Assembly: GCF_000470315.2 (NCBI RefSeq)
Contig: NZ_CBRF02000001.1
Span: forward strand, 186,001-250,000
Direction of reading: 5' to 3'
DNA length: 64,000 nt
Source of the DNA: Psychromonas sp. SP041
GTDB taxonomy: Bacteria; Pseudomonadota; Gammaproteobacteria; Enterobacterales; Psychromonadaceae
In this document: positions 1-64,000 of the stretch, in pieces
Layout of the letters: each line of letters begins with the position of its first letter
Numbering within the stretch: the first letter of the stretch is position 1
Translations under genes and position numbers: made by a program
The notes under the pieces: model-generated
Seen by the model: the letters and a program-made list of their open reading frames with translations, nothing else
Databases searched by the model: none
What the model was told of the DNA's origin: nothing

Positions 1-2
1 GC

Positions 3-68
3 GATTACGACACCTCATGGGGCAAGCACCCGTATTTTGATGCACAGTATAAAAAGGTAAGTAAATAA
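3..68 (+). CDS. 3' end of a CDS entering from the left
   Basis: An open frame runs from the first bases to a TAA at 66-68 and gives 21 residues ending YKKVSK. It precedes the next gene by 52 bases on the same strand. Too little is present to name a product. Confidence 0.5.
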   Translation, partial: DYDTSWGKHPYFDAQYKKVSK

Positions 69-120
69 AAAATCGAGTTAATATCTTAACCAATAAACCG
101 TTTAATAAGAGAAATATACT

Positions 121-1056
121 ATGGCCAAAACAGTCGTTTTAACAACAAAGTCTATTCATATTCAAAGAGAAAGAGCCCAAATGCCACGAGTCATGGTCGA
201 ATCTCCTTTAGGCGGTGACTACTGGAAGAATGTCGAATATGCAAGAATGGCAATGAGGCATTCAATGATGATGGTGGGTGAGTCTCCAATGGCGCTCCAT
301 CTTCTTTATAATAAGTCATTAAGAGACGGCAACGACGTAGAACGCTCTATTGGAATCAAAAGAAGTTTTGACTGGCACTCTCATGCAGAGAAAAAGGCGT
401 TTTATATTGATAGAGGTTTATCAAACGGCATGATCATGGGTTACCTAGATGCATGCGCAAAAGGTCAGCAAACTGAATTTAGATTTATAGCGGGTAGCAA
501 AGAAACCGATGAGATTTTAGGCCGAGCAAACAAGAAGACTTTAACGTTACCTCAACTTGAGAAATTAAGCACTGAACTCAAAGTGATAATTTGCAATAAC
601 GCAGCGACTAAAGGTATCCCAACTGGCGCGGTGACGGATTATCAAGAGAGATATACTGCTCTAGTGAACTTGATAGATAAATTAAATGTTAATGTAGATA
701 ACGAAGAAAGTTTATTTAATTGCTTGGCGATGCGCGAGTCGTTGATGCGTAGAAATGAAAGCCCACTCATTGTTGAAGAGCTTTATAGCCAGTTCTTAGA
801 TATTAACGACAAAGAAAAAGCGTTTTATTTAGATGCGTCTCAGTCATGGTTGCAGGTTGTCGATGAGATCATTCCTTTTGTTAATCCGCATGCTGAACTT
901 GATGAAGGGCTAATGGATTTAGATAAGCGAAGTTATGACCAGTCAGTGATTGACGAGTTGCCGATTATTGAAGAGGTTCTGTCTCATGGTTATTCATCTG
1001 CAGCGCGTCAACTAAACGATAATATTGAGATGTCACAACCTTCATTTGCAATGTAG
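121..1056 (+). CDS. DUF7768/DUF4406-like protein (deoxyribosyltransferase-type fold)
   Basis: 311 residues, ATG preceded by AAGAGAAA. Residues about 24-125 follow the pattern I know from DUF7768/DUF4406-type proteins: VESPLGGDYWKNVEYARMAM, then PMALHLLYN, an ER-IGI helix, and FYIDRGLSNGM. That family is thought to share the nucleoside 2-deoxyribosyltransferase fold and is frequent on phages and plasmids, but its substrate is not established. Residues 200-255 repeat part of the layout (AMRESLM...ESPLIVEELYSQF...EKAFYLD), suggesting a degenerate second copy. No membrane segment or signal peptide is seen, so it is probably cytoplasmic. The gene is convergent with the pair at 1106-1961 and a hairpin lies between them. 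Family call moderate, function unknown. Confidence 0.7.
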   Translation: MAKTVVLTTKSIHIQRERAQMPRVMVESPLGGDYWKNVEYARMAMRHSMMMVGESPMALHLLYNKSLRDGNDVERSIGIKRSFDWHSHAEKKAFYIDRGLSNGMIMGYLDACAKGQQTEFRFIAGSKETDEILGRANKKTLTLPQLEKLSTELKVIICNNAATKGIPTGAVTDYQERYTALVNLIDKLNVNVDNEESLFNCLAMRESLMRRNESPLIVEELYSQFLDINDKEKAFYLDASQSWLQVVDEIIPFVNPHAELDEGLMDLDKRSYDQSVIDELPIIEEVLSHGYSSAARQLNDNIEMSQPSFAM

Positions 1057-1078
1057 TACTGGTTTTTGATTTGAGAGT

Positions 1079-1098
1079 ACCTGGCATTTATGCCAGGT
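1079..1098. terminator. Hairpin between convergent genes
   Basis: ACCTGGCAT is followed by its exact reverse complement ATGCCAGGT with a two-base centre. It sits between the stops of two convergent genes. There is no clear T-run, so intrinsic termination is an inference. Confidence 0.45.
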
Positions 1099-1105
1099 GT
1101 GTTGG

Positions 1106-1456
1106 CTATTCTGAGGGGGATGTTTTATTAATGTTAGTTATTTTGCCTTCTTCATTGAATTCAATATTCTTCACGTCGTAGCCAAGCCCATGAAAGTGCC
1201 TTAGCAGCTCAGAGGCGAGGCATTCAGGCATATTGACCCCTTTGGTGCCCGCTTCTTTAGCCGCGACGTTGGGTTGCCCTTTTTGGCGGCACCCCGCGCC
1301 TGCTTTGGAATCTAAATTAAAGAGCCTTGCCCACTCATTTTGAGAGCAGCCCGTTGATTTTCTTGCTTCGAGATAGTGTTGTCGGTTGCGCTCTTTTTTT
1401 GACATTGTAAGCCTATAAGGTTTAGCTGCAGTTGCAGTTTTGTTAGGCGCGCTCAT
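1106..1456 (-). CDS. Small helix-turn-helix protein
   Basis: 116 residues from the ATG at 1456, which overlaps the end of the upstream DUF262 gene by 14 bases; a farther ATG at 1501 would overlap it by 59 bases and has no better ribosome site. The N-terminus is basic (KKERNRQHYLEARK), followed by CSQNEWARLFNLD and a GxxxVAAKEAG stretch that read like a small phage-type HTH. The overlap suggests translational coupling with the DUF262 protein, so the pair may act together. It could repress its own promoter at 2109-2136. No specific family recognised. Confidence 0.6.
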   Translation of the reverse strand: MSAPNKTATAAKPYRLTMSKKERNRQHYLEARKSTGCSQNEWARLFNLDSKAGAGCRQKGQPNVAAKEAGTKGVNMPECLASELLRHFHGLGYDVKNIEFNEEGKITNINKTSPSE

Positions 1457-1961
1457 CACTTTTGTGTTGTACGCCAGAGAAATTAAGGTGATTATACACA
1501 TGTTTTAGTTTGCTCTCGTCAAAACAGCGCACTGTTTTCTTACCAATTTCTCGCTCTAGGAAAGTTCGTTTCTCGATTCTATTCAATTCACGCCAGTAAA
1601 ACCCAAGCACTTTGAATTCATTATTAGTATAACTAATCAGTGCATTGATTCGCTGTTGTCCATCGATGATGATATCACTTAGAGGCACAGTTTTTTCACT
1701 TCCACGGAAATGCTCGTAGTCGTTGATCATGATACTGCCTAGGTCATATCCGATGTAGACAGATTCTATAAACGAAATATTTTGCTCAATCGTCCAAACT
1801 AAGCCGCGTTGCCATGATGGTAAAGGAAATTGTCCGATGAAGCGTGTTGCCCAAGGGTAGTTTTCTTTTCCATACGATGAAATGCCGACGAGTGTCGCTA
1901 TTTGTGTTGATGTAGGATTAAATCGTATAACGGGTTTAGGAATTCTGCTTGATGTGCTCAT
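1443..1961 (-). CDS. Mini DUF262 protein (GmrSD N-terminal-like)
   Basis: 172 residues. The segment PLPSWQRGLVW, SFIESVYIGYDLGSIMI and IIIDGQQRINAL is the DUF262 core, whose DGQQR motif belongs to the ParB/Srx-like nucleotide-binding fold found in the GmrS half of type IV restriction enzymes. Typical GmrSD proteins exceed 500 residues; this one carries only the N-terminal domain, with no DUF1524 HNH nuclease domain. It is therefore unlikely to cut DNA alone. The gene is first in a two-gene unit with the HTH protein and is driven by a strong promoter at 2109-2136. Alternative role: sensor or regulator of modified nucleotides. Confidence 0.75.
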   Translation of the reverse strand: MSTSSRIPKPVIRFNPTSTQIATLVGISSYGKENYPWATRFIGQFPLPSWQRGLVWTIEQNISFIESVYIGYDLGSIMINDYEHFRGSEKTVPLSDIIIDGQQRINALISYTNNEFKVLGFYWRELNRIEKRTFLEREIGKKTVRCFDESKLKHVYNHLNFSGVQHKSDERA

Positions 1962-2108
1962 TTTTATCTCTTTTTATAATAATTTTTGATTTTAAGTCAC
2001 CGCAAATACTGGGGCGTTTAAATAGATACAGATAGTTAGCGTGTATTTGTTTGTTGCTCATTTATTTAACAGGCTAGCGTTAATCTGACTATTTGCTGAT
2101 GAGGTTAT

Positions 2109-2136
2109 AATATACCAATGTTAGTATATTGGTCAA
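2109..2136 (-). promoter_or_regulatory. Class A promoter with spacer palindrome
   Basis: On the minus strand TTGACC, 16 bases, TATATT. The spacer and -10 contain an 18-base imperfect palindrome at 2111-2128 (TATACCAATGTTAGTATA), the operator-like element also found at other promoters here. It drives the DUF262/HTH pair. Confidence 0.7.
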
Positions 2137-2190
2137 GTTGTATTTGGGGTTTTTTGCTTTTATTATTGAATAGATAGGTATTGACTAAGA

Positions 2191-2219
2191 TTGACCTGAT
2201 ATACAACTAATGATATAGT
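2191..2219 (+). promoter_or_regulatory. Class A promoter
   Basis: TTGACC, 17 bases, TATAGT, with ATATACAA inside the spacer as in the other class A promoters. It drives the gene starting at 2296. Confidence 0.6.
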
Positions 2220-2295
2220 TTGTGATATTGGGTTGCAGAGTCAAAACAGGTTTTTTCTCGCAATAATATTAATGCTAATTAAGAGGGAAACCGCT

Positions 2296-2826
2296 ATGTT
2301 TGATAAGCTAAATGGCTATAAGACTGTGCATGAGCTTGGACAATCATTTAACTCACTGCTGATCTCTAATAGCGCGACTGTGCCTGGTCAGGATGAGCTC
2401 ATGTTATATCAGGCGATTAATCGTGTTGTTATAGAGAATGGCCTTCACTATACCACTGACGTCTATGAGGCGGTTGTCTCGTTGTTGTCTGAGCACCTGT
2501 CAAAAGAAGAGCTTGCATCTGGCATTGAGCGTGTAGAGCATGGCGATGTCGGCATGATGATTTATTATATGAGAAAAATTGTTGTTGCCAATAGTGAGCT
2601 TTTAAAAGATAAGCAAGCAATAATGGATCCTAAAATAGGCATTGGCCTAAAACTAAAAAACGTACAATATGGACGCATGAAATTCTCAACCATGGTTATT
2701 GAACATGTTAATAAAATGGCCGGAGATTTAACGTTCACCTGTTCTAGACGCGGCACCTCGGCTAAGTATTCGGTTACCATCGGAGCAAGCAGTGAGTTGG
2801 TACAAACGCAATTATCATTAATTTAG
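2296..2826 (+). CDS. Unknown cytoplasmic protein
   Basis: 176 residues. The ATG at 2296 has AAGAGGG eight bases upstream (2281-2287); the open frame begins earlier at 2233 but that start has no ribosome site. It starts MFDKLNGYKTVHELG and ends in a predicted beta-rich region (YSVTIGASSEL). No signal peptide, membrane segment or known motif is seen. It is followed after 19 bases by another small unknown gene on the same strand and probably shares its transcript from the promoter at 2191. Confidence 0.65.
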   Translation: MFDKLNGYKTVHELGQSFNSLLISNSATVPGQDELMLYQAINRVVIENGLHYTTDVYEAVVSLLSEHLSKEELASGIERVEHGDVGMMIYYMRKIVVANSELLKDKQAIMDPKIGIGLKLKNVQYGRMKFSTMVIEHVNKMAGDLTFTCSRRGTSAKYSVTIGASSELVQTQLSLI

Positions 2827-2845
2827 TATTAAGCTAGGAATTCAA

Positions 2846-3148
2846 ATGAACTCAAAGACAAACATGATCTCAACCAAGGAAGAAATTGCAGCATTGAATG
2901 CCTCATCTGCTGACTTCTTTAATCTAATTGGCGAAACAAGCAGTGCTTATGTAGGCCTTATTTCTATTGACTTCAGAAAAAGAGCCCAAAACAGGCTAAA
3001 TGCGACGCTGTTTTTTGTGATTGATGGTGATGATTTGGCGTCTGCGTTACAGTCGCTGTTAACGCGGGATGAGTCGTCAGGGTTGTGTGAAGACGACTTA
3101 GCTATTGATGGAAAGGCGATGAGCGTTCATTTTAACTGTGAAATTTAA
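2846..3148 (+). CDS. Unknown small protein
   Basis: 100 residues, ATG with AGGA ten bases upstream. Probably second gene of a unit with the preceding gene. Acidic overall, mixed alpha/beta by eye, no recognisable motif. A weak hairpin (CCCTG/CAGGG, 3201-3219) follows before the convergent HTH-like gene. Confidence 0.6.
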   Translation: MNSKTNMISTKEEIAALNASSADFFNLIGETSSAYVGLISIDFRKRAQNRLNATLFFVIDGDDLASALQSLLTRDESSGLCEDDLAIDGKAMSVHFNCEI

Positions 3149-3271
3149 GTTCATAAACGCGATTATCAATGGAGACCTTTCGTCTGATTAGCCATTAATC
3201 CCCTGTCTATTTGGCAGGGCACTTAAGCCCAAAACGCTCCCCAACAGTTCCCACACTTTCAGCCCGTTAAA

Positions 3272-3784
3272 CTAACCCTGCTTGATAAGAGACATCTTAA
3301 AGGCGCTAAAAGCAATGCGTTCTACTGTCTCACTTGGTATTTCAACATGTTCACTTTCTTTTATTTCACTGTCTGTGATAAGCATTAGGCTATCCATATT
3401 AGGGCACTTTGCAATTGCCAGTGCACATAGTAATCCTTCTACTAGTAACAACAGTAATCGCTTCTTACTCGTACCCTGGTCAGTCCACCAGCTATAAGTA
3501 GTGCGTCTGCTCTCACCAATCAACAGGGTAAAATCTGTAATGGAAGTTTTTGCAAATCCTAGCTTGTTCAATAGACTTTGCAGATCAACCTCTGGGTCAT
3601 TTATTAGCGCATTTCGCTCCTCTTCAGTGTGAAATTCAAGCGCAGTGGCTAGCTCAAGAAGTCTGACCCTGTGGCCCCGAGAAGACTTCCACTTACTAAG
3701 CGATGAGTAAGCCGCGCCAGTTACCTCAGAAATTGTAGCTTGCTTGGCGATATCAAAGGCCGTCCAGTTAGTTGCATTGTTCAT
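3272..3784 (-). CDS. HTH-like protein downstream of the DndC-like gene
   Basis: 170 residues, ATG with AAGGCGAG upstream. Two short stretches look like helix-turn-helix or homeodomain-like units: EVTGAAYSSLSKWKSSRG near residue 20 and LLIGESRRTTYSWWTDQG near residue 88, suggesting a tandem arrangement. The gene follows the 1079-residue DndC-like gene by 15 bases on the same strand, so the two are almost certainly co-transcribed. It is a good candidate for the regulator of the repeated GCACA/TGTGC sites in the divergent promoter region, though this is inference. No enzyme motif is seen. Confidence 0.65.
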   Translation of the reverse strand: MNNATNWTAFDIAKQATISEVTGAAYSSLSKWKSSRGHRVRLLELATALEFHTEEERNALINDPEVDLQSLLNKLGFAKTSITDFTLLIGESRRTTYSWWTDQGTSKKRLLLLLVEGLLCALAIAKCPNMDSLMLITDSEIKESEHVEIPSETVERIAFSAFKMSLIKQG

Positions 3785-3799
3785 TTTAATGTTCTCGCC

Positions 3800-6700
3800 T
3801 TAAGCAATGAGTAGTGATGATAGTGCGCGACTTTTTTCTTTCGTTTTCATTTTGCTAAGTAATTTATCATGGCTCTTTTCTTTTTGGCCAGCAACTTTAA
3901 ACAAAGATGAAATTTCTTTATTAACTCTATCTGACGATTTTAGTGCCTGAGCCAGCGCAGTTGCTTGCTTATCGAAAGCATTTGCCAGACTGATCTCAGA
4001 TAATACGGCCTCTGATAGGTTAGCTTTAGCGACTTGGCTAAGCAGTAGTGTTTTAAACTGAGTGTAATCAGACAATGATGCGTGATAAAAGCCGAACCAG
4101 GCATTGTAAGCGCTGCATTGTGTTTTTCCTTCTACTCCATCAAGACTGTAGCCCATTGCACCGTATGTGCCCATATCAACGCTATTAAGCAAGGTTAGTT
4201 GCTCATTTGCAATGGCAAAGAAATCTGACATGATTTGCTTTGTTGTATTAAGCGCAAATTTAGCCGGGTTGGTTTGGTACGTTGCACGAGATACTTTTAA
4301 TTCAGCTCGTTTATTATTTCTAATCGCACGAACGTCTAGTAAGTATCGTGCTTTATCCTGGCGGTGCTGAGCCATCGTCATTGTGCCACGGTAAGCTAAT
4401 AGCTCTTCTCTTGATTTGCCCTGTAGCTCAAAGGCGCCTACTTCAGCAAACAAGTGTGAACGACGTAATGTTTTTTGAAACTGCTTTGCATAGGTTGGGT
4501 TAATTGACACACCTGCATCTCTCATTAGGCGCTTTAATGGCTCACTAACATCATACTTGCGAATCCCTCTTGCTAGTCCGTTTTTACGGTAGTAGGCGCG
4601 ATGTTTGATGTTCATGCTAAGGATGTTGTCATGGCGCTTCAAGGCCTCTAAATGACCGCCTGTTTCAAACCAAAAATCAAGTTTGTCCATGTCAATATTG
4701 TAAGCTTCAACATCACCTTCAATGTTATCTAAGTAATGAAGTGTATTAATTGGATCACGTTCGATTATTTTAAAGTCCGGCACCGAAATTTGAGTAGTAG
4801 ACTTAAATTTTGCTTCATAAATTGGAGACAAAGAAGGCGCATAAAACTTACAACGAGTCGTTGTTTTAGTTGCACTTACGAGTGTTTTTTTAACTTTTCC
4901 GTCTTTTTCTAAGTCTTTTGTTTTAAATGCTGAAACTCGGCGAGTAAAGCGATGCCCAGCCTCTACTTTAGTTGCATCAGATTTAAAGCCGGTATCGATT
5001 GTAACGGCTTTAAAGTGTCGCATTGGTACAGTTGAACTAGTGAAGTTTTTGCTCATTTTTCTTGACAAAGCAAGAGATAGCTCAGCGATTTTTTCAGCAT
5101 CATCTTCAGCATAAGCATTGACTAATGAGGTATAAAGCGCCGAGAATTTTGTGTGAATAATCGTTAGTGCTTTTTGCTCTAAGTAGTCCGCCACTTGCTT
5201 CTTTTGGCTCCCTTGAATAGCAGCGGGAAGCGCTCGGCCTGTTTGGTTATCTTTTACTTTGTTTACAACCGTTGTTATCGCGGTATCAATGCCACCATAA
5301 GCGTTTTTCTTGTGGTTAATAACCAAGTCGAACTCTGCTTTTAGGTCATAAGTATGCGCTGCGCTTTTGTCAACACTAGAATTGCCACCGATATCGCTCC
5401 ACATGTCTTCAATGCCAACTGGTTTTTGCCAGAAACTTAAGAAGTCAGGTTGGCCTTCTTTTAAGAAGTTGCTTTCAAATTCTTTGGTGTGAAAAGATAA
5501 AACTATTGGCTCAAGTGCTGGTGAAGGCTTAAGTGTTGATAGTTCAGCAGGCAATTCTGAGTTTAATTTAGGGTACGGAATACGTCCAATACCTTCAACC
5601 GTGTCAGCCCAGATAGCAAGCGGACGGTAGCCAATTGAATGAACACCTACAAGCGACCATTTAAAGCTTAGTAAAACGGCATGCTTGTCGCTAAAATATT
5701 CCATTAGCGGTTTCGTTGCTTCCTTAAGATACATTTCAAGAAATGCTTTTTTAGCCTTAGGGTGGATGTGCTTGTCTGCGACAATAGCAGCATAGCCTTC
5801 ATGCTCATGCTCGCGTCCTTGCTCTACTAGGCTTGCTAAGTGTTCAGCCCCTTTCATTGAGTCCACAGTTAGTTGAGATGCGTAGCGTACCATTTTTTCA
5901 AGGTGCTTAGATTTAAGCACGTTTGGTTGGAAAGCAATTCGATTCATTACAGGGTCAATCGCTTTTGGTTGATGTGTTCTAGCATTTGGATCAAGGCTTA
6001 TGCGAAATAGCCAATCTCTTACTCTTAAAGCGTTCTCAGTACCTAACACTTTCCAGTAAGTTTTCTCAGAGACCTGGATAGTACTTTTGTCTTCTGTGAT
6101 TTGAGTACAAAAATGACATCCAAAGCGCTGTGAAGAGCCGCCACAACCCGTTGATTTAACTTTATCGTCTTCACTGATAGAGATTTGGCAGGTTTCTTGT
6201 GTTGCACGGCCATAAATTTCTAATAATAGCGCAAAGTTTTCGTAATAAGCAGGGATTGATTTACCTGCAAGACGTTCCATTGGGCTTGTGCCAGCGATAC
6301 GTAGTAGTGCAAAAACGTCCTCTGTAGACCAGGCAAAAATAGGTGCATAGTTTACTGATTTATTAATAGATAGCGTTTCAAACTCTTTAACGAGATCGTT
6401 TGCCGTCTTGCTTGCAACCTTTTGTTTTTTCATGTTTGCAGCTCTTCTTGCGCTCTCTTCTAGGCGTTGTCCTGTAATGGTCACAACACGTTTGTCTTTA
6501 CAGATAGTTTGGCGCAATAAGGCTAAATGCTTAAGTGATGGGTCTACTTTTAAAATTGGAGTACAGTCCCCGGTTCTTAGCGGGTTATTAATTAGTTTAT
6601 CTGCAGAGCCCCATTTAATGAAATACTCAGAAGAAAGGCTTGGAGAAATGGTTGAGTAGCTTAGGTTTATGCCCACTTTACGTGCATAGGTTTCGATTTT

Positions 6701-7039
6701 GTCTTTTGCATAGTTACAGAACATATGCATAGGTAGCGACTCAATCTTAGTGTCTACTGTTGAAATAAGAAGAGGGCGGCTTGCTTCTATTGTATTTTCA
6801 TTGATTGCTTGACGGTAAGCTTCAAAGGTAGCAAGTACGACGATATTGCTGTCTTTACCGTTTGAGTTAGCAAGTTTAATGATGGGCGCTTGTTTTGACT
6901 CGATAACAAATCTGATTTCGCTGACTAGCTCTTGAAACATAGCATGTACTGAGTTTTGAAGATGTGCATCTTCACTTAGTACTTCATTGGTTACATCAAT
7001 GACATTATAAGTATTTGCTAGTTGAGTTAGTAAGTCCAT
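3800..7039 (-). CDS. DndC-like PP-loop/Fe-S protein with long C-terminal extension
   Basis: 1079 residues. The first ~400 carry the DndC signature: PP-loop SNGKDS (59-64, normally SGGKDS), GDCTPILK (157-164) with Cys159, GQRLEESARRA (190-200), PIFAWSTEDVFALL (233-246), and a cysteine cluster Cys284, Cys299, Cys308, Cys311 in the context CGGSSQRFGCHFCT. In DndC such features bind ATP and a 4Fe-4S cluster and help insert sulfur into the DNA backbone. DndC is usually about 500 residues, so roughly 600 residues at the C-terminus are extra and show no motif I know; they are Lys/Arg-rich. DndA, DndD and DndE are not nearby. The divergent arm holds a DndB-like protein and a TusA-like sulfur carrier. 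The target (DNA, RNA or a small molecule) is unknown. Confidence 0.8.
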   Translation of the reverse strand: MDLLTQLANTYNVIDVTNEVLSEDAHLQNSVHAMFQELVSEIRFVIESKQAPIIKLANSNGKDSNIVVLATFEAYRQAINENTIEASRPLLISTVDTKIESLPMHMFCNYAKDKIETYARKVGINLSYSTISPSLSSEYFIKWGSADKLINNPLRTGDCTPILKVDPSLKHLALLRQTICKDKRVVTITGQRLEESARRAANMKKQKVASKTANDLVKEFETLSINKSVNYAPIFAWSTEDVFALLRIAGTSPMERLAGKSIPAYYENFALLLEIYGRATQETCQISISEDDKVKSTGCGGSSQRFGCHFCTQITEDKSTIQVSEKTYWKVLGTENALRVRDWLFRISLDPNARTHQPKAIDPVMNRIAFQPNVLKSKHLEKMVRYASQLTVDSMKGAEHLASLVEQGREHEHEGYAAIVADKHIHPKAKKAFLEMYLKEATKPLMEYFSDKHAVLLSFKWSLVGVHSIGYRPLAIWADTVEGIGRIPYPKLNSELPAELSTLKPSPALEPIVLSFHTKEFESNFLKEGQPDFLSFWQKPVGIEDMWSDIGGNSSVDKSAAHTYDLKAEFDLVINHKKNAYGGIDTAITTVVNKVKDNQTGRALPAAIQGSQKKQVADYLEQKALTIIHTKFSALYTSLVNAYAEDDAEKIAELSLALSRKMSKNFTSSTVPMRHFKAVTIDTGFKSDATKVEAGHRFTRRVSAFKTKDLEKDGKVKKTLVSATKTTTRCKFYAPSLSPIYEAKFKSTTQISVPDFKIIERDPINTLHYLDNIEGDVEAYNIDMDKLDFWFETGGHLEALKRHDNILSMNIKHRAYYRKNGLARGIRKYDVSEPLKRLMRDAGVSINPTYAKQFQKTLRRSHLFAEVGAFELQGKSREELLAYRGTMTMAQHRQDKARYLLDVRAIRNNKRAELKVSRATYQTNPAKFALNTTKQIMSDFFAIANEQLTLLNSVDMGTYGAMGYSLDGVEGKTQCSAYNAWFGFYHASLSDYTQFKTLLLSQVAKANLSEAVLSEISLANAFDKQATALAQALKSSDRVNKEISSLFKVAGQKEKSHDKLLSKMKTKEKSRALSSLLIA

Positions 7040-7078
7040 TGTCGAGCCTTTATTAGTTGCTGTTGTTATTATGGGGTC

Positions 7079-7107
7079 ATTATAAATCTATATTGCACAA
7101 ATGTAAA
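7079..7107 (-). promoter_or_regulatory. Promoter of the DndC-like gene
   Basis: On the minus strand TTTACA, 17 bases, TATAAT. The spacer contains the first copy of a direct repeat (ATCTATATTGCACAAATG, 7086-7103), so a protein bound there would occlude RNA polymerase. Confidence 0.7.
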
Positions 7108-7156
7108 TAAAACGCGGGCATATAATTAATTTAATAATCTATGTTGCACAGTGTGC
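7086..7156. repeat. Paired operator repeats between the DndC-like and DndB-like genes
   Basis: ATCTATATTGCACAAATG (7086-7103) recurs as ATCTATGTTGCACAGTGT (7137-7154), 51 bases apart start to start, about five helical turns. The second copy contains a perfect inverted repeat GCACA-G-TGTGC (7146-7156). One copy lies in each of the two divergent promoters. Confidence 0.7.
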
Positions 7157-7171
7157 GAAAAGTGTTATAGT
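7144..7171 (+). promoter_or_regulatory. Promoter of the DndB-like/TusA-like arm
   Basis: TTGCAC, 16 bases, TATAGT; the -35 overlaps the GCACAGTGTGC inverted repeat. Transcription would begin near 7178, which excludes the in-frame ATG at 7151 as a start. Confidence 0.65.
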
Positions 7172-7222
7172 ATCTCCCATCAACAACATCTAACGAACAA
7201 AATAATAAGAAAGGTACCTAAC

Positions 7223-8446
7223 ATGAACAACTCAAATGAAAGCCGTATAATGACATCGCCTATTAAAAAAGACTTGCAACTTACATTGTTTAAAGCGCAA
7301 GAAGGTATTATGAACTTATATCCTGACATTGAAGTTTGTGAAGGGATCATTACAACTCAAGAACTCATTGAGCACTTTCTTGTTGAGCAAAATGCCGATG
7401 TGATAGATGAAAAATATAAAATGCAACGTGATGTAGATAAAAGCCGCGTAAATGGCCATATCGACTACGTTAGAGAAGGGAACACTATTTACCCAAGCCT
7501 CACTATCTTCGTTAATAAGCTGGATATTCAAGAAGAAACCACGATAGGTAACCGTGTTGTCTATATCGCAAATCTATTAAGTGGCAGCGATAGATTCCTG
7601 TGTGATGGACAAGGAAGATACTCAGGTAACAAACATGTCTACTCAGAGATGGAATCAATGGGTGATTTTAACGAAATGCTTCGTCTAGGTAATCAAACAT
7701 TTGGCTTTAAAGTCATTATTACTAACAGTGACACTATCTACTGTAAAAAAGAAATTGTACGTACTGTGTTTTCTGACTACCATCTGAATCTTAAAAAGCC
7801 TTCAACGTCACTGTCTCTGTACTTTGATGGCAAGACTCCTTACAGTAAATTAATGCGCTCATTAATAGAAACAACGGAACTTGCAGGAAAGCCATTAGAA
7901 AAATGGATCTCTCTTAACGGAACACTTAAGCTTGGTCAAATGTGGAAATTAGATCAGTTCGCTAAGTTCATTCATACAGCAATGGATAAAACTAAAGGTC
8001 AGTTTAATAAGGATCTTAAAGAGCAAGAAGTTTATGATGAAGTGTTGTCTGTTTTACAAGTTATTTTGCCTAAAGCACTTAATAATTTGCCGGTTAATGT
8101 ATTAACCGAAGATACCGAGGGCTCTCCTAATGTCCCTCACGACGCAACCTTGTTTGGTGCCGCGCTTTTCTCTGAAGGCCTTGGATACCTCGTGCGCTCG
8201 ATTATCGACCGCTCTTTTATTACTGGGAAACTTGAAATCAGTAAACTAGATGCGCTGGCGAATCTTCCACTTGATAACTTATATGATAAAGAATGGCTAA
8301 AAGCAGACATTATCATGCCAAACCCTAACGCCGCTTCAAGTGCTAGAGCAAAAGAGTTTATTATTGTTAAGCACAGTGCAAAACGAATCGGCAGTCACTT
8401 ATGTGAAATGCTTGATGTGTACCCTTGTAAAGCGCTAAGAGCGTAG
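7223..8446 (+). CDS. DndB-like DGQHR-type protein
   Basis: 407 residues from the ATG at 7223, preceded by AGAAAGG; an upstream in-frame ATG at 7151 lies within the promoter. Residues 69-100 (QRDVDKSRVNGHIDYVREGN...YPSLTIFVN) and FLCDGQGRYSG (125-134) match the layout of DndB/DGQHR proteins, where a DGQHR loop sits on a ParB-like fold; here His is replaced by Gly (DGQGR). DndB represses or tunes the dnd phosphorothioation genes, so this protein may regulate the divergent DndC-like arm or sense modified DNA. The TusA-like gene follows with an 8-base gap, so the two are co-transcribed. Confidence 0.75.
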   Translation: MNNSNESRIMTSPIKKDLQLTLFKAQEGIMNLYPDIEVCEGIITTQELIEHFLVEQNADVIDEKYKMQRDVDKSRVNGHIDYVREGNTIYPSLTIFVNKLDIQEETTIGNRVVYIANLLSGSDRFLCDGQGRYSGNKHVYSEMESMGDFNEMLRLGNQTFGFKVIITNSDTIYCKKEIVRTVFSDYHLNLKKPSTSLSLYFDGKTPYSKLMRSLIETTELAGKPLEKWISLNGTLKLGQMWKLDQFAKFIHTAMDKTKGQFNKDLKEQEVYDEVLSVLQVILPKALNNLPVNVLTEDTEGSPNVPHDATLFGAALFSEGLGYLVRSIIDRSFITGKLEISKLDALANLPLDNLYDKEWLKADIIMPNPNAASSARAKEFIIVKHSAKRIGSHLCEMLDVYPCKALRA

Positions 8447-8454
8447 GAGTGAAC

Positions 8455-8769
8455 ATGAATACACCTTCATTCAAAACGCTAGACCTTAAAGCACATCGTT
8501 GCCCTACCGCGTTTATCTCAGCTCGAAAAGGCATCGATTCGTTCTTAGAAACAGCTAAGACAGGTGATAGGCTGGCAATACAGACGATTGAGCCAAGCAT
8601 TGAAAGGGATCTGCCCATGTACTTGAACTCAGATGCACAAGATTTAAAAATTGAGCAGGTACTTAATGGCGATATATCTCAAAAAGCGATTGACTCTTGG
8701 GAAGAAAGCTTTGATAAAGAGGATTGGGAAGACTGTTCACAGCATTGTTTCGTACTCATTAAAAGTTAA
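8455..8769 (+). CDS. tusA: TusA/SirA-like sulfur carrier
   Basis: 104 residues. The ATG at 8455 follows TAGGAG that overlaps the stop of the preceding gene; a GTG two codons earlier is less well placed. The start TLDLKAHRCPTAFISARKGI, then GDRLAIQT, EPSIERDLPMYL and the end CFVLIKS, align along the length of E. coli TusA, including the active Cys-Pro motif (Cys16) and the following Asp-x-Pro region. TusA accepts persulfide sulfur from the cysteine desulfurase IscS and passes it on. An insertion of about 20 acidic residues precedes the last strand. Placed beside DndB-like and DndC-like genes, it may feed sulfur to the DndC-like enzyme. Confidence 0.8.
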   Translation: MNTPSFKTLDLKAHRCPTAFISARKGIDSFLETAKTGDRLAIQTIEPSIERDLPMYLNSDAQDLKIEQVLNGDISQKAIDSWEESFDKEDWEDCSQHCFVLIKS

Positions 8770-8790
8770 ATTAACAAAATAAGTATCAAA

Positions 8791-8842
8791 AAGGCGAAGC
8801 TAAAGAGACCTCGCCTTAACTCTCCCTAAAGTATTTAGGGAG
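8791..8842. terminator. Two hairpins between convergent genes
   Basis: AAGGCGA (8791-8797) pairs with TCGCCTT (8811-8817), and CTCCCTAAA (8822-8830) pairs with TTTAGGGAG (8834-8842) over a three-base loop. They lie between the TusA-like gene and the convergent gene at 8863. Confidence 0.6.
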
Positions 8843-8862
8843 GACAAAAACAAACAGTGGTA

Positions 8863-9750
8863 TTAGCTTGAATGGATCCTATCAAACAGCCACTTCTGGT
8901 GATGCTCATCGAATTCAGTAATAAGCATTGTTTGATTGGCACTGATTAATTGTTGTGATTTGCTGTCAAAAACTTGTTCTTTTATGAAGTCTCCATAAGC
9001 TTTCATTTTATACTGGCCAACAATAGCTGAATAGGCCTTCTTGACGGTGCGCTCATCACAAAACATCATGCTAGCGTGTCGGCCTGTTATGCTTGTGAAA
9101 ATCCACTTCTTAAAGCTTCTTCCCAGGTAACCGGCAACAACTTCACTGGACGAAGTAAGTCCACCGACAAAATCGTCTAAGCCCATGACACTCACTTCGT
9201 TCACAGACGTTTGTGCCAGGCGGGTTAACTTGTCCCATTCTTTGAATTTATAAGCCTCTTTGGGCAGTGTCTTATGGCCTTCATTATTGATAGAGGTAAA
9301 TTCGTGCCAATCGTGTAGAAGCGCCTTAACCTCTTTTGACTTGATAACGGTTGATGTCAATAGCGGGGATTGTTCAAACACTTTTGTAGGAAGACGTTTA
9401 GTGCAATAAAAAAGACGCTCGCCAAATCCCATTTGAATAAGATTACGCACCATGGAAAGGATCTCACTTTCACGCGGCTTACGGTTAATAGACATAGAGT
9501 GCTTATCAAATAGCTCAATGTGCCCATCACTGTATTCAATTAAGAACGCAAGCTGCTCTTTTTCAGAAGAGTCCTTTGGGTCGGCGTGAACCGCAAATGT
9601 GAAAGCGCTAATGAGTGCACCATTATCAAAATTTGCCTTGATAGAGCGTATAATTTCAACTTGGTTTGAGCCAGTTCCGCCATACGTTTCGTGTCGGACA
9701 ATAGTCCGGTTTGAACGAGGAAATATTTCCTCTGGAATTAAAGTCGTCAT
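8863..9750 (-). CDS. Unknown protein
   Basis: 295 residues, ATG with AAAGGA nine bases upstream. No signal peptide or membrane segment is seen. The sequence is a mix of beta-rich N-terminal half (RHETYGGTGSNQVEII; FLIEYSDGHIELFD) and helical C-terminal half (FKKWIFTSITGRHASMMFCDERTVKKAY). No known catalytic motif was recognised. It is convergent with the sulfur-carrier gene; a functional link to that locus is possible only by proximity. A TTGACT lies upstream at the right distance but the matching -10 is poor. Confidence 0.65.
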   Translation of the reverse strand: MTTLIPEEIFPRSNRTIVRHETYGGTGSNQVEIIRSIKANFDNGALISAFTFAVHADPKDSSEKEQLAFLIEYSDGHIELFDKHSMSINRKPRESEILSMVRNLIQMGFGERLFYCTKRLPTKVFEQSPLLTSTVIKSKEVKALLHDWHEFTSINNEGHKTLPKEAYKFKEWDKLTRLAQTSVNEVSVMGLDDFVGGLTSSSEVVAGYLGRSFKKWIFTSITGRHASMMFCDERTVKKAYSAIVGQYKMKAYGDFIKEQVFDSKSQQLISANQTMLITEFDEHHQKWLFDRIHSS

Positions 9751-10010
9751 GTTATATCCTTTTAACTCTCTACAGAGCCTTAAGTCAATGTGGAAACAAA
9801 ACCCTGAACAATCTCAGAACTTCGCCATTAAGTCGATAACACCGTCATCGATAGATTTAATATTAGTCGCATGTTTTGGATTTGGCAATAGGTATTAAAT
9901 TCACTTGCCTGAACTAGAAAGGGATATTAATTTGGGGGTATTGATTGATAAGTGGAAGGGTCAAGCTGGTGGATGCGCTCGACCCTATTAGTTAATTGAT
10001 GTCAATGACG

Positions 10011-10244
10011 TTAATCTTCTGTCAGCCTGCGCGCTATTAAAGCCTCTAAGGCAGGCTCGTCCAGCATGTCGATGACTTCCATTGCATAAGCAATAGGAAG
10101 ACTGATACTGCGTGTGCCGCTTGCATACTTAAACCCGTTTGCTCTTGATGTGCCCAGTAATTTTGAGGCCTGTTCTGAGCTCAATTGCTTTTCTTTGCGC
10201 CAAGTATTAAAGCAGATATTCACCTTAGGTAGGGGATCAGTCAT
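10011..10244 (-). CDS. XRE-like HTH regulator
   Basis: 77 residues, ATG with AAGAGA upstream. FNTWRKEKQLSSEQASKLLGTSRANGFKYASGTRSISLP reads as a Cro/CI-type helix-turn-helix, followed by a short dimerisation-like helix (AMEVIDMLDEPALEALIARR). Such small proteins are typical autoregulators. The nearest strong palindrome is TAGTCTCATTATGAGACTA at 11123-11141, in the promoter of the upstream gene, so it is a candidate target. No promoter of its own is evident, so it may be co-transcribed with the gene at 10347. Confidence 0.7.
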   Translation of the reverse strand: MTDPLPKVNICFNTWRKEKQLSSEQASKLLGTSRANGFKYASGTRSISLPIAYAMEVIDMLDEPALEALIARRLTED

Positions 10245-10315
10245 TGTAGTTCTCTTTTGTTGGTTATTTATTAAATTATCTTACAGGGGGTGAAGCCGAC
10301 AACGGCAATGGTTAT

Positions 10316-10337
10316 GCCTGGGAAACCTGTCCCAGGC
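10316..10337. terminator. Hairpin in a gene gap
   Basis: GCCTGGGA pairs with TCCCAGGC over a six-base loop, just past the stop of the gene at 10347. No T-run follows, so it may attenuate rather than end transcription into the XRE-like gene. Confidence 0.4.
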
Positions 10338-10346
10338 GTAAATTAA

Positions 10347-11087
10347 TTAAACAAACTGCTCTAGCTCTTTGGTAAGTGTGTTTATTGGAGTACCTGTTTT
10401 AAAAGCTACAAACGCAATAACCTCATCAATAGCCCAGTGCTTGTGCGTGTCAGAGTCCATCAAGCTAAGGGCAAGGGATGCGCTAGATGTTTTGTTTGAG
10501 AAAACCAACGTGTTCTTAACCAGCATCTTGATTTGCTCTTTAGTTTCAATCGAAACCAAAGAGACCAATGTAGAGTCTGGATTATTCTTATATTGCTCTT
10601 CAGTACTTTTATCGCGTCCATGTATTGCAACAAGCTTACACTCACCTAAATCAAGCATAGATACGCAATGACAGTAGTCAGAAAATAAACGGTCATCAGC
10701 TTTAATGCTTAGGATAGTATTGCTCGCTGTTGCCTTACCGCATTTTAGTTGCAGTAGCTCAAGTTCTTTAATCTCACTTTTAATCATCGTCAGCTTATCG
10801 CTTGTGATCTCCAGTTCGTTTGTTAATTTTTTCTTAATATTCAAAATGGCCGCCATTTCAGTTAAAAACACATGGCTAGAAACATCGGTTAGTGACTCCG
10901 ATTTTGGCACAATAAATCCAGAGAAGAAGTTTTTGTGATGGAGCTTTTGATACTCAGTTGGAGCGGGCTCGTCAATTTCAAAACCATAAATATAAGAATC
11001 AGCATCAAAGTCTTCAACTTTTTTTAATATTAAAGGAATAATTATATTATGACGAGTTACTGCGAAACAGGTTTTAGGATGGTTCAT
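10347..11087 (-). CDS. Unknown protein with central coiled coil
   Basis: 246 residues. Residues about 82-115 (IKKKLTNELEITSDKLTMIKSEIKELELLQ) should form a coiled coil. The N-terminus is not a signal peptide (MNHPKTCFAVTRHNIIIPL). No enzyme motif is seen. It is driven by a promoter whose spacer holds a 19-base palindrome and is followed by the XRE-like gene, which suggests a small regulated unit. Confidence 0.65.
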   Translation of the reverse strand: MNHPKTCFAVTRHNIIIPLILKKVEDFDADSYIYGFEIDEPAPTEYQKLHHKNFFSGFIVPKSESLTDVSSHVFLTEMAAILNIKKKLTNELEITSDKLTMIKSEIKELELLQLKCGKATASNTILSIKADDRLFSDYCHCVSMLDLGECKLVAIHGRDKSTEEQYKNNPDSTLVSLVSIETKEQIKMLVKNTLVFSNKTSSASLALSLMDSDTHKHWAIDEVIAFVAFKTGTPINTLTKELEQFV

Positions 11088-11118
11088 GTCGAGCCCTTAA
11101 GTAATATTCAATAAGGGC

Positions 11119-11146
11119 ATTATAGTCTCATTATGAGACTAATCAA
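11119..11146 (-). promoter_or_regulatory. Promoter with AGTCTCAT palindrome
   Basis: On the minus strand TTGATT, 16 bases, TATAAT. The spacer holds TAGTCTCAT-T-ATGAGACTA (11123-11141), a perfect inverted repeat and likely repressor site. Confidence 0.65.
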
Positions 11147-11163
11147 GCGAAAAGTGATATATT
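11135..11163 (+). promoter_or_regulatory. Possible rightward promoter into the geneless region
   Basis: GAGACT, 17 bases, TATATT; the -35 is only a 4/6 match and overlaps the same palindrome. It would start transcription near 11170, just before the GGA-rich hairpins. Confidence 0.4.
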
Positions 11164-11169
11164 ATGTAG

Positions 11170-11500
11170 AAATATTTAAGGGGAGAAAAGGGCGCCTTGC
11201 TAAGGTTTATTTTGGGGGAATAATAGCAAGGCACCTAAAAAGTGGCCTGTTCACAAAACAATAACATTGGGGGAGTTATTATTAATTCGCTAATAAGGCA
11301 TAAAGGTTAGGGGGAGCACAAATGACACCTGGGGAGAATATAACACCCGTGCCACCCCTGTTTTGATAAAAAGCCCTGAATATTAATTCAAACAAGCACT
11401 AAAAGGCGCTTGTCGCAGGCAAATAGTGCCTTGCTGAAACATCTCTGGGGAGAAATGGCTTGAATCAGCAAGGACTTATACTCTTAGGACATCCCCGTTT
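11170..11500 (+). ncRNA. Candidate CsrA/RsmA-titrating RNA (GGA hairpins)
   Basis: No protein frame is convincing in 11088-11673. On the plus strand eight GGA motifs occur at 11180, 11214, 11269, 11310, 11331, 11446, 11471 and 11486, mostly as GGGGA or GGGGGA. At least three lie in hairpin loops: GCCTTGCTA (11194-11202) with TAGCAAGGC (11224-11232), AATAAC (11260-11265) with GTTATT (11275-11280), and CCTTGCTG (11428-11435) with CAGCAAGG (11466-11473). GGA in loops is the CsrA/RsmA recognition signal in sRNAs such as CsrB and RsmZ. The 3' end is not defined. Alternative: untranslated spacer with ribosome-site-like motifs. Confidence 0.4.
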
Positions 11501-11508
11501 TAATTAAC

Positions 11509-11548
11509 CTAATGTATTGATAGCAAATTAATTACGCCAATACATTAG
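11509..11548. repeat. Long-stem inverted repeat
   Basis: CTAATGTATTG pairs perfectly with CAATACATTAG (11 bp) across 18 bases. It follows the GGA-rich stretch and could fold in the same transcript. Confidence 0.5.
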
Positions 11549-11642
11549 CTCAATCCCAGTTATCTGAGGGCGCTTCTTAGGCAGACCTCTAAATGCCGCG
11601 ACACAATAATTATTATTAGCACGGTTGTCAATAAAATTAATT

Positions 11643-11665
11643 GCCCAACGAACAAAAAGTTGGGC
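11643..11665. terminator. Hairpin after the gene at 11674
   Basis: GCCCAAC pairs with GTTGGGC over nine bases; read leftward it is followed by AATTAATTTTATT. It would end the leftward gene at 11674. Confidence 0.5.
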
Positions 11666-11673
11666 GATGAGCA

Positions 11674-12051
11674 TTAAATATCAAGTTTTGTATAAGTTTC
11701 ATTCAAATAACTGAAGTGCTTATGCGTGTTTTCTTTATTGCCTGAGTGAATCTGGCTAGCCAGCTTCTTTAGTTTTATAAACGCATCATCAACATAAAGA
11801 GTCGTCTTTATGTGCTCGTGCTCTTTATTGCCATGTACGACAGTATCTAACGTGGCGACCATTATGTTTTGACAAGAAGACACCGAATAAACAGTGGGTT
11901 TCATATCGCCTGCATTGTGCAAGTGTAAAGAAACCGACCCTGTGCCCACAACCAAAGTGCAACTATCAGGTAAATCCATCTCCATTATTTTCGTTTTACC
12001 ATAATTAACAAAGAGCTCTCTTAAACCATTAAAACTTTTCGATGCTATCAC
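11674..12051 (-). CDS. Unknown protein
   Basis: 125 residues, ATG with AAGGGAAG upstream. The N-terminal two thirds look beta-rich (DSCTLVVGTGSVSLHLHNAG), the C-terminus helical. No membrane segment or motif is recognised. Its own promoter lies over the 3' end of the upstream gene, so it can be expressed independently. Confidence 0.6.
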   Translation of the reverse strand: MIASKSFNGLRELFVNYGKTKIMEMDLPDSCTLVVGTGSVSLHLHNAGDMKPTVYSVSSCQNIMVATLDTVVHGNKEHEHIKTTLYVDDAFIKLKKLASQIHSGNKENTHKHFSYLNETYTKLDI

Positions 12052-12094
12052 TTAGCTTCCCTTACATTAAACCTGTAATTACTCATAGTAACAT

Positions 12095-12123
12095 ATTATA
12101 TTATTTATTGTATATTAAGTCAA
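12095..12123 (-). promoter_or_regulatory. Class A promoter overlapping the upstream gene's 3' end
   Basis: On the minus strand TTGACT, 17 bases, TATAAT, with AATATACAA in the spacer. It lies across the final codons of the gene at 12101 and drives the gene at 11674. Confidence 0.7.
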
Positions 12124-12832
12124 TCGGGTTGTGCGGGTTTATAACAATTTTTCTTTTACCGACACAATTCCATTTTTCTACATCCATATTAGGCGTCACT
12201 GCATAAAAAATGCCGTCAATATGGGACGCTTCATCTAAGTTGTATGCATTAAAAAACTGCATCATCGAAAGACTATTTTTAAAAACGGCAATTTGATTTA
12301 ATCCATTAGATAGCACAAATGAAGTCGGTGTTTTGAAATCTCCTTTTATTTCTTTTAGCAAAAGACGCTCAAAGTTTTTAGCAGAGTTAAATATTTCTCG
12401 GCCTGCAATGTCCCCAAACACGCCACCCTTGTTGAGAGGGGATGGCTTTGATGGCGCCTCATGTTCATAATCCATTCTTTTTCTAAGTAAAATTTGATCA
12501 ACAGTGAATACGCCAAATGGATTGTCACCAGTAGACTCATATTCCCATACAGTGGAACTGATTGTCTCCTCTTCGCCATTAGGAAAGCCGTTAAAGCCTT
12601 TCTCACAAAGAGAAACGACCGTGTTGACCTTTGCCTTAGTCTTAGTGAGTTTTTTCATGTCAGTTATAATTGACTCACCTCCAGAAAGCATTATTGACTC
12701 ACCATCAAAAAAAGGGCGTGAGTTAAATCTTAACTGGGCTGACTTTTTAGTTACATCCGATAAGTATCCGATGTTACCAATCCAACTGCCCGACGTACAA
12801 ATCACAACATCTCCATTTTTTGGAATCTTCAT
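12101..12832 (-). CDS. Unknown protein
   Basis: 243 residues, ATG with AAAGGG upstream. The first 60 residues (NGDVVICTSGSWIGNIGYLSDVTKKSAQLRF) could be a small SH3/KOW-like barrel. The rest shows no recognisable motif. It lies 35 bases downstream of the ATPase-like gene at 12868 on the same strand and probably shares its transcript. No signal peptide or membrane segment. Confidence 0.6.
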   Translation of the reverse strand: MKIPKNGDVVICTSGSWIGNIGYLSDVTKKSAQLRFNSRPFFDGESIMLSGGESIITDMKKLTKTKAKVNTVVSLCEKGFNGFPNGEEETISSTVWEYESTGDNPFGVFTVDQILLRKRMDYEHEAPSKPSPLNKGGVFGDIAGREIFNSAKNFERLLLKEIKGDFKTPTSFVLSNGLNQIAVFKNSLSMMQFFNAYNLDEASHIDGIFYAVTPNMDVEKWNCVGKRKIVINPHNPIDLIYNK

Positions 12833-12867
12833 TTTTATACCCTTTTAAATGTAATTGTTTTGTTTAT

Positions 12868-13932
12868 TTAATTAAGCGAAATAGACAGTAGAAAGCCCAT
12901 TGGGTCATCTTGCCATGCAGGGCTAAGCCATAGGCCGAAAAGGGCATCTTGATGTTGGTAGCTGCCTGGTTTAATTTTTATGATTTCGTTCTTATCTTCC
13001 AAGTTTGAAATGGTTTGGAAAAGTGATTGTCTACGCATGTTGAATCTAATGGTTGTTTGCTCATTAAAAATCTTGAAATTACGTGCATAGGAGATCGCTT
13101 TTAATGCTGTTTTTTGACGCGGTGAAAATAATTGTAAGCGAGAAATAAATGCATTCTCATTGCGCTTCACTAAGTCGACGATAATAGATGCACAATCATT
13201 CCATGACGGTGAATTGTTGCTGTTTATCATGAGAGCAGAAAAAACTTGAGATATTGCATCATAATTTGAACTTAAGGTATTGCAGACAGCAACAAATACG
13301 TCATCAGTCATATTGACCATATATTTGTTTTCAAGATGTATTTTAATTTCATTGATGTCCATTGCTATTGCGCTATACGATTTAAGCTCACAGTGCCAGT
13401 CGATCGGGGTTTTATTGTGTTGTTGGCAAAAAACAAAAGAAAAATAGGGGCTGTTCTCGCTAAGCTGATTTAAGATTTTCAGAATATTACTTTCTTTTTT
13501 GTTGATAATCTCTACGTCTGAAATTGCAATAGTGACATGACTAAAACCATTGAAAGTAAATGCGCCTTTAATCAAGTTTAGCACTTCAGTAAGCGGAGCT
13601 TGTTCTGAGGGTGATTTTGCTTGTTTGGCCGTGTCGTCTGAGCTTTCTGGAGAAATCGAGCGCAACGTATGTGATGAAGCGCTTTTAAGAGCAAAAGTAA
13701 AGTCGGCATCATCTACAATGTTTGAGCAACTAACTGGAATTAGCGCAGATTTAGCAGGCATACTTTTTATTATTTCGTCAGTAACATATGTTTTAACTGA
13801 CTTTCGATCACCAGTAATGACGATATCGTGCTTCTCAAGCATGTCGTTTTTAATGTCCGCATTAAGATTACTATAAAAAGATGCAAATTTTTCATTAAGA
13901 AGTTGAGCCGTCGTTACTTGTGAAAGTTTCAT
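12868..13932 (-). CDS. Degenerate AAA-type ATPase with C-terminal winged helix
   Basis: 354 residues, ATG with AAGGC upstream. HDIVITGDRKSVKTYVTDEI (residues 35-54) sits where these ATPases have Walker A (GxxxxGKT) but reads GDRKSVKT, with Gly replaced by Val; HVTIAISDVEII resembles a weakened Walker B. The end, from SPRQKTALKAISYAR to the HQDALFGLWL tail, matches the winged helix with a DPLFxLWL-type tail seen in archaeal-type ATPase family proteins. It may bind but not hydrolyse nucleotide. The following gene at 12101 is probably co-expressed. Alternative: an unrelated DNA-binding scaffold protein. Confidence 0.55.
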   Translation of the reverse strand: MKLSQVTTAQLLNEKFASFYSNLNADIKNDMLEKHDIVITGDRKSVKTYVTDEIIKSMPAKSALIPVSCSNIVDDADFTFALKSASSHTLRSISPESSDDTAKQAKSPSEQAPLTEVLNLIKGAFTFNGFSHVTIAISDVEIINKKESNILKILNQLSENSPYFSFVFCQQHNKTPIDWHCELKSYSAIAMDINEIKIHLENKYMVNMTDDVFVAVCNTLSSNYDAISQVFSALMINSNNSPSWNDCASIIVDLVKRNENAFISRLQLFSPRQKTALKAISYARNFKIFNEQTTIRFNMRRQSLFQTISNLEDKNEIIKIKPGSYQHQDALFGLWLSPAWQDDPMGFLLSISLN

Positions 13933-14011
13933 TTTTATGCCTTATATTTTAAGTTTATTTGTCATTCTGTCAAAATTAGGTGCGACACCAAATGGCGTCG
14001 CTATCAGATTG

Positions 14012-14578
14012 CTAGAATTTACCTGACACATGAACACCAAAGCCATTAGTGTTGTCTACGAAAGGAGAAATAATAAATTCAGTTGGAGAGAAGCCTAACT
14101 CTGTAATGGCATATTGAACGCCCCATGCAATTGCTGTCCCTGCTAATACATCACGAGTATAGTGATACTTTGCTTCAACGCGGCTATAACCAACGAACGA
14201 CGCAACGACAGTGGCAGGTACGCCCACTTCCCAACCGTAACGCATTGATAGGAACGCCGCACCCTGCATCGCCGCAGATGTGTGTCCAGATGGGAATGAG
14301 TTATCATCCATACCGTTTGGACGTTCTTCGCTAACTGAATATTTCAAAGCGTGAGTAGCTAAAGAAGTGTAAACAGCACCCTCAGCAGTTTGCCAGAAGC
14401 CATCCCAGTCGCCTTTGTAGAGAGCGTAACCTGCGGCAAATACAGGTACAGCGTATTGCAGATTGTCGCCTGCATCAGTCATCCATGTGCGATCATCATT
14501 TTCAGCAATAGCTGTTGTAGACGCACTTAAAGAAGCAACGATAAGACAAGTTTTTGTTAGGTTTTTAAGTGCATTCAT
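14012..14578 (-). CDS. Periplasmic PAP2-family phosphatase
   Basis: 188 residues. Residues 1-25 form a signal peptide ending ATTAIA. All three PAP2 catalytic motifs are intact: K79-x6-R86-P87, P96-SGH (Ser97-His99), and S132-R133-x5-H139-x3-D143. The family removes phosphate from lipids or isoprenyl carriers; position of the signal peptide places it in the periplasm. Its substrate (undecaprenyl diphosphate, lipid A or phosphatidate) cannot be told from sequence. A class A promoter lies at 14656-14684. Length fits short soluble PAP2 enzymes. Confidence 0.85.
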   Translation of the reverse strand: MNALKNLTKTCLIVASLSASTTAIAENDDRTWMTDAGDNLQYAVPVFAAGYALYKGDWDGFWQTAEGAVYTSLATHALKYSVSEERPNGMDDNSFPSGHTSAAMQGAAFLSMRYGWEVGVPATVVASFVGYSRVEAKYHYTRDVLAGTAIAWGVQYAITELGFSPTEFIISPFVDNTNGFGVHVSGKF

Positions 14579-14655
14579 TTTAATTCTTCCATTCGATAAA
14601 TAGTAATTTAATAAGTAGTTAGTGAGTCAGTAGTTGCCCCTCACCTGATGTACAT

Positions 14656-14684
14656 AATATACCAATACTGATATATTAAGTCAA
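14656..14684 (-). promoter_or_regulatory. Class A promoter with spacer palindrome
   Basis: On the minus strand TTGACT, 17 bases, TATATT. The palindrome TATACCAATACTGATATA spans 14658-14675. It drives the PAP2 gene. Confidence 0.7.
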
Positions 14685-14840
14685 CTATAATGTGATACAA
14701 AATGCGATTAATTTAAAAATTAATATAATATGTGTTATTTAAGGTGTCACTGATGTGGGGGTGGTTGCCATCGGCAAGGAAAATTAAATTGTTTGTGTAT
14801 TTATATGCAGTAGGGGATTGGATTTGTTTTGGTTGATTGT

Positions 14841-14864
14841 GCCTTACTGACAAAGCAGTAAGGC
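14841..14864. terminator. Hairpin after the gene at 14881
   Basis: GCCTTACTG pairs with CAGTAAGGC over six bases, 16 bases past the leftward gene's stop. No T-run, so strength is uncertain. Confidence 0.5.
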
Positions 14865-14880
14865 AATGGAACGCGAAGTG

Positions 14881-15501
14881 TTAAGCACAAAAATCAGGGA
14901 ATGACGTTATTCCTAAGCCCTTAAGATATGTCTGAGGGTGAATGCCGTATGAGCCAACCCAGACTTCTTTATGGAAAGATTCAATTGCTTGTAATTCATT
15001 CGTCAGCGCATTGTCGATGAAGTTAGTGCGATCGTTTTTTTGTAAAAACTCTTTGTAGCTTTCTAATGTTGCATTGCCGTCCAGACCCTTATGCTGTCTT
15101 GCAATGAATTCAAACTGGTATGCTGCCTCTGTACGCTTAGCATTGTAGGCTACAACGGCTGTTGAATAGTCATTAATTTTTGGCTGAAGAACATTACAGT
15201 TGTATTCTACTGCTGACTTCATTTTTTTAATAAGTGATTTAGATGTGATCACCGCATTGAATCGTAGAGACCATTGATAGATCTGGCCAGAAACAAACAC
15301 AGAGCCGTCAGGTAGGCTGATAAGGCAAAGAGGCTCATTGCCTGCTCTGTTTTCAGCAGCGCAGTGATTAAGCAGTGTGATGATGTCTTTAATGAGTAAT
15401 TCATCTTCTTTTGTGCCATTAATAAAAGCCTGATTAAGGTTGTGTAGTGCGAACGGTGGTAAAAGGCTTTCAACGCTCTGTAGTGATGTATTTCTTAACA
15501 T
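14881..15501 (-). CDS. Unknown protein
   Basis: 206 residues, ATG with GGGGAGAG nine bases upstream. Mostly helical by eye, with no signal peptide or membrane segment. The stretch PLCLISLPDGSVFVSGQIYQW is beta-like. No motif recognised. It is monocistronic, with a class A promoter and a following hairpin. Confidence 0.65.
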   Translation of the reverse strand: MLRNTSLQSVESLLPPFALHNLNQAFINGTKEDELLIKDIITLLNHCAAENRAGNEPLCLISLPDGSVFVSGQIYQWSLRFNAVITSKSLIKKMKSAVEYNCNVLQPKINDYSTAVVAYNAKRTEAAYQFEFIARQHKGLDGNATLESYKEFLQKNDRTNFIDNALTNELQAIESFHKEVWVGSYGIHPQTYLKGLGITSFPDFCA

Positions 15502-15547
15502 AAATCTCTCCCCTGAATAAATGATAAAGTGTTTTTTAATTTACGTT

Positions 15548-15575
15548 ATTATATCAATATTGGTATAAGTGTCAA
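15548..15575 (-). promoter_or_regulatory. Class A promoter with spacer palindrome
   Basis: On the minus strand TTGACA, 16 bases, TATAAT with an upstream TG (extended -10). The palindrome TATATCAATATTGGTATA spans 15550-15567 and is one of the best copies of the class A operator. Confidence 0.75.
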
Positions 15576-15591
15576 TGATAAGTTTGTTGTT

Positions 15592-15819
15592 TTAGTCGTC
15601 TAGAGGCTTTGCCCATTCTGGGATATAGCCCTCCCATTCAATAAGTAGATCATGTTCTGATATGAAGTCGGTTGCGATATCAAATGCTTCTATGGCGGTC
15701 AGATAGTCATAATCACCATCAATCTTTAAAAATTTGGTAATTTCACCTGTTAAATGAATAGAAAAGAGGTTGTCTTGTGCTTTCATCTCTCTAATAACGA
15801 ACTTGTTGTTTGTTGGCAT
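15592..15819 (-). CDS. Unknown small acidic protein
   Basis: 75 residues, strongly acidic at the C-terminus (LLIEWEGYIPEWAKPLDD). No motif is recognised. Monocistronic, with its own class A promoter at 15853-15881. Small acidic proteins on phages and plasmids often bind and block a host protein, but nothing here identifies a partner. Confidence 0.6.
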   Translation of the reverse strand: MPTNNKFVIREMKAQDNLFSIHLTGEITKFLKIDGDYDYLTAIEAFDIATDFISEHDLLIEWEGYIPEWAKPLDD

Positions 15820-15852
15820 ATTTATATCTTACAAAAGTGAGAATAGGTATAT

Positions 15853-15881
15853 ATTATATTGTTTGTTGTATCGAAAGTCAT
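15853..15881 (-). promoter_or_regulatory. Class A promoter
   Basis: On the minus strand ATGACT, 17 bases, TATAAT, with GATACAA in the spacer. It drives the gene at 15592. Confidence 0.6.
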
Positions 15882-15949
15882 TGTGTATGTGAGGGAGCAG
15901 GGGTTGTAACTGGTTATATGCAGCGCATGGCGCTGCCCCCCTACTAAGA

Positions 15950-17257
15950 TTAAATGGCATCAAGCCTTTTTTTGTTCTCAATGAAAGATTTCATTTCAAG
16001 GGGAGGTACTGGTGTACCTGAAGGTATGCTTGTTGTCATTGCATTCACGGCTTTATCTTTAATAAGCATTTCAAAATGCAAATGCGGGCCAGTAACGCGG
16101 CCAGTACTGCCTGATAGGCCAATCTTTTGACCACGAGTTATTTTCTGGCCTTTTTTTACCAGTATTTTGCTCATGTGAAGGTATCGCGTTTTATATGTGT
16201 TGTTATGCTTTATCACCACGTAATTGCCGGCATAAGGATGTTTTCTAGTTAATATCACGATTCCGTCGCCTACTGAAGCAATCGGAGTTCCACTCGGCAC
16301 CGCAAAGTCAGTACCATTGTGAGGAGAAATTCGTTTGGTAACCGGGTGTAGTCGATTTGGGTTGAAGCTAGAGCTTATTCTAAATCGTTTGCTCACTGGT
16401 CTACGGTTGAATGCTTGCTCCAGGCTTTTGCCGTCACCATCATAGAATTGGCCGTCAGTATGCAGGATAGCTGAGTATGTTTTACCCTTATTCTGTATCT
16501 TAACCATTTCAACTTCGTGATTCCGTGTTTTTTTTCCGTTTATATACTGAGTTTTTCTGATTATTTCAAACTGATCGCCTTTTTTAAGTTCCTTTGAGAA
16601 ATTGATCTTATTTTGAAGTAAAGCCGTCATTTGAGCTATTTCACTATTAGATAGTCCGACTTTTTTGGCTGAGCCAGATAAAGTGCGGATGACTTTCCCT
16701 TTAATTCTACTTTCTTTCCAGGTGCCGGGATCTGAATATGTGTTGTAATCATAAGATGAACCATTAAGAGTGTAACTTACGGTGTCAGAGAGATTTAATT
16801 TGAGCTCAAGTCTAAGTAGTTTATTTGATTTCTTTGTTTTCCAAATCTTGATGACGTTCCCTGGCATGATTGTATCAAGTGAAAGAAAATTCAAGTCAGA
16901 TTCCATTAGTCTCATTAAGTCAGAATATCTTAAGTGAAACTTTTCAAAAATAAGGCCGAGGTTATCGCCTTTTTTTATTTTGTATTCGTAGTTATATGGC
17001 GAGAGAAATTGCGCGATGTCAGGGTGTTTGATAGTGTTATCAATAAGTAATGTGTCTTTTACATCTGATTGCAGTGAGGTGAACTCGCTGTTCGCATTAT
17101 TTATTGGTACCGGTTTATTGATTATTTTTGAATGTACTTCATTTTCAATTGTGTCCCCGATTGGTGTCGCCAGTATGTTTGGGGACAATACCGTTGGGAA
17201 AAGTAGGATTGCGAATGATTTCAGAGTATTAAAGTTTTTATGGATATGCACTGGCAT
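15950..17257 (-). CDS. M23 peptidoglycan endopeptidase with LysM (MepM-like)
   Basis: 435 residues. A hydrophobic N-terminal segment (14-30) is a signal peptide or anchor. Residues about 91-138 form a LysM/OapA-like domain (IKKGDNLGLIFEKF...PGNVIKI). The catalytic domain keeps the M23 zinc and active-site set: His313 and Asp317 (PHNGTDF), His361 (RYLHM) and His392/His394 (GPHLHFE). Domain order and length match MepM (YebA), which cleaves D,D-crosslinks in the periplasm. On an accessory element it could remodel the wall for envelope insertion or release. It is driven by a class A promoter at 17293-17321. Confidence 0.88.
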   Translation of the reverse strand: MPVHIHKNFNTLKSFAILLFPTVLSPNILATPIGDTIENEVHSKIINKPVPINNANSEFTSLQSDVKDTLLIDNTIKHPDIAQFLSPYNYEYKIKKGDNLGLIFEKFHLRYSDLMRLMESDLNFLSLDTIMPGNVIKIWKTKKSNKLLRLELKLNLSDTVSYTLNGSSYDYNTYSDPGTWKESRIKGKVIRTLSGSAKKVGLSNSEIAQMTALLQNKINFSKELKKGDQFEIIRKTQYINGKKTRNHEVEMVKIQNKGKTYSAILHTDGQFYDGDGKSLEQAFNRRPVSKRFRISSSFNPNRLHPVTKRISPHNGTDFAVPSGTPIASVGDGIVILTRKHPYAGNYVVIKHNNTYKTRYLHMSKILVKKGQKITRGQKIGLSGSTGRVTGPHLHFEMLIKDKAVNAMTTSIPSGTPVPPLEMKSFIENKKRLDAI

Positions 17258-17292
17258 TGCTCTTTTGTTTTTTATTTAATTTTTATGCAATA

Positions 17293-17321
17293 AATATACT
17301 AATATAGCTCTATTAAGTCAA
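17293..17321 (-). promoter_or_regulatory. Promoter of the M23 gene
   Basis: On the minus strand TTGACT, 17 bases, TATATT. The spacer departs from the class A consensus (AGAGC replaces the TATAC block). Confidence 0.6.
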
Positions 17322-17513
17322 ATATGGGTTTGGTGATATGTCTATGGTTATTTTTGTTTTGGTTCTTTTTCGATTGTTTTGAAGTAGGGGTGAGCCGTTA
17401 GCGGAATTTGACTATATTTGTATGTGTTTATAGCCGTATTGATGATTAAGTTAAATTAAATGCATTAGTGTAATTACGCTAAATACATAATTACGTATTT
17501 ATATAGAATTGCA

Positions 17514-17542
17514 TTGATACATATCTAATAGATATGTATAGT
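17514..17542 (+). promoter_or_regulatory. Promoter with ATACATATCT palindrome
   Basis: TTGATA, 17 bases, TATAGT. The spacer is almost entirely a palindrome, ATACATATCT-A-AGATATGTAT-like (17518-17540), a third kind of operator in this window. It drives the gene at 17609. Confidence 0.6.
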
Positions 17543-17608
17543 AAGTGCAGAAAAGAGAGCGTCTTGTTTAATATAATAAGATGTATTTTAATTGATTTGA
17601 GGTGGTAT

Positions 17609-18076
17609 ATGATAGTAGGTTATCAAGTTAGAAGTCAGGAAGACAGCACGTTTAACGGTCGAAATGAAAATGAAGTGCTATCTGAGCAGTCCGCAGTAAA
17701 TGAGCTCTATTTGGCACGTAAAAACAAGCCTGATGAAAATTATCACTTAATTGCCGTTGTCCCTGGTGATATAGAAAACCCGGTGTATGAAAAAGAGTAT
17801 ATGGCGCCTATTAATACACCTGAAGAGTTAGAGATGTTTGCACTAGAGTTCGAAGGAGATATCCAAATAGAGCAATCAACAGGTAAAGCAAGCGACGACA
17901 CGATTGCTGCTGCAAAAAGGCTCGTTGAGACTTCAAATAATTCTTGCTCGATCGTGTTCCCGGTCAATGTTGAGGTCATAGAGGCTGGAGATGGTTCGGG
18001 AGACTGGGTACCAGCATTCGTTTTTGTTAGTGATGATGAAGCAAATTTCAATAAGAAAATTAGAGAAGGAATTTAA
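17609..18076 (+). CDS. Unknown protein
   Basis: 155 residues from the ATG at 17609, which has GAGGTGG seven bases upstream; the open frame starts at 17534, inside the promoter. Acidic, with beta-rich stretches (IVGYQVRSQ; YHLIAVVPGD; SIVFPVNVEVIEAG). No motif recognised. The stop abuts the next ATG directly, implying translational coupling with the gene at 18077. Confidence 0.65.
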   Translation: MIVGYQVRSQEDSTFNGRNENEVLSEQSAVNELYLARKNKPDENYHLIAVVPGDIENPVYEKEYMAPINTPEELEMFALEFEGDIQIEQSTGKASDDTIAAAKRLVETSNNSCSIVFPVNVEVIEAGDGSGDWVPAFVFVSDDEANFNKKIREGI

Positions 18077-18316
18077 ATGTTAAAGCTAGGTGTGTTTGGG
18101 ATAGAAATTAATTCTTCCGTAGTAGGTGGCGTGGCAACAATTTATTCTCAAATGAAAGAAGATTGCAAAACAGAAAATGAGTTATTTAATTCAGCCATTG
18201 ATGGGGTCGAATCAATGATCCTTGCTCATCATTCTTCGGGTATTGATGTTTCTTCGAGTATTTATATTGAAGGCATCGAAACAGCCTATGAAGCAATATG
18301 TAATAAGTTTGGCTAG
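18077..18316 (+). CDS. Unknown small protein coupled to the preceding gene
   Basis: 79 residues. The ATG follows the upstream stop with no gap and has AGAGAAGGA eight bases before it inside the upstream gene. The sequence is amphipathic helical in the second half. The tight coupling suggests the two proteins form a complex. No motif recognised. Confidence 0.6.
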   Translation: MLKLGVFGIEINSSVVGGVATIYSQMKEDCKTENELFNSAIDGVESMILAHHSSGIDVSSSIYIEGIETAYEAICNKFG

Positions 18317-18410
18317 TCGGGCATGATGTTGAGACAAATTGCTATTTTTTTAAGCCAATAAAAAATTCAGATAAAATATATCATATTTTATATGGAATTT
18401 ATTTCTTAGC

Positions 18411-18440
18411 ATGACTATGTAGTTTTTGTTGTGCTATAAT
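18411..18440 (+). promoter_or_regulatory. Promoter of the small exported protein
   Basis: TGACTA, 17 bases, TATAAT (or ATGACT with 18 bases), preceding the gene at 18490. Confidence 0.5.
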
Positions 18441-18489
18441 TCTTTTTCGTTTTTGAGCGCTGAAGGTATTGACCTTTCGTTAATTTAAG

Positions 18490-18807
18490 TTGTTGGAGGT
18501 TTATATTTTTAGGTTAGTTTTATTGGGTGCAAAAACAGTCTCTTTAATTTTGCTTATGACAAGCGCGTCTTTCGCTAGTGATAATTCAGATGAGTGCCAG
18601 GATGCTTTATTTAGCATAACGCATGAGAACAGTATCAGGGTCTTCTTTAAAAAAAATGACCCCATGTATACCGCTGCACATATTGTTTGTAAAGATGATA
18701 AAGATGGGATTGTCAAAACGGATGGTAAGCACGTCGTGGTTGCTGGGAATGGACAAGTTTTTGCCGTATTTAACTTTAAGCCTGGTAGCCGAACATACAA
18801 ACTTTAA
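18490..18807 (+). CDS. Small exported protein, start codon uncertain
   Basis: 105 residues if read from the TTG at 18490. A strong Shine-Dalgarno (GGAGG, 18495-18499) lies inside that reading, which points to a later start; the only codon at proper spacing is ATT at 18505, giving MFRLVLLGAKTVSLILLMTSASFA, a textbook signal peptide cut after ASFA. The mature part is short, with two cysteines (DECQDALF and IVCKDD) that could form a disulfide. It overlaps the convergent GNAT gene by four bases. Function unknown; probably periplasmic. Confidence 0.6.
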   Translation: MLEVYIFRLVLLGAKTVSLILLMTSASFASDNSDECQDALFSITHENSIRVFFKKNDPMYTAAHIVCKDDKDGIVKTDGKHVVVAGNGQVFAVFNFKPGSRTYKL

Positions 18808-19127
18808 AGAAGCGTGAGCTCTAAAGAAATATGATCACGATCAGTTTCTTCTGGGTTGCAAAAGCCATGCTTCATCCAGAATTGTAGTGCTCGCTCATTA
18901 TCTTTAAAAACTTCGATCGTTATTATTGCTACTCCCGATTCAATCACTTTCTTTTTAAAGTGATTGAAAAGCTTGGTTCCAATGCCTTGCCTATTGAAAG
19001 ATTGATCCACTGATAAGCTTGAAACCGTTGCATGATGTTCTGACAATCTCCCTTGAAGACGAGACATCTCACCTAACTCCAACAGTATGTTGTCATAATA
19101 CTGATCTCTGATTGTTTCTTTGATCAT
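18804..19127 (-). CDS. GNAT acetyltransferase
   Basis: 107 residues. VSSLSVDQSFNRQGIGTKLF carries GNAT motif A with the acetyl-CoA loop RQGIGT, followed by VAIITIEVFKDNERALQFWMKHGF, the typical motif B with the Asn-Ala-FY pattern. Short for the family (usually about 150), so it is a minimal catalytic core; the first beta strands are abbreviated. The substrate is unknown. It lies 41 bases downstream of a 55-residue open frame on the same strand and probably shares a class A promoter at 19377. Confidence 0.75.
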   Translation of the reverse strand: MIKETIRDQYYDNILLELGEMSRLQGRLSEHHATVSSLSVDQSFNRQGIGTKLFNHFKKKVIESGVAIITIEVFKDNERALQFWMKHGFCNPEETDRDHISLELTLL

Positions 19128-19168
19128 AATCTATCCATTAACAAATATTTGCCTTTAGGCGCCTCTTA

Positions 19169-19336
19169 TTATTTATTGCTGTCATTTGACTCGAAGGATT
19201 CAAGGCCTGAGACATCTAGTTTAATTGAAGGGGCGAGAACAGGCACAAATTGCATTGTAAGTGATTCTTTGACCGAAGATACTAGCTTCGCTTTAAAGCC
19301 TGTTGATTTATTAATACATATTTTAATTAAATTCAT
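19169..19336 (-). CDS. Possible small gene between promoter and GNAT gene
   Basis: A 55-codon frame on the minus strand from ATG 19336 to TAA 19169 (MNLIKICINKSTGFKAKLVS...). It explains why a strong class A promoter lies 250 bases ahead of the GNAT gene. An AGG nine bases upstream is a weak ribosome site. An opposite-strand frame at 19149-19367 is less likely because no promoter faces it. Confidence 0.4.
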   Translation of the reverse strand: MNLIKICINKSTGFKAKLVSSVKESLTMQFVPVLAPSIKLDVSGLESFESNDSNK

Positions 19337-19376
19337 GTGTTTGCCTGTATTTATGTGTTTGTTGTAATAAGCGGGT

Positions 19377-19405
19377 AATATACCAATGTTGATATACTAT
19401 GTCAA
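19377..19405 (-). promoter_or_regulatory. Class A promoter with spacer palindrome
   Basis: On the minus strand TTGACA, 17 bases, TATATT. The palindrome TATACCAATGTTGATATA spans 19379-19396. It would drive the 55-codon frame and the GNAT gene. Confidence 0.7.
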
Positions 19406-19523
19406 TCAGATGGGTGAATATTAGTTTAGATGCCTGTGTAAAACAAAGGATAAATGTGTCGGTGGTTTTTTTGCCATACTGCCCATTGTTTTGCATTAAC
19501 TGTTAATTTTAAGTATATAAACA

Positions 19524-19552
19524 TTGCCTAAAGTCGTGTACGCGACTATAAT
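19524..19552 (+). promoter_or_regulatory. Class B promoter with GTCGTGTACGCGAC operator
   Basis: TTGCCT, 17 bases, TATAAT. The spacer holds AGTCGTGTACGCGACT, the same element as at 21176-21190. It drives the gene at 19673. Confidence 0.65.
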
Positions 19553-19672
19553 ATATGAATTAAAGGGGCGCTATTTGTGTGAAAGCCAAATCACACTTTT
19601 AATGCTATTTACCAATAGGTGGCTTAATGAACCTAAGGTGTTTTAGTCCAAAACTATAATTTAAGGCTACTT

Positions 19673-19960
19673 ATGACAGAAAAACATTTCATATTGAACA
19701 AAAATGCACACTATTTCGTAGTCATTGGAAACATTAAAAAACAAGATTTAGAAAATTGCGATTTTTTTAATAGCTTGCCTAAATTATTGTTGGCCGCTGC
19801 TGAAATTTCAGAAGTAGCTCTAGAGGAAGTTGAAGGTAATTTCTATTCATTTGTACAAATTTCAAATAAGAATGACTGGCATATTGTTGAACCAAGAGGG
19901 GTTCGGTTACCTGTCATTACAGAGTCAATTGAACGTTATTTAAGTGATTGGACACTTTGA
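19673..19960 (+). CDS. Unknown small protein
   Basis: 95 residues, ATG with TAAGG eight bases upstream. Acidic (LAAAEISEVALEEVEG). No motif, signal peptide or membrane segment. First gene of a rightward run of very small genes. Its 120-base leader begins at a class B promoter. The next gene's longer reading frame would overlap it, but a better start lies downstream of its stop. Confidence 0.6.
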   Translation: MTEKHFILNKNAHYFVVIGNIKKQDLENCDFFNSLPKLLLAAAEISEVALEEVEGNFYSFVQISNKNDWHIVEPRGVRLPVITESIERYLSDWTL

Positions 19961-20009
19961 TATTGTTTGCCTTAAGAACATTAAGAAACATGGATATATA
20001 GAGACGATT

Positions 20010-20351
20010 ATGAAAAAGAAATTACCTTCAAGAATTAAAATACGCTTTAGAGTTTCAGTAAGAAGTACACGCTCAAATGGTACGATTCATAGTTACAGCA
20101 AGACATTCACTTTGGAAGATGGGCAATCTAAAGTTGTTGTTCGCACAAGTAAAATGACTGATGAAGGTTATCAGTCTAATTATGAGGTTAGAGAGAACAA
20201 GAACGGCACTCTTTACAGAGAAGTTGGAAGCAACTCCAGAGACTGCGATGGTTCCCACTCAAGTTTTTCAGAGCAAGAGTTGGTGTCGGGTTCATGGGTA
20301 TCAATTGAAGATGGTCAGCGAGATCATAATGCAGAAATGAGCGGTTACTAA
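20010..20351 (+). CDS. Unknown small basic protein
   Basis: 113 residues from the ATG at 20010, with GAGACGA upstream; a longer frame from 19944 overlaps the preceding gene and lacks a ribosome site. The N-terminal half is basic and beta-rich (KIRFRVSVRSTRSNGTIHSYSKTFTL), the C-terminal third acidic. No motif recognised. Confidence 0.6.
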   Translation: MKKKLPSRIKIRFRVSVRSTRSNGTIHSYSKTFTLEDGQSKVVVRTSKMTDEGYQSNYEVRENKNGTLYREVGSNSRDCDGSHSSFSEQELVSGSWVSIEDGQRDHNAEMSGY

Positions 20352-20387
20352 ATACGTTTAATACGGTAAAAATAACAGGAGTTTTAA

Positions 20388-20522
20388 ATGAAGCGTTCGA
20401 CTAAAAAAGAAGATCTTGGCCCTGACGAAAAAACACAGGGCGATAATGCATTTGATGGGGCTACTAAGCCAGAGGATTTTTGTCAAAATGAGCACGGTCA
20501 ATGGTGCTTAAAGGTTGGATAG
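20388..20522 (+). CDS. 44-residue acidic protein
   Basis: The ATG at 20388 is preceded by AACAGGAG, an excellent ribosome site, and the frame runs to TAG at 20520-20522. The product (MKRSTKKEDLGPDEKTQGDN...) is hydrophilic with two cysteines near the end. Function unknown. It fills the gap between the genes at 20010 and 20629. Confidence 0.55.
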   Translation: MKRSTKKEDLGPDEKTQGDNAFDGATKPEDFCQNEHGQWCLKVG

Positions 20523-20563
20523 AAAAACACGAGTCCAATAGTTAGTTAATTCGTTATTAGAGC

Positions 20564-20592
20564 TTGTCTTACTCCGTGTGCACGACTAAAGC
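20564..20592 (+). promoter_or_regulatory. Weak class B promoter
   Basis: TTGTCT, 17 bases, TAAAGC, with CCGTGTGCACGAC in the spacer matching the class B operator position. The -10 is poor. It precedes the gene at 20629. Confidence 0.45.
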
Positions 20593-20628
20593 TAAGCTCT
20601 TTAAACAACTTATTTAAATGAGGAAGTT

Positions 20629-20871
20629 ATGAAAAATTCAAATGATAAAAAAAAGTTTAGCCATCCCTGCGTGAAAGAAGGTGCTAAGGCGGAGAAGTAT
20701 CGAAGAGACAATAGCACCCCGATAAGCAAAGAATTTTTCTTGAGCGTGGTTGATAATGCCGTTTTTAACGAACTTCATGAAAGTGTAACAATTAGGTCTA
20801 ATGCAACATACCATCAAAGTTTCGATGCTGTGTACGTTGATAATGGAGATATGGATTATATCTTTATATGA
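20629..20871 (+). CDS. Unknown small protein
   Basis: 80 residues, ATG with GAGGAAG upstream. Basic N-terminus (KNSNDKKKFSHPCVKEGAKAEKYRR) and acidic, beta-like C-terminus (FDAVYVDNGDMDYIFI). No motif recognised. Member of the rightward cluster of small genes. Confidence 0.55.
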   Translation: MKNSNDKKKFSHPCVKEGAKAEKYRRDNSTPISKEFFLSVVDNAVFNELHESVTIRSNATYHQSFDAVYVDNGDMDYIFI

Positions 20872-20957
20872 TGCATCAGTTTTTGTTGCAAACAATTAGC
20901 CCATAGGACTCTCCAACAGTGAGTCCTCAGCAAGTAAACACATAACAGGTAATTTCA

Positions 20958-21164
20958 ATGACAAGCCCACAACAACCAAAAAACAAACATGAGACATACA
21001 ATAAAAAGCGGATACCACTGTTCCGCGTTGAGATTGTCCCAAGTGACGATGCGGTACTATTAGAAAAGATTAAAGCTGATTTTATATCAAAGTCAGGATC
21101 TCCAAAACAAGCTGTTATTGATCTTCATTCTTTCGCTACAAAGCACGGTTATTTTGACTTATAA
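20958..21164 (+). CDS. Unknown small protein
   Basis: 68 residues, ATG with CAGGTAA upstream. Starts with a basic, Gln/Lys-rich tail and continues RVEIVPSDDAVLLEKIKADF...SPKQAVIDLHSFATKHG, which looks like a short alpha/beta unit or ribbon-helix-helix-like fold. No firm family. Same strand and setting as its neighbours. Confidence 0.55.
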   Translation: MTSPQQPKNKHETYNKKRIPLFRVEIVPSDDAVLLEKIKADFISKSGSPKQAVIDLHSFATKHGYFDL

Positions 21165-21166
21165 AC

Positions 21167-21195
21167 TTGACCATAGTCGTGTACACGACTATAAT
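21167..21195 (+). promoter_or_regulatory. Class B promoter with perfect AGTCGTGTACACGACT operator
   Basis: TTGACC, 17 bases, TATAAT. The spacer holds a perfect 16-base palindrome AGTCGTGTACACGACT abutting the -10. It drives the gene at 21239. Confidence 0.75.
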
Positions 21196-21238
21196 AAGTT
21201 AATTAAAAAATAATAATTATCTTAAGGAATGAATAACA

Positions 21239-21550
21239 ATGATGGTAGATACTCAGAAGCAAAATAAGCTTGGCTCGACTCTGTATGATATTGCACAATT
21301 TGATGAATGCTTAAACTTTCATTCACAGCCTGAAATAACAATGGCGTCAAATTCTGAAAACGATTTAATTATAGGTTTAAATTTTGAATTTGATATCGAT
21401 GGGGATGATGAAAATACCGAAAATATAGATATGGACATTTTCATAGATAAAGTCACCCAAACAGCTTCTGTTACACACCCTTACTGCACAAATGAAGGAT
21501 TGTTAAGCAATACGGCCACAGACATGTATCGCTCTTGGCTGGCCGAGTAG
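21239..21550 (+). CDS. Unknown acidic protein
   Basis: 103 residues, ATG with AAGGAATG ten bases upstream. Very acidic centre (FEFDIDGDDENTENIDMDIF). No motif. Strong regulated promoter directly ahead. The acidic patch could mimic DNA, as some small phage inhibitors do, but that is speculative. Confidence 0.6.
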   Translation: MMVDTQKQNKLGSTLYDIAQFDECLNFHSQPEITMASNSENDLIIGLNFEFDIDGDDENTENIDMDIFIDKVTQTASVTHPYCTNEGLLSNTATDMYRSWLAE

Positions 21551-21637
21551 GATAATCAAATGAGGGCTATTTAAACTTAGCCTATTATTTTACACATATT
21601 GGCAACTAACTTATTAAATTAATGGAAATTTAACATC

Positions 21638-21898
21638 ATGAACAAATTCATTTCAGCAGTATATAGAGCAAGAATCGACTTCAAACTACCTGAATTAAGT
21701 GACGCTAGTGAAAAATTGTTTTGGGAATCCATTTACCAAAACCCGATAAGTCAACAAGCAGACCATCTCGAATCATGTCAGATGACTGACTATGTTGAAG
21801 CTGACTTTAGTTGCCTTGAAACGGCAGGGTTATTTATAGATTATTTAAAAGGTTATCTAGAGGATAATGACTGCATTATATTTGAGCTAGCTGACTAG
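21638..21898 (+). CDS. Unknown small acidic protein
   Basis: 86 residues, ATG with TGGAAAT upstream. Helical and acidic (YVEADFSCLETAGLFIDYLKGYLEDNDCIIFELAD). No motif recognised. Follows the gene at 21239 on the same strand and is followed by a GGCGCC-containing inverted repeat. Confidence 0.55.
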   Translation: MNKFISAVYRARIDFKLPELSDASEKLFWESIYQNPISQQADHLESCQMTDYVEADFSCLETAGLFIDYLKGYLEDNDCIIFELAD

Positions 21899-21918
21899 AA
21901 AGTATGCTTCTCTCTTGA

Positions 21919-21945
21919 GGCGCCATTAAAACTAATTAAGGCGCC
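21919..21945. terminator. GGCGCC inverted repeat
   Basis: Two GGCGCC blocks flank a 15-base AT-rich loop after the gene at 21638. It marks the end of the rightward small-gene run. No clear T-run. Confidence 0.35.
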
Positions 21946-22141
21946 CAAACCAACTGGCTTTTATCAAGTGAAACGATGCCCATCTCTATGAATTTCCTCT
22001 TGGCCATTCCCTTTAGATTAGTTGTTCGCACTAAAATCCATTATACAAATCAAAACCGACCAGGAACTAAGATTGTGTTGCCTCCCACTTGTCCTGGCTT
22101 ATCATTATGCAAGTACTATCATTTAATCATGCCACAGTGTG

Positions 22142-22669
22142 CTAATTGATTAATATGTCGGGTAGTTCTCTAACATGCTCTTGTTTTGGCATGATAATTA
22201 ATGCACCTCTTTCACCGATAACGATACTTGGTGTTCCCTCTTGCCCTACTTTAAAGTAGATGTCAGAGTTATCAGGAAAAACGGCTGCTAATCGTCTCAT
22301 GTATTTAGGATCAAGCGTTATGTTTCCTGAAGTGTTTGGGACATGACGATCGTATATGGTTTTAAAGTTAAATGGAGATCGCTCTTGAGTTTCAAAGGGG
22401 ATGAGGGCAACTAATTCATCATTTTTGTCTTTACAAGACAGTAAGCCTTTAGTCTCATCTACAATAAAGTTCTCAACGTTGGTCATGCTTACTGTGCCTA
22501 AGTTGATTAGCAAGTCTTTACTGACTGTGCTTCCTGTCATATCTAGCTTATTGGAGACAAAAGCTAAGCTACCGTCAGTGGCTGCGGCATATCCCGACTT
22601 AAAGATATGAATATTGCTGCAAAAAGGCTGAATGTGGCCTTTTACTAAGGTGCTTAATAATACTTTCAT
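22142..22669 (-). CDS. Beta-clamp-like protein
   Basis: 175 residues from the ATG at 22669, which has AAAGGA directly upstream; a start at 22690 lacks one. FKSGYAAATDGSLAFVSNK resembles the ATDG segment of DNA polymerase III beta-like clamps, and the tail FPDNSDIYFKVGQEGTPSIVIG...ALIIMPKQ resembles their last domain, which ends in an MP motif. Full beta subunits have about 366 residues in three domains; this has room for about one and a half. Phages and plasmids carry similar short proteins. It may be a clamp, a clamp decoy, or a distant fold relative. An AT-rich -10 lies near 22720. Confidence 0.55.
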   Translation of the reverse strand: MKVLLSTLVKGHIQPFCSNIHIFKSGYAAATDGSLAFVSNKLDMTGSTVSKDLLINLGTVSMTNVENFIVDETKGLLSCKDKNDELVALIPFETQERSPFNFKTIYDRHVPNTSGNITLDPKYMRRLAAVFPDNSDIYFKVGQEGTPSIVIGERGALIIMPKQEHVRELPDILIN

Positions 22670-22837
22670 TGTTCCTTTATCTATAATCACTTATGTCTTT
22701 CTCTTTATTATGAAATATTTCACTTATTATATGATATTTTGTATTATGTTTAAAGTGTTTTTGTTTTGGTCTGTAAATCTAAACTCAAAGTCGCATTTAA
22801 ATTTAAAGCTGGATTTAGCTCAATTCATCTTTTATAG

Positions 22838-22860
22838 TGGTGTATTGTGTACACCTTATA
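22838..22860 (+). promoter_or_regulatory. Class B2 operator ahead of the small HTH gene
   Basis: GGTGTA-TTGTG-TACACC (22839-22855) is a perfect inverted repeat followed by CTTATA. Its position matches the spacer of the promoter at 23089. The -35 is poor. Confidence 0.5.
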
Positions 22861-22879
22861 AATATTACAGGTTCTACTT

Positions 22880-23050
22880 ATGACTACCGATGAATACAAG
22901 AATGCCCGTGCTAAGCTTTCCCTTTCAGTCCCTGATTGGATAGAGAAACTTGGCATCTCTTTTAATACACATAAGAGCTACAATTGCGGAAGGGCTGAAG
23001 TACAAAAGCCTGTGGCTAATCATATTCTTACATTATTAGAAAATATGTAA
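22880..23050 (+). CDS. Small HTH protein
   Basis: 56 residues, ATG at 22880, TAA at 23048-23050. LSVPDWIEKLGISFNTHKSYNCGRAEVQKPVANHI reads as a phage-type helix-turn-helix (turn at LGISFNTHKSY). It lies between two GTGTA/TACAC operators (22839 and 23097), so it may be the repressor that binds them. CAGG about eight bases upstream serves as a modest ribosome site. Confidence 0.6.
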   Translation: MTTDEYKNARAKLSLSVPDWIEKLGISFNTHKSYNCGRAEVQKPVANHILTLLENM

Positions 23051-23052
23051 AT

Positions 23053-23080
23053 TAATACATAATAATACACTTTAATACAT
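23053..23080 (+). repeat. Three TAATACA repeats with 10-base phase
   Basis: TAATACAT, TAATACAC and TAATACAT start at 23053, 23063 and 23073, exactly one helical turn apart. A fourth copy (23104-23111) forms half of the operator at 23097. They begin three bases after the small HTH gene. Confidence 0.6.
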
Positions 23081-23088
23081 ATTCCTGC

Positions 23089-23117
23089 TTTACATGGTGT
23101 ATGTAATACACTATAAT
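23089..23117 (+). promoter_or_regulatory. Class B2 promoter with GTGTA/TACAC operator
   Basis: TTTACA, 17 bases, TATAAT. GTGTA-TGTAA-TACAC (23097-23111) fills the spacer up to the -10. It drives the gene at 23202. Confidence 0.75.
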
Positions 23118-23201
23118 GACCTTATTGAATTGAGACACACTTCAAATCAGATTTGAATATAATCTGTGTTTCCCAAGTTAAAATAAATTAGGGTTATAAA
23201 T

Positions 23202-23405
23202 ATGAGCGGTGAATATGTTGTAGTTGGTCGAGTTTGTGATCTTGATGACCATGTTAAAATGGTACAAGCAGACTCAATGCAAGAAGCAAAAACAAAGTTT
23301 GAACTTTATGTACGTGAAATTGAAGGCGAATCATTGTCTGATCGTGATTTCTACATTGAACACTGTCAGCTTGTTTCAGAGATGAAAGAGTTAATGCTTC
23401 GTTAG
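23202..23405 (+). CDS. Unknown small protein
   Basis: 67 residues, ATG with TAGGG upstream. EYVVVGRVCDLDDHVKMVQADSMQEAKTKFELYVREIEG fits a single small beta-alpha unit, as found in short phage proteins with an xxEAxxxF helix. No enzymatic motif. A strongly regulated promoter lies directly ahead. Confidence 0.6.
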   Translation: MSGEYVVVGRVCDLDDHVKMVQADSMQEAKTKFELYVREIEGESLSDRDFYIEHCQLVSEMKELMLR

Positions 23406-23528
23406 TCGGTAATAACTCTTAAGGTTTTCTAGTATAGCCAAGATAGGGTTGTTACTTGCTGGATTTATTTAAAATACGATATACAATACATAGTATAAAT
23501 ATGTATTGTAATTTTCTAAGGTTCGAAA

Positions 23529-23807
23529 ATGGTAACAAGAGTAATTGTAGATAATAAACTGTACGACATGCCTGCTAAAGAGGCCGCTAAACGACTAGGC
23601 GTTAATTACTCGACCTTAATGGGAAGAGTTAGAAACCCCAAAGAGAAGTGGTCTGGATGGAAATTTGCAGATGTCGACTATGATATTGTTATTAATGGAA
23701 AATGTTATGCTGATATTGATATTGCGGTTTTTGAATTATTGAACATTAAGCATAAGATACATAAGCACAAGATGGAGCAATCGCGCTCTGAGAAAAAGAC
23801 GGATTAA
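23529..23807 (+). CDS. HTH protein (NUMOD/homing-endonuclease-associated type)
   Basis: 92 residues, ATG with TAAGG upstream. MPAKEAAKRLGVNYSTLMGRVRNPKEKWSGWKF is a helix-turn-helix of the type seen in the DNA-recognition modules of phage homing endonucleases (NUMOD-like). No nuclease domain is attached, so it is a free-standing DNA-binding protein. The C-terminus is strongly basic (KHKIHKHKMEQSRSEKK). Confidence 0.6.
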   Translation: MVTRVIVDNKLYDMPAKEAAKRLGVNYSTLMGRVRNPKEKWSGWKFADVDYDIVINGKCYADIDIAVFELLNIKHKIHKHKMEQSRSEKKTD

Positions 23808-23832
23808 TAGCTTTTAAAAAAAGGATTTGGTC

Positions 23833-23910
23833 GTGACTTATATATTGCTAGGACTGGTTGCTGTATGTCCTGTATCGTTTCTTATATATATGACGTACAA
23901 AATATTATAA
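23833..23910 (+). CDS. Possible 25-residue membrane peptide
   Basis: A GTG at 23833 with AAAAGGA upstream opens a 25-codon frame, MTYILLGLVAVCPVSFLIYM then TYKIL, ending TAA at 23908. The whole peptide is one hydrophobic helix. It could be a small membrane protein or a type I toxin-like peptide; length makes chance hard to exclude. Confidence 0.35.
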   Translation: MTYILLGLVAVCPVSFLIYMTYKIL

Positions 23911-23999
23911 AAATTAATGCATTATGTTTAAGCCCAGTCAAAAAGCGGGGTAATTAAACACTCAGTATGCATGATTTCGAATTAAATTAAGGTATTACT

Positions 24000-24410
24000 A
24001 TGAAAATGCGATTTAGCCCAGCAGAGAACATATTTGTTTTCAAACATCCTCGAAGCGAGTCTATCGTTTCAGTTGAAGAGAAAGATGGTTCCGCACTGAT
24101 CACGTTTATTGATAAAGAAAATTCTCAAGCTACGTTAGAGCTTTCAAATATGCATGATTTGACTGAATTTACAGATCTACTTTCTGGATTAAAAGACAAG
24201 CATTATAAGGAAGTAAGGGGACTCTTTGATGAAAATGTAGTGTTTTGTGTCTCATACGGTAATTATGGTGACCCATTCGAGGAGTGTATTGTATTTACAT
24301 TCTCTATTGCAGATCCCAAGAAGCAATTCGAAGAATGTGAGATTGTAGTGTCATTGGATTTATGGGAGAAGAAATGGTTTGTAGACGCTTTGTCTAAGTG
24401 CGTTAAATAA
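24000..24410 (+). CDS. Unknown protein
   Basis: 136 residues, ATG with TAAGG eight bases upstream. Beta-rich throughout (SIVSVEEKDGSALITFID; VVFCVSYGNYG; CIVFTFSIAD). No signal peptide or membrane segment, no motif recognised. Convergent with the gene at 24578, with a palindrome between them. Confidence 0.6.
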   Translation: MKMRFSPAENIFVFKHPRSESIVSVEEKDGSALITFIDKENSQATLELSNMHDLTEFTDLLSGLKDKHYKEVRGLFDENVVFCVSYGNYGDPFEECIVFTFSIADPKKQFEECEIVVSLDLWEKKWFVDALSKCVK

Positions 24411-24549
24411 ATTGATAGCCGAATATAAGTTTTTGCTTAAGTTCGGCTTATTTTGATGGATGTGTATTTTAATGTTTGCAGTGCGAATACTCGCTTATTG
24501 AGCTGCTAGTCGTTCATTCTAAGGATTTGGTTTTTTTGTTTTGTTGTTA

Positions 24550-24565
24550 CCAGGCCTAGGCCTGG
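24550..24565. terminator. Tight palindrome between convergent genes
   Basis: CCAGGCC-TA-GGCCTGG lies between the stops of the genes at 24000 and 24578. Loop is minimal, so as RNA it would open to four or more bases. Confidence 0.4.
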
Positions 24566-24577
24566 GTTATCCCGAGC

Positions 24578-24985
24578 CTACCCTGTTATCGTGTATTCTA
24601 ACTTGGCACCATTAAGCATCACCACTTCTAAGCCAAACTCTGTTAGGGTTGCTTTACTTTTATCGCAAAAACTTGCAGCTTCACCTGTTGAGAACTGATC
24701 TGACTTAAAATAAAAGTCTTTGCTACGTGAGTGTATTTCACCCGTCATTATTCTGGGTGTTTTAGGCTTCATCCAAAACTGATTTGAGTTTTTGATACTC
24801 AAAGAATTATCGTTTAATTCAATGTTTTCTGGCGCACAGCCTTGAGAAATTAAGGCTTCAGTTGTTTGTTTGACCCAATCATCCCATTCGTCAAGTGATA
24901 GACCACCGTCCATTGTGCGTGTTACTTCTTTGTTTTCTGCAGCCAAGAAAAATTCTTTTTTTGATTTGTATTGTTGAGTAGGCAT
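24578..24985 (-). CDS. Unknown protein
   Basis: 135 residues, ATG with GGGGGAA upstream. Hydrophilic, with an N-terminal helical part (KSKKEFFLAAENKEV) and mixed remainder. No motif recognised. Monocistronic with a class A promoter at 25015-25043. Confidence 0.6.
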   Translation of the reverse strand: MPTQQYKSKKEFFLAAENKEVTRTMDGGLSLDEWDDWVKQTTEALISQGCAPENIELNDNSLSIKNSNQFWMKPKTPRIMTGEIHSRSKDFYFKSDQFSTGEAASFCDKSKATLTEFGLEVVMLNGAKLEYTITG

Positions 24986-25014
24986 TATTTGTTCCCCCAG
25001 TTAATTAAGTATAT

Positions 25015-25043
25015 ATTATATCAATTATTGTATTATCAGTCAA
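25015..25043 (-). promoter_or_regulatory. Class A promoter
   Basis: On the minus strand TTGACT, 17 bases, TATAAT with an extended -10 TG. The spacer carries AATACAATAATTGA as in the class A set. Confidence 0.7.
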
Positions 25044-25230
25044 AGTAATCTTGGAGGTTGTCTCGATGTTTTTAAGCTTTTGTAAAGGCCATGCTATTTG
25101 TTTATTTTGGTTTATTGGGTGATAGAGATATTTTTTTGAAGCGGAGCGGTTCAGGATGTGTTCATACTGAGTGATTATTTGCTCGGAATTTAAACAAGAA
25201 ATAAGTTATTTTTTACGGGAGGAAAAAGTG

Positions 25231-25263
25231 TTCAGCAACAGAAGAAGAACTTCTGTTGCTGAA
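25231..25263 (-). terminator. Strong terminator of the outer-membrane protein gene
   Basis: A 14-bp perfect stem (TTCAGCAACAGAAG with its complement) and a five-base loop; read leftward it is followed by CACTTTTTCC. It lies just past the stop of the gene at 25270. Confidence 0.75.
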
Positions 25264-25269
25264 TGCTTA

Positions 25270-25923
25270 CTATTTTAAAGAATATTTTAGGTGGAAAAGC
25301 AAGTGAACCGCTGTGTTTGGGACCATTGCTGAGCTATTTTCTACTTCAATTTTGGCGTATGAATAGGTCATTTTTCCTTCTATGCTAAAGATTAAATATT
25401 GATTAATTGGGAAGTCATGCTCTATGCCTAATTGAAAAGTGGCACCAGCGATTTTGTACGATTGGTTACTTTTAACGCCATTAATTGTTATTTCACTGCT
25501 CGGAATGACTAGGCCTGCCCCGAAACGTGCGATGTTGTTCGGTGTAATCTCTTTGGCATAGTTACCGTATAGCAGGTTGTAATTGATATCAAAGTTAGAG
25601 ACATCTACGCCCTGGTCGTTATCTAGGTCGCTTGAGTCCATGTAAAGCTTATGATGTACAAACTCTAGTTCCCAAGCGCTATTATCTTTCCATTTTGCTA
25701 GCCTAACATCATAGTAGATGGGGGCTTCAAAGGGATTCGTGTCAAAATTAACAACGCCCAAATCTACATCAGCGCTGCCAGAGCGTTTTATTGTTATGTC
25801 TTCACCGTAGCTGAGTGCTGCGCCTGAGCCGAGACTAAATTCTATTGAGTCTTCTTTGGCGAATGCGGAAAAGGTTGTGAGAGAGATGCCGATAAGTGTT
25901 ATTTTTAAATATATGTGCTTCAT
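25270..25923 (-). CDS. Small outer-membrane beta-barrel protein
   Basis: 217 residues. Residues 1-22 are a signal peptide ending FSAFA. The mature part shows alternating hydrophobic strands (IYYDVRLAKWKDNSAWELEFVHHKLYM; ARFGAGLVIPSSEI; YSYAKIEV) and ends in an aromatic-rich strand (HLLFHLKYSLK), the pattern of eight-stranded barrels of OmpW/OmpX-like size. No specific subfamily is recognised. Role could be surface modification or shielding of a receptor. Monocistronic with a strong terminator. Confidence 0.7.
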   Translation of the reverse strand: MKHIYLKITLIGISLTTFSAFAKEDSIEFSLGSGAALSYGEDITIKRSGSADVDLGVVNFDTNPFEAPIYYDVRLAKWKDNSAWELEFVHHKLYMDSSDLDNDQGVDVSNFDINYNLLYGNYAKEITPNNIARFGAGLVIPSSEITINGVKSNQSYKIAGATFQLGIEHDFPINQYLIFSIEGKMTYSYAKIEVENSSAMVPNTAVHLLFHLKYSLK

Positions 25924-26434
25924 AGTTAGATATCCTTATGTACATGCTGCTGAATATATGATGATTAATATATAACAGTTTAATCAAATGGTGTCATGAT
26001 GCAAGTGATTTAAAAGTAAGCAGTTTTTGTATCGTAATTTAATTTACATCATTTGTGCAGGCTATCTGGGTCGCTTTTTAAATGTATCACATAAGAATTT
26101 ACACTTTTTCTTTGGTGCTAATGTGTATCACATAATTCATTACAGAGCTCAAAAAGGGATAAGAGATAGGGAACTGGATAATTCCGGCTTTGCCGGGCAT
26201 CTTTTAAATACTTCACAGCCTAATTTGACTGCTTTACAAAAATTAAAACAATAAATATAAAAATACAGTGAAGTTAATTATACTCTATTAAAATAATGAC
26301 TCAGGATTAGTGAGTCGTTCTACTTCAAGTCTCTTTTATTTCTATGTGTTTTTTAATAAAGAGAAATAGTTATATAAAAGCTTTGTTAAGATCGTACTTA
26401 AAGGTTTAAGAGACAACAAATTAAAGGCATTAAG
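25924..26434. other. Geneless 510 bases
   Basis: A 75-codon plus-strand frame at 26027-26254 has no ribosome site, no promoter and no protein-like pattern, so I do not call it. The stretch holds two TGTATCACATAA-like copies (26085 and 26124) and an inverted repeat GACTCA/TGAGTC at 26297-26315. Nothing else is seen. Confidence 0.4.
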
Positions 26435-26524
26435 TTGAAAATACACTCATTAAAAAAAGTTAAAAAGCAATCGGTTAGGTTGAAAATATACTCATTAAAA
26501 AAAGTTAAAAAACAATCGGCTTTG
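26435..26524 (+). repeat. 45-base tandem repeat inside the vWA gene
   Basis: Bases 26435-26479 and 26480-26524 are two in-frame 45-base copies differing at about five positions. Each encodes a KI-SLKKVKKQS-type lysine-rich unit and each begins with TTG, so either could serve as the start. Confidence 0.8.
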
Positions 26525-27295
26525 CTACAGGAAAGAATAGCAGCCACCAGCAGTCACCCAAATGATGCAATTGAAATCAATGCAAAAGTCCGTGTTGGCG
26601 TCTGTTTAGATATGTCAGCAAGCATGAGAGAGGCAATTAGAAATGGGATTGCTGGTGATGTGGTAAAGAAAACCATCATGATGGGGCTTTTGTTAGATTC
26701 AGAAACAAAAGTTGATGTGTTCGGTTTTGGCAATCATGCTGAGCTCTTAGGGACAGTTGAAGCAAGTGATGTTGATGCCTTCTGTGAATCACTTAAGACG
26801 GCCCCTACAATGGGTGATACAAAATATTCAAATGCGATTCATACTGTTGTCGATTTTTATGAGCAGAATAATAGTGACATTCCTGCCTATGTTGCCTTCA
26901 TTACAGATGGTGAAGCTTTAGACAAGGGGCGGGCAACCAGGGTAATGAAAGAGATGTCATCGTCATCTATCTTTTTTCAATTTATAGGTATCGGAGAAGA
27001 TGACGAGCCAGTTCCCGCAGTTATCAATAATGACAAATCATCATTATCTAAAACAGGAAGACTTAAATCCTTTTTTCATTTACTGATAGGAAAAGAGCAA
27101 GAGGAGCAGGTCTGCTTTACCAACAAAGGAATTTTTCGAAAATTCGCTTTCATTAAAAACATGATCAATGAAGATAGTTTTAATAATGTTGGCTTTTTTT
27201 CTATTGAGAACCAGGGGGATTTTCAAAACAAATTAACTGTTAGTTTGATGATTATACGCTATATCGGATGGAGTCGGACTAGACAGGCGTTATAA
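26435..27295 (+). CDS. TerF-type von Willebrand A domain protein
   Basis: 286 residues from a TTG at 26435 with AAAGG upstream. Residues 52-200 form a vWA domain with the MIDAS set DMSAS (59-63), a conserved Thr in TMGDT, and FITDGEAL. The phrases LDMSASMREAIRNG and KVDVFGFGNHAELL match the vWA domain of TerF/TerY proteins, which act with TerB, TerC and TerD in metal-linked stress responses. The ter cluster is 21 kb away at 48 kb. The N-terminus holds a tandem 15-residue lysine-rich repeat. No membrane segment. Confidence 0.8.
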   Translation: MKIHSLKKVKKQSVRLKIYSLKKVKKQSALLQERIAATSSHPNDAIEINAKVRVGVCLDMSASMREAIRNGIAGDVVKKTIMMGLLLDSETKVDVFGFGNHAELLGTVEASDVDAFCESLKTAPTMGDTKYSNAIHTVVDFYEQNNSDIPAYVAFITDGEALDKGRATRVMKEMSSSSIFFQFIGIGEDDEPVPAVINNDKSSLSKTGRLKSFFHLLIGKEQEEQVCFTNKGIFRKFAFIKNMINEDSFNNVGFFSIENQGDFQNKLTVSLMIIRYIGWSRTRQAL

Positions 27296-27479
27296 CACTA
27301 CTTTTGCAAAGCGCCTTTTGTTTATTGACTCATATGAGCCTTTAAATACCATTTATAGTATAATATTCCAATTAATTGTTAGCGAAATATTCTGTATGTG
27401 GTATATTGCGTTAACAATTAATAGCGTGAAACATATTGAATATCTATCGCGTTTTTTTAAATTTAAACAGGGGATAAAC

Positions 27480-27890
27480 ATGGCATTAACGAAAGCACAA
27501 ATTGAGAAAGCAATCCGAACGGAAGCCAATCTTGATGAAATGCAATTTTCTTTACTAAAGAAAGATGGAGTTTGGCACTGGTCTGGTACTGTAGGTGAAA
27601 GCTTAAAAGAGACCAGTACGTCAGAAAAAACACTGGGTGCAATGAATTTAGAAGAATGGGTTAGCAAGTTCAAAGCAGGCCAGAACAAGCCAGTAGAGCT
27701 AAAAAGCAATCATGAGCCAGTAGAAGCTAAAAAAGAAAGTGCTAACACTGTAAAGAGTGAAGTTGCACCAACTACAGTGAATGCCAATAAGTCTCATGCT
27801 TTTAGAGATTGGATGCATAAACAAAGCCCTAACGATATGCTCCCAAGAGGCCGTTTCTTCAAAGGTCGTGAAGCAGGCGCATACGCTTAA
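27480..27890 (+). CDS. Unknown protein
   Basis: 136 residues from the ATG at 27480, preceded by AGGGGA; the longer frame from 27318 has no ribosome site. The first 60 residues look folded (EMQFSLLKKDGVWHWSGTVGESL...NLEEWVSKF), then a flexible Glu/Lys/Ala/Thr linker, then a conserved-looking basic tail (HAFRDWMHKQ...RGRFFKGREAGAYA). No family recognised. Confidence 0.65.
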   Translation: MALTKAQIEKAIRTEANLDEMQFSLLKKDGVWHWSGTVGESLKETSTSEKTLGAMNLEEWVSKFKAGQNKPVELKSNHEPVEAKKESANTVKSEVAPTTVNANKSHAFRDWMHKQSPNDMLPRGRFFKGREAGAYA

Positions 27891-27900
27891 GCCGAAAGTT

Positions 27901-27923
27901 ATTTGCAGGAAATTCCTGCAAAT
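27901..27923 (+). terminator. Terminator after the gene at 27480
   Basis: A 23-base near-perfect palindrome (ATTTGCAGG/CCTGCAAAT, loop AAATT), followed rightward by ATATATTTT. Confidence 0.65.
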
Positions 27924-27928
27924 ATATT

Positions 27929-28930
27929 TTAAGAAGAGAATAAATAGAACGCTCCCTTCATGATCTCTTCTTTAATCTTATTACCTATCACACCATAATC
28001 CATATTAGCTGTCGTTTCCAAAGGGATGTAGTTTTTTCCTTCGTAGCTAAATGAAAGGCTCATCGGTTTCTCAGATTCAATGACAGCAATAGCGTGTGGT
28101 ATATTTTTAAACGCCAATATTGCAACTTCACGGTCAGGAAACTGGTGTTCAAGTATTGAAACCAAAAGTAACGCCTTCTCGTCACAGTCGCCCTTGTTAT
28201 CCATCAGAACAGCCAGCGGTGTTCTAAAGTAGTGCCCTTCAAGCTCGCCGTAGTCATAAGGGATTGCTTGTACAAAGTCGAGATAGAATTGAAGTTGGTC
28301 TAATGGATTGTTCATGAGGCTAACAATTGGCTGTGTTTTTCGGTATATGCTTTGTCCCACAGAGGCTTGTGTTTTGAGTGCAAATTTATAGTCAAAAAAG
28401 GATGCGTCGCCGATGGTAGTATGATGAAAATACTCTTCTGCCATCTTAGTGACCTCAACCTCGACCAGGCCTCTAACTTCTTTGGCAGCACTATCTGCCT
28501 TTTTCTGGCTTTTAGCCGATGCTATAAACTTAAAGCCCTGAGAATAAGACAGTTCAAATTCAACTTTAATGCCGTTTGAACGCTCATATGACCGTACTAT
28601 CTGGTCGATTCGCGTCTTGAACTCTGGGATTTTATAAACATCAGATAAATTAAAGTCTCGTCGATAGCTAATGTCATCTATGTTTACAGATAGTGAATTT
28701 GTTTTTAATTTAAATCCATAATTTCGATAGTTATCTACCGTAAAATTATACGTTAACAATTCGTGTTTAAAGCTAATAGATTGCTCTGAATGCTTCATGT
28801 TTGTTATAACACTGTGCTTTGAAGCATTTGCATTAAATGCAAGCCCGGCCAGTATGGCTATTGAAAGAAGTTTTTTCATAAAATAGAGAGCAGAACGATT
28901 TAAGTTATCCTTCATATCGTTCTGCTGCAT
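27929..28930 (-). CDS. Exported transglutaminase-like cysteine protease fold protein
   Basis: 333 residues from the first ATG, which follows AAAGGA closely; an internal ATG at 28879 would begin exactly at the signal peptide MKKLLSIAILAGLAFNANA. The C-terminal third carries the transglutaminase-like triad: Cys249 in KGDCDEKA, His279 in IPHAIAVI and Glu305 in PLETT. This fold includes bacterial proteases, peptide N-glycanases and crosslinkers; the periplasmic location fits a protease or wall/protein modifier. It lies 53 bases downstream of nhaA on the same strand and may be co-transcribed. Confidence 0.7.
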   Translation of the reverse strand: MQQNDMKDNLNRSALYFMKKLLSIAILAGLAFNANASKHSVITNMKHSEQSISFKHELLTYNFTVDNYRNYGFKLKTNSLSVNIDDISYRRDFNLSDVYKIPEFKTRIDQIVRSYERSNGIKVEFELSYSQGFKFIASAKSQKKADSAAKEVRGLVEVEVTKMAEEYFHHTTIGDASFFDYKFALKTQASVGQSIYRKTQPIVSLMNNPLDQLQFYLDFVQAIPYDYGELEGHYFRTPLAVLMDNKGDCDEKALLLVSILEHQFPDREVAILAFKNIPHAIAVIESEKPMSLSFSYEGKNYIPLETTANMDYGVIGNKIKEEIMKGAFYLFSS

Positions 28931-28983
28931 TTCCTTTTAATTATTAGAATATTCGCTGTTGTTCGCGACATTGAGTAACTGAA

Positions 28984-30159
28984 TTATTTAGATATCAATT
29001 CGTGTGCCTTAGGCAAAGAGAACCACAGTACAATAGAGCCACCAACGGCAGAAATCGTTGTCCCAAGTAAAACGCCCACTTTGTATGATACAGGGTCGAT
29101 ATCACTAAGCTCGCCGATAAACAAGGACATGGTGAAGCCTATGCCCGCAATCATAGACATACCCAGCAGCATAGGGAATGTGGTGTTGTCAGGTTTCTTA
29201 ACCCAACCTGTTAGAATTAAAAAGCAGGCAATAATGAATATTCCGACTGTTTTACCTACGAATAATGACGTCGCAATAATAATTGAGATTGGATCTAAAA
29301 GATTGTCGAAGCTAACGTTTTCTATATAGACGCCAGCATTACATATGGTAAATAAAGGCACAACAAAAAATGCGACAAATTCGTGTAAGCTGTGCTGAAT
29401 GTCTTTAAGTGGCATTCTTTTGTCTTCAGTAGGCCCATAAGGAATGGCAAATGCAAGAATAACCCCTGATAGTGTTGCATGAACGCCGCTTTTAACCATA
29501 AATGCCCAAAGCACAAACCCGACGATAAAATAAGGCACTAAGTTGACAACGCGACAGTATTTCATTGCGAACAGAACAATCACTGCCGCTCCAGATAGCA
29601 TGATGTAGGTTGTGTCTATTCCTTTGGAGTAGCCGATTGCTATCACCACAATAGCCATTAGATCGTCAAAAATGGCAAGGGCCAGTAATGTAACTTTAAG
29701 GCCAAGAGGGACGCGCTTGCTAAAAAGGCCTAATATTCCTAATGCAAATGCAATATCGGTTGTTGTTGATATTGCCCAGCCTGATATTGTATCCGCACTG
29801 AACCCAGTTAATAACAGGAAAATGCATGCAGGCATAACGAACCCGGAAAAAGCTAGATTTACTGGCAATGCAAGCTGTTCAAAAGAAGACAGCCTGCCTT
29901 CTTTTACTTCTTCTCGAAGCTCTGCGGCGACAAGAAGAAAAAAGATGGCCATTAAACCTTCATTTGCAAAGTGATGTAATCCCAGATCAACTTCGAGCCC
30001 TAACATATTAAATTTTAGCGGTAAGTGAAGGAATTGCTCATAGCTTGCATTCCCAAGGTTAGACCAGGCTAGCGCTACAATTGCTGACATGATCAATGCA
30101 ATGCCTCCTGCGGACTCAAGGGCTATAAAGTCTTCTATATGCTTCTTCAAACGTTTCAT
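28984..30159 (-). CDS. nhaA: Na+/H+ antiporter NhaA
   Basis: 391 residues, the length of E. coli NhaA (388). About twelve hydrophobic segments, start LKKHIEDFIALESAGGIALI, FLLVAAELREEVKEGRL, LAIFDDLMAIVVIA with the ion-binding Asp pair, and GFTMSLFIGEL all match the family end to end. It exchanges cytoplasmic sodium for external protons in the inner membrane. On an accessory element it suggests a saline niche. It is driven by a promoter at 30197-30224 and followed by the exported transglutaminase-like gene. Confidence 0.95.
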   Translation of the reverse strand: MKRLKKHIEDFIALESAGGIALIMSAIVALAWSNLGNASYEQFLHLPLKFNMLGLEVDLGLHHFANEGLMAIFFLLVAAELREEVKEGRLSSFEQLALPVNLAFSGFVMPACIFLLLTGFSADTISGWAISTTTDIAFALGILGLFSKRVPLGLKVTLLALAIFDDLMAIVVIAIGYSKGIDTTYIMLSGAAVIVLFAMKYCRVVNLVPYFIVGFVLWAFMVKSGVHATLSGVILAFAIPYGPTEDKRMPLKDIQHSLHEFVAFFVVPLFTICNAGVYIENVSFDNLLDPISIIIATSLFVGKTVGIFIIACFLILTGWVKKPDNTTFPMLLGMSMIAGIGFTMSLFIGELSDIDPVSYKVGVLLGTTISAVGGSIVLWFSLPKAHELISK

Positions 30160-30196
30160 GATTTTCCCATAGGTGTGACAAATAAAATAATTGGTT

Positions 30197-30224
30197 AATA
30201 TATTACTATTCAGCCTTAAGTCAA
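30197..30224 (-). promoter_or_regulatory. nhaA promoter
   Basis: On the minus strand TTGACT, 16 bases, TATATT. The spacer lacks the class A TATAC block. Confidence 0.6.
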
Positions 30225-30396
30225 TATACAGGTCTATTTGAGCGAGTTGGCATCAATAAAAATAACAGGATGTATTGACAGATATTAGGGAACAAATATT
30301 AAGAGGTGTGCTTGATAGAAGCATGAAAAAATCGAACATGCACAATTTATCAGTAGTTAAAAATAGGGGGGAGATTTAATGATTAATAGTGCAAAT

Positions 30397-30424
30397 TGCT
30401 ACCAAAAAATGGACTGATGGTAGC
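30397..30424. terminator. Hairpin after the gene at 30436
   Basis: GCTACCA pairs with TGGTAGC across a 14-base loop, 12 bases past the stop of the leftward gene. No T-run. Confidence 0.35.
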
Positions 30425-30435
30425 ATGAATAGTTG

Positions 30436-30984
30436 CTAATACGATGCAGTGGAATCGAAATCGTAAGGGTCTGTAACCTCATATTTCTGACCTTCAAAGA
30501 TGCCTGCTTCTTTTATTTTTATGATGTTCGGGCGTAAAACAATCATTTCAGTATCAAGAAAGCTGTCAGCGACAAGATGCGCTCCCGTCGAAACAAGGCA
30601 TGATGTTATGAAATTGCTAGTTCCGCTTCCGTAATGCGCCTTAATGGCTCTTTTAGCATCACCTCCACTCATGTCATGAACCAGCACAAGTGCTTCAGGG
30701 CTGACCTCGAAGAAAACATAGCCGTCACCAGGGTGTAAAAGGGCTTTTGATGAGCTATCGTTGCTTGGATTTGAGAAAACACCAATGGGATCATTTTCAA
30801 ACAAGCAACTTGGGGCGCCTGAGTCTTTAGCGGTGCTGCCACATCGACTTAAATCGAACCCATTGTTAGCAATAGACTCTGCAAATGATGCATTGCCGGT
30901 TTTATGCGTCCCAAATAACTGTGAGAATTCATCTTTTACTTTTTCAAGTCTAAAGCCAGGTGGGAGAGAGTTTAAGTTTGACAT
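30436..30984 (-). CDS. Possible ADP-ribosyltransferase-fold protein
   Basis: 182 residues, cytoplasmic by the lack of a signal peptide. LFGTHKTGNASFAESIANNGFDLSRCG has the shape of the N-terminal His/Gly-Thr segment and following helix of PARP/ART-fold enzymes, GDGYVFFEVSPEALVLVHD resembles their core strands, and DTEMIVLRPNIIKI could carry the catalytic Glu. Phages use such enzymes to modify host RNA polymerase or other targets. The resemblance is at pattern level only and several ART hallmarks are missing. Otherwise unknown. Confidence 0.45.
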   Translation of the reverse strand: MSNLNSLPPGFRLEKVKDEFSQLFGTHKTGNASFAESIANNGFDLSRCGSTAKDSGAPSCLFENDPIGVFSNPSNDSSSKALLHPGDGYVFFEVSPEALVLVHDMSGGDAKRAIKAHYGSGTSNFITSCLVSTGAHLVADSFLDTEMIVLRPNIIKIKEAGIFEGQKYEVTDPYDFDSTASY

Positions 30985-31435
30985 TAATTGATTCCAAAAA
31001 ATAATTTAATGTATTTTAACTTGTTTGGGCAACAATTTAAAGTTGGCCCATTGCGAAGAGTCGACAGAGGGAAAACTTAAAAGTTATTGTGCCTGGATGT
31101 TTGGCCGATCGATAAATTCCACGAATGAACATTTTTATCCTGCAGCACACAGTTTCTCTGAGTTAGCGCTTTTCGGGCATGGATTAAGATCTAAGCTAAC
31201 TAGTAAAGCATCGATTTTTATTAATATTACATTTCATGGACCTAATTTTCGCGGTTACCATGTCAAATCCAGTATAACTGGCAATTAATTTAATGAGTTT
31301 TTCGTTCAAAAGAGAGGGAAAGAGGGAGCTGGCGCCTTAATCTTTTGCAAAAAAGACCAAAATCGCCTGTATTCGGTGGAAGTTAATTCCAATATTAGAC
31401 AACATCAACTGGAATTAACTTAATGATTAAATTGT
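30985..31435. other. Geneless 450 bases
   Basis: An 87-codon plus-strand frame at 31025-31288 starts with TTG, has no ribosome site or promoter and does not read like a protein. The right end contains the hairpin at 31382. I see no supported gene. Confidence 0.4.
31382..31419 (-). terminator. Hairpin after the OmpA-like gene
   Basis: GTTAATTCCA pairs perfectly with TGGAATTAAC (10 bp) across 18 bases, 16 bases past the stop of the leftward OmpA-like gene. Confidence 0.5.
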
Positions 31436-32083
31436 CTAGTTCGGGAAGATAGTCAACTCTACGCGGCGGTTACATCTTCGACCATGCTCAGACTCATTAG
31501 AGCAAAGAGGGACAGAATCAGAAAAACCATCAATATTTGTTCGACCATAAGCTAGACCAGAGGCATGGAAGTAGGTGGCAACAGAACGAGCTCTGGCCAA
31601 GGACAGCTCATGGTTAAGTGAGTGGTCACCGATGTTGTCAGTATGCCCATCAACTTGAAGTGACGCATGAGGATGCATTTTTAGCACCTTAACAACACTT
31701 CTTAGCGTTGACTTAATCGATTGAGATACCTTTGCACTTCCAGATGGGAATAAAATATCACCAGAGAGAATAAGTTTAATATGGTCATCATTACGCTTGA
31801 TTATAACGCCCGTGTCAGCAAGCTCTCTTCTGAAGTCCTCTTCTTGTTGGTCCATTTTTGAGCCAATTAGTCCTCCTACTGCCGGCCCCGCCGCACATCC
31901 TTGAATGCCTAGCTCTCCATTGCCTGTGACGGCTGTTGAAGTGCCAGCTACAGTACATCCGACAATTGCGCCATTAACTAGATTAGTCGTCTCTTGTTGA
32001 TCAGTGGCCGCGTTATAGTGGGTTGTCTGACAACCGGTAAGCATAAGTAGCAATGAGGAAGCAATTATTGGTGATTTAAACAT
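31436..32083 (-). CDS. OmpA-family peptidoglycan-binding lipoprotein
   Basis: 215 residues from the ATG at 32083, preceded by AAAAAGAGAGA; the frame extends to 32137 without a ribosome site. The signal peptide ends in the lipobox LTGC. A glycine-rich segment resembling a glycine-zipper (VNGAIVGCTVAG...GPAVGGLIGSK) is followed by an OmpA C-terminal domain: DILFPSGSAKV, VDGHTDNIGDHSLNHELSLARA, and NRRVELTI with the Asp and Arg that bind diaminopimelate. It should tether the outer membrane to the wall. This layout matches YiaD/Pal-type lipoproteins. Promoter at 32151-32178. Confidence 0.88.
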   Translation of the reverse strand: MFKSPIIASSLLLMLTGCQTTHYNAATDQQETTNLVNGAIVGCTVAGTSTAVTGNGELGIQGCAAGPAVGGLIGSKMDQQEEDFRRELADTGVIIKRNDDHIKLILSGDILFPSGSAKVSQSIKSTLRSVVKVLKMHPHASLQVDGHTDNIGDHSLNHELSLARARSVATYFHASGLAYGRTNIDGFSDSVPLCSNESEHGRRCNRRVELTIFPN

Positions 32084-32150
32084 ATGTGTCTCTCTTTTTT
32101 GTATCCAAAGTGGCATTAAATAAAGTAAATTCAACAATCAATAATCATAT

Positions 32151-32178
32151 ATTATACCGAATCTTGAGGTTTTGACAA
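32151..32178 (-). promoter_or_regulatory. Promoter of the OmpA-like lipoprotein gene
   Basis: On the minus strand TTGTCA, 16 bases, TATAAT. Confidence 0.55.
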
Positions 32179-32245
32179 TACTAGGCTTTGTATATTTTTA
32201 AGTTAAGTCAAACTCTATCTTAATGAAAAAAAAGAGTTATCTTTA

Positions 32246-32274
32246 TTTGTTTGGTGTATGTGGTACACTTATCT
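32246..32274 (+). promoter_or_regulatory. Class B2 promoter with GTGTA/TACAC operator
   Basis: TTTGTT, 17 bases, TTATCT. GTGTA-TGTGG-TACAC spans 32254-32268 at the same position in the spacer as at 23097. It drives the gene at 32333. Confidence 0.6.
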
Positions 32275-32332
32275 GTAAGCTACGTCTCCACTAATATTAT
32301 AAAAAACGGCCTTTGCTGTTAAAGGAAAAATA

Positions 32333-32539
32333 ATGAGTACAAAAGAAGATGAGAAAATCAAATTAACGTTGACTTGCACACGCGGTACCGCAAACGAGCT
32401 CCTATCTGCAATCGAGTTCTATTGTAGCAGAGTACCAGACTTAGAAGATGAGCGTGAGTATGAAGATGCCATCATTGCCAAGTTGAAAAAAGCTGGAAGA
32501 GTGATCGAAAGGGCCGCTTTTAACAATAAAGCCACTTAA
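32333..32539 (+). CDS. Unknown small protein
   Basis: 68 residues, ATG with AAAGGA upstream. One beta strand (IKLTLTCTRGTANELL) then charged helices (DEREYEDAIIAKLKKAGRVIERAA). No motif. Regulated by the same class of operator as the small genes at 22.8-23.4 kb. Confidence 0.6.
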   Translation: MSTKEDEKIKLTLTCTRGTANELLSAIEFYCSRVPDLEDEREYEDAIIAKLKKAGRVIERAAFNNKAT

Positions 32540-32587
32540 GTAACGTTGTATTTTTAAATATTACTTGGTATCACTTAGTTGTTTTTA

Positions 32588-32615
32588 TTGACCCGTAACC
32601 AGATTAATATATAAT
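32588..32615 (+). promoter_or_regulatory. Promoter of the methyltransferase-like gene
   Basis: TTGACC, 16 bases, TATAAT, 44 bases ahead of the ATG at 32660. Confidence 0.65.
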
Positions 32616-32659
32616 ATCTTGTATATTAACCATTAAATAAAATAACAAAAGAGGCCTGC

Positions 32660-34060
32660 ATGTTTATTAAAAGAATTCATCGTTATGCAGTTAAAAAACT
32701 AAAAAGTGGTGCAGCAAGAATCTATATTCAAAATAGCGATACATTAAGAAGTGCTGGTCTTCCTGAAAACTCACTTATTGATATCGAGTACAGCAAAAAT
32801 TCCATTACCATTAAGTTAGATGAAAATGGAAAAAACAAGATAATGGATACTGGAAGAGGTGCTTTGCTTGAGCTAAAAAATAAAAAGACAGCAGAGTCAG
32901 TTGGAGAGTTTGACTTTGTTACGGTCACTTTTAGAAAAGGCAAAGTCGTTATTAGCCTTCATTATGCAGATGTTCAAAAACTCTCGAGAGAGCGTAATAT
33001 TCTACAAGCGGTAATGAATGGTGAAGCAATCAGAACATCGTCATTCTTCTCTGGGTTAGGCATGCTAAGCTATCACCTCAAAGAGGGGTTAAAGAGAGCA
33101 GGGATTGATTCTCAAATAACATTCGCAAATGACATTTGTCCTATTGCAATGGAATGCAATCTTTCTGGGAACCCTATGTGGGACACCGCAAGCCATGATG
33201 CATTTGTTTCTGTTGACGCGCTAGAAAACTTAGACCTTTCAGAGTTAAAACCTGCTGATATGGTAGAGGTGGGGTACTCATGTGTTGGCCAGTCGACATT
33301 ATGTAAAAAAGAAAATAGAGATTTAGATCATCCAATCGCAGGTACTTTATTCGTTAAGCTATTGGCCGCACTTGAAAAAATCAATCCTGCCATTGTTGTG
33401 TTTGAAAACACGCCTGCATTTGTTAAGTCTAAAACACTTAATATTATTAAGCGTGAAATGAAAGGGTATCGTTTCGAAGAATGTGTCTTCAATGGCCACG
33501 AATTTGGAGAGCTAGAGGCACGTCGAAGAGTCTGTGTTGTTGCTATAAGTGACGGATTGGGTGAGGTTAACTTGAGCAGTGTTTCCCCTGGAGATGAAGT
33601 TCAGCATAATATTCTAGGTGACTTCTTAGACCCAGTGCCACTGGACTCAGAGCTTTGGAGGGAAATGGCGCACGTTAAGAAAAAGGTACTAGACCCAAAC
33701 TTAAACTATAAAAACATGCTCTACAATGGGACTGAGAAGTTAATTGCTACAATAACGGCAACATACTCTTCTCCAAAAGTAGGCTCGCCGATGATTGCCC
33801 ATCCAACTGTCGATGGATTGCAAAGACAAATTAAGTCTATTGAACATGCGCGTATTAGATTGTTGCCCGACAGAATGTTTGTTGCAGTCAAAAAGATCAT
33901 TAATGGTGACACACCAATGGTAAGTGCAAAGGGATCTTCAAGTGCGGCGAACCGGTTACTTGGAAACGGAGTGAGTAAAAAGTTATGGCAAGCGATTGGT
34001 TGTCATTTAGGCAGTTTTTTGAAAAAAGAAATACTATGTACTTCGGAACAAATAGTGTAG
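32660..34060 (+). CDS. Variant cytosine-C5 DNA methyltransferase with SymE/AbrB-like N-terminus
   Basis: 466 residues. The SAM motif is FFSGLG (129-134), the ENV motif is FEN (248-250), and the RxR block is ARRR (287-290). Motif IV, normally PPCQ, reads VGYSCVGQS (204-212): the catalytic Cys208 remains but Pro-Pro and the Gln position are changed. Residues 1-100 (RIYIQNSDTLRSAGLPENSLIDIEYSKNSITIKL) look like a SymE/AbrB-type beta barrel, not found in standard Dcm enzymes. A relative with the same plan lies at 52119. It probably modifies cytosine in DNA, but the altered motif IV leaves open a different reaction or pseudo-enzyme role. Confidence 0.75.
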   Translation: MFIKRIHRYAVKKLKSGAARIYIQNSDTLRSAGLPENSLIDIEYSKNSITIKLDENGKNKIMDTGRGALLELKNKKTAESVGEFDFVTVTFRKGKVVISLHYADVQKLSRERNILQAVMNGEAIRTSSFFSGLGMLSYHLKEGLKRAGIDSQITFANDICPIAMECNLSGNPMWDTASHDAFVSVDALENLDLSELKPADMVEVGYSCVGQSTLCKKENRDLDHPIAGTLFVKLLAALEKINPAIVVFENTPAFVKSKTLNIIKREMKGYRFEECVFNGHEFGELEARRRVCVVAISDGLGEVNLSSVSPGDEVQHNILGDFLDPVPLDSELWREMAHVKKKVLDPNLNYKNMLYNGTEKLIATITATYSSPKVGSPMIAHPTVDGLQRQIKSIEHARIRLLPDRMFVAVKKIINGDTPMVSAKGSSSAANRLLGNGVSKKLWQAIGCHLGSFLKKEILCTSEQIV

Positions 34061-34082
34061 ATATTAATTGATTTTAATGTAT

Positions 34083-34108
34083 AGTGGTTCGATATTTTTT
34101 GAGCCACT
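34083..34108 (+). terminator. Weak hairpin after the methyltransferase-like gene
   Basis: AGTGG and CCACT pair, with further matches inside, around a T-rich loop, 23 bases past the stop. Confidence 0.35.
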
Positions 34109-34270
34109 TCTAGTATTTTAAAGCAAAATTTTGCCTTGTCTGCTAATAGCTCCAGCGATAGAAAAGGTTGAAATTAGTTTTAGAGAACCACTGTAAATCA
34201 AATCCAACATACCTCTTAATTTGCCACTAAAATATCAATAAAACAATCCAAAATAAACCCAAATTATATT

Positions 34271-34289
34271 CGGTCATTTGTCATGACCG
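34271..34289 (+). repeat. CGGTCAT/ATGACCG hairpin in a leader
   Basis: A seven-base perfect stem with a five-base loop, 26 bases ahead of the ATG at 34315. It could be an operator or a leader structure. Confidence 0.4.
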
Positions 34290-34314
34290 CTATTCGAAAA
34301 GTAAGGAAAAAAAG

Positions 34315-34431
34315 ATGAGCGTTAGACGTTTTAAGATCAAAAAATTCAAAAGAAATAGAGCGAACCATCGAGGCCAGTTCAACCAAACAAAGAAAACCGA
34401 GCAGCAAAAGAAAGCACTAGTCGCTTTGTAG
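34315..34431 (+). CDS. 38-residue highly basic peptide
   Basis: ATG at 34315 with AAGTAAGGA upstream, TAG at 34429. The product MSVRRFKIKKFKRNRANHRG... has about 14 Lys/Arg in 38 residues. It overlaps the convergent protease-like gene by 15 bases. Such peptides bind nucleic acid or ribosomes in phages; nothing identifies a partner here. Confidence 0.5.
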   Translation: MSVRRFKIKKFKRNRANHRGQFNQTKKTEQQKKALVAL

Positions 34432-35118
34432 GTCAATGTTCCACTCGCCTGGGGTGGTAGCGATGCCTTGTGTAAATACGTCTTCTTTATTTTGTCCCTT
34501 TAAGAAACCATGATAGATCCCAGTTACAAGCCATTTCCCTTCTTTGTAAGATAGAAACGGCCTTCCACTTGTCCCAATGGGTGTATGGCAGTTCGGGCTA
34601 GAAGTAACATGTGCGCCCTTAATGTATTGTTTGTTTTCGAAGTGACAGCCAACAGTTATCATGTTTTCCTGCTCATCATTTGAAGCTTGCGCTATATAGC
34701 TTAATTCAAGGCTACCTTCACTACTCTTTTCAAGTGAAACATCAATGGGCTTTATGCCATCAGGTTGGTTTAGCAATTTAAACGCAGTCACCTCACTTGG
34801 AAAGTCGTTAAGGCTATTAACGTATGAGAGTACTTCATGCCTATTAGGCGGCAATATTATCATCGGACGACTGCCATCACTGGGAAAGAAAGCCATATTG
34901 GCGATTGCTGGGCCTAACACGCAGTGGCTCAATGAAAGAATTCGACTTTGACTAATTAATGTCCCATAACAGCTTGTGCCTGTTCCATCGATAAATGTCG
35001 TTTTCATTTCACCAACGGCGCTTGGCATCGTTTCTTTATGATGTGGAGCAAAGACGGTCATTGCACATGACGATACCGCCGCTGCAATCAACGTAAAGGA
35101 AATTATTTTTTTAATCAT
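34417..35118 (-). CDS. Trypsin-fold serine-protease-like lipoprotein
   Basis: 233 residues. Signal peptide with a lipobox-like AVSSC (Cys18). The chymotrypsin pattern is present: GTSCYGTLISQSRILSLSHCV with His65 and GTSGRPFLS with Ser184. The strand that should give the catalytic Asp (DIALLKL) reads SEVTAFKLL, with Glu109 in its place. Cys50/Cys66 and Cys158/Cys177 could be disulfide pairs. It may be a weakened or regulated protease, or a binding protein. No promoter was clear. Confidence 0.7.
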   Translation of the reverse strand: MIKKIISFTLIAAAVSSCAMTVFAPHHKETMPSAVGEMKTTFIDGTGTSCYGTLISQSRILSLSHCVLGPAIANMAFFPSDGSRPMIILPPNRHEVLSYVNSLNDFPSEVTAFKLLNQPDGIKPIDVSLEKSSEGSLELSYIAQASNDEQENMITVGCHFENKQYIKGAHVTSSPNCHTPIGTSGRPFLSYKEGKWLVTGIYHGFLKGQNKEDVFTQGIATTPGEWNIDLQSD

Positions 35119-35200
35119 TCGAATGCCTTAAGCATTTAACTTCAAGTTTTGGCATGGTACATAGTTTGGACTTGAAAATCATTCCTACAATTCATTAATA

Positions 35201-35209
35201 TGATATAAT
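35201..35209 (+). promoter_or_regulatory. Extended -10 element
   Basis: TGATATAAT, an extended -10, stands 11 bases before the GTG at 35221. The -35 is poor. If used, the mRNA leader would be only a few bases. Confidence 0.45.
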
Positions 35210-35220
35210 AAGTAAAAAAA

Positions 35221-35646
35221 GTGGCGGTTAAAGTGAAACCTAATTATGCATTTGGTGTAAACAAAGACGAACTTGCGATCAAAAGATTTATGGATACAAG
35301 CGTTAAGACTCAAAAGGTTTATTTATTTAATCCTGCTGATGCAAAAATGATGGCAGATAAAGCCTTAAGAGATAACTTATTGATGAAAGTTAACTTTGTC
35401 CATACGAAATCAGGGCCAGTTCCTTGGACAAGAACAATTAGCATGAGTGAAGAGAATGCATTGATTCGCAACAAAGAAAGCTTATCAAGTCTAGCTAAAT
35501 CCGATGATGGCGAGAGCATGGTTGCACAAGGCGATAAGCAAATTTTGGATCAGATGGAAACGACTGAAAATATGTCGCCAAACCAGTTCCTTAATACTTT
35601 TGTTTACAATCAAGAACAAGAGCAAAGCTACGGGCCTGCCATGTAG
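35221..35646 (+). CDS. Unknown protein
   Basis: 141 residues from the GTG at 35221; another GTG lies at 35233. Neither has a good ribosome site, and the -10 at 35204 makes the message nearly leaderless. Hydrophilic and helical, with no motif. It is convergent with the sigma-factor gene and separated from it by a hairpin. Confidence 0.55.
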   Translation: MAVKVKPNYAFGVNKDELAIKRFMDTSVKTQKVYLFNPADAKMMADKALRDNLLMKVNFVHTKSGPVPWTRTISMSEENALIRNKESLSSLAKSDDGESMVAQGDKQILDQMETTENMSPNQFLNTFVYNQEQEQSYGPAM

Positions 35647-35653
35647 TGGTATT

Positions 35654-35682
35654 GCTTAGCCATCCATAACGGTTGGCTAAGC
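35654..35682. terminator. Hairpin between convergent genes
   Basis: GCTTAGCCA pairs with TGGCTAAGC (9 bp) over 11 bases, between the gene at 35221 and the sigma gene. Confidence 0.5.
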
Positions 35683-35688
35683 TTACAA

Positions 35689-36531
35689 CTAGATTAAATC
35701 TACTGTTTTACTGAGTCTGTCCATTGCTATCTTTTCTAATTGTCTCACTCTTTCTATTGAGATAGAGAGTTCATCTGACAACTCGCTCAATGTTGCTTTA
35801 TTCTTAGCAAGCCAGCGACTTCTAATGATGATAGATGATCTTTCATCTAATAAACTTAATCCCTTATTGAGCGCTACTGAATTATGAGAACGAATTTCTT
35901 GCTCCTCTATTTGATCTGACAATTCAATGTCCGATGAAGCAATGGTGTCAATCAAGCTGTAGCTATCATCGTCTTTAATTCCTACGGAAGCGTCAAGAGA
36001 CGAACCGGGCGTTTTTATGCGCTTTTCCATTTCTATAACATCACCACTTGTTATGTTTAGCTCGCTTGCAATGGTGTTCGCTTCTTTTAGAGTAAGGCTA
36101 TTAGTGGTGCTTTTAAGTCTACGCTTATTAAAGAATAATTTTCTTTGAGGCTTTGTTGTTGCGATTTTCATCATAGAAAAATTGCGAACAATATACTCAT
36201 GAATTTCTGATTTAATCCAATGAACTGCGAACGACACTAGTCTAACACCCGATGTTGGGTCGAATTTATTAATTGCCTTCATTAAACCGATGACGCCTTC
36301 TTGGGCTAGATCAATCAGTGGAATACCGTAACCAGAGAATTTCATTGTAATGCGGGCAACAAACTTAAGGTTTGATAAAATAAGCTGAGAATATGAACCC
36401 TCATCTTTCGAATCAATGAACGTTAACGCATGCATGCATTCATCTTCTTTGCTTAACTGAGGAAATTGACCTGCTATTTTCATGAACTGAGAAAAGCCTG
36501 TAAAGCTGAGTGCTGGAAGTGATGCTGACAT
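35689..36531 (-). CDS. rpoH: Sigma-32 (RpoH) paralogue
   Basis: 280 residues against 284 in E. coli RpoH, alignable over the whole length. Region 2 is clear (ILSNLKFVARI...GIPLIDLAQEGVIGLMKAINKFDP, VRLVSFAVHWIKSEIHEYIVRN), the RpoH box reads ATTKPQRKLFFNKRR, and region 4.2 is LSELSDELSISIERVRQLEKIAM. It should direct RNA polymerase to heat-shock-type promoters, or to promoters of this element. The promoters I see here are sigma-70-like, so its own targets may be elsewhere. Its gene has a near-perfect promoter at 36561-36589. Confidence 0.9.
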   Translation of the reverse strand: MSASLPALSFTGFSQFMKIAGQFPQLSKEDECMHALTFIDSKDEGSYSQLILSNLKFVARITMKFSGYGIPLIDLAQEGVIGLMKAINKFDPTSGVRLVSFAVHWIKSEIHEYIVRNFSMMKIATTKPQRKLFFNKRRLKSTTNSLTLKEANTIASELNITSGDVIEMEKRIKTPGSSLDASVGIKDDDSYSLIDTIASSDIELSDQIEEQEIRSHNSVALNKGLSLLDERSSIIIRSRWLAKNKATLSELSDELSISIERVRQLEKIAMDRLSKTVDLI

Positions 36532-36560
36532 GTATTAACTCCTAAATAATGATATGAGTT

Positions 36561-36589
36561 ATTATACTAATCTGTGTATATTCTGTCAA
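36561..36589 (-). promoter_or_regulatory. Class A promoter of the sigma-factor gene
   Basis: On the minus strand TTGACA, 17 bases, TATAAT; both hexamers match the consensus exactly. The spacer carries ATATACA as in class A. Confidence 0.75.
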
Positions 36590-36663
36590 ACTATAGTTGA
36601 TGTGAAAACTTAGGTAGATTTGGTGCTTATTTGATTTGTTCTGCAAGAAGAAAAAAAGGGGGA

Positions 36664-36740
36664 TGGTACGCCCTACTGGACTCGAACCAGTTGCCTACGG
36701 CTTAGAAGGCCGTTGCTCTATCCAGATGAGCTAAGGGCGC
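36664..36740 (-). tRNA. tRNA-Arg(UCU)
   Basis: On the minus strand the acceptor arm GCGCCCT pairs with AGGGCGT (one G-U pair at the end), the D arm GCTC/GAGC, an anticodon stem ACGGC/GCCGT with loop CTTCTAA (anticodon TCT), and a TTCGAGT T loop. The 3' end is ACCA, so CCA is encoded. It reads AGA/AGG, rare in many hosts but suited to an AT-rich element. Confidence 0.92.
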
Positions 36741-36912
36741 ATAATTAATGCTAACAGCTTAGTGGTTGGCTGTTGAGTGATAATATAATGAATTAGATGA
36801 TTGGTGTCAACAAAGAGATTGAACAAAATGAAATAAAGTTAAATAAAATAATATTAACCGCCTTAAACTACCTTTTATTTTATTGAAAAGTAACTGTTAA
36901 ATATATTAAAAG

Positions 36913-36921
36913 TGATATAAT
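36913..36921 (+). promoter_or_regulatory. Extended -10 element
   Basis: TGATATAAT, extended -10, 33 bases ahead of the ATG at 36954; no clear -35. Confidence 0.45.
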
Positions 36922-36953
36922 AAAGCGGTAAAAATAATTAATGGGAGAATGAC

Positions 36954-37247
36954 ATGGCCAGAGCACTTTGTTTTGAGCAAATAGTGGATACAAGAAATGA
37001 GGGCTGCCTTGAGGATCTTGTTAAGATTAAGATTGGAATAATTAATAAGCTAGAACAATTTGAGAATATTAACATTACACTCAATGACGTTAGAGAGCTT
37101 GAGTTTAATGAGGGAGCAGGTCAAATGAATACAAGCTATAGGCAGCAGTACCAAATTGATAAGGTAGGCAGAGCCCCGACCTGGAATGAGGTCATTAAGG
37201 TAATTAATAGCATTAAAGCGGTTCGCTATACATTTATCAGTAAATAG
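36954..37247 (+). CDS. Unknown small protein
   Basis: 97 residues, ATG with GGGAGA upstream. Helical, no motif, no export signal. It lies between the two leftward tRNA genes but is read in the opposite direction. Confidence 0.6.
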   Translation: MARALCFEQIVDTRNEGCLEDLVKIKIGIINKLEQFENINITLNDVRELEFNEGAGQMNTSYRQQYQIDKVGRAPTWNEVIKVINSIKAVRYTFISK

Positions 37248-37417
37248 CGGTTACGGGTGTGCCATATAGCGGTGCACCTAAACAATGATTCCGTCTATTG
37301 AACTGGAGAGAGGGGTTTTACTTTTAACTAAGTAGTTATTTGCTTTATTTTATTTTATTTTGGGATCAAAAAAAGGCACAAAGTGCCTTAATGAGATGCT
37401 GCAGATTAATTAAAATG

Positions 37418-37507
37418 TGGCGGAGAGATAGGGATTCGAACCCTAGATGCCCTTTAGAGCATACTCCCTTAGCAGGGGAGCGCTTTCGGCCACTCAGCCA
37501 CCTCTCC
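37418..37507 (-). tRNA. tRNA-Ser(GCU)
   Basis: On the minus strand the acceptor GGAGAGG pairs with CTCTCC, the anticodon stem CTCCC/GGGAG holds loop CTGCTAA (anticodon GCT), a long variable arm (TATGCTC...GGGCAT) marks serine class II, and the T loop is TTCGAAT. CCA is encoded (GCCA end). It reads AGC/AGU. Confidence 0.93.
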
Positions 37508-37587
37508 GTAATGTTGATTAATATATTTAAATTGAGTTATTAAGTCAAGTTGATTTTAAGGTAAATCAACCAAACCTTTCAATAAGC

Positions 37588-37785
37588 TTATTTCGAAGGC
37601 AAAATAGTTGAAATAGATTGCTTGTAAATAAGCTGAGTTGTTGTGTTTTTGAGGATGAGACAAGAATCATCAAACGAATCAATCACTCCCTGTAGCTTAA
37701 TACCATTTTGAAGAAAGATAGAAACGGGTATTTTACCTGCAGAAATTAGCTCGATGAAACGTACTTGTGTTTTAGTGTTTGTCAT
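37588..37785 (-). CDS. hfq: Hfq paralogue with altered RNA-binding surfaces
   Basis: 65 residues, ATG with AAAGAGAG upstream. It aligns without gaps to E. coli Hfq 2-66: IPVSIFLQNGIKLQGVIDSFD, LILKNTTTQLIYKQSIST. Sm1 and Sm2 and the distal-face Gly-Ile-Lys are kept. The rim arginine patch RRER is SAGK here, and proximal-pocket positions Gln41, Phe42 and His57 read Asp, Ser and Gln. No disordered C-terminal tail is present. It should form a hexamer but bind a different RNA set, favouring A-rich RNA on the distal face, or interfere with host Hfq. Promoter at 37850-37877. Confidence 0.9.
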   Translation of the reverse strand: MTNTKTQVRFIELISAGKIPVSIFLQNGIKLQGVIDSFDDSCLILKNTTTQLIYKQSISTILPSK

Positions 37786-37849
37786 ATAAGACTCTCTTTT
37801 GTTGTTTATTATTATAACAGAGATTTGCCATCCCTTTGATGTGTGATAA

Positions 37850-37877
37850 ATTATAGCAAAAGTAGTATAAAGGTCAA
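37850..37877 (-). promoter_or_regulatory. Class A promoter of the hfq paralogue
   Basis: On the minus strand TTGACC, 16 bases, TATAAT, with TTATACTA in the spacer. Confidence 0.75.
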
Positions 37878-38019
37878 TACTTATTAATAGATTTTTATAT
37901 ATTAAATTGCATAACTTAAAAAACAGCGCATAAGCAGCCTCATTGTTGGTCTATTTATTTATTGCTATATAGTATAGTAACTTATGTATGTAGATAATAT
38001 AAGATTTTGAATAATTGCA

Positions 38020-38048
38020 TTGACTAATTATACCAAGTTAAGTATATT
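38020..38048 (+). promoter_or_regulatory. Class A promoter
   Basis: TTGACT, 17 bases, TATATT, with TTATACCAA in the spacer. It drives the gene at 38121. Confidence 0.7.
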
Positions 38049-38120
38049 AACTTCATCAGTCAGGCGCATAGGCGATATTGCTTATGTGTCTTGTAATTTA
38101 GATTAACTGCGGAGAGCCCA

Positions 38121-38528
38121 ATGGCTAATCACTCTAACAAACCTCGACCAAGATTCATTACTGTTACACCTTTAGGGGAGTTTGCTAGTCTTACGCTCGC
38201 GGCTGAGAGTGAATTAGTAACACCAATGGCTATCAGTAAGAAACTTAATAACTCTGCGAACACTCGCTACTACAGAAAGTATCCAGGTGGCGTAATCGAC
38301 TTGGGTGCCAAAAAAAACCGTGACTACAAATTAGATCGCAAAAACTTAATTGGTACGGTGGTCATCACACCAAAAGGGCAGTTTGATACAGCTAAAGATG
38401 CCGCGTTCGCTGAAGGTATTTCGCCCTGCACAATGACTTGTCGTATTAAGAATGACAATTACCCTGACTTTTATCGCATTGAATTAAAAGAAGTCAATAA
38501 AACAGCTCTCAAAGAGGCCGCATGTTAA
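38121..38528 (+). CDS. Protein with two HTH-like repeats
   Basis: 135 residues, ATG with GGAGAG upstream. Two copies of a TPxGxF...A...A unit occur: ITVTPLGEFASLTLAAESELVTPMAISKKL (18-47) and VVITPKGQFDTAKDAAFAEGISPCTMTCRIKN (75-106). The second reads as the helix-turn-helix module attached to phage homing endonucleases and regulators (helix, GISPCTMTCRI). No nuclease part is present. It probably binds DNA. The stop overlaps the start of the next frame, suggesting shared transcription. Confidence 0.65.
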   Translation: MANHSNKPRPRFITVTPLGEFASLTLAAESELVTPMAISKKLNNSANTRYYRKYPGGVIDLGAKKNRDYKLDRKNLIGTVVITPKGQFDTAKDAAFAEGISPCTMTCRIKNDNYPDFYRIELKEVNKTALKEAAC

Positions 38529-38563
38529 CTCATGGGTCAATATTAAATGGCAAAGGAATAAAG

Positions 38564-39010
38564 ATGAATTCAGATATTAATACAAGGCAAGAAGTTGCAC
38601 CTGCAGTTTTTTCAACAGTTAAAGCACTGTTAGAGGGGCATATTATTGTAGTGGGTGACGAAGAATACCGTTATGCAACTAAAGGTCAGGAGCTTTATGA
38701 AGAGATTAATGACGTAGAGGATGACCGTGTGTTTGTTGCGACAGAATCAGGTATCTATAAGCGCTATTTCACTTCTAACATGGGATCGGACACTTCTACT
38801 AATATGGATTCTGTTAATGTTCACTTAAGACCGTTATGGGCGAATGGGTTTATGTGGGTTCATATTTGTTCCGATTCACTATCAATTATTAGTTCATTAG
38901 TAAAAGAAATGACTGAAAAAGAAAAGTTGATCATTTCAGGAAATGTTGTGTTGACAGATATTAATTGTAGAAGCAGAAAATTAGCTAGCAATAGAAATGC
39001 CCAAGGGTAA
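38564..39010 (+). CDS. Unknown protein
   Basis: 148 residues from the ATG at 38564, preceded by AAAGGAA; the frame opens earlier at 38522 without a ribosome site. N-terminal part is acidic with beta strands (GHIIVVGDEEYRYATKGQELYEEI). No motif. Co-directional with the HTH-repeat gene and followed by a good terminator. Confidence 0.6.
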   Translation: MNSDINTRQEVAPAVFSTVKALLEGHIIVVGDEEYRYATKGQELYEEINDVEDDRVFVATESGIYKRYFTSNMGSDTSTNMDSVNVHLRPLWANGFMWVHICSDSLSIISSLVKEMTEKEKLIISGNVVLTDINCRSRKLASNRNAQG

Positions 39011-39070
39011 AGGGCAATGGCAACTCGTTTAAATACGGCTTGCCGGACCAACAACATGTTATTAACTTAG

Positions 39071-39103
39071 AGCCTACTTGTAAATCAAACAAGTAGGCTT
39101 TTT
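39071..39103. terminator. Rho-independent terminator
   Basis: AGCCTACTTG pairs with CAAGTAGGCT over nine bases, followed by TTTT, after the gene at 38564. Confidence 0.8.
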
Positions 39104-39155
39104 GCTTGAGAGGGTTTGTGCTTAGTCTTATCAAGAACGTGCAAAGTAATGCGTC

Positions 39156-40016
39156 CTATGACATTACAGGCATGTGTTCCTTATAGTTTAATAAGCTTTT
39201 CATGGAATTAATATCATTAATAAAAGGGCCCTCATCTAACGAGAGATTAACCAGTCTGTCATAAACGCTTTTGTTACGTACAGGGTCGAGTTCAAGCAAG
39301 TCGTGTCCAGAAATTGAAACTAAGAACTTAGTCGGTGCCGAGAGATCATTTTTATTAGGAAACAATCTGAATTTAGGCGTATTGGTTGCTAAAATATTGT
39401 CTATGATATCTACGGCTAGATTGTGGGAGAAGGCAAGCTTTGCCTGCGTTAACGTGGCTTCGACTAAAAACTGCGTGTTATTAGTAATGTCTAATGATGT
39501 CATTACGTTATCAAAGCTAATATGGTCTTTATACTTAAGGGATGATACGGCTTCAAAGTCATGCCCTTTAAAGATAGAGTCTGTTGATTCAAACACAGGC
39601 TCTATTTCAAGATAGGAATACTTTTCGGTTAATTGATTAATTACAATTTGTTCATTGTAATTGTGGAATTTGCTTAGGTTTGCATTGAGGTATTTGTTTG
39701 CTTTGTTAAGCCCAGAAATGACTGCCGTAATAAGTTGGTGCTGCCCATCGAATTCCTTAAGCAGTAATGCCATGAAATCTTTCTTCAGAAATAGGTACCG
39801 GCTTTTTTTAATCTCTAGTAGCTCATTCATTAATGTTTTGCTTCCAAAAAGATGTTCTTTGCACTGAGATACGGCTTCAAAAGCATCAGAAACAAGTAGC
39901 GCTATGCGAGCACGAGTTGATTCGTCTTCTGCGCCCCATGTCTTATTAATGATGTCAGAGCAGGCTTCCATTTCATCTTTAATGGATATCTTCTTGTTTG
40001 TTAATAGCACTGCCAT
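39156..40016 (-). CDS. Unknown helical protein
   Basis: 286 residues from the ATG at 40016, which has AAAGAGA upstream; a GTG at 40043 lacks one. Almost entirely helical by eye, with no signal peptide or membrane segment and no recognised motif. Monocistronic. Could be a structural or partner protein. Confidence 0.6.
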   Translation of the reverse strand: MAVLLTNKKISIKDEMEACSDIINKTWGAEDESTRARIALLVSDAFEAVSQCKEHLFGSKTLMNELLEIKKSRYLFLKKDFMALLLKEFDGQHQLITAVISGLNKANKYLNANLSKFHNYNEQIVINQLTEKYSYLEIEPVFESTDSIFKGHDFEAVSSLKYKDHISFDNVMTSLDITNNTQFLVEATLTQAKLAFSHNLAVDIIDNILATNTPKFRLFPNKNDLSAPTKFLVSISGHDLLELDPVRNKSVYDRLVNLSLDEGPFINDINSMKSLLNYKEHMPVMS

Positions 40017-40202
40017 AGATTGATTCTCTTTATTATTAAACACATAGGTGTTTGATTTGTTTCTGAAATATATACGTCATTGTATTTTATTGTTATGGAT
40101 TAGTCTATGCCTTATCCAGACTTTGTTGACGGCAATCATTTTTTAGATATAGTATTTCAGTAATATCATTGAAAAAACATTCATATTGATGAGAAAAATA
40201 AA

Positions 40203-40994
40203 ATGAAAAGAAAAATGGCTCGCTTTACACCCGCTTTGTTAGTTGCCACCAGCTTGTTAGTGTCGGGAACGGTTAAGGCAACGGATAACCAGGCAATGAG
40301 TTTTTCAACGAACATGTGTGCGAACTCATTTGTTAATAATAATGACAATGCGGGCGCCTCGATGATGGGGTACTGCAAACAAGTAGCGGATAGCGGTGAC
40401 ATGATAGGCGCCGCCATTATGGGTGAGATTTACTTAAATGGTCATAAAGGAGTCGGCAAGAACTATAATAAGGCTTACCAATGGTTTAGTACAGCAGCAG
40501 AGCAGGGGCATGTCCCCTCTATAGCAGAGCAGGGAAGAATGCAGATGCTTGGATTAGGTACTTTTACAGACATTGACAGTGGAATAAAGCTAATAGACAG
40601 TGCTTTTGATAGCCGTTCAGGTAAGGCTGCTTACTATAAGAGTGTTTTTTATCTTAATGAGGAGTTGTATGATCAATCTCTGGGATTAAGTTATATGGAG
40701 AGAGTTCAGAAAGTGTGTGAGTTGAATTTGATTGCTGTGGACTATGGTTACAATGAGAGAAAGTCGGCCTTTGATGAGTTTATCAGTAGTATTGTTAGTT
40801 CAATGCCGAACGTGGGGGCCAAATTGCTTTTAGAGTGCACTCAGAGAGTCGAGGATTATCATCGGTCACATAAAGACTTGTTCCTCTATGCTCATGCTGG
40901 AAAGCCACTGGCAGACACATGGAAAATGCCTAAGGGGCCATTCCCGGTAACATCTCCTGAGTTCTGGCTAAATATCATTGCACCTAAAGATTAA
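40203..40994 (+). CDS. Exported Sel1-repeat protein
   Basis: 263 residues. Signal peptide 1-26 (LLVATSLLVSGTVKA). Residues about 62-125 contain Sel1-like repeats (GDMIGAAIMGEIYLNG...NYNKAYQWFSTAAEQGHVPSIAEQGRMQMLGLG). Such helical repeats bind partner proteins in the periplasm. The rest is helical without a motif. The ribosome site is weak (GATGAGA). Function unknown. Confidence 0.7.
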   Translation: MKRKMARFTPALLVATSLLVSGTVKATDNQAMSFSTNMCANSFVNNNDNAGASMMGYCKQVADSGDMIGAAIMGEIYLNGHKGVGKNYNKAYQWFSTAAEQGHVPSIAEQGRMQMLGLGTFTDIDSGIKLIDSAFDSRSGKAAYYKSVFYLNEELYDQSLGLSYMERVQKVCELNLIAVDYGYNERKSAFDEFISSIVSSMPNVGAKLLLECTQRVEDYHRSHKDLFLYAHAGKPLADTWKMPKGPFPVTSPEFWLNIIAPKD

Positions 40995-41058
40995 ATAGGG
41001 GAGACCTACATATATATTTGCGGCTATCTTCTTTAAGCTTTTTATTGCTTCCCTAAAT

Positions 41059-41067
41059 TGTTATAAT
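41059..41067 (+). promoter_or_regulatory. Extended -10 element
   Basis: TGTTATAAT, extended -10, with a poor TTTTTA at -35. It lies 36 bases before the ATG at 41104. Confidence 0.4.
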
Positions 41068-41103
41068 ATGTGGAAAATAATAACAATAAAATAGGCACCA
41101 GTT

Positions 41104-42477
41104 ATGAGCTATAAACAGCAAATAGAATGGTTAAAAAAGAATTATTTCAATCTTAATATTTATGATTTCAAAAAATCTAATAATAAAGTAAAAATAAATG
41201 AAGACGTAACACGAATGGATGATGTTGCAGAATTCATTCTTAGTGCAGGCAGCGTTAATATGAAAGTGTTCATTAAAAATGAGTCTTTCATATCTGCCAA
41301 TGAACAATCAGACAATAAAGGGCCTTTTCGGATCAGGCAAGAGATGATCATTGACGACAAAAAATCTACTGTCGACAAAAAACGAATATTAGAAGATGGC
41401 GAATATAAATATGAAGGTAAAAATGATTTTCCAGAATCGATAAGAACGATGATTGGTCGCAGCATTCAAAACTTGTCTACGCATAAGCCCCTTATGTTAT
41501 CTGATAAACATTATGAAACTTACCAAAAAAACCTTGAAGCAATGAAGAGTAATGACATTGACATTAATGATACTCGCCAAGGCATCATGGATGGTCTTGG
41601 CTGGATAAAAGATGACATATACAGTTGCGGTAAAGTAGACAAAGATATTGTTAATAGCTTTATTGATAATGAGATAGAACTCCTCAAATCCCTTTTGCCT
41701 GAAGGCATGCAGTTAAATGAAGAAGTTGAAATTTTAGGTGGGTTAAAAAGATTAGGCCACCGCGCTAAAGATGTTGATAAAGTGGAATCGTTATTTAGTG
41801 ACATTGAAAAAAGTATTGATGTTTGTCTGGACCAGGCAAAAGCAAGTTTTAATACAGAGCCGACTATAGATGACCAGGTGGCCTGCTATAAAGCTGCACA
41901 GTTAGACTACTTTAAAGAAATCATGAAGAGTAAAATTAACGAAAAGCAAGCCGGCATTTTGGTTTTAAAGAACAGTATTAGTGAAAAAGAAGAATTTATT
42001 ACAAATATGCTGAGCATTAATGCTAATAAAGAGGTGTCGAGTACGCTTTCAAATGATCCTGCTCAGTTCCAAAAGCTACTTGATAAAGAGGTTGAGTCAT
42101 TACAAGAAGCGGAAAGTGAGTGCGACGCACTTATTGCGCAGGCCGAGAACGCGGCGGATTCAATTGAAGCCTTAGGCACAAAAATGCGTTTAGTTCCCAA
42201 TGAGCTTTTTGAAAGGTTATCTAGTGGCATTGAGCCACCACTTGAAGGCGTAGAGCAAAAAATGCAAGCAGACTTAAATGCTTCTCTGCTTAATTCAGAA
42301 AGTCCGAAACTATTTCTCAGATTTGTACAGAAATTTTCAGGTGATGAACAGGATTCAATTGTTTATTTTGCAATGAAAAATGATGGTGCAAGAATAAACA
42401 AAATGATAGATGCACATGAAAACAATGAGCTTCAAAAAAGTAGTGAGAACGAATATCACTATGAGCCGTCAATGTAG
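41104..42477 (+). CDS. Unknown protein with coiled coils
   Basis: 457 residues, no export signal. Residues about 285-355 are predicted coiled coil (KEEFITNMLSINANKE...LDKEVESLQEAESECDALIAQAE). The N-terminal 100 residues are mixed alpha/beta. No enzyme motif is seen. Size and composition would fit a structural or scaffold protein. Followed by a strong hairpin. Confidence 0.65.
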   Translation: MSYKQQIEWLKKNYFNLNIYDFKKSNNKVKINEDVTRMDDVAEFILSAGSVNMKVFIKNESFISANEQSDNKGPFRIRQEMIIDDKKSTVDKKRILEDGEYKYEGKNDFPESIRTMIGRSIQNLSTHKPLMLSDKHYETYQKNLEAMKSNDIDINDTRQGIMDGLGWIKDDIYSCGKVDKDIVNSFIDNEIELLKSLLPEGMQLNEEVEILGGLKRLGHRAKDVDKVESLFSDIEKSIDVCLDQAKASFNTEPTIDDQVACYKAAQLDYFKEIMKSKINEKQAGILVLKNSISEKEEFITNMLSINANKEVSSTLSNDPAQFQKLLDKEVESLQEAESECDALIAQAENAADSIEALGTKMRLVPNELFERLSSGIEPPLEGVEQKMQADLNASLLNSESPKLFLRFVQKFSGDEQDSIVYFAMKNDGARINKMIDAHENNELQKSSENEYHYEPSM

Positions 42478-42511
42478 ATCTCTTATTGACCACAATTAAG
42501 CCATAGTTAGC

Positions 42512-42543
42512 GCATAATTCCCGCATTAATGGCGGGAATTGTG
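42512..42543. terminator. Hairpin after the gene at 41104
   Basis: AATTCCCGC pairs with GCGGGAATT (9 bp) over seven bases, with further GC pairs outside. No T-run. Confidence 0.5.
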
Positions 42544-42568
42544 CCTAAAGGTATCCCTGCTGTCACAA

Positions 42569-42597
42569 TTGACCTAAAATAATTTTAGTAATATACT
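42569..42597 (+). promoter_or_regulatory. Promoter of the fibrinogen-like/DsbD-like operon
   Basis: TTGACC, 17 bases, TATACT, 25 bases ahead of the ATG at 42623. Confidence 0.65.
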
Positions 42598-42622
42598 TAG
42601 TTGCTTCAGAGTAAGGGGTTCA

Positions 42623-43282
42623 ATGGTTAAATTAAGTGCGATTTTGTTATCCCTTTATGTGTCGTCTGCATTCAGTGCTGCGATGGATTTGAGTCGTTTT
42701 TATAATCCATTAGTTGATGCTGGTATTCCTAAGAGTTTAATTTCTATGGGATCAGGTAAAGACTGTAAGGAGATTAACAACAGGGCAAATGCTCAGTCTG
42801 AAGCATATACGATTTCCCCCGATGGGGTGACAGTGAAAGACGTCTACTGCGATATGGAGACATTTGGCGGTGGATGGACATTGCTGTATTCGTTTGGCAG
42901 TCAACCAGTGTCTAAGCAGGCGCTTATTTTGGGTGGTATTAATGACCAGTCTTCCCTGGAAAGCTCAGGACTTAAGCATCGATTTACTCACTTAAACTTG
43001 ACGCGATATGGTGTTGCTGAAAACGAGCTGCAGCTATTCACATCAGGGCGTGAGCGAGGATATGTTGAATTTACTGTGCCAGCATTTGCTAAAGAAGTAC
43101 GACTAGATGTGAATACAAAAAAATACAACGGTCGCGTTAATATCATAAAGAATGGCGTATTTCGTTTTTCCATCAACCAAAAAAGCATTAAGTCACCTGT
43201 CTTTTTGTCTGTATCACCTAATGACATTTTGAGAATAGAAGAAGATGGGATCCTGTGGGTGTCATCTATTTGGGCGAGGTAA
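42623..43282 (+). CDS. Exported fibrinogen-related domain protein
   Basis: 219 residues, ATG with AAGGGG upstream. Signal peptide 1-18 (ILLSLYVSSAFSA). DCKEINNRANAQSEAYTISPDGV...VYCDMETFGGGWTLLYSF is the N-terminal half of a fibrinogen/collagen C-domain, with the Cys pair (DCKE and YCDM) and GGGWT. The C-terminal half is beta-rich and has no clear calcium site. Such domains bind sugars or surfaces. It heads an operon with two DsbD-like thiol proteins, so those may form or repair its disulfide. Confidence 0.75.
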   Translation: MVKLSAILLSLYVSSAFSAAMDLSRFYNPLVDAGIPKSLISMGSGKDCKEINNRANAQSEAYTISPDGVTVKDVYCDMETFGGGWTLLYSFGSQPVSKQALILGGINDQSSLESSGLKHRFTHLNLTRYGVAENELQLFTSGRERGYVEFTVPAFAKEVRLDVNTKKYNGRVNIIKNGVFRFSINQKSIKSPVFLSVSPNDILRIEEDGILWVSSIWAR

Positions 43283-43319
43283 CAACTAACCCTAATCCAG
43301 CAACAAATGGTAATAGATA

Positions 43320-43829
43320 ATGGAAAGCATTAAGCATAATAATAATAATAAAGTATTGATGGGCATGTTAATGTCGCTATGTGCAGTCGGCCCGGCGTTT
43401 GGCGCTAATGTAGCCAAAGAAATAGTATTAAACACAAAGTTAACAGACACTAATTCAACCGCGTCTTTTTCAGGTGTGTTTAATTCATTGATCGACGTTA
43501 ATGATTATTCAGGTCGGATGGTGCTTGAAGTTGATAGTCGATACAGCCTAGACAAAGACACCGTATCGGTAAGCGACGATGAAGACAATGTCATTAGTAC
43601 GTCAATTTCTATTGAAGAGTCTCAAATGTTGCCTGGTACATATGATAGCTACAATGTTATTGAAATTAGTTATATGGGAAGCAAAGTGCTTGGAAACTTA
43701 ACGATCAGTTACCAGGTTTGTTTAAATAAGACTGGGGAGTGTTTACCTGAAGCGACGCATTACTTTTTAAATAAAAAATACGATGAAAAAGAAAACATTG
43801 ATGAGTCAATTCTTGAATTTAACGAATAA
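43320..43829 (+). CDS. Exported DsbD N-terminal-domain-like protein
   Basis: 169 residues. The hydrophobic segment VLMGMLMSLCAVGPAFGA is a signal peptide. The mature part is an immunoglobulin-like beta domain ending YQVCLNKTGECLPEATHYF, which resembles the nDsbD pattern YQGCADAGxCYPP with its redox cysteine pair (Cys134 and Cys141, six residues between instead of five). nDsbD passes electrons to periplasmic partners. Here it is a free protein, with a cDsbD-like thioredoxin encoded 23 bases downstream. Confidence 0.6.
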   Translation: MESIKHNNNNKVLMGMLMSLCAVGPAFGANVAKEIVLNTKLTDTNSTASFSGVFNSLIDVNDYSGRMVLEVDSRYSLDKDTVSVSDDEDNVISTSISIEESQMLPGTYDSYNVIEISYMGSKVLGNLTISYQVCLNKTGECLPEATHYFLNKKYDEKENIDESILEFNE

Positions 43830-43852
43830 TATTTAACAGAACAAATAGGAAG

Positions 43853-44449
43853 ATGATGTTTAATTCAAAAACAAAATCATTAACAAAAAGAAAACCGACT
43901 TCTCATGCGACACCTAATGTCAAAGTACAGGAAGAACAAAACGATAATTGTCGCTTTAATAAAACTGCTGCCATCGCGTTAGGGTTTGGGTTATTGGTTG
44001 TCTATATGACGCCTGGTTATTTAGAGTCAATGTATTTAAAGACACTGCATAAAGAGCGATCGCCTTCAGCCATTGTTGAAACGGTTAGTACATTAACTTT
44101 TAAAGATGTCGTTGGCGTGAAGGGTATCCGCGAAGAGATACGTCGTTCAGCGGCAATAGGTCAACCGGTGTTGTTAGATTTCTATGCAAGCTGGTGCTCT
44201 TTTTGCGAGGCCTATAAAAGAAAGACATTTACGGATAAGAAAGTCATTAGTGAGTTGGACCATTATAATCGGATAAGGGTTGATTTGTCTGATGCGAATG
44301 ACATTAGTCGAGAGGTTTTTGAGGCGTTTGGGATCATTGGATTGCCTGTTATTGATTTTTATAACGAAGAGGGCGTAAGAAACGAAAGAGTGACCGGGTT
44401 TGTTGGCCCAGAAGAGTTTGTAGAGCGGTCTCGTCGCAAAGCGACTTAA
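43853..44449 (+). CDS. Membrane-anchored thioredoxin (DsbD C-terminal-like)
   Basis: 198 residues. One membrane segment (38-56) after a basic N-terminus places the rest in the periplasm. The domain reads QPVLLDFYASWCSFCEAYKRKTF (active site Cys115-Cys118), then RVDLSD, GIIGLPVIDFYNEEG with the cis-Pro, and VTGFVGPEEF, closely following cDsbD. The membrane domain of DsbD that would deliver electrons is not encoded here. Third gene of the operon with the fibrinogen-like and nDsbD-like proteins. Followed by a hairpin at 44477. Confidence 0.8.
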   Translation: MMFNSKTKSLTKRKPTSHATPNVKVQEEQNDNCRFNKTAAIALGFGLLVVYMTPGYLESMYLKTLHKERSPSAIVETVSTLTFKDVVGVKGIREEIRRSAAIGQPVLLDFYASWCSFCEAYKRKTFTDKKVISELDHYNRIRVDLSDANDISREVFEAFGIIGLPVIDFYNEEGVRNERVTGFVGPEEFVERSRRKAT

Positions 44450-44475
44450 AGTACCACCTTTTCTTTTTCTTTCCT

Positions 44476-44506
44476 GCCCCGCTCTAACGTGTCGTTGAGA
44501 GCGGGC
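44476..44506. terminator. Hairpin ending the DsbD-like operon
   Basis: CCCGCTCT pairs with AGAGCGGG (8 bp) over 12 bases, 28 bases past the stop. No T-run. Confidence 0.5.
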
Positions 44507-44527
44507 TGAATTGCTTCGTTATGGGCT

Positions 44528-45208
44528 TTATTTATTGAGCGGTTTAAGCGAAAGCCAGTTTTCAATAATTGCGTCCCATGAGGTTGCTTCTTCTACATGA
44601 CGACTCATGGTAAACGAACAAGACTCCTTATCGCTACACGCAATCTCTTGAATAAATCCACCTTTAGGTTTGACGGTAGATTCTCGAAGCGCGACGGATT
44701 TACAGATAGGACAAATTAACTTCTTATTTGGTGAGTTTTTGGCGCTCAATTTTTTTACATAATCGCTTGCCGAGGTTGCGCTTAATACGGCATTGATTTT
44801 TGAGCTTACTTCGAAAAAGTAATTCGTCATGACTAAGTTATTGTTTGGGTCACCCGCTTCTTTCATAAATGAAGTGTATTGGTCAAGTACAACACTGAAC
44901 GGAATTTTAATCGGTAGTTTCGTTTTATTTACATGTTCTTCATCAGTCACGATAATGCAGAATCTTACATCTTTTAGCGTTTCAGATTCTTCGACGTAAC
45001 AAGGCAAAACAGATACTGCAGTCACATAGCCCATAAACGCATTTCTTATTGATACCGCGTTCTGTACTGAGAGGGTGTCTGAGCTATTGTTAATATTAAG
45101 CGGCCTATCAAATGTGACTTGTTCACTTAAGAGTGCCGTTTCTTGGTCGATGAATATATTGCCCTTTCCATCGGTTACAAATGCCATTACTTTGTATTTG
45201 TTTTTCAT
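44528..45208 (-). CDS. Protein with C-terminal zinc ribbon (Lar-like)
   Basis: 226 residues from the ATG at 45208, with GGAAAA upstream; a TTG five codons earlier overlaps that site. The end LICPICKSVALRES...IACSDKESCSFTM then SWDAIIENWLSL has CxxC and CxxxxxC metal-ligand pairs followed by the A-I-x-x-W pattern of restriction-alleviation (Lar-like) zinc ribbons. The first 160 residues show no motif. It may bind nucleic acid or modify host restriction; the latter is only by analogy. Confidence 0.65.
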   Translation of the reverse strand: MKNKYKVMAFVTDGKGNIFIDQETALLSEQVTFDRPLNINNSSDTLSVQNAVSIRNAFMGYVTAVSVLPCYVEESETLKDVRFCIIVTDEEHVNKTKLPIKIPFSVVLDQYTSFMKEAGDPNNNLVMTNYFFEVSSKINAVLSATSASDYVKKLSAKNSPNKKLICPICKSVALRESTVKPKGGFIQEIACSDKESCSFTMSRHVEEATSWDAIIENWLSLKPLNK

Positions 45209-45294
45209 TGTAAATTTTTCCAATTATATTTTTAATTTTAATTTTAATTTGGTTTGGGTTCGGTGTTCCGCTTTAGATTTATTAATACCGTCTA

Positions 45295-46074
45295 TTAAAG
45301 GCCCGCACGATAAATAGGATTAACAGGATCATTGATATCAAAAAGAGTGATCCCTGATTGCGGCATATGCTTATGCTTGAAGGCTGCAGAATCAATGAAG
45401 TATCGGTTGCCAATGGAGTAATGTTTAAAGCTATTTCTTGCACTATAGGTATGCCCATGAAATATATGCTTTAGACCAGGCACAGAAAATCTATCATTCT
45501 CTTCTTTTGAAAGAGGTTCGTGATTTGTCATTTCTCTAATGGCTTTTTTAGCAATCCCTCTATCCCACATGCAATCATGCAAGAAGTCGTGATCTTGCTC
45601 CGTTAGTTTTTTGACAACTGTTTCCCATGGCATCCCGATAGGTGTAGAAGCGTGAACAATGCCTACTAAGCCATTTGCTGTTTCTATTTGGATGGCTGGA
45701 TAGAGTTTATCTAGGAATAATGCTGCCATGTCTTTAAGTTGGGTTTCAGATAAGCCAAAGAACCAATTGTCTATCGGAAAGCAAGTTAAAGGTTTATTTG
45801 AACTAAAGAGGTGTTCGTTATTAAAAAATGCAAATTGAGCATCATGGTTACCAAAAACAGAAAAGAAGAAATCTTGTTTAAGCCACTCAATTGCCACTTT
45901 AGAATTTTGTCCTTTATCGACCAGGTCACCAGCGACAAGAATTCTGTCAACTTGTGGGTCAAAGTTGACTTTTTTCAGTCCTTTTTTGAGTTCATGGAAT
46001 TCACCATGAATATCACTAGCTACGATATCTCTTCCCTGTTTGTTTTCAGAGAGAAGGAGTGGGGAATTAAACAT
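45295..46074 (-). CDS. Metallophosphatase of the PrpA/lambda-PP type
   Basis: 259 residues, ATG with AAAGGCGA upstream. All PPP-family metal motifs are present in order: SDIHGE (21-26), AGDLVDKG (48-55), GNHD, IVHAS and FHGHT. These enzymes remove phosphate from Ser/Thr (and often Tyr/His) residues, and similar phage proteins reset host signalling. Promoter at 46109-46137. Alternative: Ap4A hydrolase-like activity, which shares the fold. Confidence 0.85.
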   Translation of the reverse strand: MFNSPLLLSENKQGRDIVASDIHGEFHELKKGLKKVNFDPQVDRILVAGDLVDKGQNSKVAIEWLKQDFFFSVFGNHDAQFAFFNNEHLFSSNKPLTCFPIDNWFFGLSETQLKDMAALFLDKLYPAIQIETANGLVGIVHASTPIGMPWETVVKKLTEQDHDFLHDCMWDRGIAKKAIREMTNHEPLSKEENDRFSVPGLKHIFHGHTYSARNSFKHYSIGNRYFIDSAAFKHKHMPQSGITLFDINDPVNPIYRAGL

Positions 46075-46108
46075 CTGTCGCCTTTAGTTTACAGTGATAC
46101 AAGGTATT

Positions 46109-46137
46109 ATTATAACCACAAATAGTATAACGGTCAA
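46109..46137 (-). promoter_or_regulatory. Class A promoter of the phosphatase gene
   Basis: On the minus strand TTGACC, 17 bases, TATAAT, with TTATACTA in the spacer. Confidence 0.75.
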
Positions 46138-46305
46138 TTTTAGTGGTGCATCTGAGACCACGTACTAAACACATCGAAATAAAAATAAAAGCCTAAATAA
46201 TACACGGACTTAGCGCAAAGACAATGAGACCTTGAGAATTCTCAAACAAACAGATAGAATCCATCGCCAATAAAAGTCATAACAATAAAAACAAGGAGAC
46301 TAGAG

Positions 46306-47073
46306 GTGAGTAAAATTTCTGACGCTTTAAAATCGAGTGTTTACGATGATATTAACGAAGGTGTAGAGTTTTCATTAATTAGTATCCCTAAACATCTCAT
46401 GGACATAAAGAAAATATGCTTATCTTCTGACAGCTCTGTAGACGAGGTTATCGAAGCGATTGAAAGGGACCCTGGCTTAACCGGCTTTCTCATTAAGATG
46501 GCGAACACTATTCACTACTTAGGTCAAATAAACTCAATTACCTCTATCAAAGAAGCTTGTTTAAGAATGGGGCTGAGAAAAGTGGGTAATTACGCAATCT
46601 TGTATGCCACAAAACTAATGTATGAAATTAAGATCAAACATAGCAGCATCTCAGATGAAATGAAAAGAAACCTGAGGGAAGCTAAAAAGATATCCACCAG
46701 CGCGGTAGAGAGTGCTAAAAAACTCAAACAAGAAGGCCTGAAGTTCGACTTGTCAGAAATACAAACAACAGTCTCTTTGTACTTTGCGAGTGTACTACCC
46801 GTGTATGCAAAAGCCGGGCAACTTGATTTTGATAAAATTATTACAGACGACATTCAACGAGCATCTGGTGAATTAAGAACCATGTTAGTTCAGTCTCTTT
46901 TCAAGTATGTCGGCTACTCAAGTTCTGAAACAGAAAAAATCACCTTTGGTATGGGCGGAAAGATAGACTGGCTTGATATTGTTCACAAAGAAATCTATTT
47001 AAATGACAACAATATGGTTAGTCAAAGCATTAAAGAAAGGTTAAGTCATATTGGGTTTATCGAGGAAATATAG
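46306..47073 (+). CDS. HDOD-domain signalling protein
   Basis: 255 residues from a GTG with AAGGAG about eight bases upstream. VDEVIEAIERDPGLTGFLIKMANTIHYLGQINSITSIKEACLRMGLRKVGNYAI matches the HDOD core (D-P-x-L, K-x-A-N, I-x-S-x-x-x-A-x-x-x-L-G). HDOD proteins are non-catalytic HD relatives that act in signalling and regulation. No output domain is attached. Function on this element is unknown. Confidence 0.8.
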   Translation: MSKISDALKSSVYDDINEGVEFSLISIPKHLMDIKKICLSSDSSVDEVIEAIERDPGLTGFLIKMANTIHYLGQINSITSIKEACLRMGLRKVGNYAILYATKLMYEIKIKHSSISDEMKRNLREAKKISTSAVESAKKLKQEGLKFDLSEIQTTVSLYFASVLPVYAKAGQLDFDKIITDDIQRASGELRTMLVQSLFKYVGYSSSETEKITFGMGGKIDWLDIVHKEIYLNDNNMVSQSIKERLSHIGFIEEI

Positions 47074-47179
47074 TCACTGTATCGATAACGTTGTGAGGAG
47101 CTGCCAGATTAGCTGGCATACCTTATATTATTGAGGCCTCTTAATAGCATCAAAACTGAAGCTATATTACCTTTACCAG

Positions 47180-47596
47180 CTAATGTTTAGTGGCATCACT
47201 TAATGTCTCGTTTATAAAGCACGAAACATCAAAGAAGCCCATCATATCACAGCTATAGAACTGGTCTCCGACTTGGACAATGTCGCCGACAGACATTGAT
47301 GTATGAGACAGCCCGGCCTTTGAAATAATTGGTCGTGCTTCGCCATTTGGAGACCAAACTTCGCCTTGCATCATAGTGAAGATTTCTTCTAATTGACAAG
47401 TAATATCAGATGACGCTTCAGCATATAGTGTACCGACTAGCTTGTGTGAGACATTAAGCTCAACCTTCAGTCCGTTTTCAATACCAAATTTAATACCAAT
47501 ACCAGAAACGGCACGGAACGTTTCGCGAGTTTGGTACCAGATTTTAATCTCTGTTTGAGAAAGTTTTTTATGAAGCAGTGCATTAAGATTTGTCAT
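47180..47596 (-). CDS. Unknown plasmid/phage-type protein
   Basis: 138 residues. The second half, GEARPIISKAGLSHTSMSVGDIVQVGDQFYSCDMMGFF, follows a pattern I recognise from conserved unknown proteins of plasmids and phages (HTSMSVGDV...GF). It is a small beta-rich domain with no known activity. Monocistronic with a class A promoter at 47679-47707. Confidence 0.6.
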   Translation of the reverse strand: MTNLNALLHKKLSQTEIKIWYQTRETFRAVSGIGIKFGIENGLKVELNVSHKLVGTLYAEASSDITCQLEEIFTMMQGEVWSPNGEARPIISKAGLSHTSMSVGDIVQVGDQFYSCDMMGFFDVSCFINETLSDATKH

Positions 47597-47678
47597 TTAA
47601 GTTCTTCTTATTGTATTAACGTAAATTAAAGCAAACATGTGTTTAAACGGTGTTTGTTCGTAAACCAGATAAGTACTT

Positions 47679-47707
47679 ATTATATCTTATTTTGTATATT
47701 GAGTCTA
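47679..47707 (-). promoter_or_regulatory. Class A promoter
   Basis: On the minus strand TAGACT, 17 bases, TATAAT, with AATATACAAAA in the spacer. It drives the gene at 47180. Confidence 0.65.
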
Positions 47708-48006
47708 TATTTATGATGTATGATTTATGGCATTAACAAACTTCATTATCGCCTTATTACGCTACATGATGTCCTACAAGCTATCAAAATGCGGGTGATT
47801 TAAGATAAGAAAGTATACAGGAGGGAGTACTCGTTATATTGCATCTTTGATGCAGACAAAAAAAGAGGGGGATCTAAGTGACATAGGGGGTAATGATTAA
47901 CCAGGAGTGGAATTACTGAAAGCTCTAATGGCCAGCTATTTTAGGTATAATTCTTTTTTTATGGCAACTTAGAAATTTTAATATCTTTAATTTAATATAA
48001 TTATTA

Positions 48007-48035
48007 TTGACTGTTAATATTAACTTAGTTATATT
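48007..48035 (+). promoter_or_regulatory. Promoter of the ter cluster
   Basis: TTGACT, 17 bases, TATATT. The spacer contains the perfect palindrome GTTAATATTAAC (48013-48024). Confidence 0.7.
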
Positions 48036-48082
48036 ATGTCATTCGAAAGGGGCGCGCCCCATTAACTTAAAGAGAAGCAAAC

Positions 48083-48532
48083 ATGGCATTTGACTGGCTT
48101 AAAACCGGGTTAGGTAAGTTAGAAGATATTAAAAAATCTGCCCTTAAATTTAAAAGTAAAGAGTTTCTAGAAGCTGTCGTTGCTGCAAGCTACATGGTTG
48201 CCAGCGCCGATGGTAATGTAGATAGCGATGAGAAAACAAAGCTACTAAATTTTCTAAAAATAGATGATCAACTCAGCATTTATTCTCCTGACGACATCAT
48301 TACCATGTTTAATAAGTACAAAGATTTGTATGAATTCGATGCGGATGTCGCCAATGCAAGTGCACTGAAAGCTATTGGTAAATTCAGTGACAATAAAGAA
48401 AAAAGCAACTACCTCATCCGTCTCGTCTGCTCTATTGGTGCTGCTGATGGCTCATTTGACCAAAATGAGAAAAAAGTAGTAAGCAAAATCTGCACAGAAC
48501 TCAACATTGAACCATCTCAATTCGAACTATAA
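48083..48532 (+). CDS. terB: TerB
   Basis: 149 residues, ATG with AAAGAGAAG upstream. VVAASYMVASADGNVDSDEKTKLLNFL and CSIGAADGSFDQNEKKVVSKI are the two TerB repeats with their acidic metal-binding positions. TerB acts at the inner membrane with TerC and TerD-family proteins in the tellurite/oxidative/phage stress system. First gene of the cluster, 23 bases before terC. Confidence 0.92.
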   Translation: MAFDWLKTGLGKLEDIKKSALKFKSKEFLEAVVAASYMVASADGNVDSDEKTKLLNFLKIDDQLSIYSPDDIITMFNKYKDLYEFDADVANASALKAIGKFSDNKEKSNYLIRLVCSIGAADGSFDQNEKKVVSKICTELNIEPSQFEL

Positions 48533-48555
48533 AATAAAAAAGGTATATACAAATA

Positions 48556-49911
48556 ATGGAAAATTTAAAATTCTTTAAGTTTAGCTTTCTGCTAACCGCG
48601 CTAGGCCTAGGTCTGGCTATGTTCATCGGTGGCCCTAAAGCACTCTTTATCGTCTCAGTATTAACCATCATGGAGATCTCTCTCTCTTTTGATAACGCTG
48701 TTGTTAATGCCGCCATTCTTAAAGATATGGACCCGAAATGGCAGAAGCGCTTTCTTACATGGGGGATCTTAATCGCAGTGTTCGGTATGCGTATCGTATT
48801 CCCATTATTAGTTGTTTGTGTTGCTGGTGGAATCTCACCATTAGAAGCGCTTGATATTGCAATCAATGACCACGCACAGTACGCCGCTTATATGCATCAG
48901 GAGCACATTTCTCTGATGGGATTCGGCTCAGGCTTTCTTTTGCTTGTTGGTTTAAATTACTTTATCGATGAAGAAAAAGAAACAAATTGGTTCAACGGGA
49001 TCGAAAGCACTCTAACTAAAATCGGCAAAATACCACTAGGCCCAGTTATTGTAACAGGCATTATGTTAGCCGGAATCTCAGTGTATGGGTTAGGTTTTGG
49101 TGGCGAAACAACTGAATTTGCTATTGCTGCTCAGCTAGGTGTTTTGAGCCATGAAGTTATTGGCTTTATTGCTAAAACCATGGAAGGAAATGAAGAAAAA
49201 CGAAGTGAAGCCGCTGCTAAAGGTGCTCAAGCTGTAGCTAAGAATGGCCTAGCAATGTTCATGTACCTTGAAGTGTTAGATGCAAGTTTCTCATTCGATG
49301 GCGTTATTGGTGCGTTCGCTATTACCACTGATATCTTCATTATCGCTATCGGGCTGGGTGTAGGTGCAATGTTTGTTCGTTCTCTTACTATTTTACTAGT
49401 TGAAAAAGGAACACTGTCTGAGTACAAATACCTTGAGCATGGTGCGTTTTACGCAATCATCGCACTAGCTATTATAATGGCAGTTAAAAGCTTCTATGAT
49501 GTCCCTGAGGTTGTTACCGGCCTAATTGGTGTAAGCTTTATCGTCTTTGCCATTATTGCTTCAATTGTCGAAGCCCGAAAAGAAACGAAAGCTGAAGACA
49601 AGTTAGCAAGCGAAGCCACTAACAATAGCACTGTGAATACTCATCGTACTGGGAATGCTAACCGTACTGCGAGTATTAAAGGCAATACGGCTCATAGAAA
49701 CGCCGACCACAATGCTGAGTTTGAACATACTGATAATACAGCTAATAAATACAAGCCTGATAATCATTCAAATAGTTTTCATGATAGCAACAGAAACAAT
49801 GCTGTTCATGACGACTCAAGCAATAACTGCTCTGAATCAATCTCAAATACAAGTTTAAATACAAGCTCAGTCTTAAATGATAGTTGCTCAGTCTCTGATA
49901 GCAGTGAATAA
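48556..49911 (+). CDS. terC: TerC-type (DUF475) membrane protein with Ser/Asn/His-rich tail
   Basis: 451 residues, about nine membrane helices in the first 350. MEISLSFDNAVVNAAIL and DASFSFDGVIGAFAI are the two SFDN/SFDG signatures of TerC, with GGFGGETTEF between, as in the DUF475 branch. The family moves or senses metal ions (manganese is known for relatives). The last ~95 residues are low-complexity, rich in Asn, Ser, His and Thr (from about 357), and unlike other TerC proteins I know. Second gene of the ter cluster. Confidence 0.88.
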   Translation: MENLKFFKFSFLLTALGLGLAMFIGGPKALFIVSVLTIMEISLSFDNAVVNAAILKDMDPKWQKRFLTWGILIAVFGMRIVFPLLVVCVAGGISPLEALDIAINDHAQYAAYMHQEHISLMGFGSGFLLLVGLNYFIDEEKETNWFNGIESTLTKIGKIPLGPVIVTGIMLAGISVYGLGFGGETTEFAIAAQLGVLSHEVIGFIAKTMEGNEEKRSEAAAKGAQAVAKNGLAMFMYLEVLDASFSFDGVIGAFAITTDIFIIAIGLGVGAMFVRSLTILLVEKGTLSEYKYLEHGAFYAIIALAIIMAVKSFYDVPEVVTGLIGVSFIVFAIIASIVEARKETKAEDKLASEATNNSTVNTHRTGNANRTASIKGNTAHRNADHNAEFEHTDNTANKYKPDNHSNSFHDSNRNNAVHDDSSNNCSESISNTSLNTSSVLNDSCSVSDSSE

Positions 49912-50025
49912 GGCAATTAAGCCTAAACGGCTCAAAGCACAATTGATTTAAGTACAACAAAAAAACTAAAACCTTAAGCACTGTCCCTAACAACAGTGCT
50001 TATTACAAAACAAGGAATTAACAAT

Positions 50026-50607
50026 ATGAATATTTCATTAAAAAAAGGCGCTCGCATTAGTCTTCTTAAAGAAGATGAGTCTCTGAAAATTTTAAAAGTA
50101 GGCTTAGGCTGGAAAACTAAAAAAACAGAAGGTAAAAAGTTTGATGTCGATTCTGCAGTCATCTTGCTTGATAAAGACGATAAAGTCTTTGATGAAAGTT
50201 CTTTTATCTACTTTCATAACCCTGAATCTAAATGCGGATCTATCAAACATCTAGGTGATAATACAACCGGTACCGATACAAATGTCGATGCGGAAATCAT
50301 TGAAATTGAATTAGATAAGCTGCCAGAAACAGTCTGCAAAATCTTAATCCCGGTGAGTATTCATGAAGCTGAAAGTCGTTCTCAAAACTTTGGCCAAATC
50401 GATGATTCTTATATCCGTTTGGTAAATAAAGATACAGATAAAGAAATTGCACGTTACGACCTGTCAGAAGATTACTCTATTGAAACATGTATTATCTTCG
50501 CACAAGTTTACCGTAAAGATGGTGTGTGGCGCGCACAAGCTAAAGGTGAAGGCTTCGCAGGTGGTTTACCCGCTCTATTAACTTCGTTCGGTTTCGAAGT
50601 AGAATAA
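50026..50607 (+). CDS. terD: TerD-family protein 1
   Basis: 193 residues from the ATG at 50026, with AAGGAAT upstream; the frame opens at 49996. MNISLKKGARISLLKE, LKVGLGWKTKK, VDSAVILLDKDDKV, SIKHLGDNTTGT and IFAQVYRKDGVWRAQAKGEGFAGG follow the TerD fold with its calcium-binding acidic loops. Paralogue of the next two genes. TerD proteins bind calcium and assemble with TerB/TerC at the membrane. Confidence 0.88.
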   Translation: MNISLKKGARISLLKEDESLKILKVGLGWKTKKTEGKKFDVDSAVILLDKDDKVFDESSFIYFHNPESKCGSIKHLGDNTTGTDTNVDAEIIEIELDKLPETVCKILIPVSIHEAESRSQNFGQIDDSYIRLVNKDTDKEIARYDLSEDYSIETCIIFAQVYRKDGVWRAQAKGEGFAGGLPALLTSFGFEVE

Positions 50608-50687
50608 TCAAGCCAAAAAATTAATTGTTGCCCATCCGTTACAGAGGAAGGGCAATAGCATTACAAACAATCTCTAATGGTAACTAA

Positions 50688-51353
50688 ATGACTAAAATGA
50701 TCTCTCTAGCGAAAGGTGAAAGAACCTCTCTAACAAAGAAAAACAAAGTAAAGCTTAATAAAATTATCGTCGGCCTAGGTTGGAAAGCAAACAAAGGTTC
50801 AGGTCTAGCAATTGACATGGATGCAAGTGCAATCATGCTAAACGAATCAGGCCAAGCAGAAAGCATGGATGATTTTATTTATTATGATCATGAATGTTCA
50901 CCTTGTGGTTCAATTATGACAACAGGCGATGATGAAGAAGGCGATGATGCTGTAGATGCTGTAGAAATTGAAGGCGATTGCGAGCAATTAGTTATATCAC
51001 TTAATGATGTTCCTGACCGTATCAAATCAATTGTGATCGTTACCTCTATTTATGATGCAAAAAATCGTAAACAAGATTTTAGTAAAACAGTTAATTCATA
51101 TATTCGCTTGATTGACGCCAAAGACATAGATTTTGAATTGAATACAATTGATGACATCAGTGAAGACGTATTAACAGAAAAAACTTTCTGTAAGCATGAG
51201 CTTGTTTCTGGTGGTGTTAATGAAACGGCCTTTGTATTTGCTGAATTCTACCGTGAAGGCAATGGATGGGGCTTTAAAGCCAACAGTGAAGGTTTTAAAA
51301 CAGGTTTAGGTGGCGTAGGTCGAAGCTATGGCTTGCCTTTGTCTGACGAATAG
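50688..51353 (+). CDS. terD: TerD-family protein 2
   Basis: 221 residues from the ATG at 50688; an ATG three codons on (50697, MISLAKGERTSLTKK) matches the usual TerD start and neither has a strong ribosome site. IVGLGWKANKGSGLAIDMDASAIML, GDDEEGDD and FAEFYREGNGWGFKANSEGF are TerD hallmarks. Longer than paralogue 1 by an inserted loop (KDIDFELNTIDDISEDVL). Confidence 0.88.
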   Translation: MTKMISLAKGERTSLTKKNKVKLNKIIVGLGWKANKGSGLAIDMDASAIMLNESGQAESMDDFIYYDHECSPCGSIMTTGDDEEGDDAVDAVEIEGDCEQLVISLNDVPDRIKSIVIVTSIYDAKNRKQDFSKTVNSYIRLIDAKDIDFELNTIDDISEDVLTEKTFCKHELVSGGVNETAFVFAEFYREGNGWGFKANSEGFKTGLGGVGRSYGLPLSDE

Positions 51354-51387
51354 TTCCACATAAATCACCCTAATACACACATACTTT

Positions 51388-51408
51388 GCCTAAATATTAA
51401 ATTTAGGC
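51388..51408. terminator. Hairpin between terD paralogues
   Basis: GCCTAAAT pairs with ATTTAGGC (8 bp) over five bases, in the gap before the third terD. Could reduce read-through or protect the message end. Confidence 0.45.
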
Positions 51409-51429
51409 TAATTAAAATAGAGAACAATA

Positions 51430-52035
51430 ATGGTTAGTTTAAAAAAAGGCCAAAAGGTCAGCTTAAAAAAGAAAAGCGGTTCGCAGTTAAATAAAATATT
51501 CTTCGGTCTTAACTGGGGGATGATTACTAAAAAGAACTTCTTGTTTGGCGAGTCTAAAATCTCAGTTGATTTTGATATCTCAATCGTCTTACTTGATAAA
51601 CAGAACAATATTCTTGAGACTATTTACTTCAGAAATAAAACGGCACCTGGCATTAAACATCATGGTGATGATCAAAGTGGTGACGAAAAAGATGATGGCT
51701 TAGATAATGAAGTTATCGAACTTCTACTAAGTGACATCAATCCAAAAACAGTCAATATTGGGCTGCTTTTAAATAGCTATCTTCATCAGAAACTGGACTC
51801 TGTCCCATATGCGGGTTGTCGTGTTTTTGAAGGAAGTGTTGATAAGCCAACCAATATTCTTGCAAAAGTAGATATTGCTAATAGTGTGCAATTTAAAGGC
51901 AAAGAGTCGATCATTATGGGCACGTTAAGAAAAGAAGGTGACTCATGGGAATTCGTTTGTGTTGCTGAGCCAACTAATGCAACGACGATCACTCAACTTG
52001 GCAGAGACTATGTTAACTTTGTGAAAGACAACTAA
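51430..52035 (+). CDS. TerD-family protein 3 (diverged)
   Basis: 201 residues. MVSLKKGQKVSLKKKSG, KIFFGLNWGM, VDFDISIVLLDKQNNI and GIKHHGDDQSGDEKDDG are TerD-like, but the C-terminal half departs (VPYAGCRVFEGSVDKPTNILAKVDI), as in TerX/TerA-like relatives. Last gene of the cluster, followed by a strong terminator. Confidence 0.82.
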   Translation: MVSLKKGQKVSLKKKSGSQLNKIFFGLNWGMITKKNFLFGESKISVDFDISIVLLDKQNNILETIYFRNKTAPGIKHHGDDQSGDEKDDGLDNEVIELLLSDINPKTVNIGLLLNSYLHQKLDSVPYAGCRVFEGSVDKPTNILAKVDIANSVQFKGKESIIMGTLRKEGDSWEFVCVAEPTNATTITQLGRDYVNFVKDN

Positions 52036-52067
52036 CGATTAGTTAGTGTGAAAATTAGTAAAGCAAT

Positions 52068-52103
52068 AAAAAGCCTCTATGTTTTAAATATAGAGGCTTT
52101 TTT
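52068..52103. terminator. Rho-independent terminator of the ter cluster
   Basis: AAAAAGCCTCTAT pairs with ATAGAGGCTTTTT over nine bases and continues in T, so it can act in both directions on the convergent methyltransferase gene. Confidence 0.85.
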
Positions 52104-52118
52104 CGTAATGCTGGTGGC

Positions 52119-53567
52119 CTAGATTGGCGTTAGGCTAGCTAAACGTTGGTTAAGCTTATATGACTCGAAATGCGCTTTAACTGAGTTTAAGATTTTCCCG
52201 TGAAGACTACAGCAAATGCTCTGGCCTATTATTTGTGCCGCCTTATCAACTGGCAACCAGTCCGTATTAAAATCGGTAGGAATAGAGTTCAGCATTTTCT
52301 GAACGACAATAGGTAATCTGTAATAGCGATCATCTTTTTTTATTACTACGGCATCTTTAGAGTCTTGTGACTGAGCTCTAGTGATTGTAGGGGCCGTCTT
52401 GTCGCCTTCTTTTATTAGTCTGGCTCTGCCACATGATAGTGAGCTCGTGACTGTCTTATTGCCGGTGACTTCTTTTTTCTCTATTTCTGCCCAGTTCGGT
52501 AATATAATGTCATTCCATACATCTGATTTATTCTCCTCCAACGCAGGGAATGAAAACTCAGCATCAAGCTTTGAAGCGAACATGTAAAAGCGTTTTCGGC
52601 TCGTGTTACCACTGCCGACTCTTCTAGCATCAAACACATCCTGGTTGACCTTAAATCCTCTTCTTTTGAGCTGCAGCAATAAAACGTCGTTGATAATACT
52701 ATTTTTGAAGCCGGGTACGTTCTCAATAAGCAGTGTTGGAATGTCGAGGACATCAAGAATGGATAGCATTGGAATAAACATATCGATAGTTGAACTCATA
52801 TCATCAACACTTTTTTGTTTCAGACTATTCGTTTTAAGGGCACTGAAGTCATCGCACGATAATGAGAAGTGAGCAAAAGAAATTTTTCTTGTTCCAACTA
52901 TTTTTTTTAGGACCTGAGGCTGTACATCATATATATTTTCATTGAATAGTAATTCAGGTTTACTATTTGCAAGAACCGACATAGAGGTCATTTCCGTGTA
53001 ATCTGCGGAATCTCTTTTTTCATTGGGTCTAAATTCTAAGGCCGCCTTGATCGAGAACCCTTGTTTTTCCATTGTGTGGCAGTCGACACCTCCCGTTAAG
53101 GCCACAAGGGTGCTTATATTATCATTGTCTTCAATGTTGTATGACTCACCCTCAAAAATGGGAGTGAAAACGACTCTGTTAGGCATTATTTGGACATGCA
53201 CTCTGTTTACGCCGCCGAGCGCTATTTGCATTAGATCTTTTTTAGTGACTTGAATTAATCGCTCTTTCCTTTTCAGCACAGGATTAAGTGGGTTTGCACT
53301 TCGCGATGTGTATTCTCTGATATATACTTTTTTTGCTTTTTTGTTATCTATGTCTTCTTCGGTCGCGTGAGTGACCTCAAAACCTTTGTTTTTTCCTAAT
53401 GATTTTTCAACAACAAGTGAATCACTAAACCCCATTAGCATTAGCCAGTTTGAAGAAAGAGTTAATCGTCTTCCTACTGATGTGCTTTGTACGGCCAATT
53501 GCTTGGTAATTACTTTTGGTCTGTGAACGGCTAACGAACCTGCTTTAAGGACACTTACATTTTGCAT
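52119..53567 (-). CDS. Second variant cytosine-C5 methyltransferase with SymE-like N-terminus
   Basis: 482 residues from the ATG at 53567; the frame continues to a TTG at 53597 and the ribosome site is unclear for both. Motif I is LTGGVD (157-162), motif VI IENVPGF (Glu282, Asn283), the RxR block RKR (324-326), and AAQIIGQSICC the last motif. Motif IV reads SLSCDDFS (235-242), keeping Cys238 but lacking PPCQ. The N-terminus (RRLTLSSNWLMLMGFSDSLVVEK) is like SymE/AbrB. Same plan as the gene at 32660. Probable DNA cytosine modifier, or a diverged non-methylating member. Confidence 0.75.
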   Translation of the reverse strand: MQNVSVLKAGSLAVHRPKVITKQLAVQSTSVGRRLTLSSNWLMLMGFSDSLVVEKSLGKNKGFEVTHATEEDIDNKKAKKVYIREYTSRSANPLNPVLKRKERLIQVTKKDLMQIALGGVNRVHVQIMPNRVVFTPIFEGESYNIEDNDNISTLVALTGGVDCHTMEKQGFSIKAALEFRPNEKRDSADYTEMTSMSVLANSKPELLFNENIYDVQPQVLKKIVGTRKISFAHFSLSCDDFSALKTNSLKQKSVDDMSSTIDMFIPMLSILDVLDIPTLLIENVPGFKNSIINDVLLLQLKRRGFKVNQDVFDARRVGSGNTSRKRFYMFASKLDAEFSFPALEENKSDVWNDIILPNWAEIEKKEVTGNKTVTSSLSCGRARLIKEGDKTAPTITRAQSQDSKDAVVIKKDDRYYRLPIVVQKMLNSIPTDFNTDWLPVDKAAQIIGQSICCSLHGKILNSVKAHFESYKLNQRLASLTPI

Positions 53568-53649
53568 AATAATACAAAGCGAAAATACGCTCTCCAATAT
53601 AGTTTAAGCTTGAAACCTATCTGTAATAGATTCATGAATACATGCACTT

Positions 53650-53678
53650 ATTATATCAGTTTTTGTATATACGGGCTA
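53650..53678 (-). promoter_or_regulatory. Class A promoter, poor -35
   Basis: On the minus strand TAGCCC, 17 bases, TATAAT with an extended -10 TG; the spacer carries TATATACAAAA. It drives the second methyltransferase-like gene. Confidence 0.55.
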
Positions 53679-53787
53679 GTCTTTTGAGAGCGGTGAATGT
53701 GGGATGATGCGAGTTGGTATACTGGGATTGAATTAAAGGCAAAAAAAACGGCCAATATAATTAGCCGCTTTAAACATTGTTTAATAT

Positions 53788-54033
53788 TTACTGACGACCG
53801 CCTTCAGGAGGCTCTGGAATGTCACTTTCTGACAAATAACCGTCGCCATCTGTGTCAAGCTTGCTGAAATTCTCAGCAAGTGGGCCTTTAGCTTCACTTT
53901 GAGAGATGTAGCCATCGCCATCGGTGTCAATGTCACTAAAAGCCGGTGGACCACCCTGAGGGCCGCCTTGTGCAAATGCAGATGTGCTAGCAACAAGAGC
54001 AAGTAATCCTAAAGCATTGAACATTTTTTTCAT
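53788..54033 (-). CDS. Exported EF-hand protein
   Basis: 81 residues, ATG with AGGAGA upstream. Signal peptide 1-21 (ALVASTSAFA). Two EF-hand loops: residues 36-47 (DTDGDGYISQSE, canonical) and 60-71 (DTDGDGYLSESD, Asp instead of Glu at position 12). A proline/glycine-rich start and end flank them. A periplasmic calcium-binding protein; its partner is unknown. TerD proteins nearby also bind calcium, but in the cytoplasm. Confidence 0.85.
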   Translation of the reverse strand: MKKMFNALGLLALVASTSAFAQGGPQGGPPAFSDIDTDGDGYISQSEAKGPLAENFSKLDTDGDGYLSESDIPEPPEGGRQ

Positions 54034-54119
54034 GTCGTCTCCTAAACGAAGTTTGTAAAAATTATATTAATTACGTTAAACAATAGCAGTAACCTTATAT
54101 TATAGTAAAATAAAGTAAA

Positions 54120-54626
54120 CTAGACAATATCTGTGAGTGATTTAAAATACATCATGACTTCTTCAAGAGACTCACTTAAATCCTCTGTCAAAAATAAGGT
54201 ATTAAAAGATGTTTTTTTATAACTATTAAAAGAAAAATGAAGTTTCCATCGTTTTTCATTTGAGCTTTTGCTAATACATACATAGAAAAAAGGGTGAGCA
54301 GATATTTTATCTTCTACTGTTTCGGCAAAAAGAATAAAAGGGTCGTGTTGATGGTTTTTTGAATAGTTTTCTCTCATATCAGAAAGTGCTTCATCGCTTG
54401 CTGAAAAATCACCAATCTCAATGTACATAAGAGCATCAATCAAATTACTTTGATTTGAGCTTTTGATCTTATCAGAACCATCTTTTTTGTTTCCTTCAAC
54501 AATGAAGATGTTTGATGATGAAACTCTATGATGAGAAATTTCAAGATAAGTATATGGCATTACAGTATTCGCTAATAATTTATTTAGCGTATCGATAGGT
54601 CTTGGTAGGGCATAGAAACTGGTCAT
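54120..54626 (-). CDS. Unknown protein co-transcribed with the SspB paralogue
   Basis: 168 residues. Its ATG lies two bases after the stop of the SspB-like gene, so the two are coupled. No signal peptide; mixed alpha/beta (FYVCISKSSNEKRWKLHFSFNSYKK). No motif recognised. By context it may be a substrate, partner or co-adaptor of the SspB-like protein. Confidence 0.6.
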   Translation of the reverse strand: MTSFYALPRPIDTLNKLLANTVMPYTYLEISHHRVSSSNIFIVEGNKKDGSDKIKSSNQSNLIDALMYIEIGDFSASDEALSDMRENYSKNHQHDPFILFAETVEDKISAHPFFYVCISKSSNEKRWKLHFSFNSYKKTSFNTLFLTEDLSESLEEVMMYFKSLTDIV

Positions 54627-54628
54627 TA

Positions 54629-55030
54629 TTAATTACTACTTACTAAGGTTAAGTGCCTTTCACCAAGATTAACTGGTTCCGGTTTTGATATGTTGCTAGC
54701 AAGACAATCAAATGATTCAGCTAGGCCAGTTCTTCGCTCTGAAATAGACATCACCGACACAATGGGAACAACTACTTTGTATTCTTTGTTATCAAACACG
54801 CCAAAAAATGAAATTAAATCATTATTAATGTCGTATTTTAGATTTCTGCAGGCACCGGATTTTATTGATAAGAGTACCTGCTTCTTTTTGGATAGCATTA
54901 TTGGTAATACGAGACCGTTATGTTGGCAGTTAACCATTATGTCAGTGATGCCTCCACTATGCTCAACCCATTCGTGAAAGCATTTAATGTTGAAAATCTT
55001 TTGTGTCGAGCGGGCTATATTTAAGTCCAT
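54629..55030 (-). CDS. sspB: SspB-like ClpXP adaptor
   Basis: 133 residues against 165 in E. coli SspB. FHEWVEHSGGITDIMVNC, GLVLPIMLSKKKQVLLSI, LKYDINNDLISFFGVFDNKEYKVVVPIVSVMSI align with the SspB substrate-binding fold (YEWLLDNQLTPHLVV; VPMEYARDGQIVLNI; RQVSVPLAAVLAI). After a short linker it ends HLTLVSS, similar to the ClpX-binding tail LRVVK. SspB delivers ssrA-tagged proteins to ClpXP. An element-borne copy could redirect host proteolysis. Likely promoter at 55097-55124. Confidence 0.8.
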   Translation of the reverse strand: MDLNIARSTQKIFNIKCFHEWVEHSGGITDIMVNCQHNGLVLPIMLSKKKQVLLSIKSGACRNLKYDINNDLISFFGVFDNKEYKVVVPIVSVMSISERRTGLAESFDCLASNISKPEPVNLGERHLTLVSSN

Positions 55031-55075
55031 GTTGTTCCTGCCTGTGGTAATTTGAGCTTTAAGAATCGGCCTAAC

Positions 55076-55104
55076 TTGACCGAATATCCTATTTATTGTA
55101 TATT
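55076..55104 (+). promoter_or_regulatory. Promoter of the exported protein at 55222
   Basis: TTGACC, 17 bases, TATATT. Its -10 overlaps the -10 of the leftward promoter at 55097-55124. Confidence 0.65.
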
Positions 55105-55124
55105 ATCGTAACAAGTTAAATCAA
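55097..55124 (-). promoter_or_regulatory. Likely promoter of the SspB-like unit
   Basis: On the minus strand TTGATT, 16 bases, TATACA. It shares -10 bases with the rightward promoter, so the two should exclude each other. Confidence 0.4.
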
Positions 55125-55221
55125 GTAGATTATAATAAAACATCATATTTAGACAATATAACTAGACCGTTATCTTGTATGGTTTAATAAATGTAAAAAC
55201 AAAGTTAATACGGAGAAAGTA

Positions 55222-56154
55222 ATGTTTAAAAGTCTTAGCTCAAACAACTGTCGGTTGGCACTAATACCGCTTCTAACTGGATTAAGTACTGCATCGCTTG
55301 CTTTGGATGTTCATGAAGAAAGTGAGCACAATGGTCTATTGCAAATAGTCCCATCAAAAACGGTTTATGTCGTACATGATAAATTAAACACATGTACCAA
55401 AGAGTCAATTCGATTTATGTATAGAGAACAAAAAATATTTTTGCCAAACGATACATTAGATCCGACAAGTCTAGAATCATTAGATATTTATTACGGCAAA
55501 GAAAAACCCATCTTAAATGAAGAAATTAATGCAGAAAAACTTGTCGCATCAGGGTTAAATAAAATGGAAGTTTTAGTGCTTAATAACGGGTACTTTAAAA
55601 TCAAAAAAGATGGTGTGTGGTCTACCATAAAATCTTTGCATTCTTCAGGGCCTGAAAGTAAAGGGCGATACCTTTCTCTTACCGCGACCGATATGCCTGG
55701 TGCAGGTTGGCCAGCAAACATAGTTTTAGCTTTTAAAAACAAAGGCGACTCCAAAACTTCATTTATTTATTCTGAAGTAAAGCTAGGGGATAAGTCTAAG
55801 CGGAAAATAGAAGTAATGCCGTTCTCATTCAAGATAGACGATGGTTTAATGATCACCAAAGGTGTGCCAAACATAAAAGGCCCTTACTCCGTTAACTATG
55901 AAACGACGTATGAAAATAGAAGTGCTCGCTCATATATTAAATTAGAAGATGAAATAAATTCGAAAGGCATTTCATTTAAGGTAAGTGATCCAGACCAATT
56001 ATCAAAACTTAATGTTTTCTACGATTTACATCCTGGTGATTACAGTATCGATTATGAATCTCAATTTAGAATTACGTTGTTTGATTTGTCTGATAACTTT
56101 TTCCTGAACTGTGACATTAATATACCAGGCTTTGTAAGACAGGCGGGAATATGA
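55222..56154 (+). CDS. Exported protein of unknown function
   Basis: 310 residues, ATG with CGGAGAAAG upstream. Signal peptide 1-28 (PLLTGLSTASLA). The mature protein is beta-rich, possibly two or more immunoglobulin-like domains, with Cys58 and a Cys near the end. No enzyme motif. Followed after 43 bases by the exported RelA/SpoT-like gene, probably on the same transcript. Confidence 0.65.
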   Translation: MFKSLSSNNCRLALIPLLTGLSTASLALDVHEESEHNGLLQIVPSKTVYVVHDKLNTCTKESIRFMYREQKIFLPNDTLDPTSLESLDIYYGKEKPILNEEINAEKLVASGLNKMEVLVLNNGYFKIKKDGVWSTIKSLHSSGPESKGRYLSLTATDMPGAGWPANIVLAFKNKGDSKTSFIYSEVKLGDKSKRKIEVMPFSFKIDDGLMITKGVPNIKGPYSVNYETTYENRSARSYIKLEDEINSKGISFKVSDPDQLSKLNVFYDLHPGDYSIDYESQFRITLFDLSDNFFLNCDINIPGFVRQAGI

Positions 56155-56197
56155 TTTGTTACCTTAAAATTTTTACGAAACTACAGGAGAATAATTA

Positions 56198-56968
56198 ATG
56201 AGTATATCAATTAGAACAGTTGCACTAGTCGCACTAATGATTAGTCGTACTTCTGTTTTAGCTCATGCGTATGAAATAGACGAAATACAGGGAATGAGAA
56301 GCAAGTATCCAGACAATATATATTCTGAAAGACTACTTGATGAGTTACACACTGGGCAATTGCTAAGTATAAAAAACGTCGACAAAGGTGCTAAGCAGCC
56401 TTTTAATTCTCTAGAAAAGGCTTATGAGATAGCTAACCCTGCAAGAGATGAGCTGGAGTTAGCCTTGTCTGAAATAAGTCACTCTTACGGTGTTAGCTAC
56501 ATCAATGCACCAATCAAGACTAAAGAAAGATCTTATCAAAAGTCCGAACATGAATTTGGTGGTGACGAAACACAAATTACCGACATAGTACGAGGGTCGT
56601 TCGTAACAGACTCAATTAAAGACGTTAATTTTGTATTCAATAAGATTCAAGAAAGATTAGAAGTGGTCAAAGTTAAAAACAGATTTAATGAACCGGTTAG
56701 ATCTGGTTATAGAGATTTGTCCTTACTTGTAATGTTACCTAAAACAAAAATGATTGCAGAAATTCAAATACATCTAAGCGAGATTTCAAAAATCAAATCA
56801 GGTGCTGAGCATGATGTTTATGAAATCATACAGAAAATAGAAAGGCTAGCACAGGCTGAAAACAGGCCTTTAAGCAAGATAGAGGAGTCTCAAATAGCTA
56901 AGGCTAGAAATGAGTCAAGAATCTTGTATGAGAAAGCATGGGGTCTTTATAAGAAGGTGCCTGCCTAG
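56198..56968 (+). CDS. Exported RelA/SpoT-fold protein
   Basis: 256 residues, ATG with CAGGAGAA upstream. Signal peptide about 1-24 (VALMISRTSVLAHA). Residues 95-200 follow the RelA/SpoT synthetase fold: IKTKERSYQKSEHEFGGDE, TDIVRGSFVTDSI (Asp129, Arg132), VRSGYRDLSLLVML (Gly170-Tyr171-Arg172) and AEIQIHL (Glu188, Gln190). Cytoplasmic synthetases make (p)ppGpp; an exported copy has no ATP in the periplasm, so it resembles secreted toxins of this fold or a non-synthetic relative. Cotranscribed with the exported protein at 55222. Confidence 0.7.
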   Translation: MSISIRTVALVALMISRTSVLAHAYEIDEIQGMRSKYPDNIYSERLLDELHTGQLLSIKNVDKGAKQPFNSLEKAYEIANPARDELELALSEISHSYGVSYINAPIKTKERSYQKSEHEFGGDETQITDIVRGSFVTDSIKDVNFVFNKIQERLEVVKVKNRFNEPVRSGYRDLSLLVMLPKTKMIAEIQIHLSEISKIKSGAEHDVYEIIQKIERLAQAENRPLSKIEESQIAKARNESRILYEKAWGLYKKVPA

Positions 56969-56985
56969 TAAAGCAATCAACTTAA

Positions 56986-57017
56986 TCAGGACGGCAAACC
57001 ATGGCTTGCCATCCTGA
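56986..57017. terminator. Hairpin between convergent genes
   Basis: TCAGGA-C-GGCAA pairs with TTGCC-A-TCCTGA, one mismatch, over eight bases. It separates the RelA/SpoT-like and Kef-type genes. Confidence 0.6.
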
Positions 57018-57023
57018 ATTAGC

Positions 57024-58565
57024 CTACATTTTCATGCTTAAAGCGACTTTAGATGCTAATCCAGCTCCTGCTTCATCCGCAGTTATATATGCTTCATCTG
57101 CACCTGAGTCTTTAATTATTTGTGCAGCATCCTCATTAAGTGAGTGAGCTACGATTAGACCCTCGAACCCTTTCTTTCTTAACGCTTCAATAATGCCTTT
57201 TGTTGCTTCTGTATGCTTTAATGCCAGTACACAGTACTTCAAGTTGCTCAGATCTAAACTTTCCCATATTCCAAGATGCTCAACGTCAGCATATTGAACG
57301 TTCAAGCCATTTTCGCGATGTAAGGCAACTAGTTCCTGATCAGAATCGATACCAACAGTTTTGCCATATTGCTGTAAGTTTTTGTAGGCCGATGCACCTA
57401 TTTTACCCATTCCCATCATTAAGATAGTTGCATCTCCTAGAACAATGCTTTCCTCATCAGGATGTCTAACATTGCGTTCAAATTTAGATGCATATTTCTC
57501 AATCCTATCAAAAATAGGATGAGCAAACCGGTTTAATGGTGCGCTAAAGATAAAAGAAAATGTAACAGCCAAAGCGATTGAAATGGTCCACTCAGGCATG
57601 ACTGCAGCGCAGACTATCAATCCAAACTCGGAAAAGTTTGTCAAAGAAATCGTTGTTAGAAATGCACTTCTTGCTTTCAACTTAAAGTAAACCAACAACC
57701 CAAAGAAGATAACAACTTGGATAGGTAATAGCATGGTGACAGCAAAAGCAAAATACAAGTCATCGTAAGTAGGCAGGCCCTTTAGTCCAATCGATAAAAA
57801 GAAACCAACTAGAAATATTTCCTTTAGGCTCCAAAGCCTTTCAGACAGAAATGCTGATTTTTTATGACCGGACATTATTGCGCCCATGGCCAATGCTCCA
57901 AGCTCTCCAGATAGTCCTACAGCTTCAAAAGCTCCTCCGCCTACAACAACAGCTAAAAGAAGGCCAAAAAGGATCATAAGTTCCTCATTGCCGCTTGAAT
58001 CAAGCACTTTATATAAAAGCGGCCTAATCAATGGAAGCAAGAATAGTCCGAATGCCCATGCAGATGGCGTTTTACCACTAGCAATGCTCATTACGACCAT
58101 CGCAATTAAATCTTGTGCAATCAAAATGCCTATCGCGACTCTGCCATGGAACGCTTTTAATTCTTGCTTTCCTTCTAGGGTTTTAGCCGCAAGTACTGTG
58201 CTAGAAAACGATAAAGCTGTTGCAAGCATTACAGATGTTTCAATACTTGTGCCCACTATGAAGTAGATAGATACAGCAAAAGTTGAAGTAGACAAGAAAA
58301 AATGAAGCAAACTAGTACCAATTACTTCTGGTCGAGCAACTTTTTTGATATTTAACTTAAGTCCAACAGTAAACAATAAAAGCAAGACACCGTAATGAGC
58401 AATATGCTCTAAAGAGCTTAGAGCGAGGACTGGTAAGTCTAAAAAAGAGGAGAACGCGCTAATAATAAAACCAGCAGCTAGGTAGCCAATAAGTGGTGGT
58501 AAGCCAATTGCACTAACTATCAATCCGACAGAAAATGCGAAACCAATAAAGATCGCTTCAAGCAT
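57024..58565 (-). CDS. Kef-type (CPA2) cation/H+ antiporter with RCK domain
   Basis: 513 residues, ATG with TAGGAA upstream. About twelve membrane helices (1-380; GLPPLIGYLAAGFIISA, GLSGELGALAMGAIMSGH), then a TrkA-N/RCK Rossmann domain beginning ATILMMGMGKIGASAYKNL. This is the KefB/KefC/RosB-type plan; such proteins exchange K+ or Na+ for protons under control of the nucleotide- or glutathione-binding domain. No separate KefF/KefG subunit is seen. It adds to nhaA and the ter genes as ion-stress functions. Confidence 0.88.
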   Translation of the reverse strand: MLEAIFIGFAFSVGLIVSAIGLPPLIGYLAAGFIISAFSSFLDLPVLALSSLEHIAHYGVLLLLFTVGLKLNIKKVARPEVIGTSLLHFFLSTSTFAVSIYFIVGTSIETSVMLATALSFSSTVLAAKTLEGKQELKAFHGRVAIGILIAQDLIAMVVMSIASGKTPSAWAFGLFLLPLIRPLLYKVLDSSGNEELMILFGLLLAVVVGGGAFEAVGLSGELGALAMGAIMSGHKKSAFLSERLWSLKEIFLVGFFLSIGLKGLPTYDDLYFAFAVTMLLPIQVVIFFGLLVYFKLKARSAFLTTISLTNFSEFGLIVCAAVMPEWTISIALAVTFSFIFSAPLNRFAHPIFDRIEKYASKFERNVRHPDEESIVLGDATILMMGMGKIGASAYKNLQQYGKTVGIDSDQELVALHRENGLNVQYADVEHLGIWESLDLSNLKYCVLALKHTEATKGIIEALRKKGFEGLIVAHSLNEDAAQIIKDSGADEAYITADEAGAGLASKVALSMKM

Positions 58566-58646
58566 GATTTTTCCTAATGAGTTTAAAAAGAATAACCCTT
58601 ATGAAAAATACATAAATGGTCGCTCCTTGTTGATTAAAAGAAGTAT

Positions 58647-58676
58647 ATATTATGCATTAAATGAGCCAAAAGTCAA
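58647..58676 (-). promoter_or_regulatory. Promoter of the Kef-type gene
   Basis: On the minus strand TTGACT, 18 bases, TAATAT. Confidence 0.5.
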
Positions 58677-58727
58677 TAATGCAAGTGTTCTGATGTTGTG
58701 AGAATTTAAATATAGAATTGAGTTAAA

Positions 58728-58747
58728 GTGCGGAAAATGTTCCGCAC
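58728..58747 (-). terminator. Terminator of nrdB
   Basis: GTGCGGAA pairs with TTCCGCAC (8 bp) over a four-base loop; read leftward it is followed by TTTAACTC. It lies 28 bases past the nrdB stop. Confidence 0.6.
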
Positions 58748-58775
58748 ACAGTTTTGGGGTTAATTAGGCATGTTA

Positions 58776-59921
58776 TTATAATGAGAAGTCATCAAAATCA
58801 CCGGCCTCTAATTTGTTGTTAATAGCAGCAACAAGATACTGTGAGTTTTCTGCCTCCTGAGGCGCCACCTGTACATTTTCAGAAACAAGCCAACCGTTTA
58901 TCCAGGGGATAGGGTTTTCGGTCGCACCTGGGAAGGCAGGGGGCAATGAGACACTGCTCATTCTAATATTGGTAATATATTCAACATACTGGCAGAGAAT
59001 GTTAGTATTGAGCCCAATCATAGAGCCATCTTTAAATAAGTATGAAGCCCAAGATTTTTCTTGTTCTGCTGCATCTACAAACATCTTAATGCACTGTTCT
59101 CTGCAATCACGAGCAATCACTTTAAAGTCGGGGTCGTCTTCACCTTTTGCAAAAATACCAAGCATGTGTTGAGTTGAAGTTAAGTGAAGCGACTCATCGC
59201 GAGCAATTAACTTAATGATTTTTGCATTTCCCTCTAAAAGAGCACTTTCAGCAAAAGCAAATGAACATGCAAAACTTACATAAAACCGAACTCCTTCAAG
59301 GATGTTAGTAGACATAATACAAAGATATATTCTCTTCTTAAGCTCCATTAGAGAGACGTCAATATCTTCACCATCGACTGTTGTGTGCTTGCCTATGCCG
59401 TATACGCTATAAAGCTTCGTATATTCGATAAGGTCGTCATAGTAGTGAGAAACGTCTTGCGCACGGTCTACGATTTCTTTGTTATCTACAATGTCATCAA
59501 AAACAATCGAAGGATCATTAACAATATTTCTAATAATGTGGGTGTATGATCTAGAGTGAATTGTTTCTGAAAAAGACCAAGTTTCTATCCATGTTTCAAG
59601 CTCAGGCAATGATACTAACGGAAGTAAAGCAACATTAGGGCTACGGCCTTGAATGGAATCTAAAAGAATTTGGTATTTAAGGTTTTGGATAAATATATGT
59701 TTTTCGTGCTCAGGAAGAGAATTGTAGTCAATACGGTCTTTTGAAACATTAACTTCTTGTGGAAGCCAAAAAAATGATAATTGTTTTTCGATTAGTTTTT
59801 CAAATACTTCATACTTTTGTATGTCATACCGAGCAATATTAACGTTACTGCCAAGAAACATCGGCTCATTTAATGTATTTGTTTTTTTTTGATTAAAGGT
59901 AGTGTAGCGATTACGAGGCAT
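58776..59921 (-). CDS. nrdB: Class Ia ribonucleotide reductase beta subunit
   Basis: 381 residues, very close to E. coli NrdB (376) from [16 protein letters not shown] to the C-terminal DDFSL that docks on NrdA. The di-iron ligands (Asp88, Glu119, His122 and a later Glu/Glu/His set around [15 protein letters not shown]) and radical Tyr126 (HSRSYTHI) are all present. It supplies the tyrosyl radical for deoxynucleotide synthesis. No nrdA, nrdD or grx gene lies in the window, so it either pairs with a large subunit elsewhere on the element or with the host's. Leader begins upstream of 59921; no clear promoter. Confidence 0.96.
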
Positions 59922-60010
59922 TTAACTTCTCTTTAGTTTGCTTGCAAAAAAATCATTGCATAGTTAAGCAGTGATTTTGAACGCCACTATAAACGAAAAA
60001 GAAGAAATGG

Positions 60011-60048
60011 CCTGACTTAGCTCTAGTTATACTAATAGTTAAGTCAGG
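60011..60048. terminator. Hairpin after the gene at 60068
   Basis: CCTGACTTA pairs with TAAGTCAGG (9 bp), 20 bases past the stop; leftward it is followed by CCATTTCTTCTTTTTC. Confidence 0.55.
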
Positions 60049-60067
60049 ACGTTGTTTTTAATTACAG

Positions 60068-60385
60068 TTAAACTGAAATCCTAATAACAGAGTTCGTTCT
60101 GTCGCCTTTCTTATGCTCAACCAACTCTACATAATTGCTAGTGTTAGCTAGCAGCCTTGATTTAAACGCATCAAGAGCGTCATTGTAGTAATAAAAATCC
60201 AAGCTATTTGTATTAGATATGAACTTTTTTCCGTTCCAGTAAAGTGTATATCGCTCAGTTTCTGAGTGTAATCGATAAATAAAGTACCATATACGTTTTA
60301 TCTTATCTAAAGCACTTTTGTCTTTTTTAATTCTATCAACAAGAATTTTCAGCTCAACCATAAAAGCTTCTTTAAGCGCTTTCAT
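60068..60385 (-). CDS. Unknown small protein
   Basis: 105 residues, ATG with AAGAGG upstream. Basic helical N-terminus (KILVDRIKKDKSALDKIKRIWYFIYRL) then a beta-like part with several Tyr. No motif. Monocistronic with a class A promoter and a hairpin. Confidence 0.6.
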   Translation of the reverse strand: MKALKEAFMVELKILVDRIKKDKSALDKIKRIWYFIYRLHSETERYTLYWNGKKFISNTNSLDFYYYNDALDAFKSRLLANTSNYVELVEHKKGDRTNSVIRISV

Positions 60386-60468
60386 AGTGACCTCTTAATA
60401 AATGAATGAAAAATATTTTTACTGATGTTTATTTAACAAACATCACAGAACATCTTTCCTTACGAGAT

Positions 60469-60496
60469 ATTATATCACAAGTAGTATCACTGTCAA
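60469..60496 (-). promoter_or_regulatory. Class A promoter
   Basis: On the minus strand TTGACA, 16 bases, TATAAT with an extended -10 TG; the spacer carries GATACTA. It drives the gene at 60068. Confidence 0.75.
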
Positions 60497-60512
60497 ATAT
60501 TAAGAGGTGAAT

Positions 60513-60535
60513 TTAGGAGGCAAATTGCCTCCTAA
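60513..60535. terminator. Hairpin after the gene at 60539
   Basis: TTAGGAGGCAA-A-TTGCCTCCTAA, an 11-bp inverted repeat, lies four bases past the leftward gene's stop. Confidence 0.55.
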
Positions 60536-60538
60536 GCA

Positions 60539-61039
60539 TTAAGCCTTAACTTGATTCATGTTATCAAACAGTAGTCGATAAACAGCCAAGCCCGCAATTG
60601 CTGATGGAGTTGAAAAGCCGCCAATACGATCCATAGTTTCTACATAAAAATTCATGCCTATAGACATTTCTTTTTCTTCATCTGTTTGGTTAAAAAATTC
60701 ATTAGCAATTTCATAATCATCAATATCGAACTGTTCTAGATCAACGTTAAGCTCTTCTTCGAAGTCACCAGAGCATGCTTGTAAAAGGTGATCTGAATTA
60801 GAAAAAACGATTCTTGTTCTAACTGGCTCAACATGAGGCGCTAAGTCATGGAACATTTTCTTTTCTTTCATTTGAGAAAAATAACGCATACCTAAACGCG
60901 CCCATCGCGTAGCAATGTGATCATTAACTAGCTCTTGCTCAACACCATCAACATACGGAGTTTCTATGCTTACCGAAACATTGTTATCTGAACATTCAAA
61001 GATTAAAGAAACCAATTTATCGTCTGTAAGTTTGTGCAT
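60539..61039 (-). CDS. Unknown acidic protein
   Basis: 166 residues, ATG with AAGGAAT upstream inside the preceding gene, which it overlaps by 37 bases. Acidic centre (DFEEELNVDLEQFDIDDYEIANEFF) and a C-terminal Ala/Gly-rich helix (SAIAGLAVYRLLF). No motif. The overlap implies coupled translation with the gene at 61003. Confidence 0.6.
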   Translation of the reverse strand: MHKLTDDKLVSLIFECSDNNVSVSIETPYVDGVEQELVNDHIATRWARLGMRYFSQMKEKKMFHDLAPHVEPVRTRIVFSNSDHLLQACSGDFEEELNVDLEQFDIDDYEIANEFFNQTDEEKEMSIGMNFYVETMDRIGGFSTPSAIAGLAVYRLLFDNMNQVKA

Positions 61040-61773
61040 TTTATATTCCTTATTAATTTGTAGAAATTAAGTTCAGTGTTTTGCTTAAGCAAATGTAGAG
61101 AAACTAAATTTTCATTGCCAGTTTCATCTTTTTCAAGCAATGCAGTAGCAAAAACCAAAGCATTTTTATCAGACTTGTTACTTTTATTTTTCATGAACTC
61201 TTCAAGTTTAACAAAACATGGCTCATGAGATTTCGTTATGATGATCACAACATCACTAAGGCGAGTATTGCTTTTATTGAAAGCAATTCGTTCACCATCG
61301 GTATTTACGCCATATTCATTTACATTAATAACGTTGTATTCATTATCTTTTAGGAATTTTACTACATTTCCAAACTTTATGTCTTTAATTTCACTAACGA
61401 AAGAAATTTCATCGTCATTTTCAGTTACTGCATTAGTAAAATTAATAATTTCTAAACTTTCTAGATTTTTATTGGCAGGTGAGTTTGCACTTGCAATATT
61501 AAATGTATATCCAATAAAAGATTCAAGCTCAATGTAGCTGTATTCAAGGCTCAGAATATCAAATACTTGGATTTGGTTTTTTTCTATCTTTTCATCATGT
61601 TCATCTTGGTATTTGTTAGAACGATTTAAAGAGATAAAATGTTCAATTAGTTCTGAGTTAGTTGTCACAACAGAAAATTGATCTACAAGTTTCTCGTTTT
61701 TGTAAGCCAAACAGACAAGCCCCTCGCTTGCCAGTGATTTGAACTCTGAAATTGATTTTATTAATGTAGCCAC
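61003..61773 (-). CDS. Unknown protein
   Basis: 256 residues from a GTG with GGGAG upstream. Asn/Lys/Glu-rich, no signal peptide or motif recognised. First gene of a two-gene unit with the acidic protein at 60539. Driven by a class A promoter with a strong palindrome. Confidence 0.6.
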   Translation of the reverse strand: MATLIKSISEFKSLASEGLVCLAYKNEKLVDQFSVVTTNSELIEHFISLNRSNKYQDEHDEKIEKNQIQVFDILSLEYSYIELESFIGYTFNIASANSPANKNLESLEIINFTNAVTENDDEISFVSEIKDIKFGNVVKFLKDNEYNVINVNEYGVNTDGERIAFNKSNTRLSDVVIIITKSHEPCFVKLEEFMKNKSNKSDKNALVFATALLEKDETGNENLVSLHLLKQNTELNFYKLIRNIKCTNLQTINWFL

Positions 61774-61804
61774 TTTTAAATACTCCCACTTGAATTAAGA
61801 TCGG

Positions 61805-61823
61805 TAGGCATGCCGCCTACCTT
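61805..61823. terminator. Hairpin in the leader of the gene at 61003
   Basis: GGTAGGC pairs with GCCTACC over five bases, between the promoter at 61836 and the GTG at 61773, so it is part of the leader as well as lying after the upstream gene. Confidence 0.4.
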
Positions 61824-61835
61824 TTCGTTAGATAT

Positions 61836-61864
61836 TATATCAAAACTGATATAATATGTCTATA
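61836..61864 (-). promoter_or_regulatory. Class A promoter with spacer palindrome
   Basis: On the minus strand TAGACA, 17 bases, TATAAT with an extended -10 TG. TATATCA-AAAC-TGATATA (61838-61855) is a perfect inverted repeat. Confidence 0.7.
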
Positions 61865-61878
61865 TGAGTTAAGTTATT

Positions 61879-62967
61879 TTAATTAGAATTTCCAAAAAAC
61901 TTACGTCTGTGATCTGATTCTTGTGAAACAGGGATAGTAGGCTTGATTTTTTTCTTTCCGTTGAAGTCATCAAAAATAATTTTATTGGCAGTTGAATTTA
62001 TTTCAAAGTCTGTAACCTCAGCTCTGCCTACATGACTTCCCATTTCAGTTAGGATATTGTAAACATCAAACTGCGTTAGATGTGAATCCATTCTTACTTT
62101 AGCTTTGGTGTCATACAATGACGATTCTTTGTAAAATTGCCCTAGATTTTTAGTAATATTAGTAACTTCACTAAAACGAGTAAGCTTGTCAAAAACCTGT
62201 TTGTCAGCACCATCTTCTACTTCAAAAAATCGAGACTGTATGATTTCATGAACTTTCTCAACCGTAGCTACATTAGCTCTGCTGTTGTCTTTAGACATAG
62301 ACTCAAAACGACCGCGAAGAATATCATTGATTTTAGGTTGTAGTTGCGAGCTTACAATTTGTAGGTTATTTTCCCAATCATCAATAACAGGTACTTCAAA
62401 AGTAACAAATGGAGAGTTGGCAATCATACCATTTTCACAAACAAGTCTTTTTACTTCAAATGAAGTCTGAATATTTTTAGAAAAAGGGCTGTAACGATAA
62501 ACAAGCTTATTTTCAAATTCACCACCTAAACCTAATGACTCTACGTCAAGGTTGAATTTATCCCAAGTGCCGCCTAGGAAAACATCAGAATTGCGTTTGC
62601 CACGAATTTGATTGTATAAGCCTCGAACAGGATCCGCATACTTAGACTTATCAAACTTTTCAACACCAATGATATCAGCAAGAGCATCAAGCGCATTGTC
62701 CGTTTGAACGAAGCCACGGTAGGTAGATGGTCGGTAATCTTGCATAGTACCATCAACAATAATGTATGTGCCGTTATTGAAAAACGCATCTAATACACGT
62801 TGCTCAGACGTTTCAACCATGCGGCTTTCTCTTGATGTGGCAGGGAAAGTATGTGTGTATTGATTATTGATAATGATTGTAAGAGTTAATTTACCATTTT
62901 TATCAAAAAGGATTTTAGTTTCAACTTTTGCGTTTCTTAATATGTTCATTGCGATGTTTGTAGTCAT
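61879..62967 (-). CDS. DUF932-like phage/plasmid protein
   Basis: 362 residues from the ATG at 62967, preceded by GGGGGA; a longer frame to 63033 runs through the promoter. The central part KLVYRYSPFSKNIQTSFEVKRLVCENGMIANSPF resembles the RLVCxNGM signature of DUF932 proteins, common on plasmids and phages near replication or defence genes and of unknown activity. No signal peptide or membrane segment. It follows the gene at 63094 in direction but has its own promoter. Confidence 0.6.
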   Translation of the reverse strand: MTTNIAMNILRNAKVETKILFDKNGKLTLTIIINNQYTHTFPATSRESRMVETSEQRVLDAFFNNGTYIIVDGTMQDYRPSTYRGFVQTDNALDALADIIGVEKFDKSKYADPVRGLYNQIRGKRNSDVFLGGTWDKFNLDVESLGLGGEFENKLVYRYSPFSKNIQTSFEVKRLVCENGMIANSPFVTFEVPVIDDWENNLQIVSSQLQPKINDILRGRFESMSKDNSRANVATVEKVHEIIQSRFFEVEDGADKQVFDKLTRFSEVTNITKNLGQFYKESSLYDTKAKVRMDSHLTQFDVYNILTEMGSHVGRAEVTDFEINSTANKIIFDDFNGKKKIKPTIPVSQESDHRRKFFGNSN

Positions 62968-63004
62968 GATATCCCCCAAGGATGTGCTTTCTGTATATGC
63001 GCTT

Positions 63005-63033
63005 ATTATATTAACTTTAGTATATTTAGTCAA
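63005..63033 (-). promoter_or_regulatory. Class A promoter
   Basis: On the minus strand TTGACT, 17 bases, TATAAT, with AATATACTAA in the spacer. Its position fixes the downstream start at 62967. Confidence 0.75.
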
Positions 63034-63071
63034 TAGAAAAGAGAGGTTTAAGCAAAAAAAACATTAAATAT

Positions 63072-63087
63072 GGGGGATTTCTCCCCC
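63072..63087 (-). terminator. Intrinsic terminator
   Basis: GGGGGA pairs with TCCCCC over four bases; read leftward it is followed by an AT stretch with a run of eight T. It ends the gene at 63094. Confidence 0.65.
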
Positions 63088-63093
63088 TTGCTA

Positions 63094-64000
63094 TTAATGA
63101 GTGCTAAAAAGTTCTTTAACGTGGTCAACACTGGATAATTTAACTAGCGGAATTTCCGATACGTTGCCTATGAAATCTGTCGAAATATCTTTTTCATATA
63201 CTAAACCTGAGTTAATGCAGAATCTAAACATAGTAGACAAGTCGCGTAGATTTCTTAATTTTTGTTCTTTGTATATGAATCTGAAAAGATACGCAATTGA
63301 GGTCATAGCATCCATTTTAATTGGCAATATCTTTCTAGAGGCTTCATCAATATTCATCAGGTTAACTTCGCCTGTTTCTTCGATAATACCTTGAATATCC
63401 AAATCATCTGTGTGCTCATAACCGTAAAGTCTTCCGATAGTTTGAGCGGCTTTTATAGCAAAATTCACGTTAGCATAAGCTTTGTTTCTCGAAGATGCTA
63501 AAAAATAAACAAGTGATTCTTCATCTTTCTTTTTTGTCTTTGCATTAACTGCATTAAGTGCTTTTGATTGAAGTACAGGTGAGAAAACATGAATTTGCTC
63601 CTCTGTTGGTGATAATGCATTAGGATAATATGTTAAAACTTTGCCTTTTCTTGTTCCCAATCTAACAGAATGTCTGATAGTAATTGGCGCATCTAAGCCC
63701 GTTTCAATCGATTGTCTAATCTTCACCTCTTCTTTTGCTACACTGGCACTTGATAAACCAACGCCCATTGTTGCAAGCTTAATAAAATTAACATTTCTGA
63801 TAGTAAAATAACCATCTTTATCTAAAGAAGTTTCAGTGCGTGAAGTGAAGTGAAAACGATTTTGACTGTTGTGCATATTTAATTCACTATCGTCAATATC
63901 TTCTTTAACTTTTTCTGGCCAAAATATTTCTGTGCCATTTACGTAAACAGATTTTTCATTCTTGATTTCATCTGCAAGAAGAATAATTGCTTTAGAAAAT
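63094..64000 (-). CDS. Unknown protein, 5' end outside the window
   Basis: The frame stays open from 63094 through the right edge, so the ATG at 63876 need not be the start; at least 301 residues are visible. Residues in the visible part include GYFTIRNVNFIKLATMGVG and AKTKKKDEESLVYFLASSRNKAY. Lysine-rich, mixed alpha/beta, no motif, no export signal. Partial. Confidence 0.6.
   Translation of the reverse strand, partial: FSKAIILLADEIKNEKSVYVNGTEIFWPEKVKEDIDDSELNMHNSQNRFHFTSRTETSLDKDGYFTIRNVNFIKLATMGVGLSSASVAKEEVKIRQSIETGLDAPITIRHSVRLGTRKGKVLTYYPNALSPTEEQIHVFSPVLQSKALNAVNAKTKKKDEESLVYFLASSRNKAYANVNFAIKAAQTIGRLYGYEHTDDLDIQGIIEETGEVNLMNIDEASRKILPIKMDAMTSIAYLFRFIYKEQKLRNLRDLSTMFRFCINSGLVYEKDISTDFIGNVSEIPLVKLSSVDHVKELFSTH

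Follow-up and report, generated by a model that had tools for sequence, protein, structure and literature searches.

The window, a 64,000-nucleotide stretch of Psychromonas sp. SP041 DNA, carries a divergent locus of four genes (Table 1), and ORF calling places all four ORFs where the first-pass annotation had put them, bearing out the layout at 3272-8769. The leftward pair consists of the gene for a large DndC-like protein and, 15 nt from its stop codon, the gene for a tandem-helix protein, while the rightward pair consists of a DndB-family gene and a divergent TusA-like gene whose ORF starts 2 nt past the dndB stop codon. Between the two pairs lie 20-nt direct repeats (7080-7099 and 7131-7150) and a leftward promoter-like site (7107-7079); promoter-like sites are rarer in 7040-7222 than in shuffled sequences. 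A search for a shared operator among 15 intergenic regions found common k-mers no better than those of five shuffles, and did not recover the window's 20-nt repeat as a shared motif.

Table 1. Features of the four-gene locus (positions in the window)
Feature	Position	Strand	Basis
Fourth gene (HTH-like)	3272..3784	-	170 aa, two tandem helix-turn-helix-like repeats; no family match
DndC-like sulfurtransferase	3800..7039	-	PADLOC DndC, E 3.7e-26; hhalign to four canonical DndCs, E 8.1e-31
Arg/Lys-rich core of DndC-like C-terminal region (aa 690-920)	4280..4972	-	net charge, R/K conservation
Cysteine stretch C284, C299, C308, C311 (CGGSSQRFGCHFCT)	6107..6190	-	invariant 14/14; shared with three canonical DndCs
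PP-loop SNGKDS of DndC-like protein	6848..6865	-	sequence motif
Divergent promoter region	7040..7222	.	direct repeats, promoter-like site
DndB-family (DGQGR) protein	7223..8446	+	ORF opens GTG 7151; Pfam DndB (PF14072) 38.2 bits, cut-off 29.1; hhalign
TusA-like sulfur carrier, 106 aa	8449..8769	+	RCP cysteine; 12-sequence profile; acidic C-terminal extension

The 1079-aa leftward protein joins an N-terminal DndC/PP-loop domain (aa ~20-390) to a C-terminal region of about 700 aa. Its initial assignment as DndC-like holds for the N-terminal domain, on the PADLOC match, the hhalign alignment (probability 99.9) and the cysteine pattern; TIGR03183 DndC matches aa 40-355 with 78.3 bits and falls short of its full-length cut-off of 290.4. 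A tblastn search with the protein retrieved 321 plasmid records, canonical dndC among them. The DndC-signature cysteine motif reported at first reading is present as CGGSSQRFGCHFCT, and its four cysteines, together with C159, are invariant in 14 of 14 aligned DndC-like proteins and common to three canonical DndCs, in which the PP-loop reads SGGKDS. Pfam PAPS_reduct also matches (24.1 bits, cut-off 22.5), as do two PHROG PAPS-reductase families in the N-terminal part (E 1.3e-11 and 5.7e-9); ordinary CysH/PAPS reductase is not the best label, since DndC profiles give much better scores and the cysteines follow the DndC pattern. The structural model (mean pLDDT 58) is of low quality except in parts of the N-terminal half. 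Foldseek gave the N-terminal model no match at E<=0.001; its leading matches, at E 1.6e-3 to 1e-2, include three Fe-S PP-loop thiolases, NcsA, TtuA and LarE; against NcsA the model aligns with Z 9.2 over 193 residues at rmsd 4.4.

In the C-terminal region, the aa 690-920 core bears a net charge of +7 to +20 in all 14 DndC-like proteins, and past aa 500 twelve residues are kept in at least 13 of the 14, seven of them Arg or Lys. To judge from this composition, the core is a candidate nucleic-acid-binding part. A hidden DndD, DndE, DndC, DndB, TusA or small Dnd protein was rejected for the region, with an hhalign probability of 0.1 for each; a PDB sequence search with the whole DndC-like profile found no relative of it at E<=1, Pfam gave it no credible match, and model quality in this part is too low for AlphaFold to add more.

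For the rightward protein, described at first as DndB-like of the DGQHR type, the family assignment stands on Pfam DndB and on hhalign against canonical DndB/DGQHR proteins (98.7%), and the motif needs correction, since it reads DGQGR (7604-7618) and TIGR03187 DGQHR scores 54.0, slightly under 58.85; PADLOC gave the protein no DndB match. D152, G153, Q154 and R156 are invariant in 15 of 15 aligned DndB-family proteins. The true start of the gene is probably ATG 7223 rather than GTG 7151, because AAGAAAGG lies just 5' of that ATG and the starts of relatives fall nearby.

The small protein proposed as a full-length TusA relative has its RCP cysteine encoded at 8500-8502 and ends in an extra acidic stretch (FDKED). 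Pfam TusA (PF01206) scores it 21.9 bits, below the 28.6 cut-off, and gave no match at E<=0.1 to five relatives scanned alone; a 12-sequence profile that includes the window protein retrieves E. coli TusA in PDB (3lvj) at E 4.1e-4. An hhalign comparison is not independent, because its target set included a fused Alteromonas domain. C18-P19 is invariant in 12 of 12 aligned TusA-like proteins, and CP is found in TusA of 17 of the 18 loci compared, L048 having FP, with Phe for cysteine. The second proline of CPxP, which we take to be the TusA motif, is absent from all 18 (the window has RCPTA) and was seen in L058 and L061. Thus the kinship with TusA is supported by the cysteine, by the profile reaching 3lvj and by the fused relative described below, the score below the Pfam cut-off stands against it, and on sequence grounds the protein is best filed as TusA-like, not TusA.

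The 170-aa protein matches no family in the profile libraries searched, and the two repeats in Table 1 agree with its earlier description as HTH-like. Its AlphaFold model is helical (mean pLDDT 67), with no credible match in PDB (Foldseek best E 1.5; VIA best Z 2.4), and identification as DndE was rejected (hhalign 0.1%). Relatives sit 3' of the DndC-like gene in L005, L007, L015, L018 and L020 and downstream of it in L049-L052, whereas the corresponding position in L013, L021 and L022 is occupied by a protein of comparable length from another family (hhalign 0.4%). The protein is a putative DNA-binding/target or regulatory subunit.

The four-gene locus is a conserved module. A detectable TusA relative (E<=0.01) occurs in 20 of 72,556 plasmid records, near-identical plasmids included, and all 20 carry a DndC-like gene, whole or broken (18 by the tblastn list, 2 by HMM). 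Of 18 fetched plasmid loci with the long type of DndC-like gene, 15 contain TusA (14 of 17 leaving out L006, chosen because its label said TusA), as do six of seven genome-contig loci (L053 in this set and L008 come from one and the same plasmid); 12 of these loci went into building the TusA profile, so its re-detection in them is not independent. Two of the three long-type loci without TusA belong to plasmids that carry it at another position. Among the fetched loci tusA takes four arrangements. It may follow dndB on a transcript that diverges from the DndC-like gene; in L014 it separates dndB from the DndC-like gene; in L025 it lies upstream, with dndB downstream; and in the Alteromonas plasmid L006 it is present as a TusA domain fused to the DndC-like N-terminus (Pfam TusA 40.7 bits). 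Pairwise distances across 17 loci are correlated (DndC-DndB r 0.887, DndC-TusA 0.706, DndB-TusA 0.710), with none of 9999 permutations reaching the observed r; L054, whose DndC-like gene runs across two frames, was left out, and including it gives 0.740, 0.537 and 0.660. Less complete loci also occur: broken L026 matches the later part of TusA only, long-type L024 has no TusA in its stretch, L012 (Aeromonas) has DndB and no TusA in its stretch, and profile search found neither in the short relatives L010, L011 and L016. The conserved neighbourhood anticipated by the first-pass annotation is therefore real in plasmids; chance is rejected as its cause by the 20/20 association, by the fusion and by the variety of gene orders. 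With the DndC and TusA placements above, none of the outcomes listed at first reading as refuting the proposal came about.

This compact gene set is carried on large plasmids of marine bacteria, some of them typed conjugative. Two viral-contig scans found no relative, nor did a genome-contig scan with a single protein as query, and two phage records gave weak matches to the N-terminal part. Megablast of window positions 1-25000 and 40000-64000 against plasmids found no match, and TraI_2 and TraC were not found in the window's genome. A sigma-factor tblastn, with RpoH homologues among the matches listed (10 of 107 records), was uninformative on the replicon's kin.

Such a setting would suit a plasmid conflict or regulation module, with the DndB-like protein as a ParB/Srx-family effector (fertility inhibition or nuclease) and the PP-loop protein handling nucleotides alongside it. 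PMC10853773 places DndB in the ParB superfamily, which has nuclease and NTPase members, and cites a 2014 paper titled on ParB/Srx enzymes and conflict among conjugative plasmids. We regard this reading as very improbable: it leaves the conserved TusA, the five conserved cysteines and the fusion unexplained, and in the L049 stretch, where no DndB was found, the TusA and DndC-like genes are both still present.

The initial view that the locus is without DndA, DndD and DndE was upheld, for DndD and DndE across the genome and for a desulfurase on the window's contig. DndE had no match at E<=0.001 in the window's genome (it was matched in 3/3 control plasmids, above cut-off in two), and DndD had none above cut-off, the sole match reaching 20.2 bits against 245.85 where the same search gave 277-591 bits in 3/3 control plasmids. 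The genome holds ten class-V aminotransferase/desulfurase matches, none on the window's contig; IscS (754.7 bits) lies on contig C17. Relative to Dnd (DndABCDE or IscS-DndBCDE), the locus shares a PP-loop domain of DndC type with all five cysteines, the accessory DndB-family protein and an available host desulfurase, and differs in having no DndE match and no DndD above cut-off, in the extra region on the DndC-like protein, in the TusA-like carrier, in the divergent layout and in the separate HTH-like protein. On the best reading the module works in the manner of Dnd, yet the lack of DndD and DndE keeps it from counting as a Dnd system. A 2024 survey has DndD/CxC and DndE throughout Dnd systems and holds that modification would fail without them (PMC10853773). 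It also describes phosphorothioation without DndD/DndE in the Ssp system (SspABCD), where SspD is the DndC counterpart; unlike the window locus, Ssp has SspB and SspC as partners and its own desulfurase, SspA, and PADLOC on ten window proteins returned no Ssp name among its matches.

TusA had also been thought foreign to standard dnd loci, which fails for the alphaproteobacterial plasmids pRphaN831b of Rhizobium phaseoli and pAU20f of Aureimonas, where tusA adjoins otherwise ordinary dnd genes in the order dndC - small protein - dndD - DndE/FtsK - tusA, overlapping the DndE/FtsK gene by 4 nt in one of the two. These loci resemble the window in having TusA near DndC, a DGQHR protein nearby and no desulfurase gene annotated in the stretch; they differ in possessing DndD and the DndE/FtsK protein, a canonical CPxP TusA and a 379-aa DndC.

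Sulfur relay through TusA classically leads to tRNA thiolation, and the module might thiolate RNA (tRNA or other) instead of DNA. TtuB, for its part, is ubiquitin-like and not a TusA. An RNA target would accord with the Fe-S matches of the N-terminal model, NcsA and TtuA, being tRNA thiolases, with the two tRNA genes in the window, with the failure to find DndD and DndE in the genome and, from PMC9239217, with delivery of sulfur to tRNA by TusABCDE. The TtuA-TtuB and NcsA systems likewise use a PP-loop Fe-S thiolase, TtuA receiving sulfur from a small carrier protein (title of 5gha); unlike the window protein, both belong to a different PP-loop clade and act on tRNA. We consider RNA unlikely, since sequence libraries match the protein to DndC or PAPS reductase and not to any family of tRNA thiolases, the partner kept is of the DndB family, otherwise tied to DNA sulfuration, and TusA also adjoins true dnd genes.

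The reading that we favour as probable is a plasmid-borne sulfuration module, running from IscS through the plasmid's TusA to the DndC-like enzyme and thiolating nucleic acid, most likely DNA. Host IscS would load a persulfide on the cysteine of the TusA-like protein, which would dock on the DndC-like enzyme and pass the sulfur over; the DndC domain, with ATP at its PP-loop, would activate the nucleic-acid target, and sulfur would be inserted by way of the DndC-domain cysteines and a predicted Fe-S cluster. The Arg/Lys-rich C-terminal region and the tandem-HTH protein may hold or select the target in place of DndD/DndE, and the DndB-like protein may limit or regulate activity. The relay from TusA to DndC, suggested at first reading, is strengthened by the Alteromonas fusion, with sulfur flow itself still inferred. 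Against the favoured reading stand the Phe in L048, the loci with a partial TusA or none, the window's sub-cut-off TusA with no second CPxP proline, the poor model of the DndC-like protein, the survey's view of DndD and DndE, and the E. coli tusA result given below.

Alternatively, TusA may only build or repair the Fe-S cluster of the DndC-like protein, or sense redox, with IscS supplying substrate sulfur directly as in iscS-dndBCDE. PMC11662687 and PMC3519819 report that IscS stands in for DndA in Salmonella, and the latter that an E. coli tusA mutant with dptB-E keeps the Dnd phenotype, so that this Dnd system does not need TusA. Such a subsidiary role nevertheless seems improbable, because fusion to the catalytic protein and adjacency in several arrangements indicate direct sulfur delivery.

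To our knowledge, the path of sulfur from desulfurase through DndC to the backbone is not settled, and DndD and DndE are thought indispensable. More tentatively, and with some doubt, the locus may be a minimal, self-sufficient system in which one large protein derived from DndC, supplied by its own TusA persulfide carrier, takes over from DndC-DndD-DndE and gives these plasmids their own sulfur mark, on DNA or RNA, possibly differing from known phosphorothioation in chemistry or target. What has been identified is a conserved gene set of large plasmids, its genes often annotated as hypothetical, in which TusA is kept beside, and once fused to, a DndC-type enzyme, suggesting a stripped-down and previously unrecognised route of DNA or RNA sulfur modification. 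If so, a DndC-type enzyme working with TusA and without DndD/DndE would offer a simple experimental system for the sulfur transfer step, and would add sulfuration of the DNA type to what TusA does for tRNA and cofactors.

The gene neighborhood proposed in the first-pass annotation recurs on other plasmids, and the locus is a real, conserved plasmid module. A tblastn search with the DndC-like protein yields 321 plasmid records, among them canonical dndC; 147 are from Pseudomonas, and 33 match across at least 80% of the protein's length. Twenty-two plasmid loci were fetched from these matches (L-numbers), L006 being selected for the TusA in its label and the others for spread; in L010, L011, L012 and L016 the match is essentially confined to the N-terminal half. 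TusA lies within the fetched stretch of 15 of the other 18, the long-type plasmid loci (14 of 17 without L006). L015 (Vibrio gigantis) and L023 (Shewanella LC6) carry TusA elsewhere on the same plasmid, and a profile search found none in the L024 stretch; L008 and L023 are cut by mobile DNA, and L026 is broken, its TusA match covering the later part only. Six of seven bacterial-genome loci possess TusA, counting L053, the same plasmid as L008, and L048, which lacks the carrier cysteine, while the seventh contig begins inside the DndC-like gene. Twelve of these loci went into the training of the TusA profile (L006, L013, L025, L026 and L047-L051 did not), and the reverse test is stronger than this profile count: the window's TusA, searched by tblastn against 72,556 plasmids, matches 20 records at E<=0.01, and all 20 contain a DndC-like gene, whole or broken (18 via the DndC-like tblastn list, L054 and L055 via HMM), although these are not 20 independent events because near-identical plasmids are included. 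Among 394 genomes of the same order, the DndC-like gene is found at E<=1e-30 in eight, the window's own counted, a sporadic distribution such as a mobile gene set should show. Shorter DndC-like proteins of 604-794 residues, with the same cysteine pattern, occur on a 480-kb Pseudomonas aeruginosa plasmid (L010), an IncHI2A Salmonella plasmid (L011) and a Burkholderia plasmid (L016), where profiles find no DndB or TusA and no dnd gene is annotated nearby.

Coordinates of the locus genes and of other features in the window and fetched loci
Sequence	Coordinates	Strand	Feature
Window	1443-1961		172-aa short ORF, GmrSD N-terminal domain above cut-off
Window	3272-3784	-	HTH-like gene
Window	3800-7039	-	DndC-like gene
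Window	7223-8446	+	DndB-family gene (7223 the probable start)
Window	8449-8769	+	TusA-like gene
Window	35689-36531		RpoH-like sigma factor
Window	36664-36740; 37418-37507		tRNA-Arg / tRNA-Ser genes
Window	58776-59921		Ribonucleotide reductase small chain
L015; L056 (V. gigantis plasmid p1)	7458-7766; 5140-5964		dndB homologue in two pieces
L019 (V. alginolyticus pL280)	7165-7868		44-nt tandem repeat, 16 copies, most of the dndB/dndC-like divergent intergenic region
L047 (Rheinheimera)	3414-4910		Second PP-loop-like protein directly after tusA, 498 aa, SGGIDST motif (by eye)
L048	6089-6397		TusA-like protein with Phe replacing the carrier cysteine
L058 (R. phaseoli pRphaN831b)	6965-14417		dndC - small protein - dndD - FtsK-like gene - TusA
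L061 (Aureimonas pAU20f)	1815-9198		Same order as L058

The locus genes form two tight pairs, with gaps of 15 nt and 2 nt, that diverge from one promoter region. In 11 of the 15 long-type loci with TusA, as in the window, the order is dndB then tusA, with the DndC-like gene on the other strand; in L014 all three share a strand and tusA separates dndB from the DndC-like gene, L025 has tusA upstream and dndB downstream, and the L049 stretch retains the DndC-like gene and tusA but shows no dndB. In Alteromonas mediterranea MRG65-300 (L006), the TusA domain forms the N-terminus of the DndC-like protein (40.7 bits, above the Pfam cut-off). Across 17 loci the three proteins have correlated pairwise distances (r 0.706-0.887, reached by 0 of 9999 permutations). 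The locus is often struck by mobile DNA: the V. gigantis dndB pieces flank a Tn7-like element bearing CBASS-like SAVED/nucleotidyltransferase genes together with type I restriction genes, and IS21 (L055), a Tn3-family transposase gene (L008) and a tetracycline-resistance element (L057) break up other copies. The window covers positions 186001-250000 of its contig, C1, which is 288,524 bases of a 4.8-Mb draft genome and is probably a large plasmid, because its size matches that of plasmids bearing the same locus (121-356 kb); it carries a ParA-family gene (Pfam AAA_31) followed by a 361-aa ORF, ParB-like by eye, and its ends show no overlap. The GmrSD-type ORF of the window probably represents a type IV restriction gene that has been truncated.

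Assignment of the large protein, single-copy in this genome, to DndC holds for its N-terminal domain (residues ~34-355 by PADLOC and TIGR03183 profiles): a profile of 14 relatives aligns with one of four canonical DndCs at hhalign probability 99.9 (E 8.1e-31, 315 columns). C159, C284, C299, C308 and C311 are unchanged in all 14 relatives and common to three canonical DndCs (Rhizobium and Massilia plasmids), and the PP-loop S-x-GKDS is retained in most relatives, that of L009 being one residue shorter. Confidence in an AlphaFold model built from eight sequences (mean pLDDT 58) is restricted to portions of the N-terminal half, where the predicted fold resembles PP-loop enzymes: VIA returned NAD synthetase (Z 12.8, 184 residues, rmsd 3.6), APS reductase (Z 11.5, 200 residues, rmsd 4.1) and NcsA (Z 9.2, 193 residues, rmsd 4.4), and Foldseek, with no match at E<=0.001, listed FMN adenylyltransferase, NcsA, TtuA and LarE with E-values between 1.1e-3 and 1e-2. 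CysH-like proteins without the catalytic cysteine are described for type IV-B CRISPR systems in the available text of PMC8175902. No relative of the ~700-residue C-terminal region was found by PDB profile search, Pfam, or hhalign to Dnd proteins and TusA. Past position 500, twelve residues are conserved in 13 or all 14 of the relatives, and seven of these twelve are Arg or Lys; the segment 690-920 has a net positive charge in every one of the 14 (+7 to +20). This would fit contact with phosphate or nucleic acid.

The call of a full-length TusA relative stands in part. C18-P19 is unchanged across a 12-sequence alignment whose profile recovers 1dcj and 3lvj, both structures of E. coli TusA, at 4e-4, but the window protein alone falls under the Pfam cut-off, five other relatives scanned singly give no TusA match at E<=0.1, and CPxP is not retained. 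An extra C-terminal stretch bears an acidic FDEDD-like motif, present in many relatives. Because the host has two further TusA genes, above cut-off and on other contigs, the plasmid protein is an extra, divergent carrier. The L048 lineage, which includes the related Pseudoalteromonas donghaensis locus L026, may be decaying, since L026 is broken and L048 lacks the carrier cysteine.

The reported lack of DndD and DndE was borne out: the window's genome has no DndE match and no DndD above cut-off, while the same searches were positive in all three control plasmids (DndE above cut-off in two). The part of PMC10853773 available treats DndD/CxC and DndE as the core that all Dnd systems share. The locus works like a Dnd system but lacks two features of membership, and thus is not a member. 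The canonical controls were R. phaseoli pRphaN831b, R. leguminosarum and Massilia. In pRphaN831b, the N-terminus of the FtsK-like protein matches Pfam DndE at 27.5 bits (cut-off 25). Its TusA finds 10 records at 1e-10, leading to Aureimonas pAU20f, where tusA overlaps the FtsK-like gene by 4 nt and the DndE match is below cut-off (21.6 bits); in these two, the neighborhoods inspected of the 10, the locus is a variant of dnd equipped with a TusA of its own. The R. leguminosarum and Massilia loci, without TusA, have a desulfurase gene adjoining dnd, a pattern that would suit TusA and a dedicated desulfurase replacing one another, although four loci are too few to claim it. The open-access literature searched yielded no description of this variant or of the DndC-like/DndB/TusA module; 'TusA' is absent from the main text of PMC10853773 as available, and the portions of PMC11662687, PMC7188994, PMC9239217 and PMC6884506 at hand draw no link between TusA and a dnd locus. 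Going by the annotations of the 18 stretches, three (L006, L017, L022) have a 3'-5' exonuclease and five (L006, L020, L021, L022, L025) have a DNA cytosine methyltransferase; because no single restriction nuclease recurs across them, the module appears to have no conserved restriction partner.

C1 has no desulfurase-family match, and IscS is encoded on another contig. In the simplest reading, sulfur would pass from IscS through the TusA-like protein to the DndC-like enzyme and on to nucleic acid; TusA as putative donor to that enzyme is well supported by genomics. In E. coli dptB-E phosphorothioation, IscS takes part and tusA is dispensable, according to the section available of PMC3519819, and DndB is given as an ATP-dependent negative regulator, other roles being possible, in that of PMC10853773. 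The TusA relay and the resemblance to Fe-S thiolases make an RNA substrate possible; DNA would be the favored substrate, given that the enzyme belongs with DndC and has a DndB partner, and that TusA also occurs beside true dnd genes.
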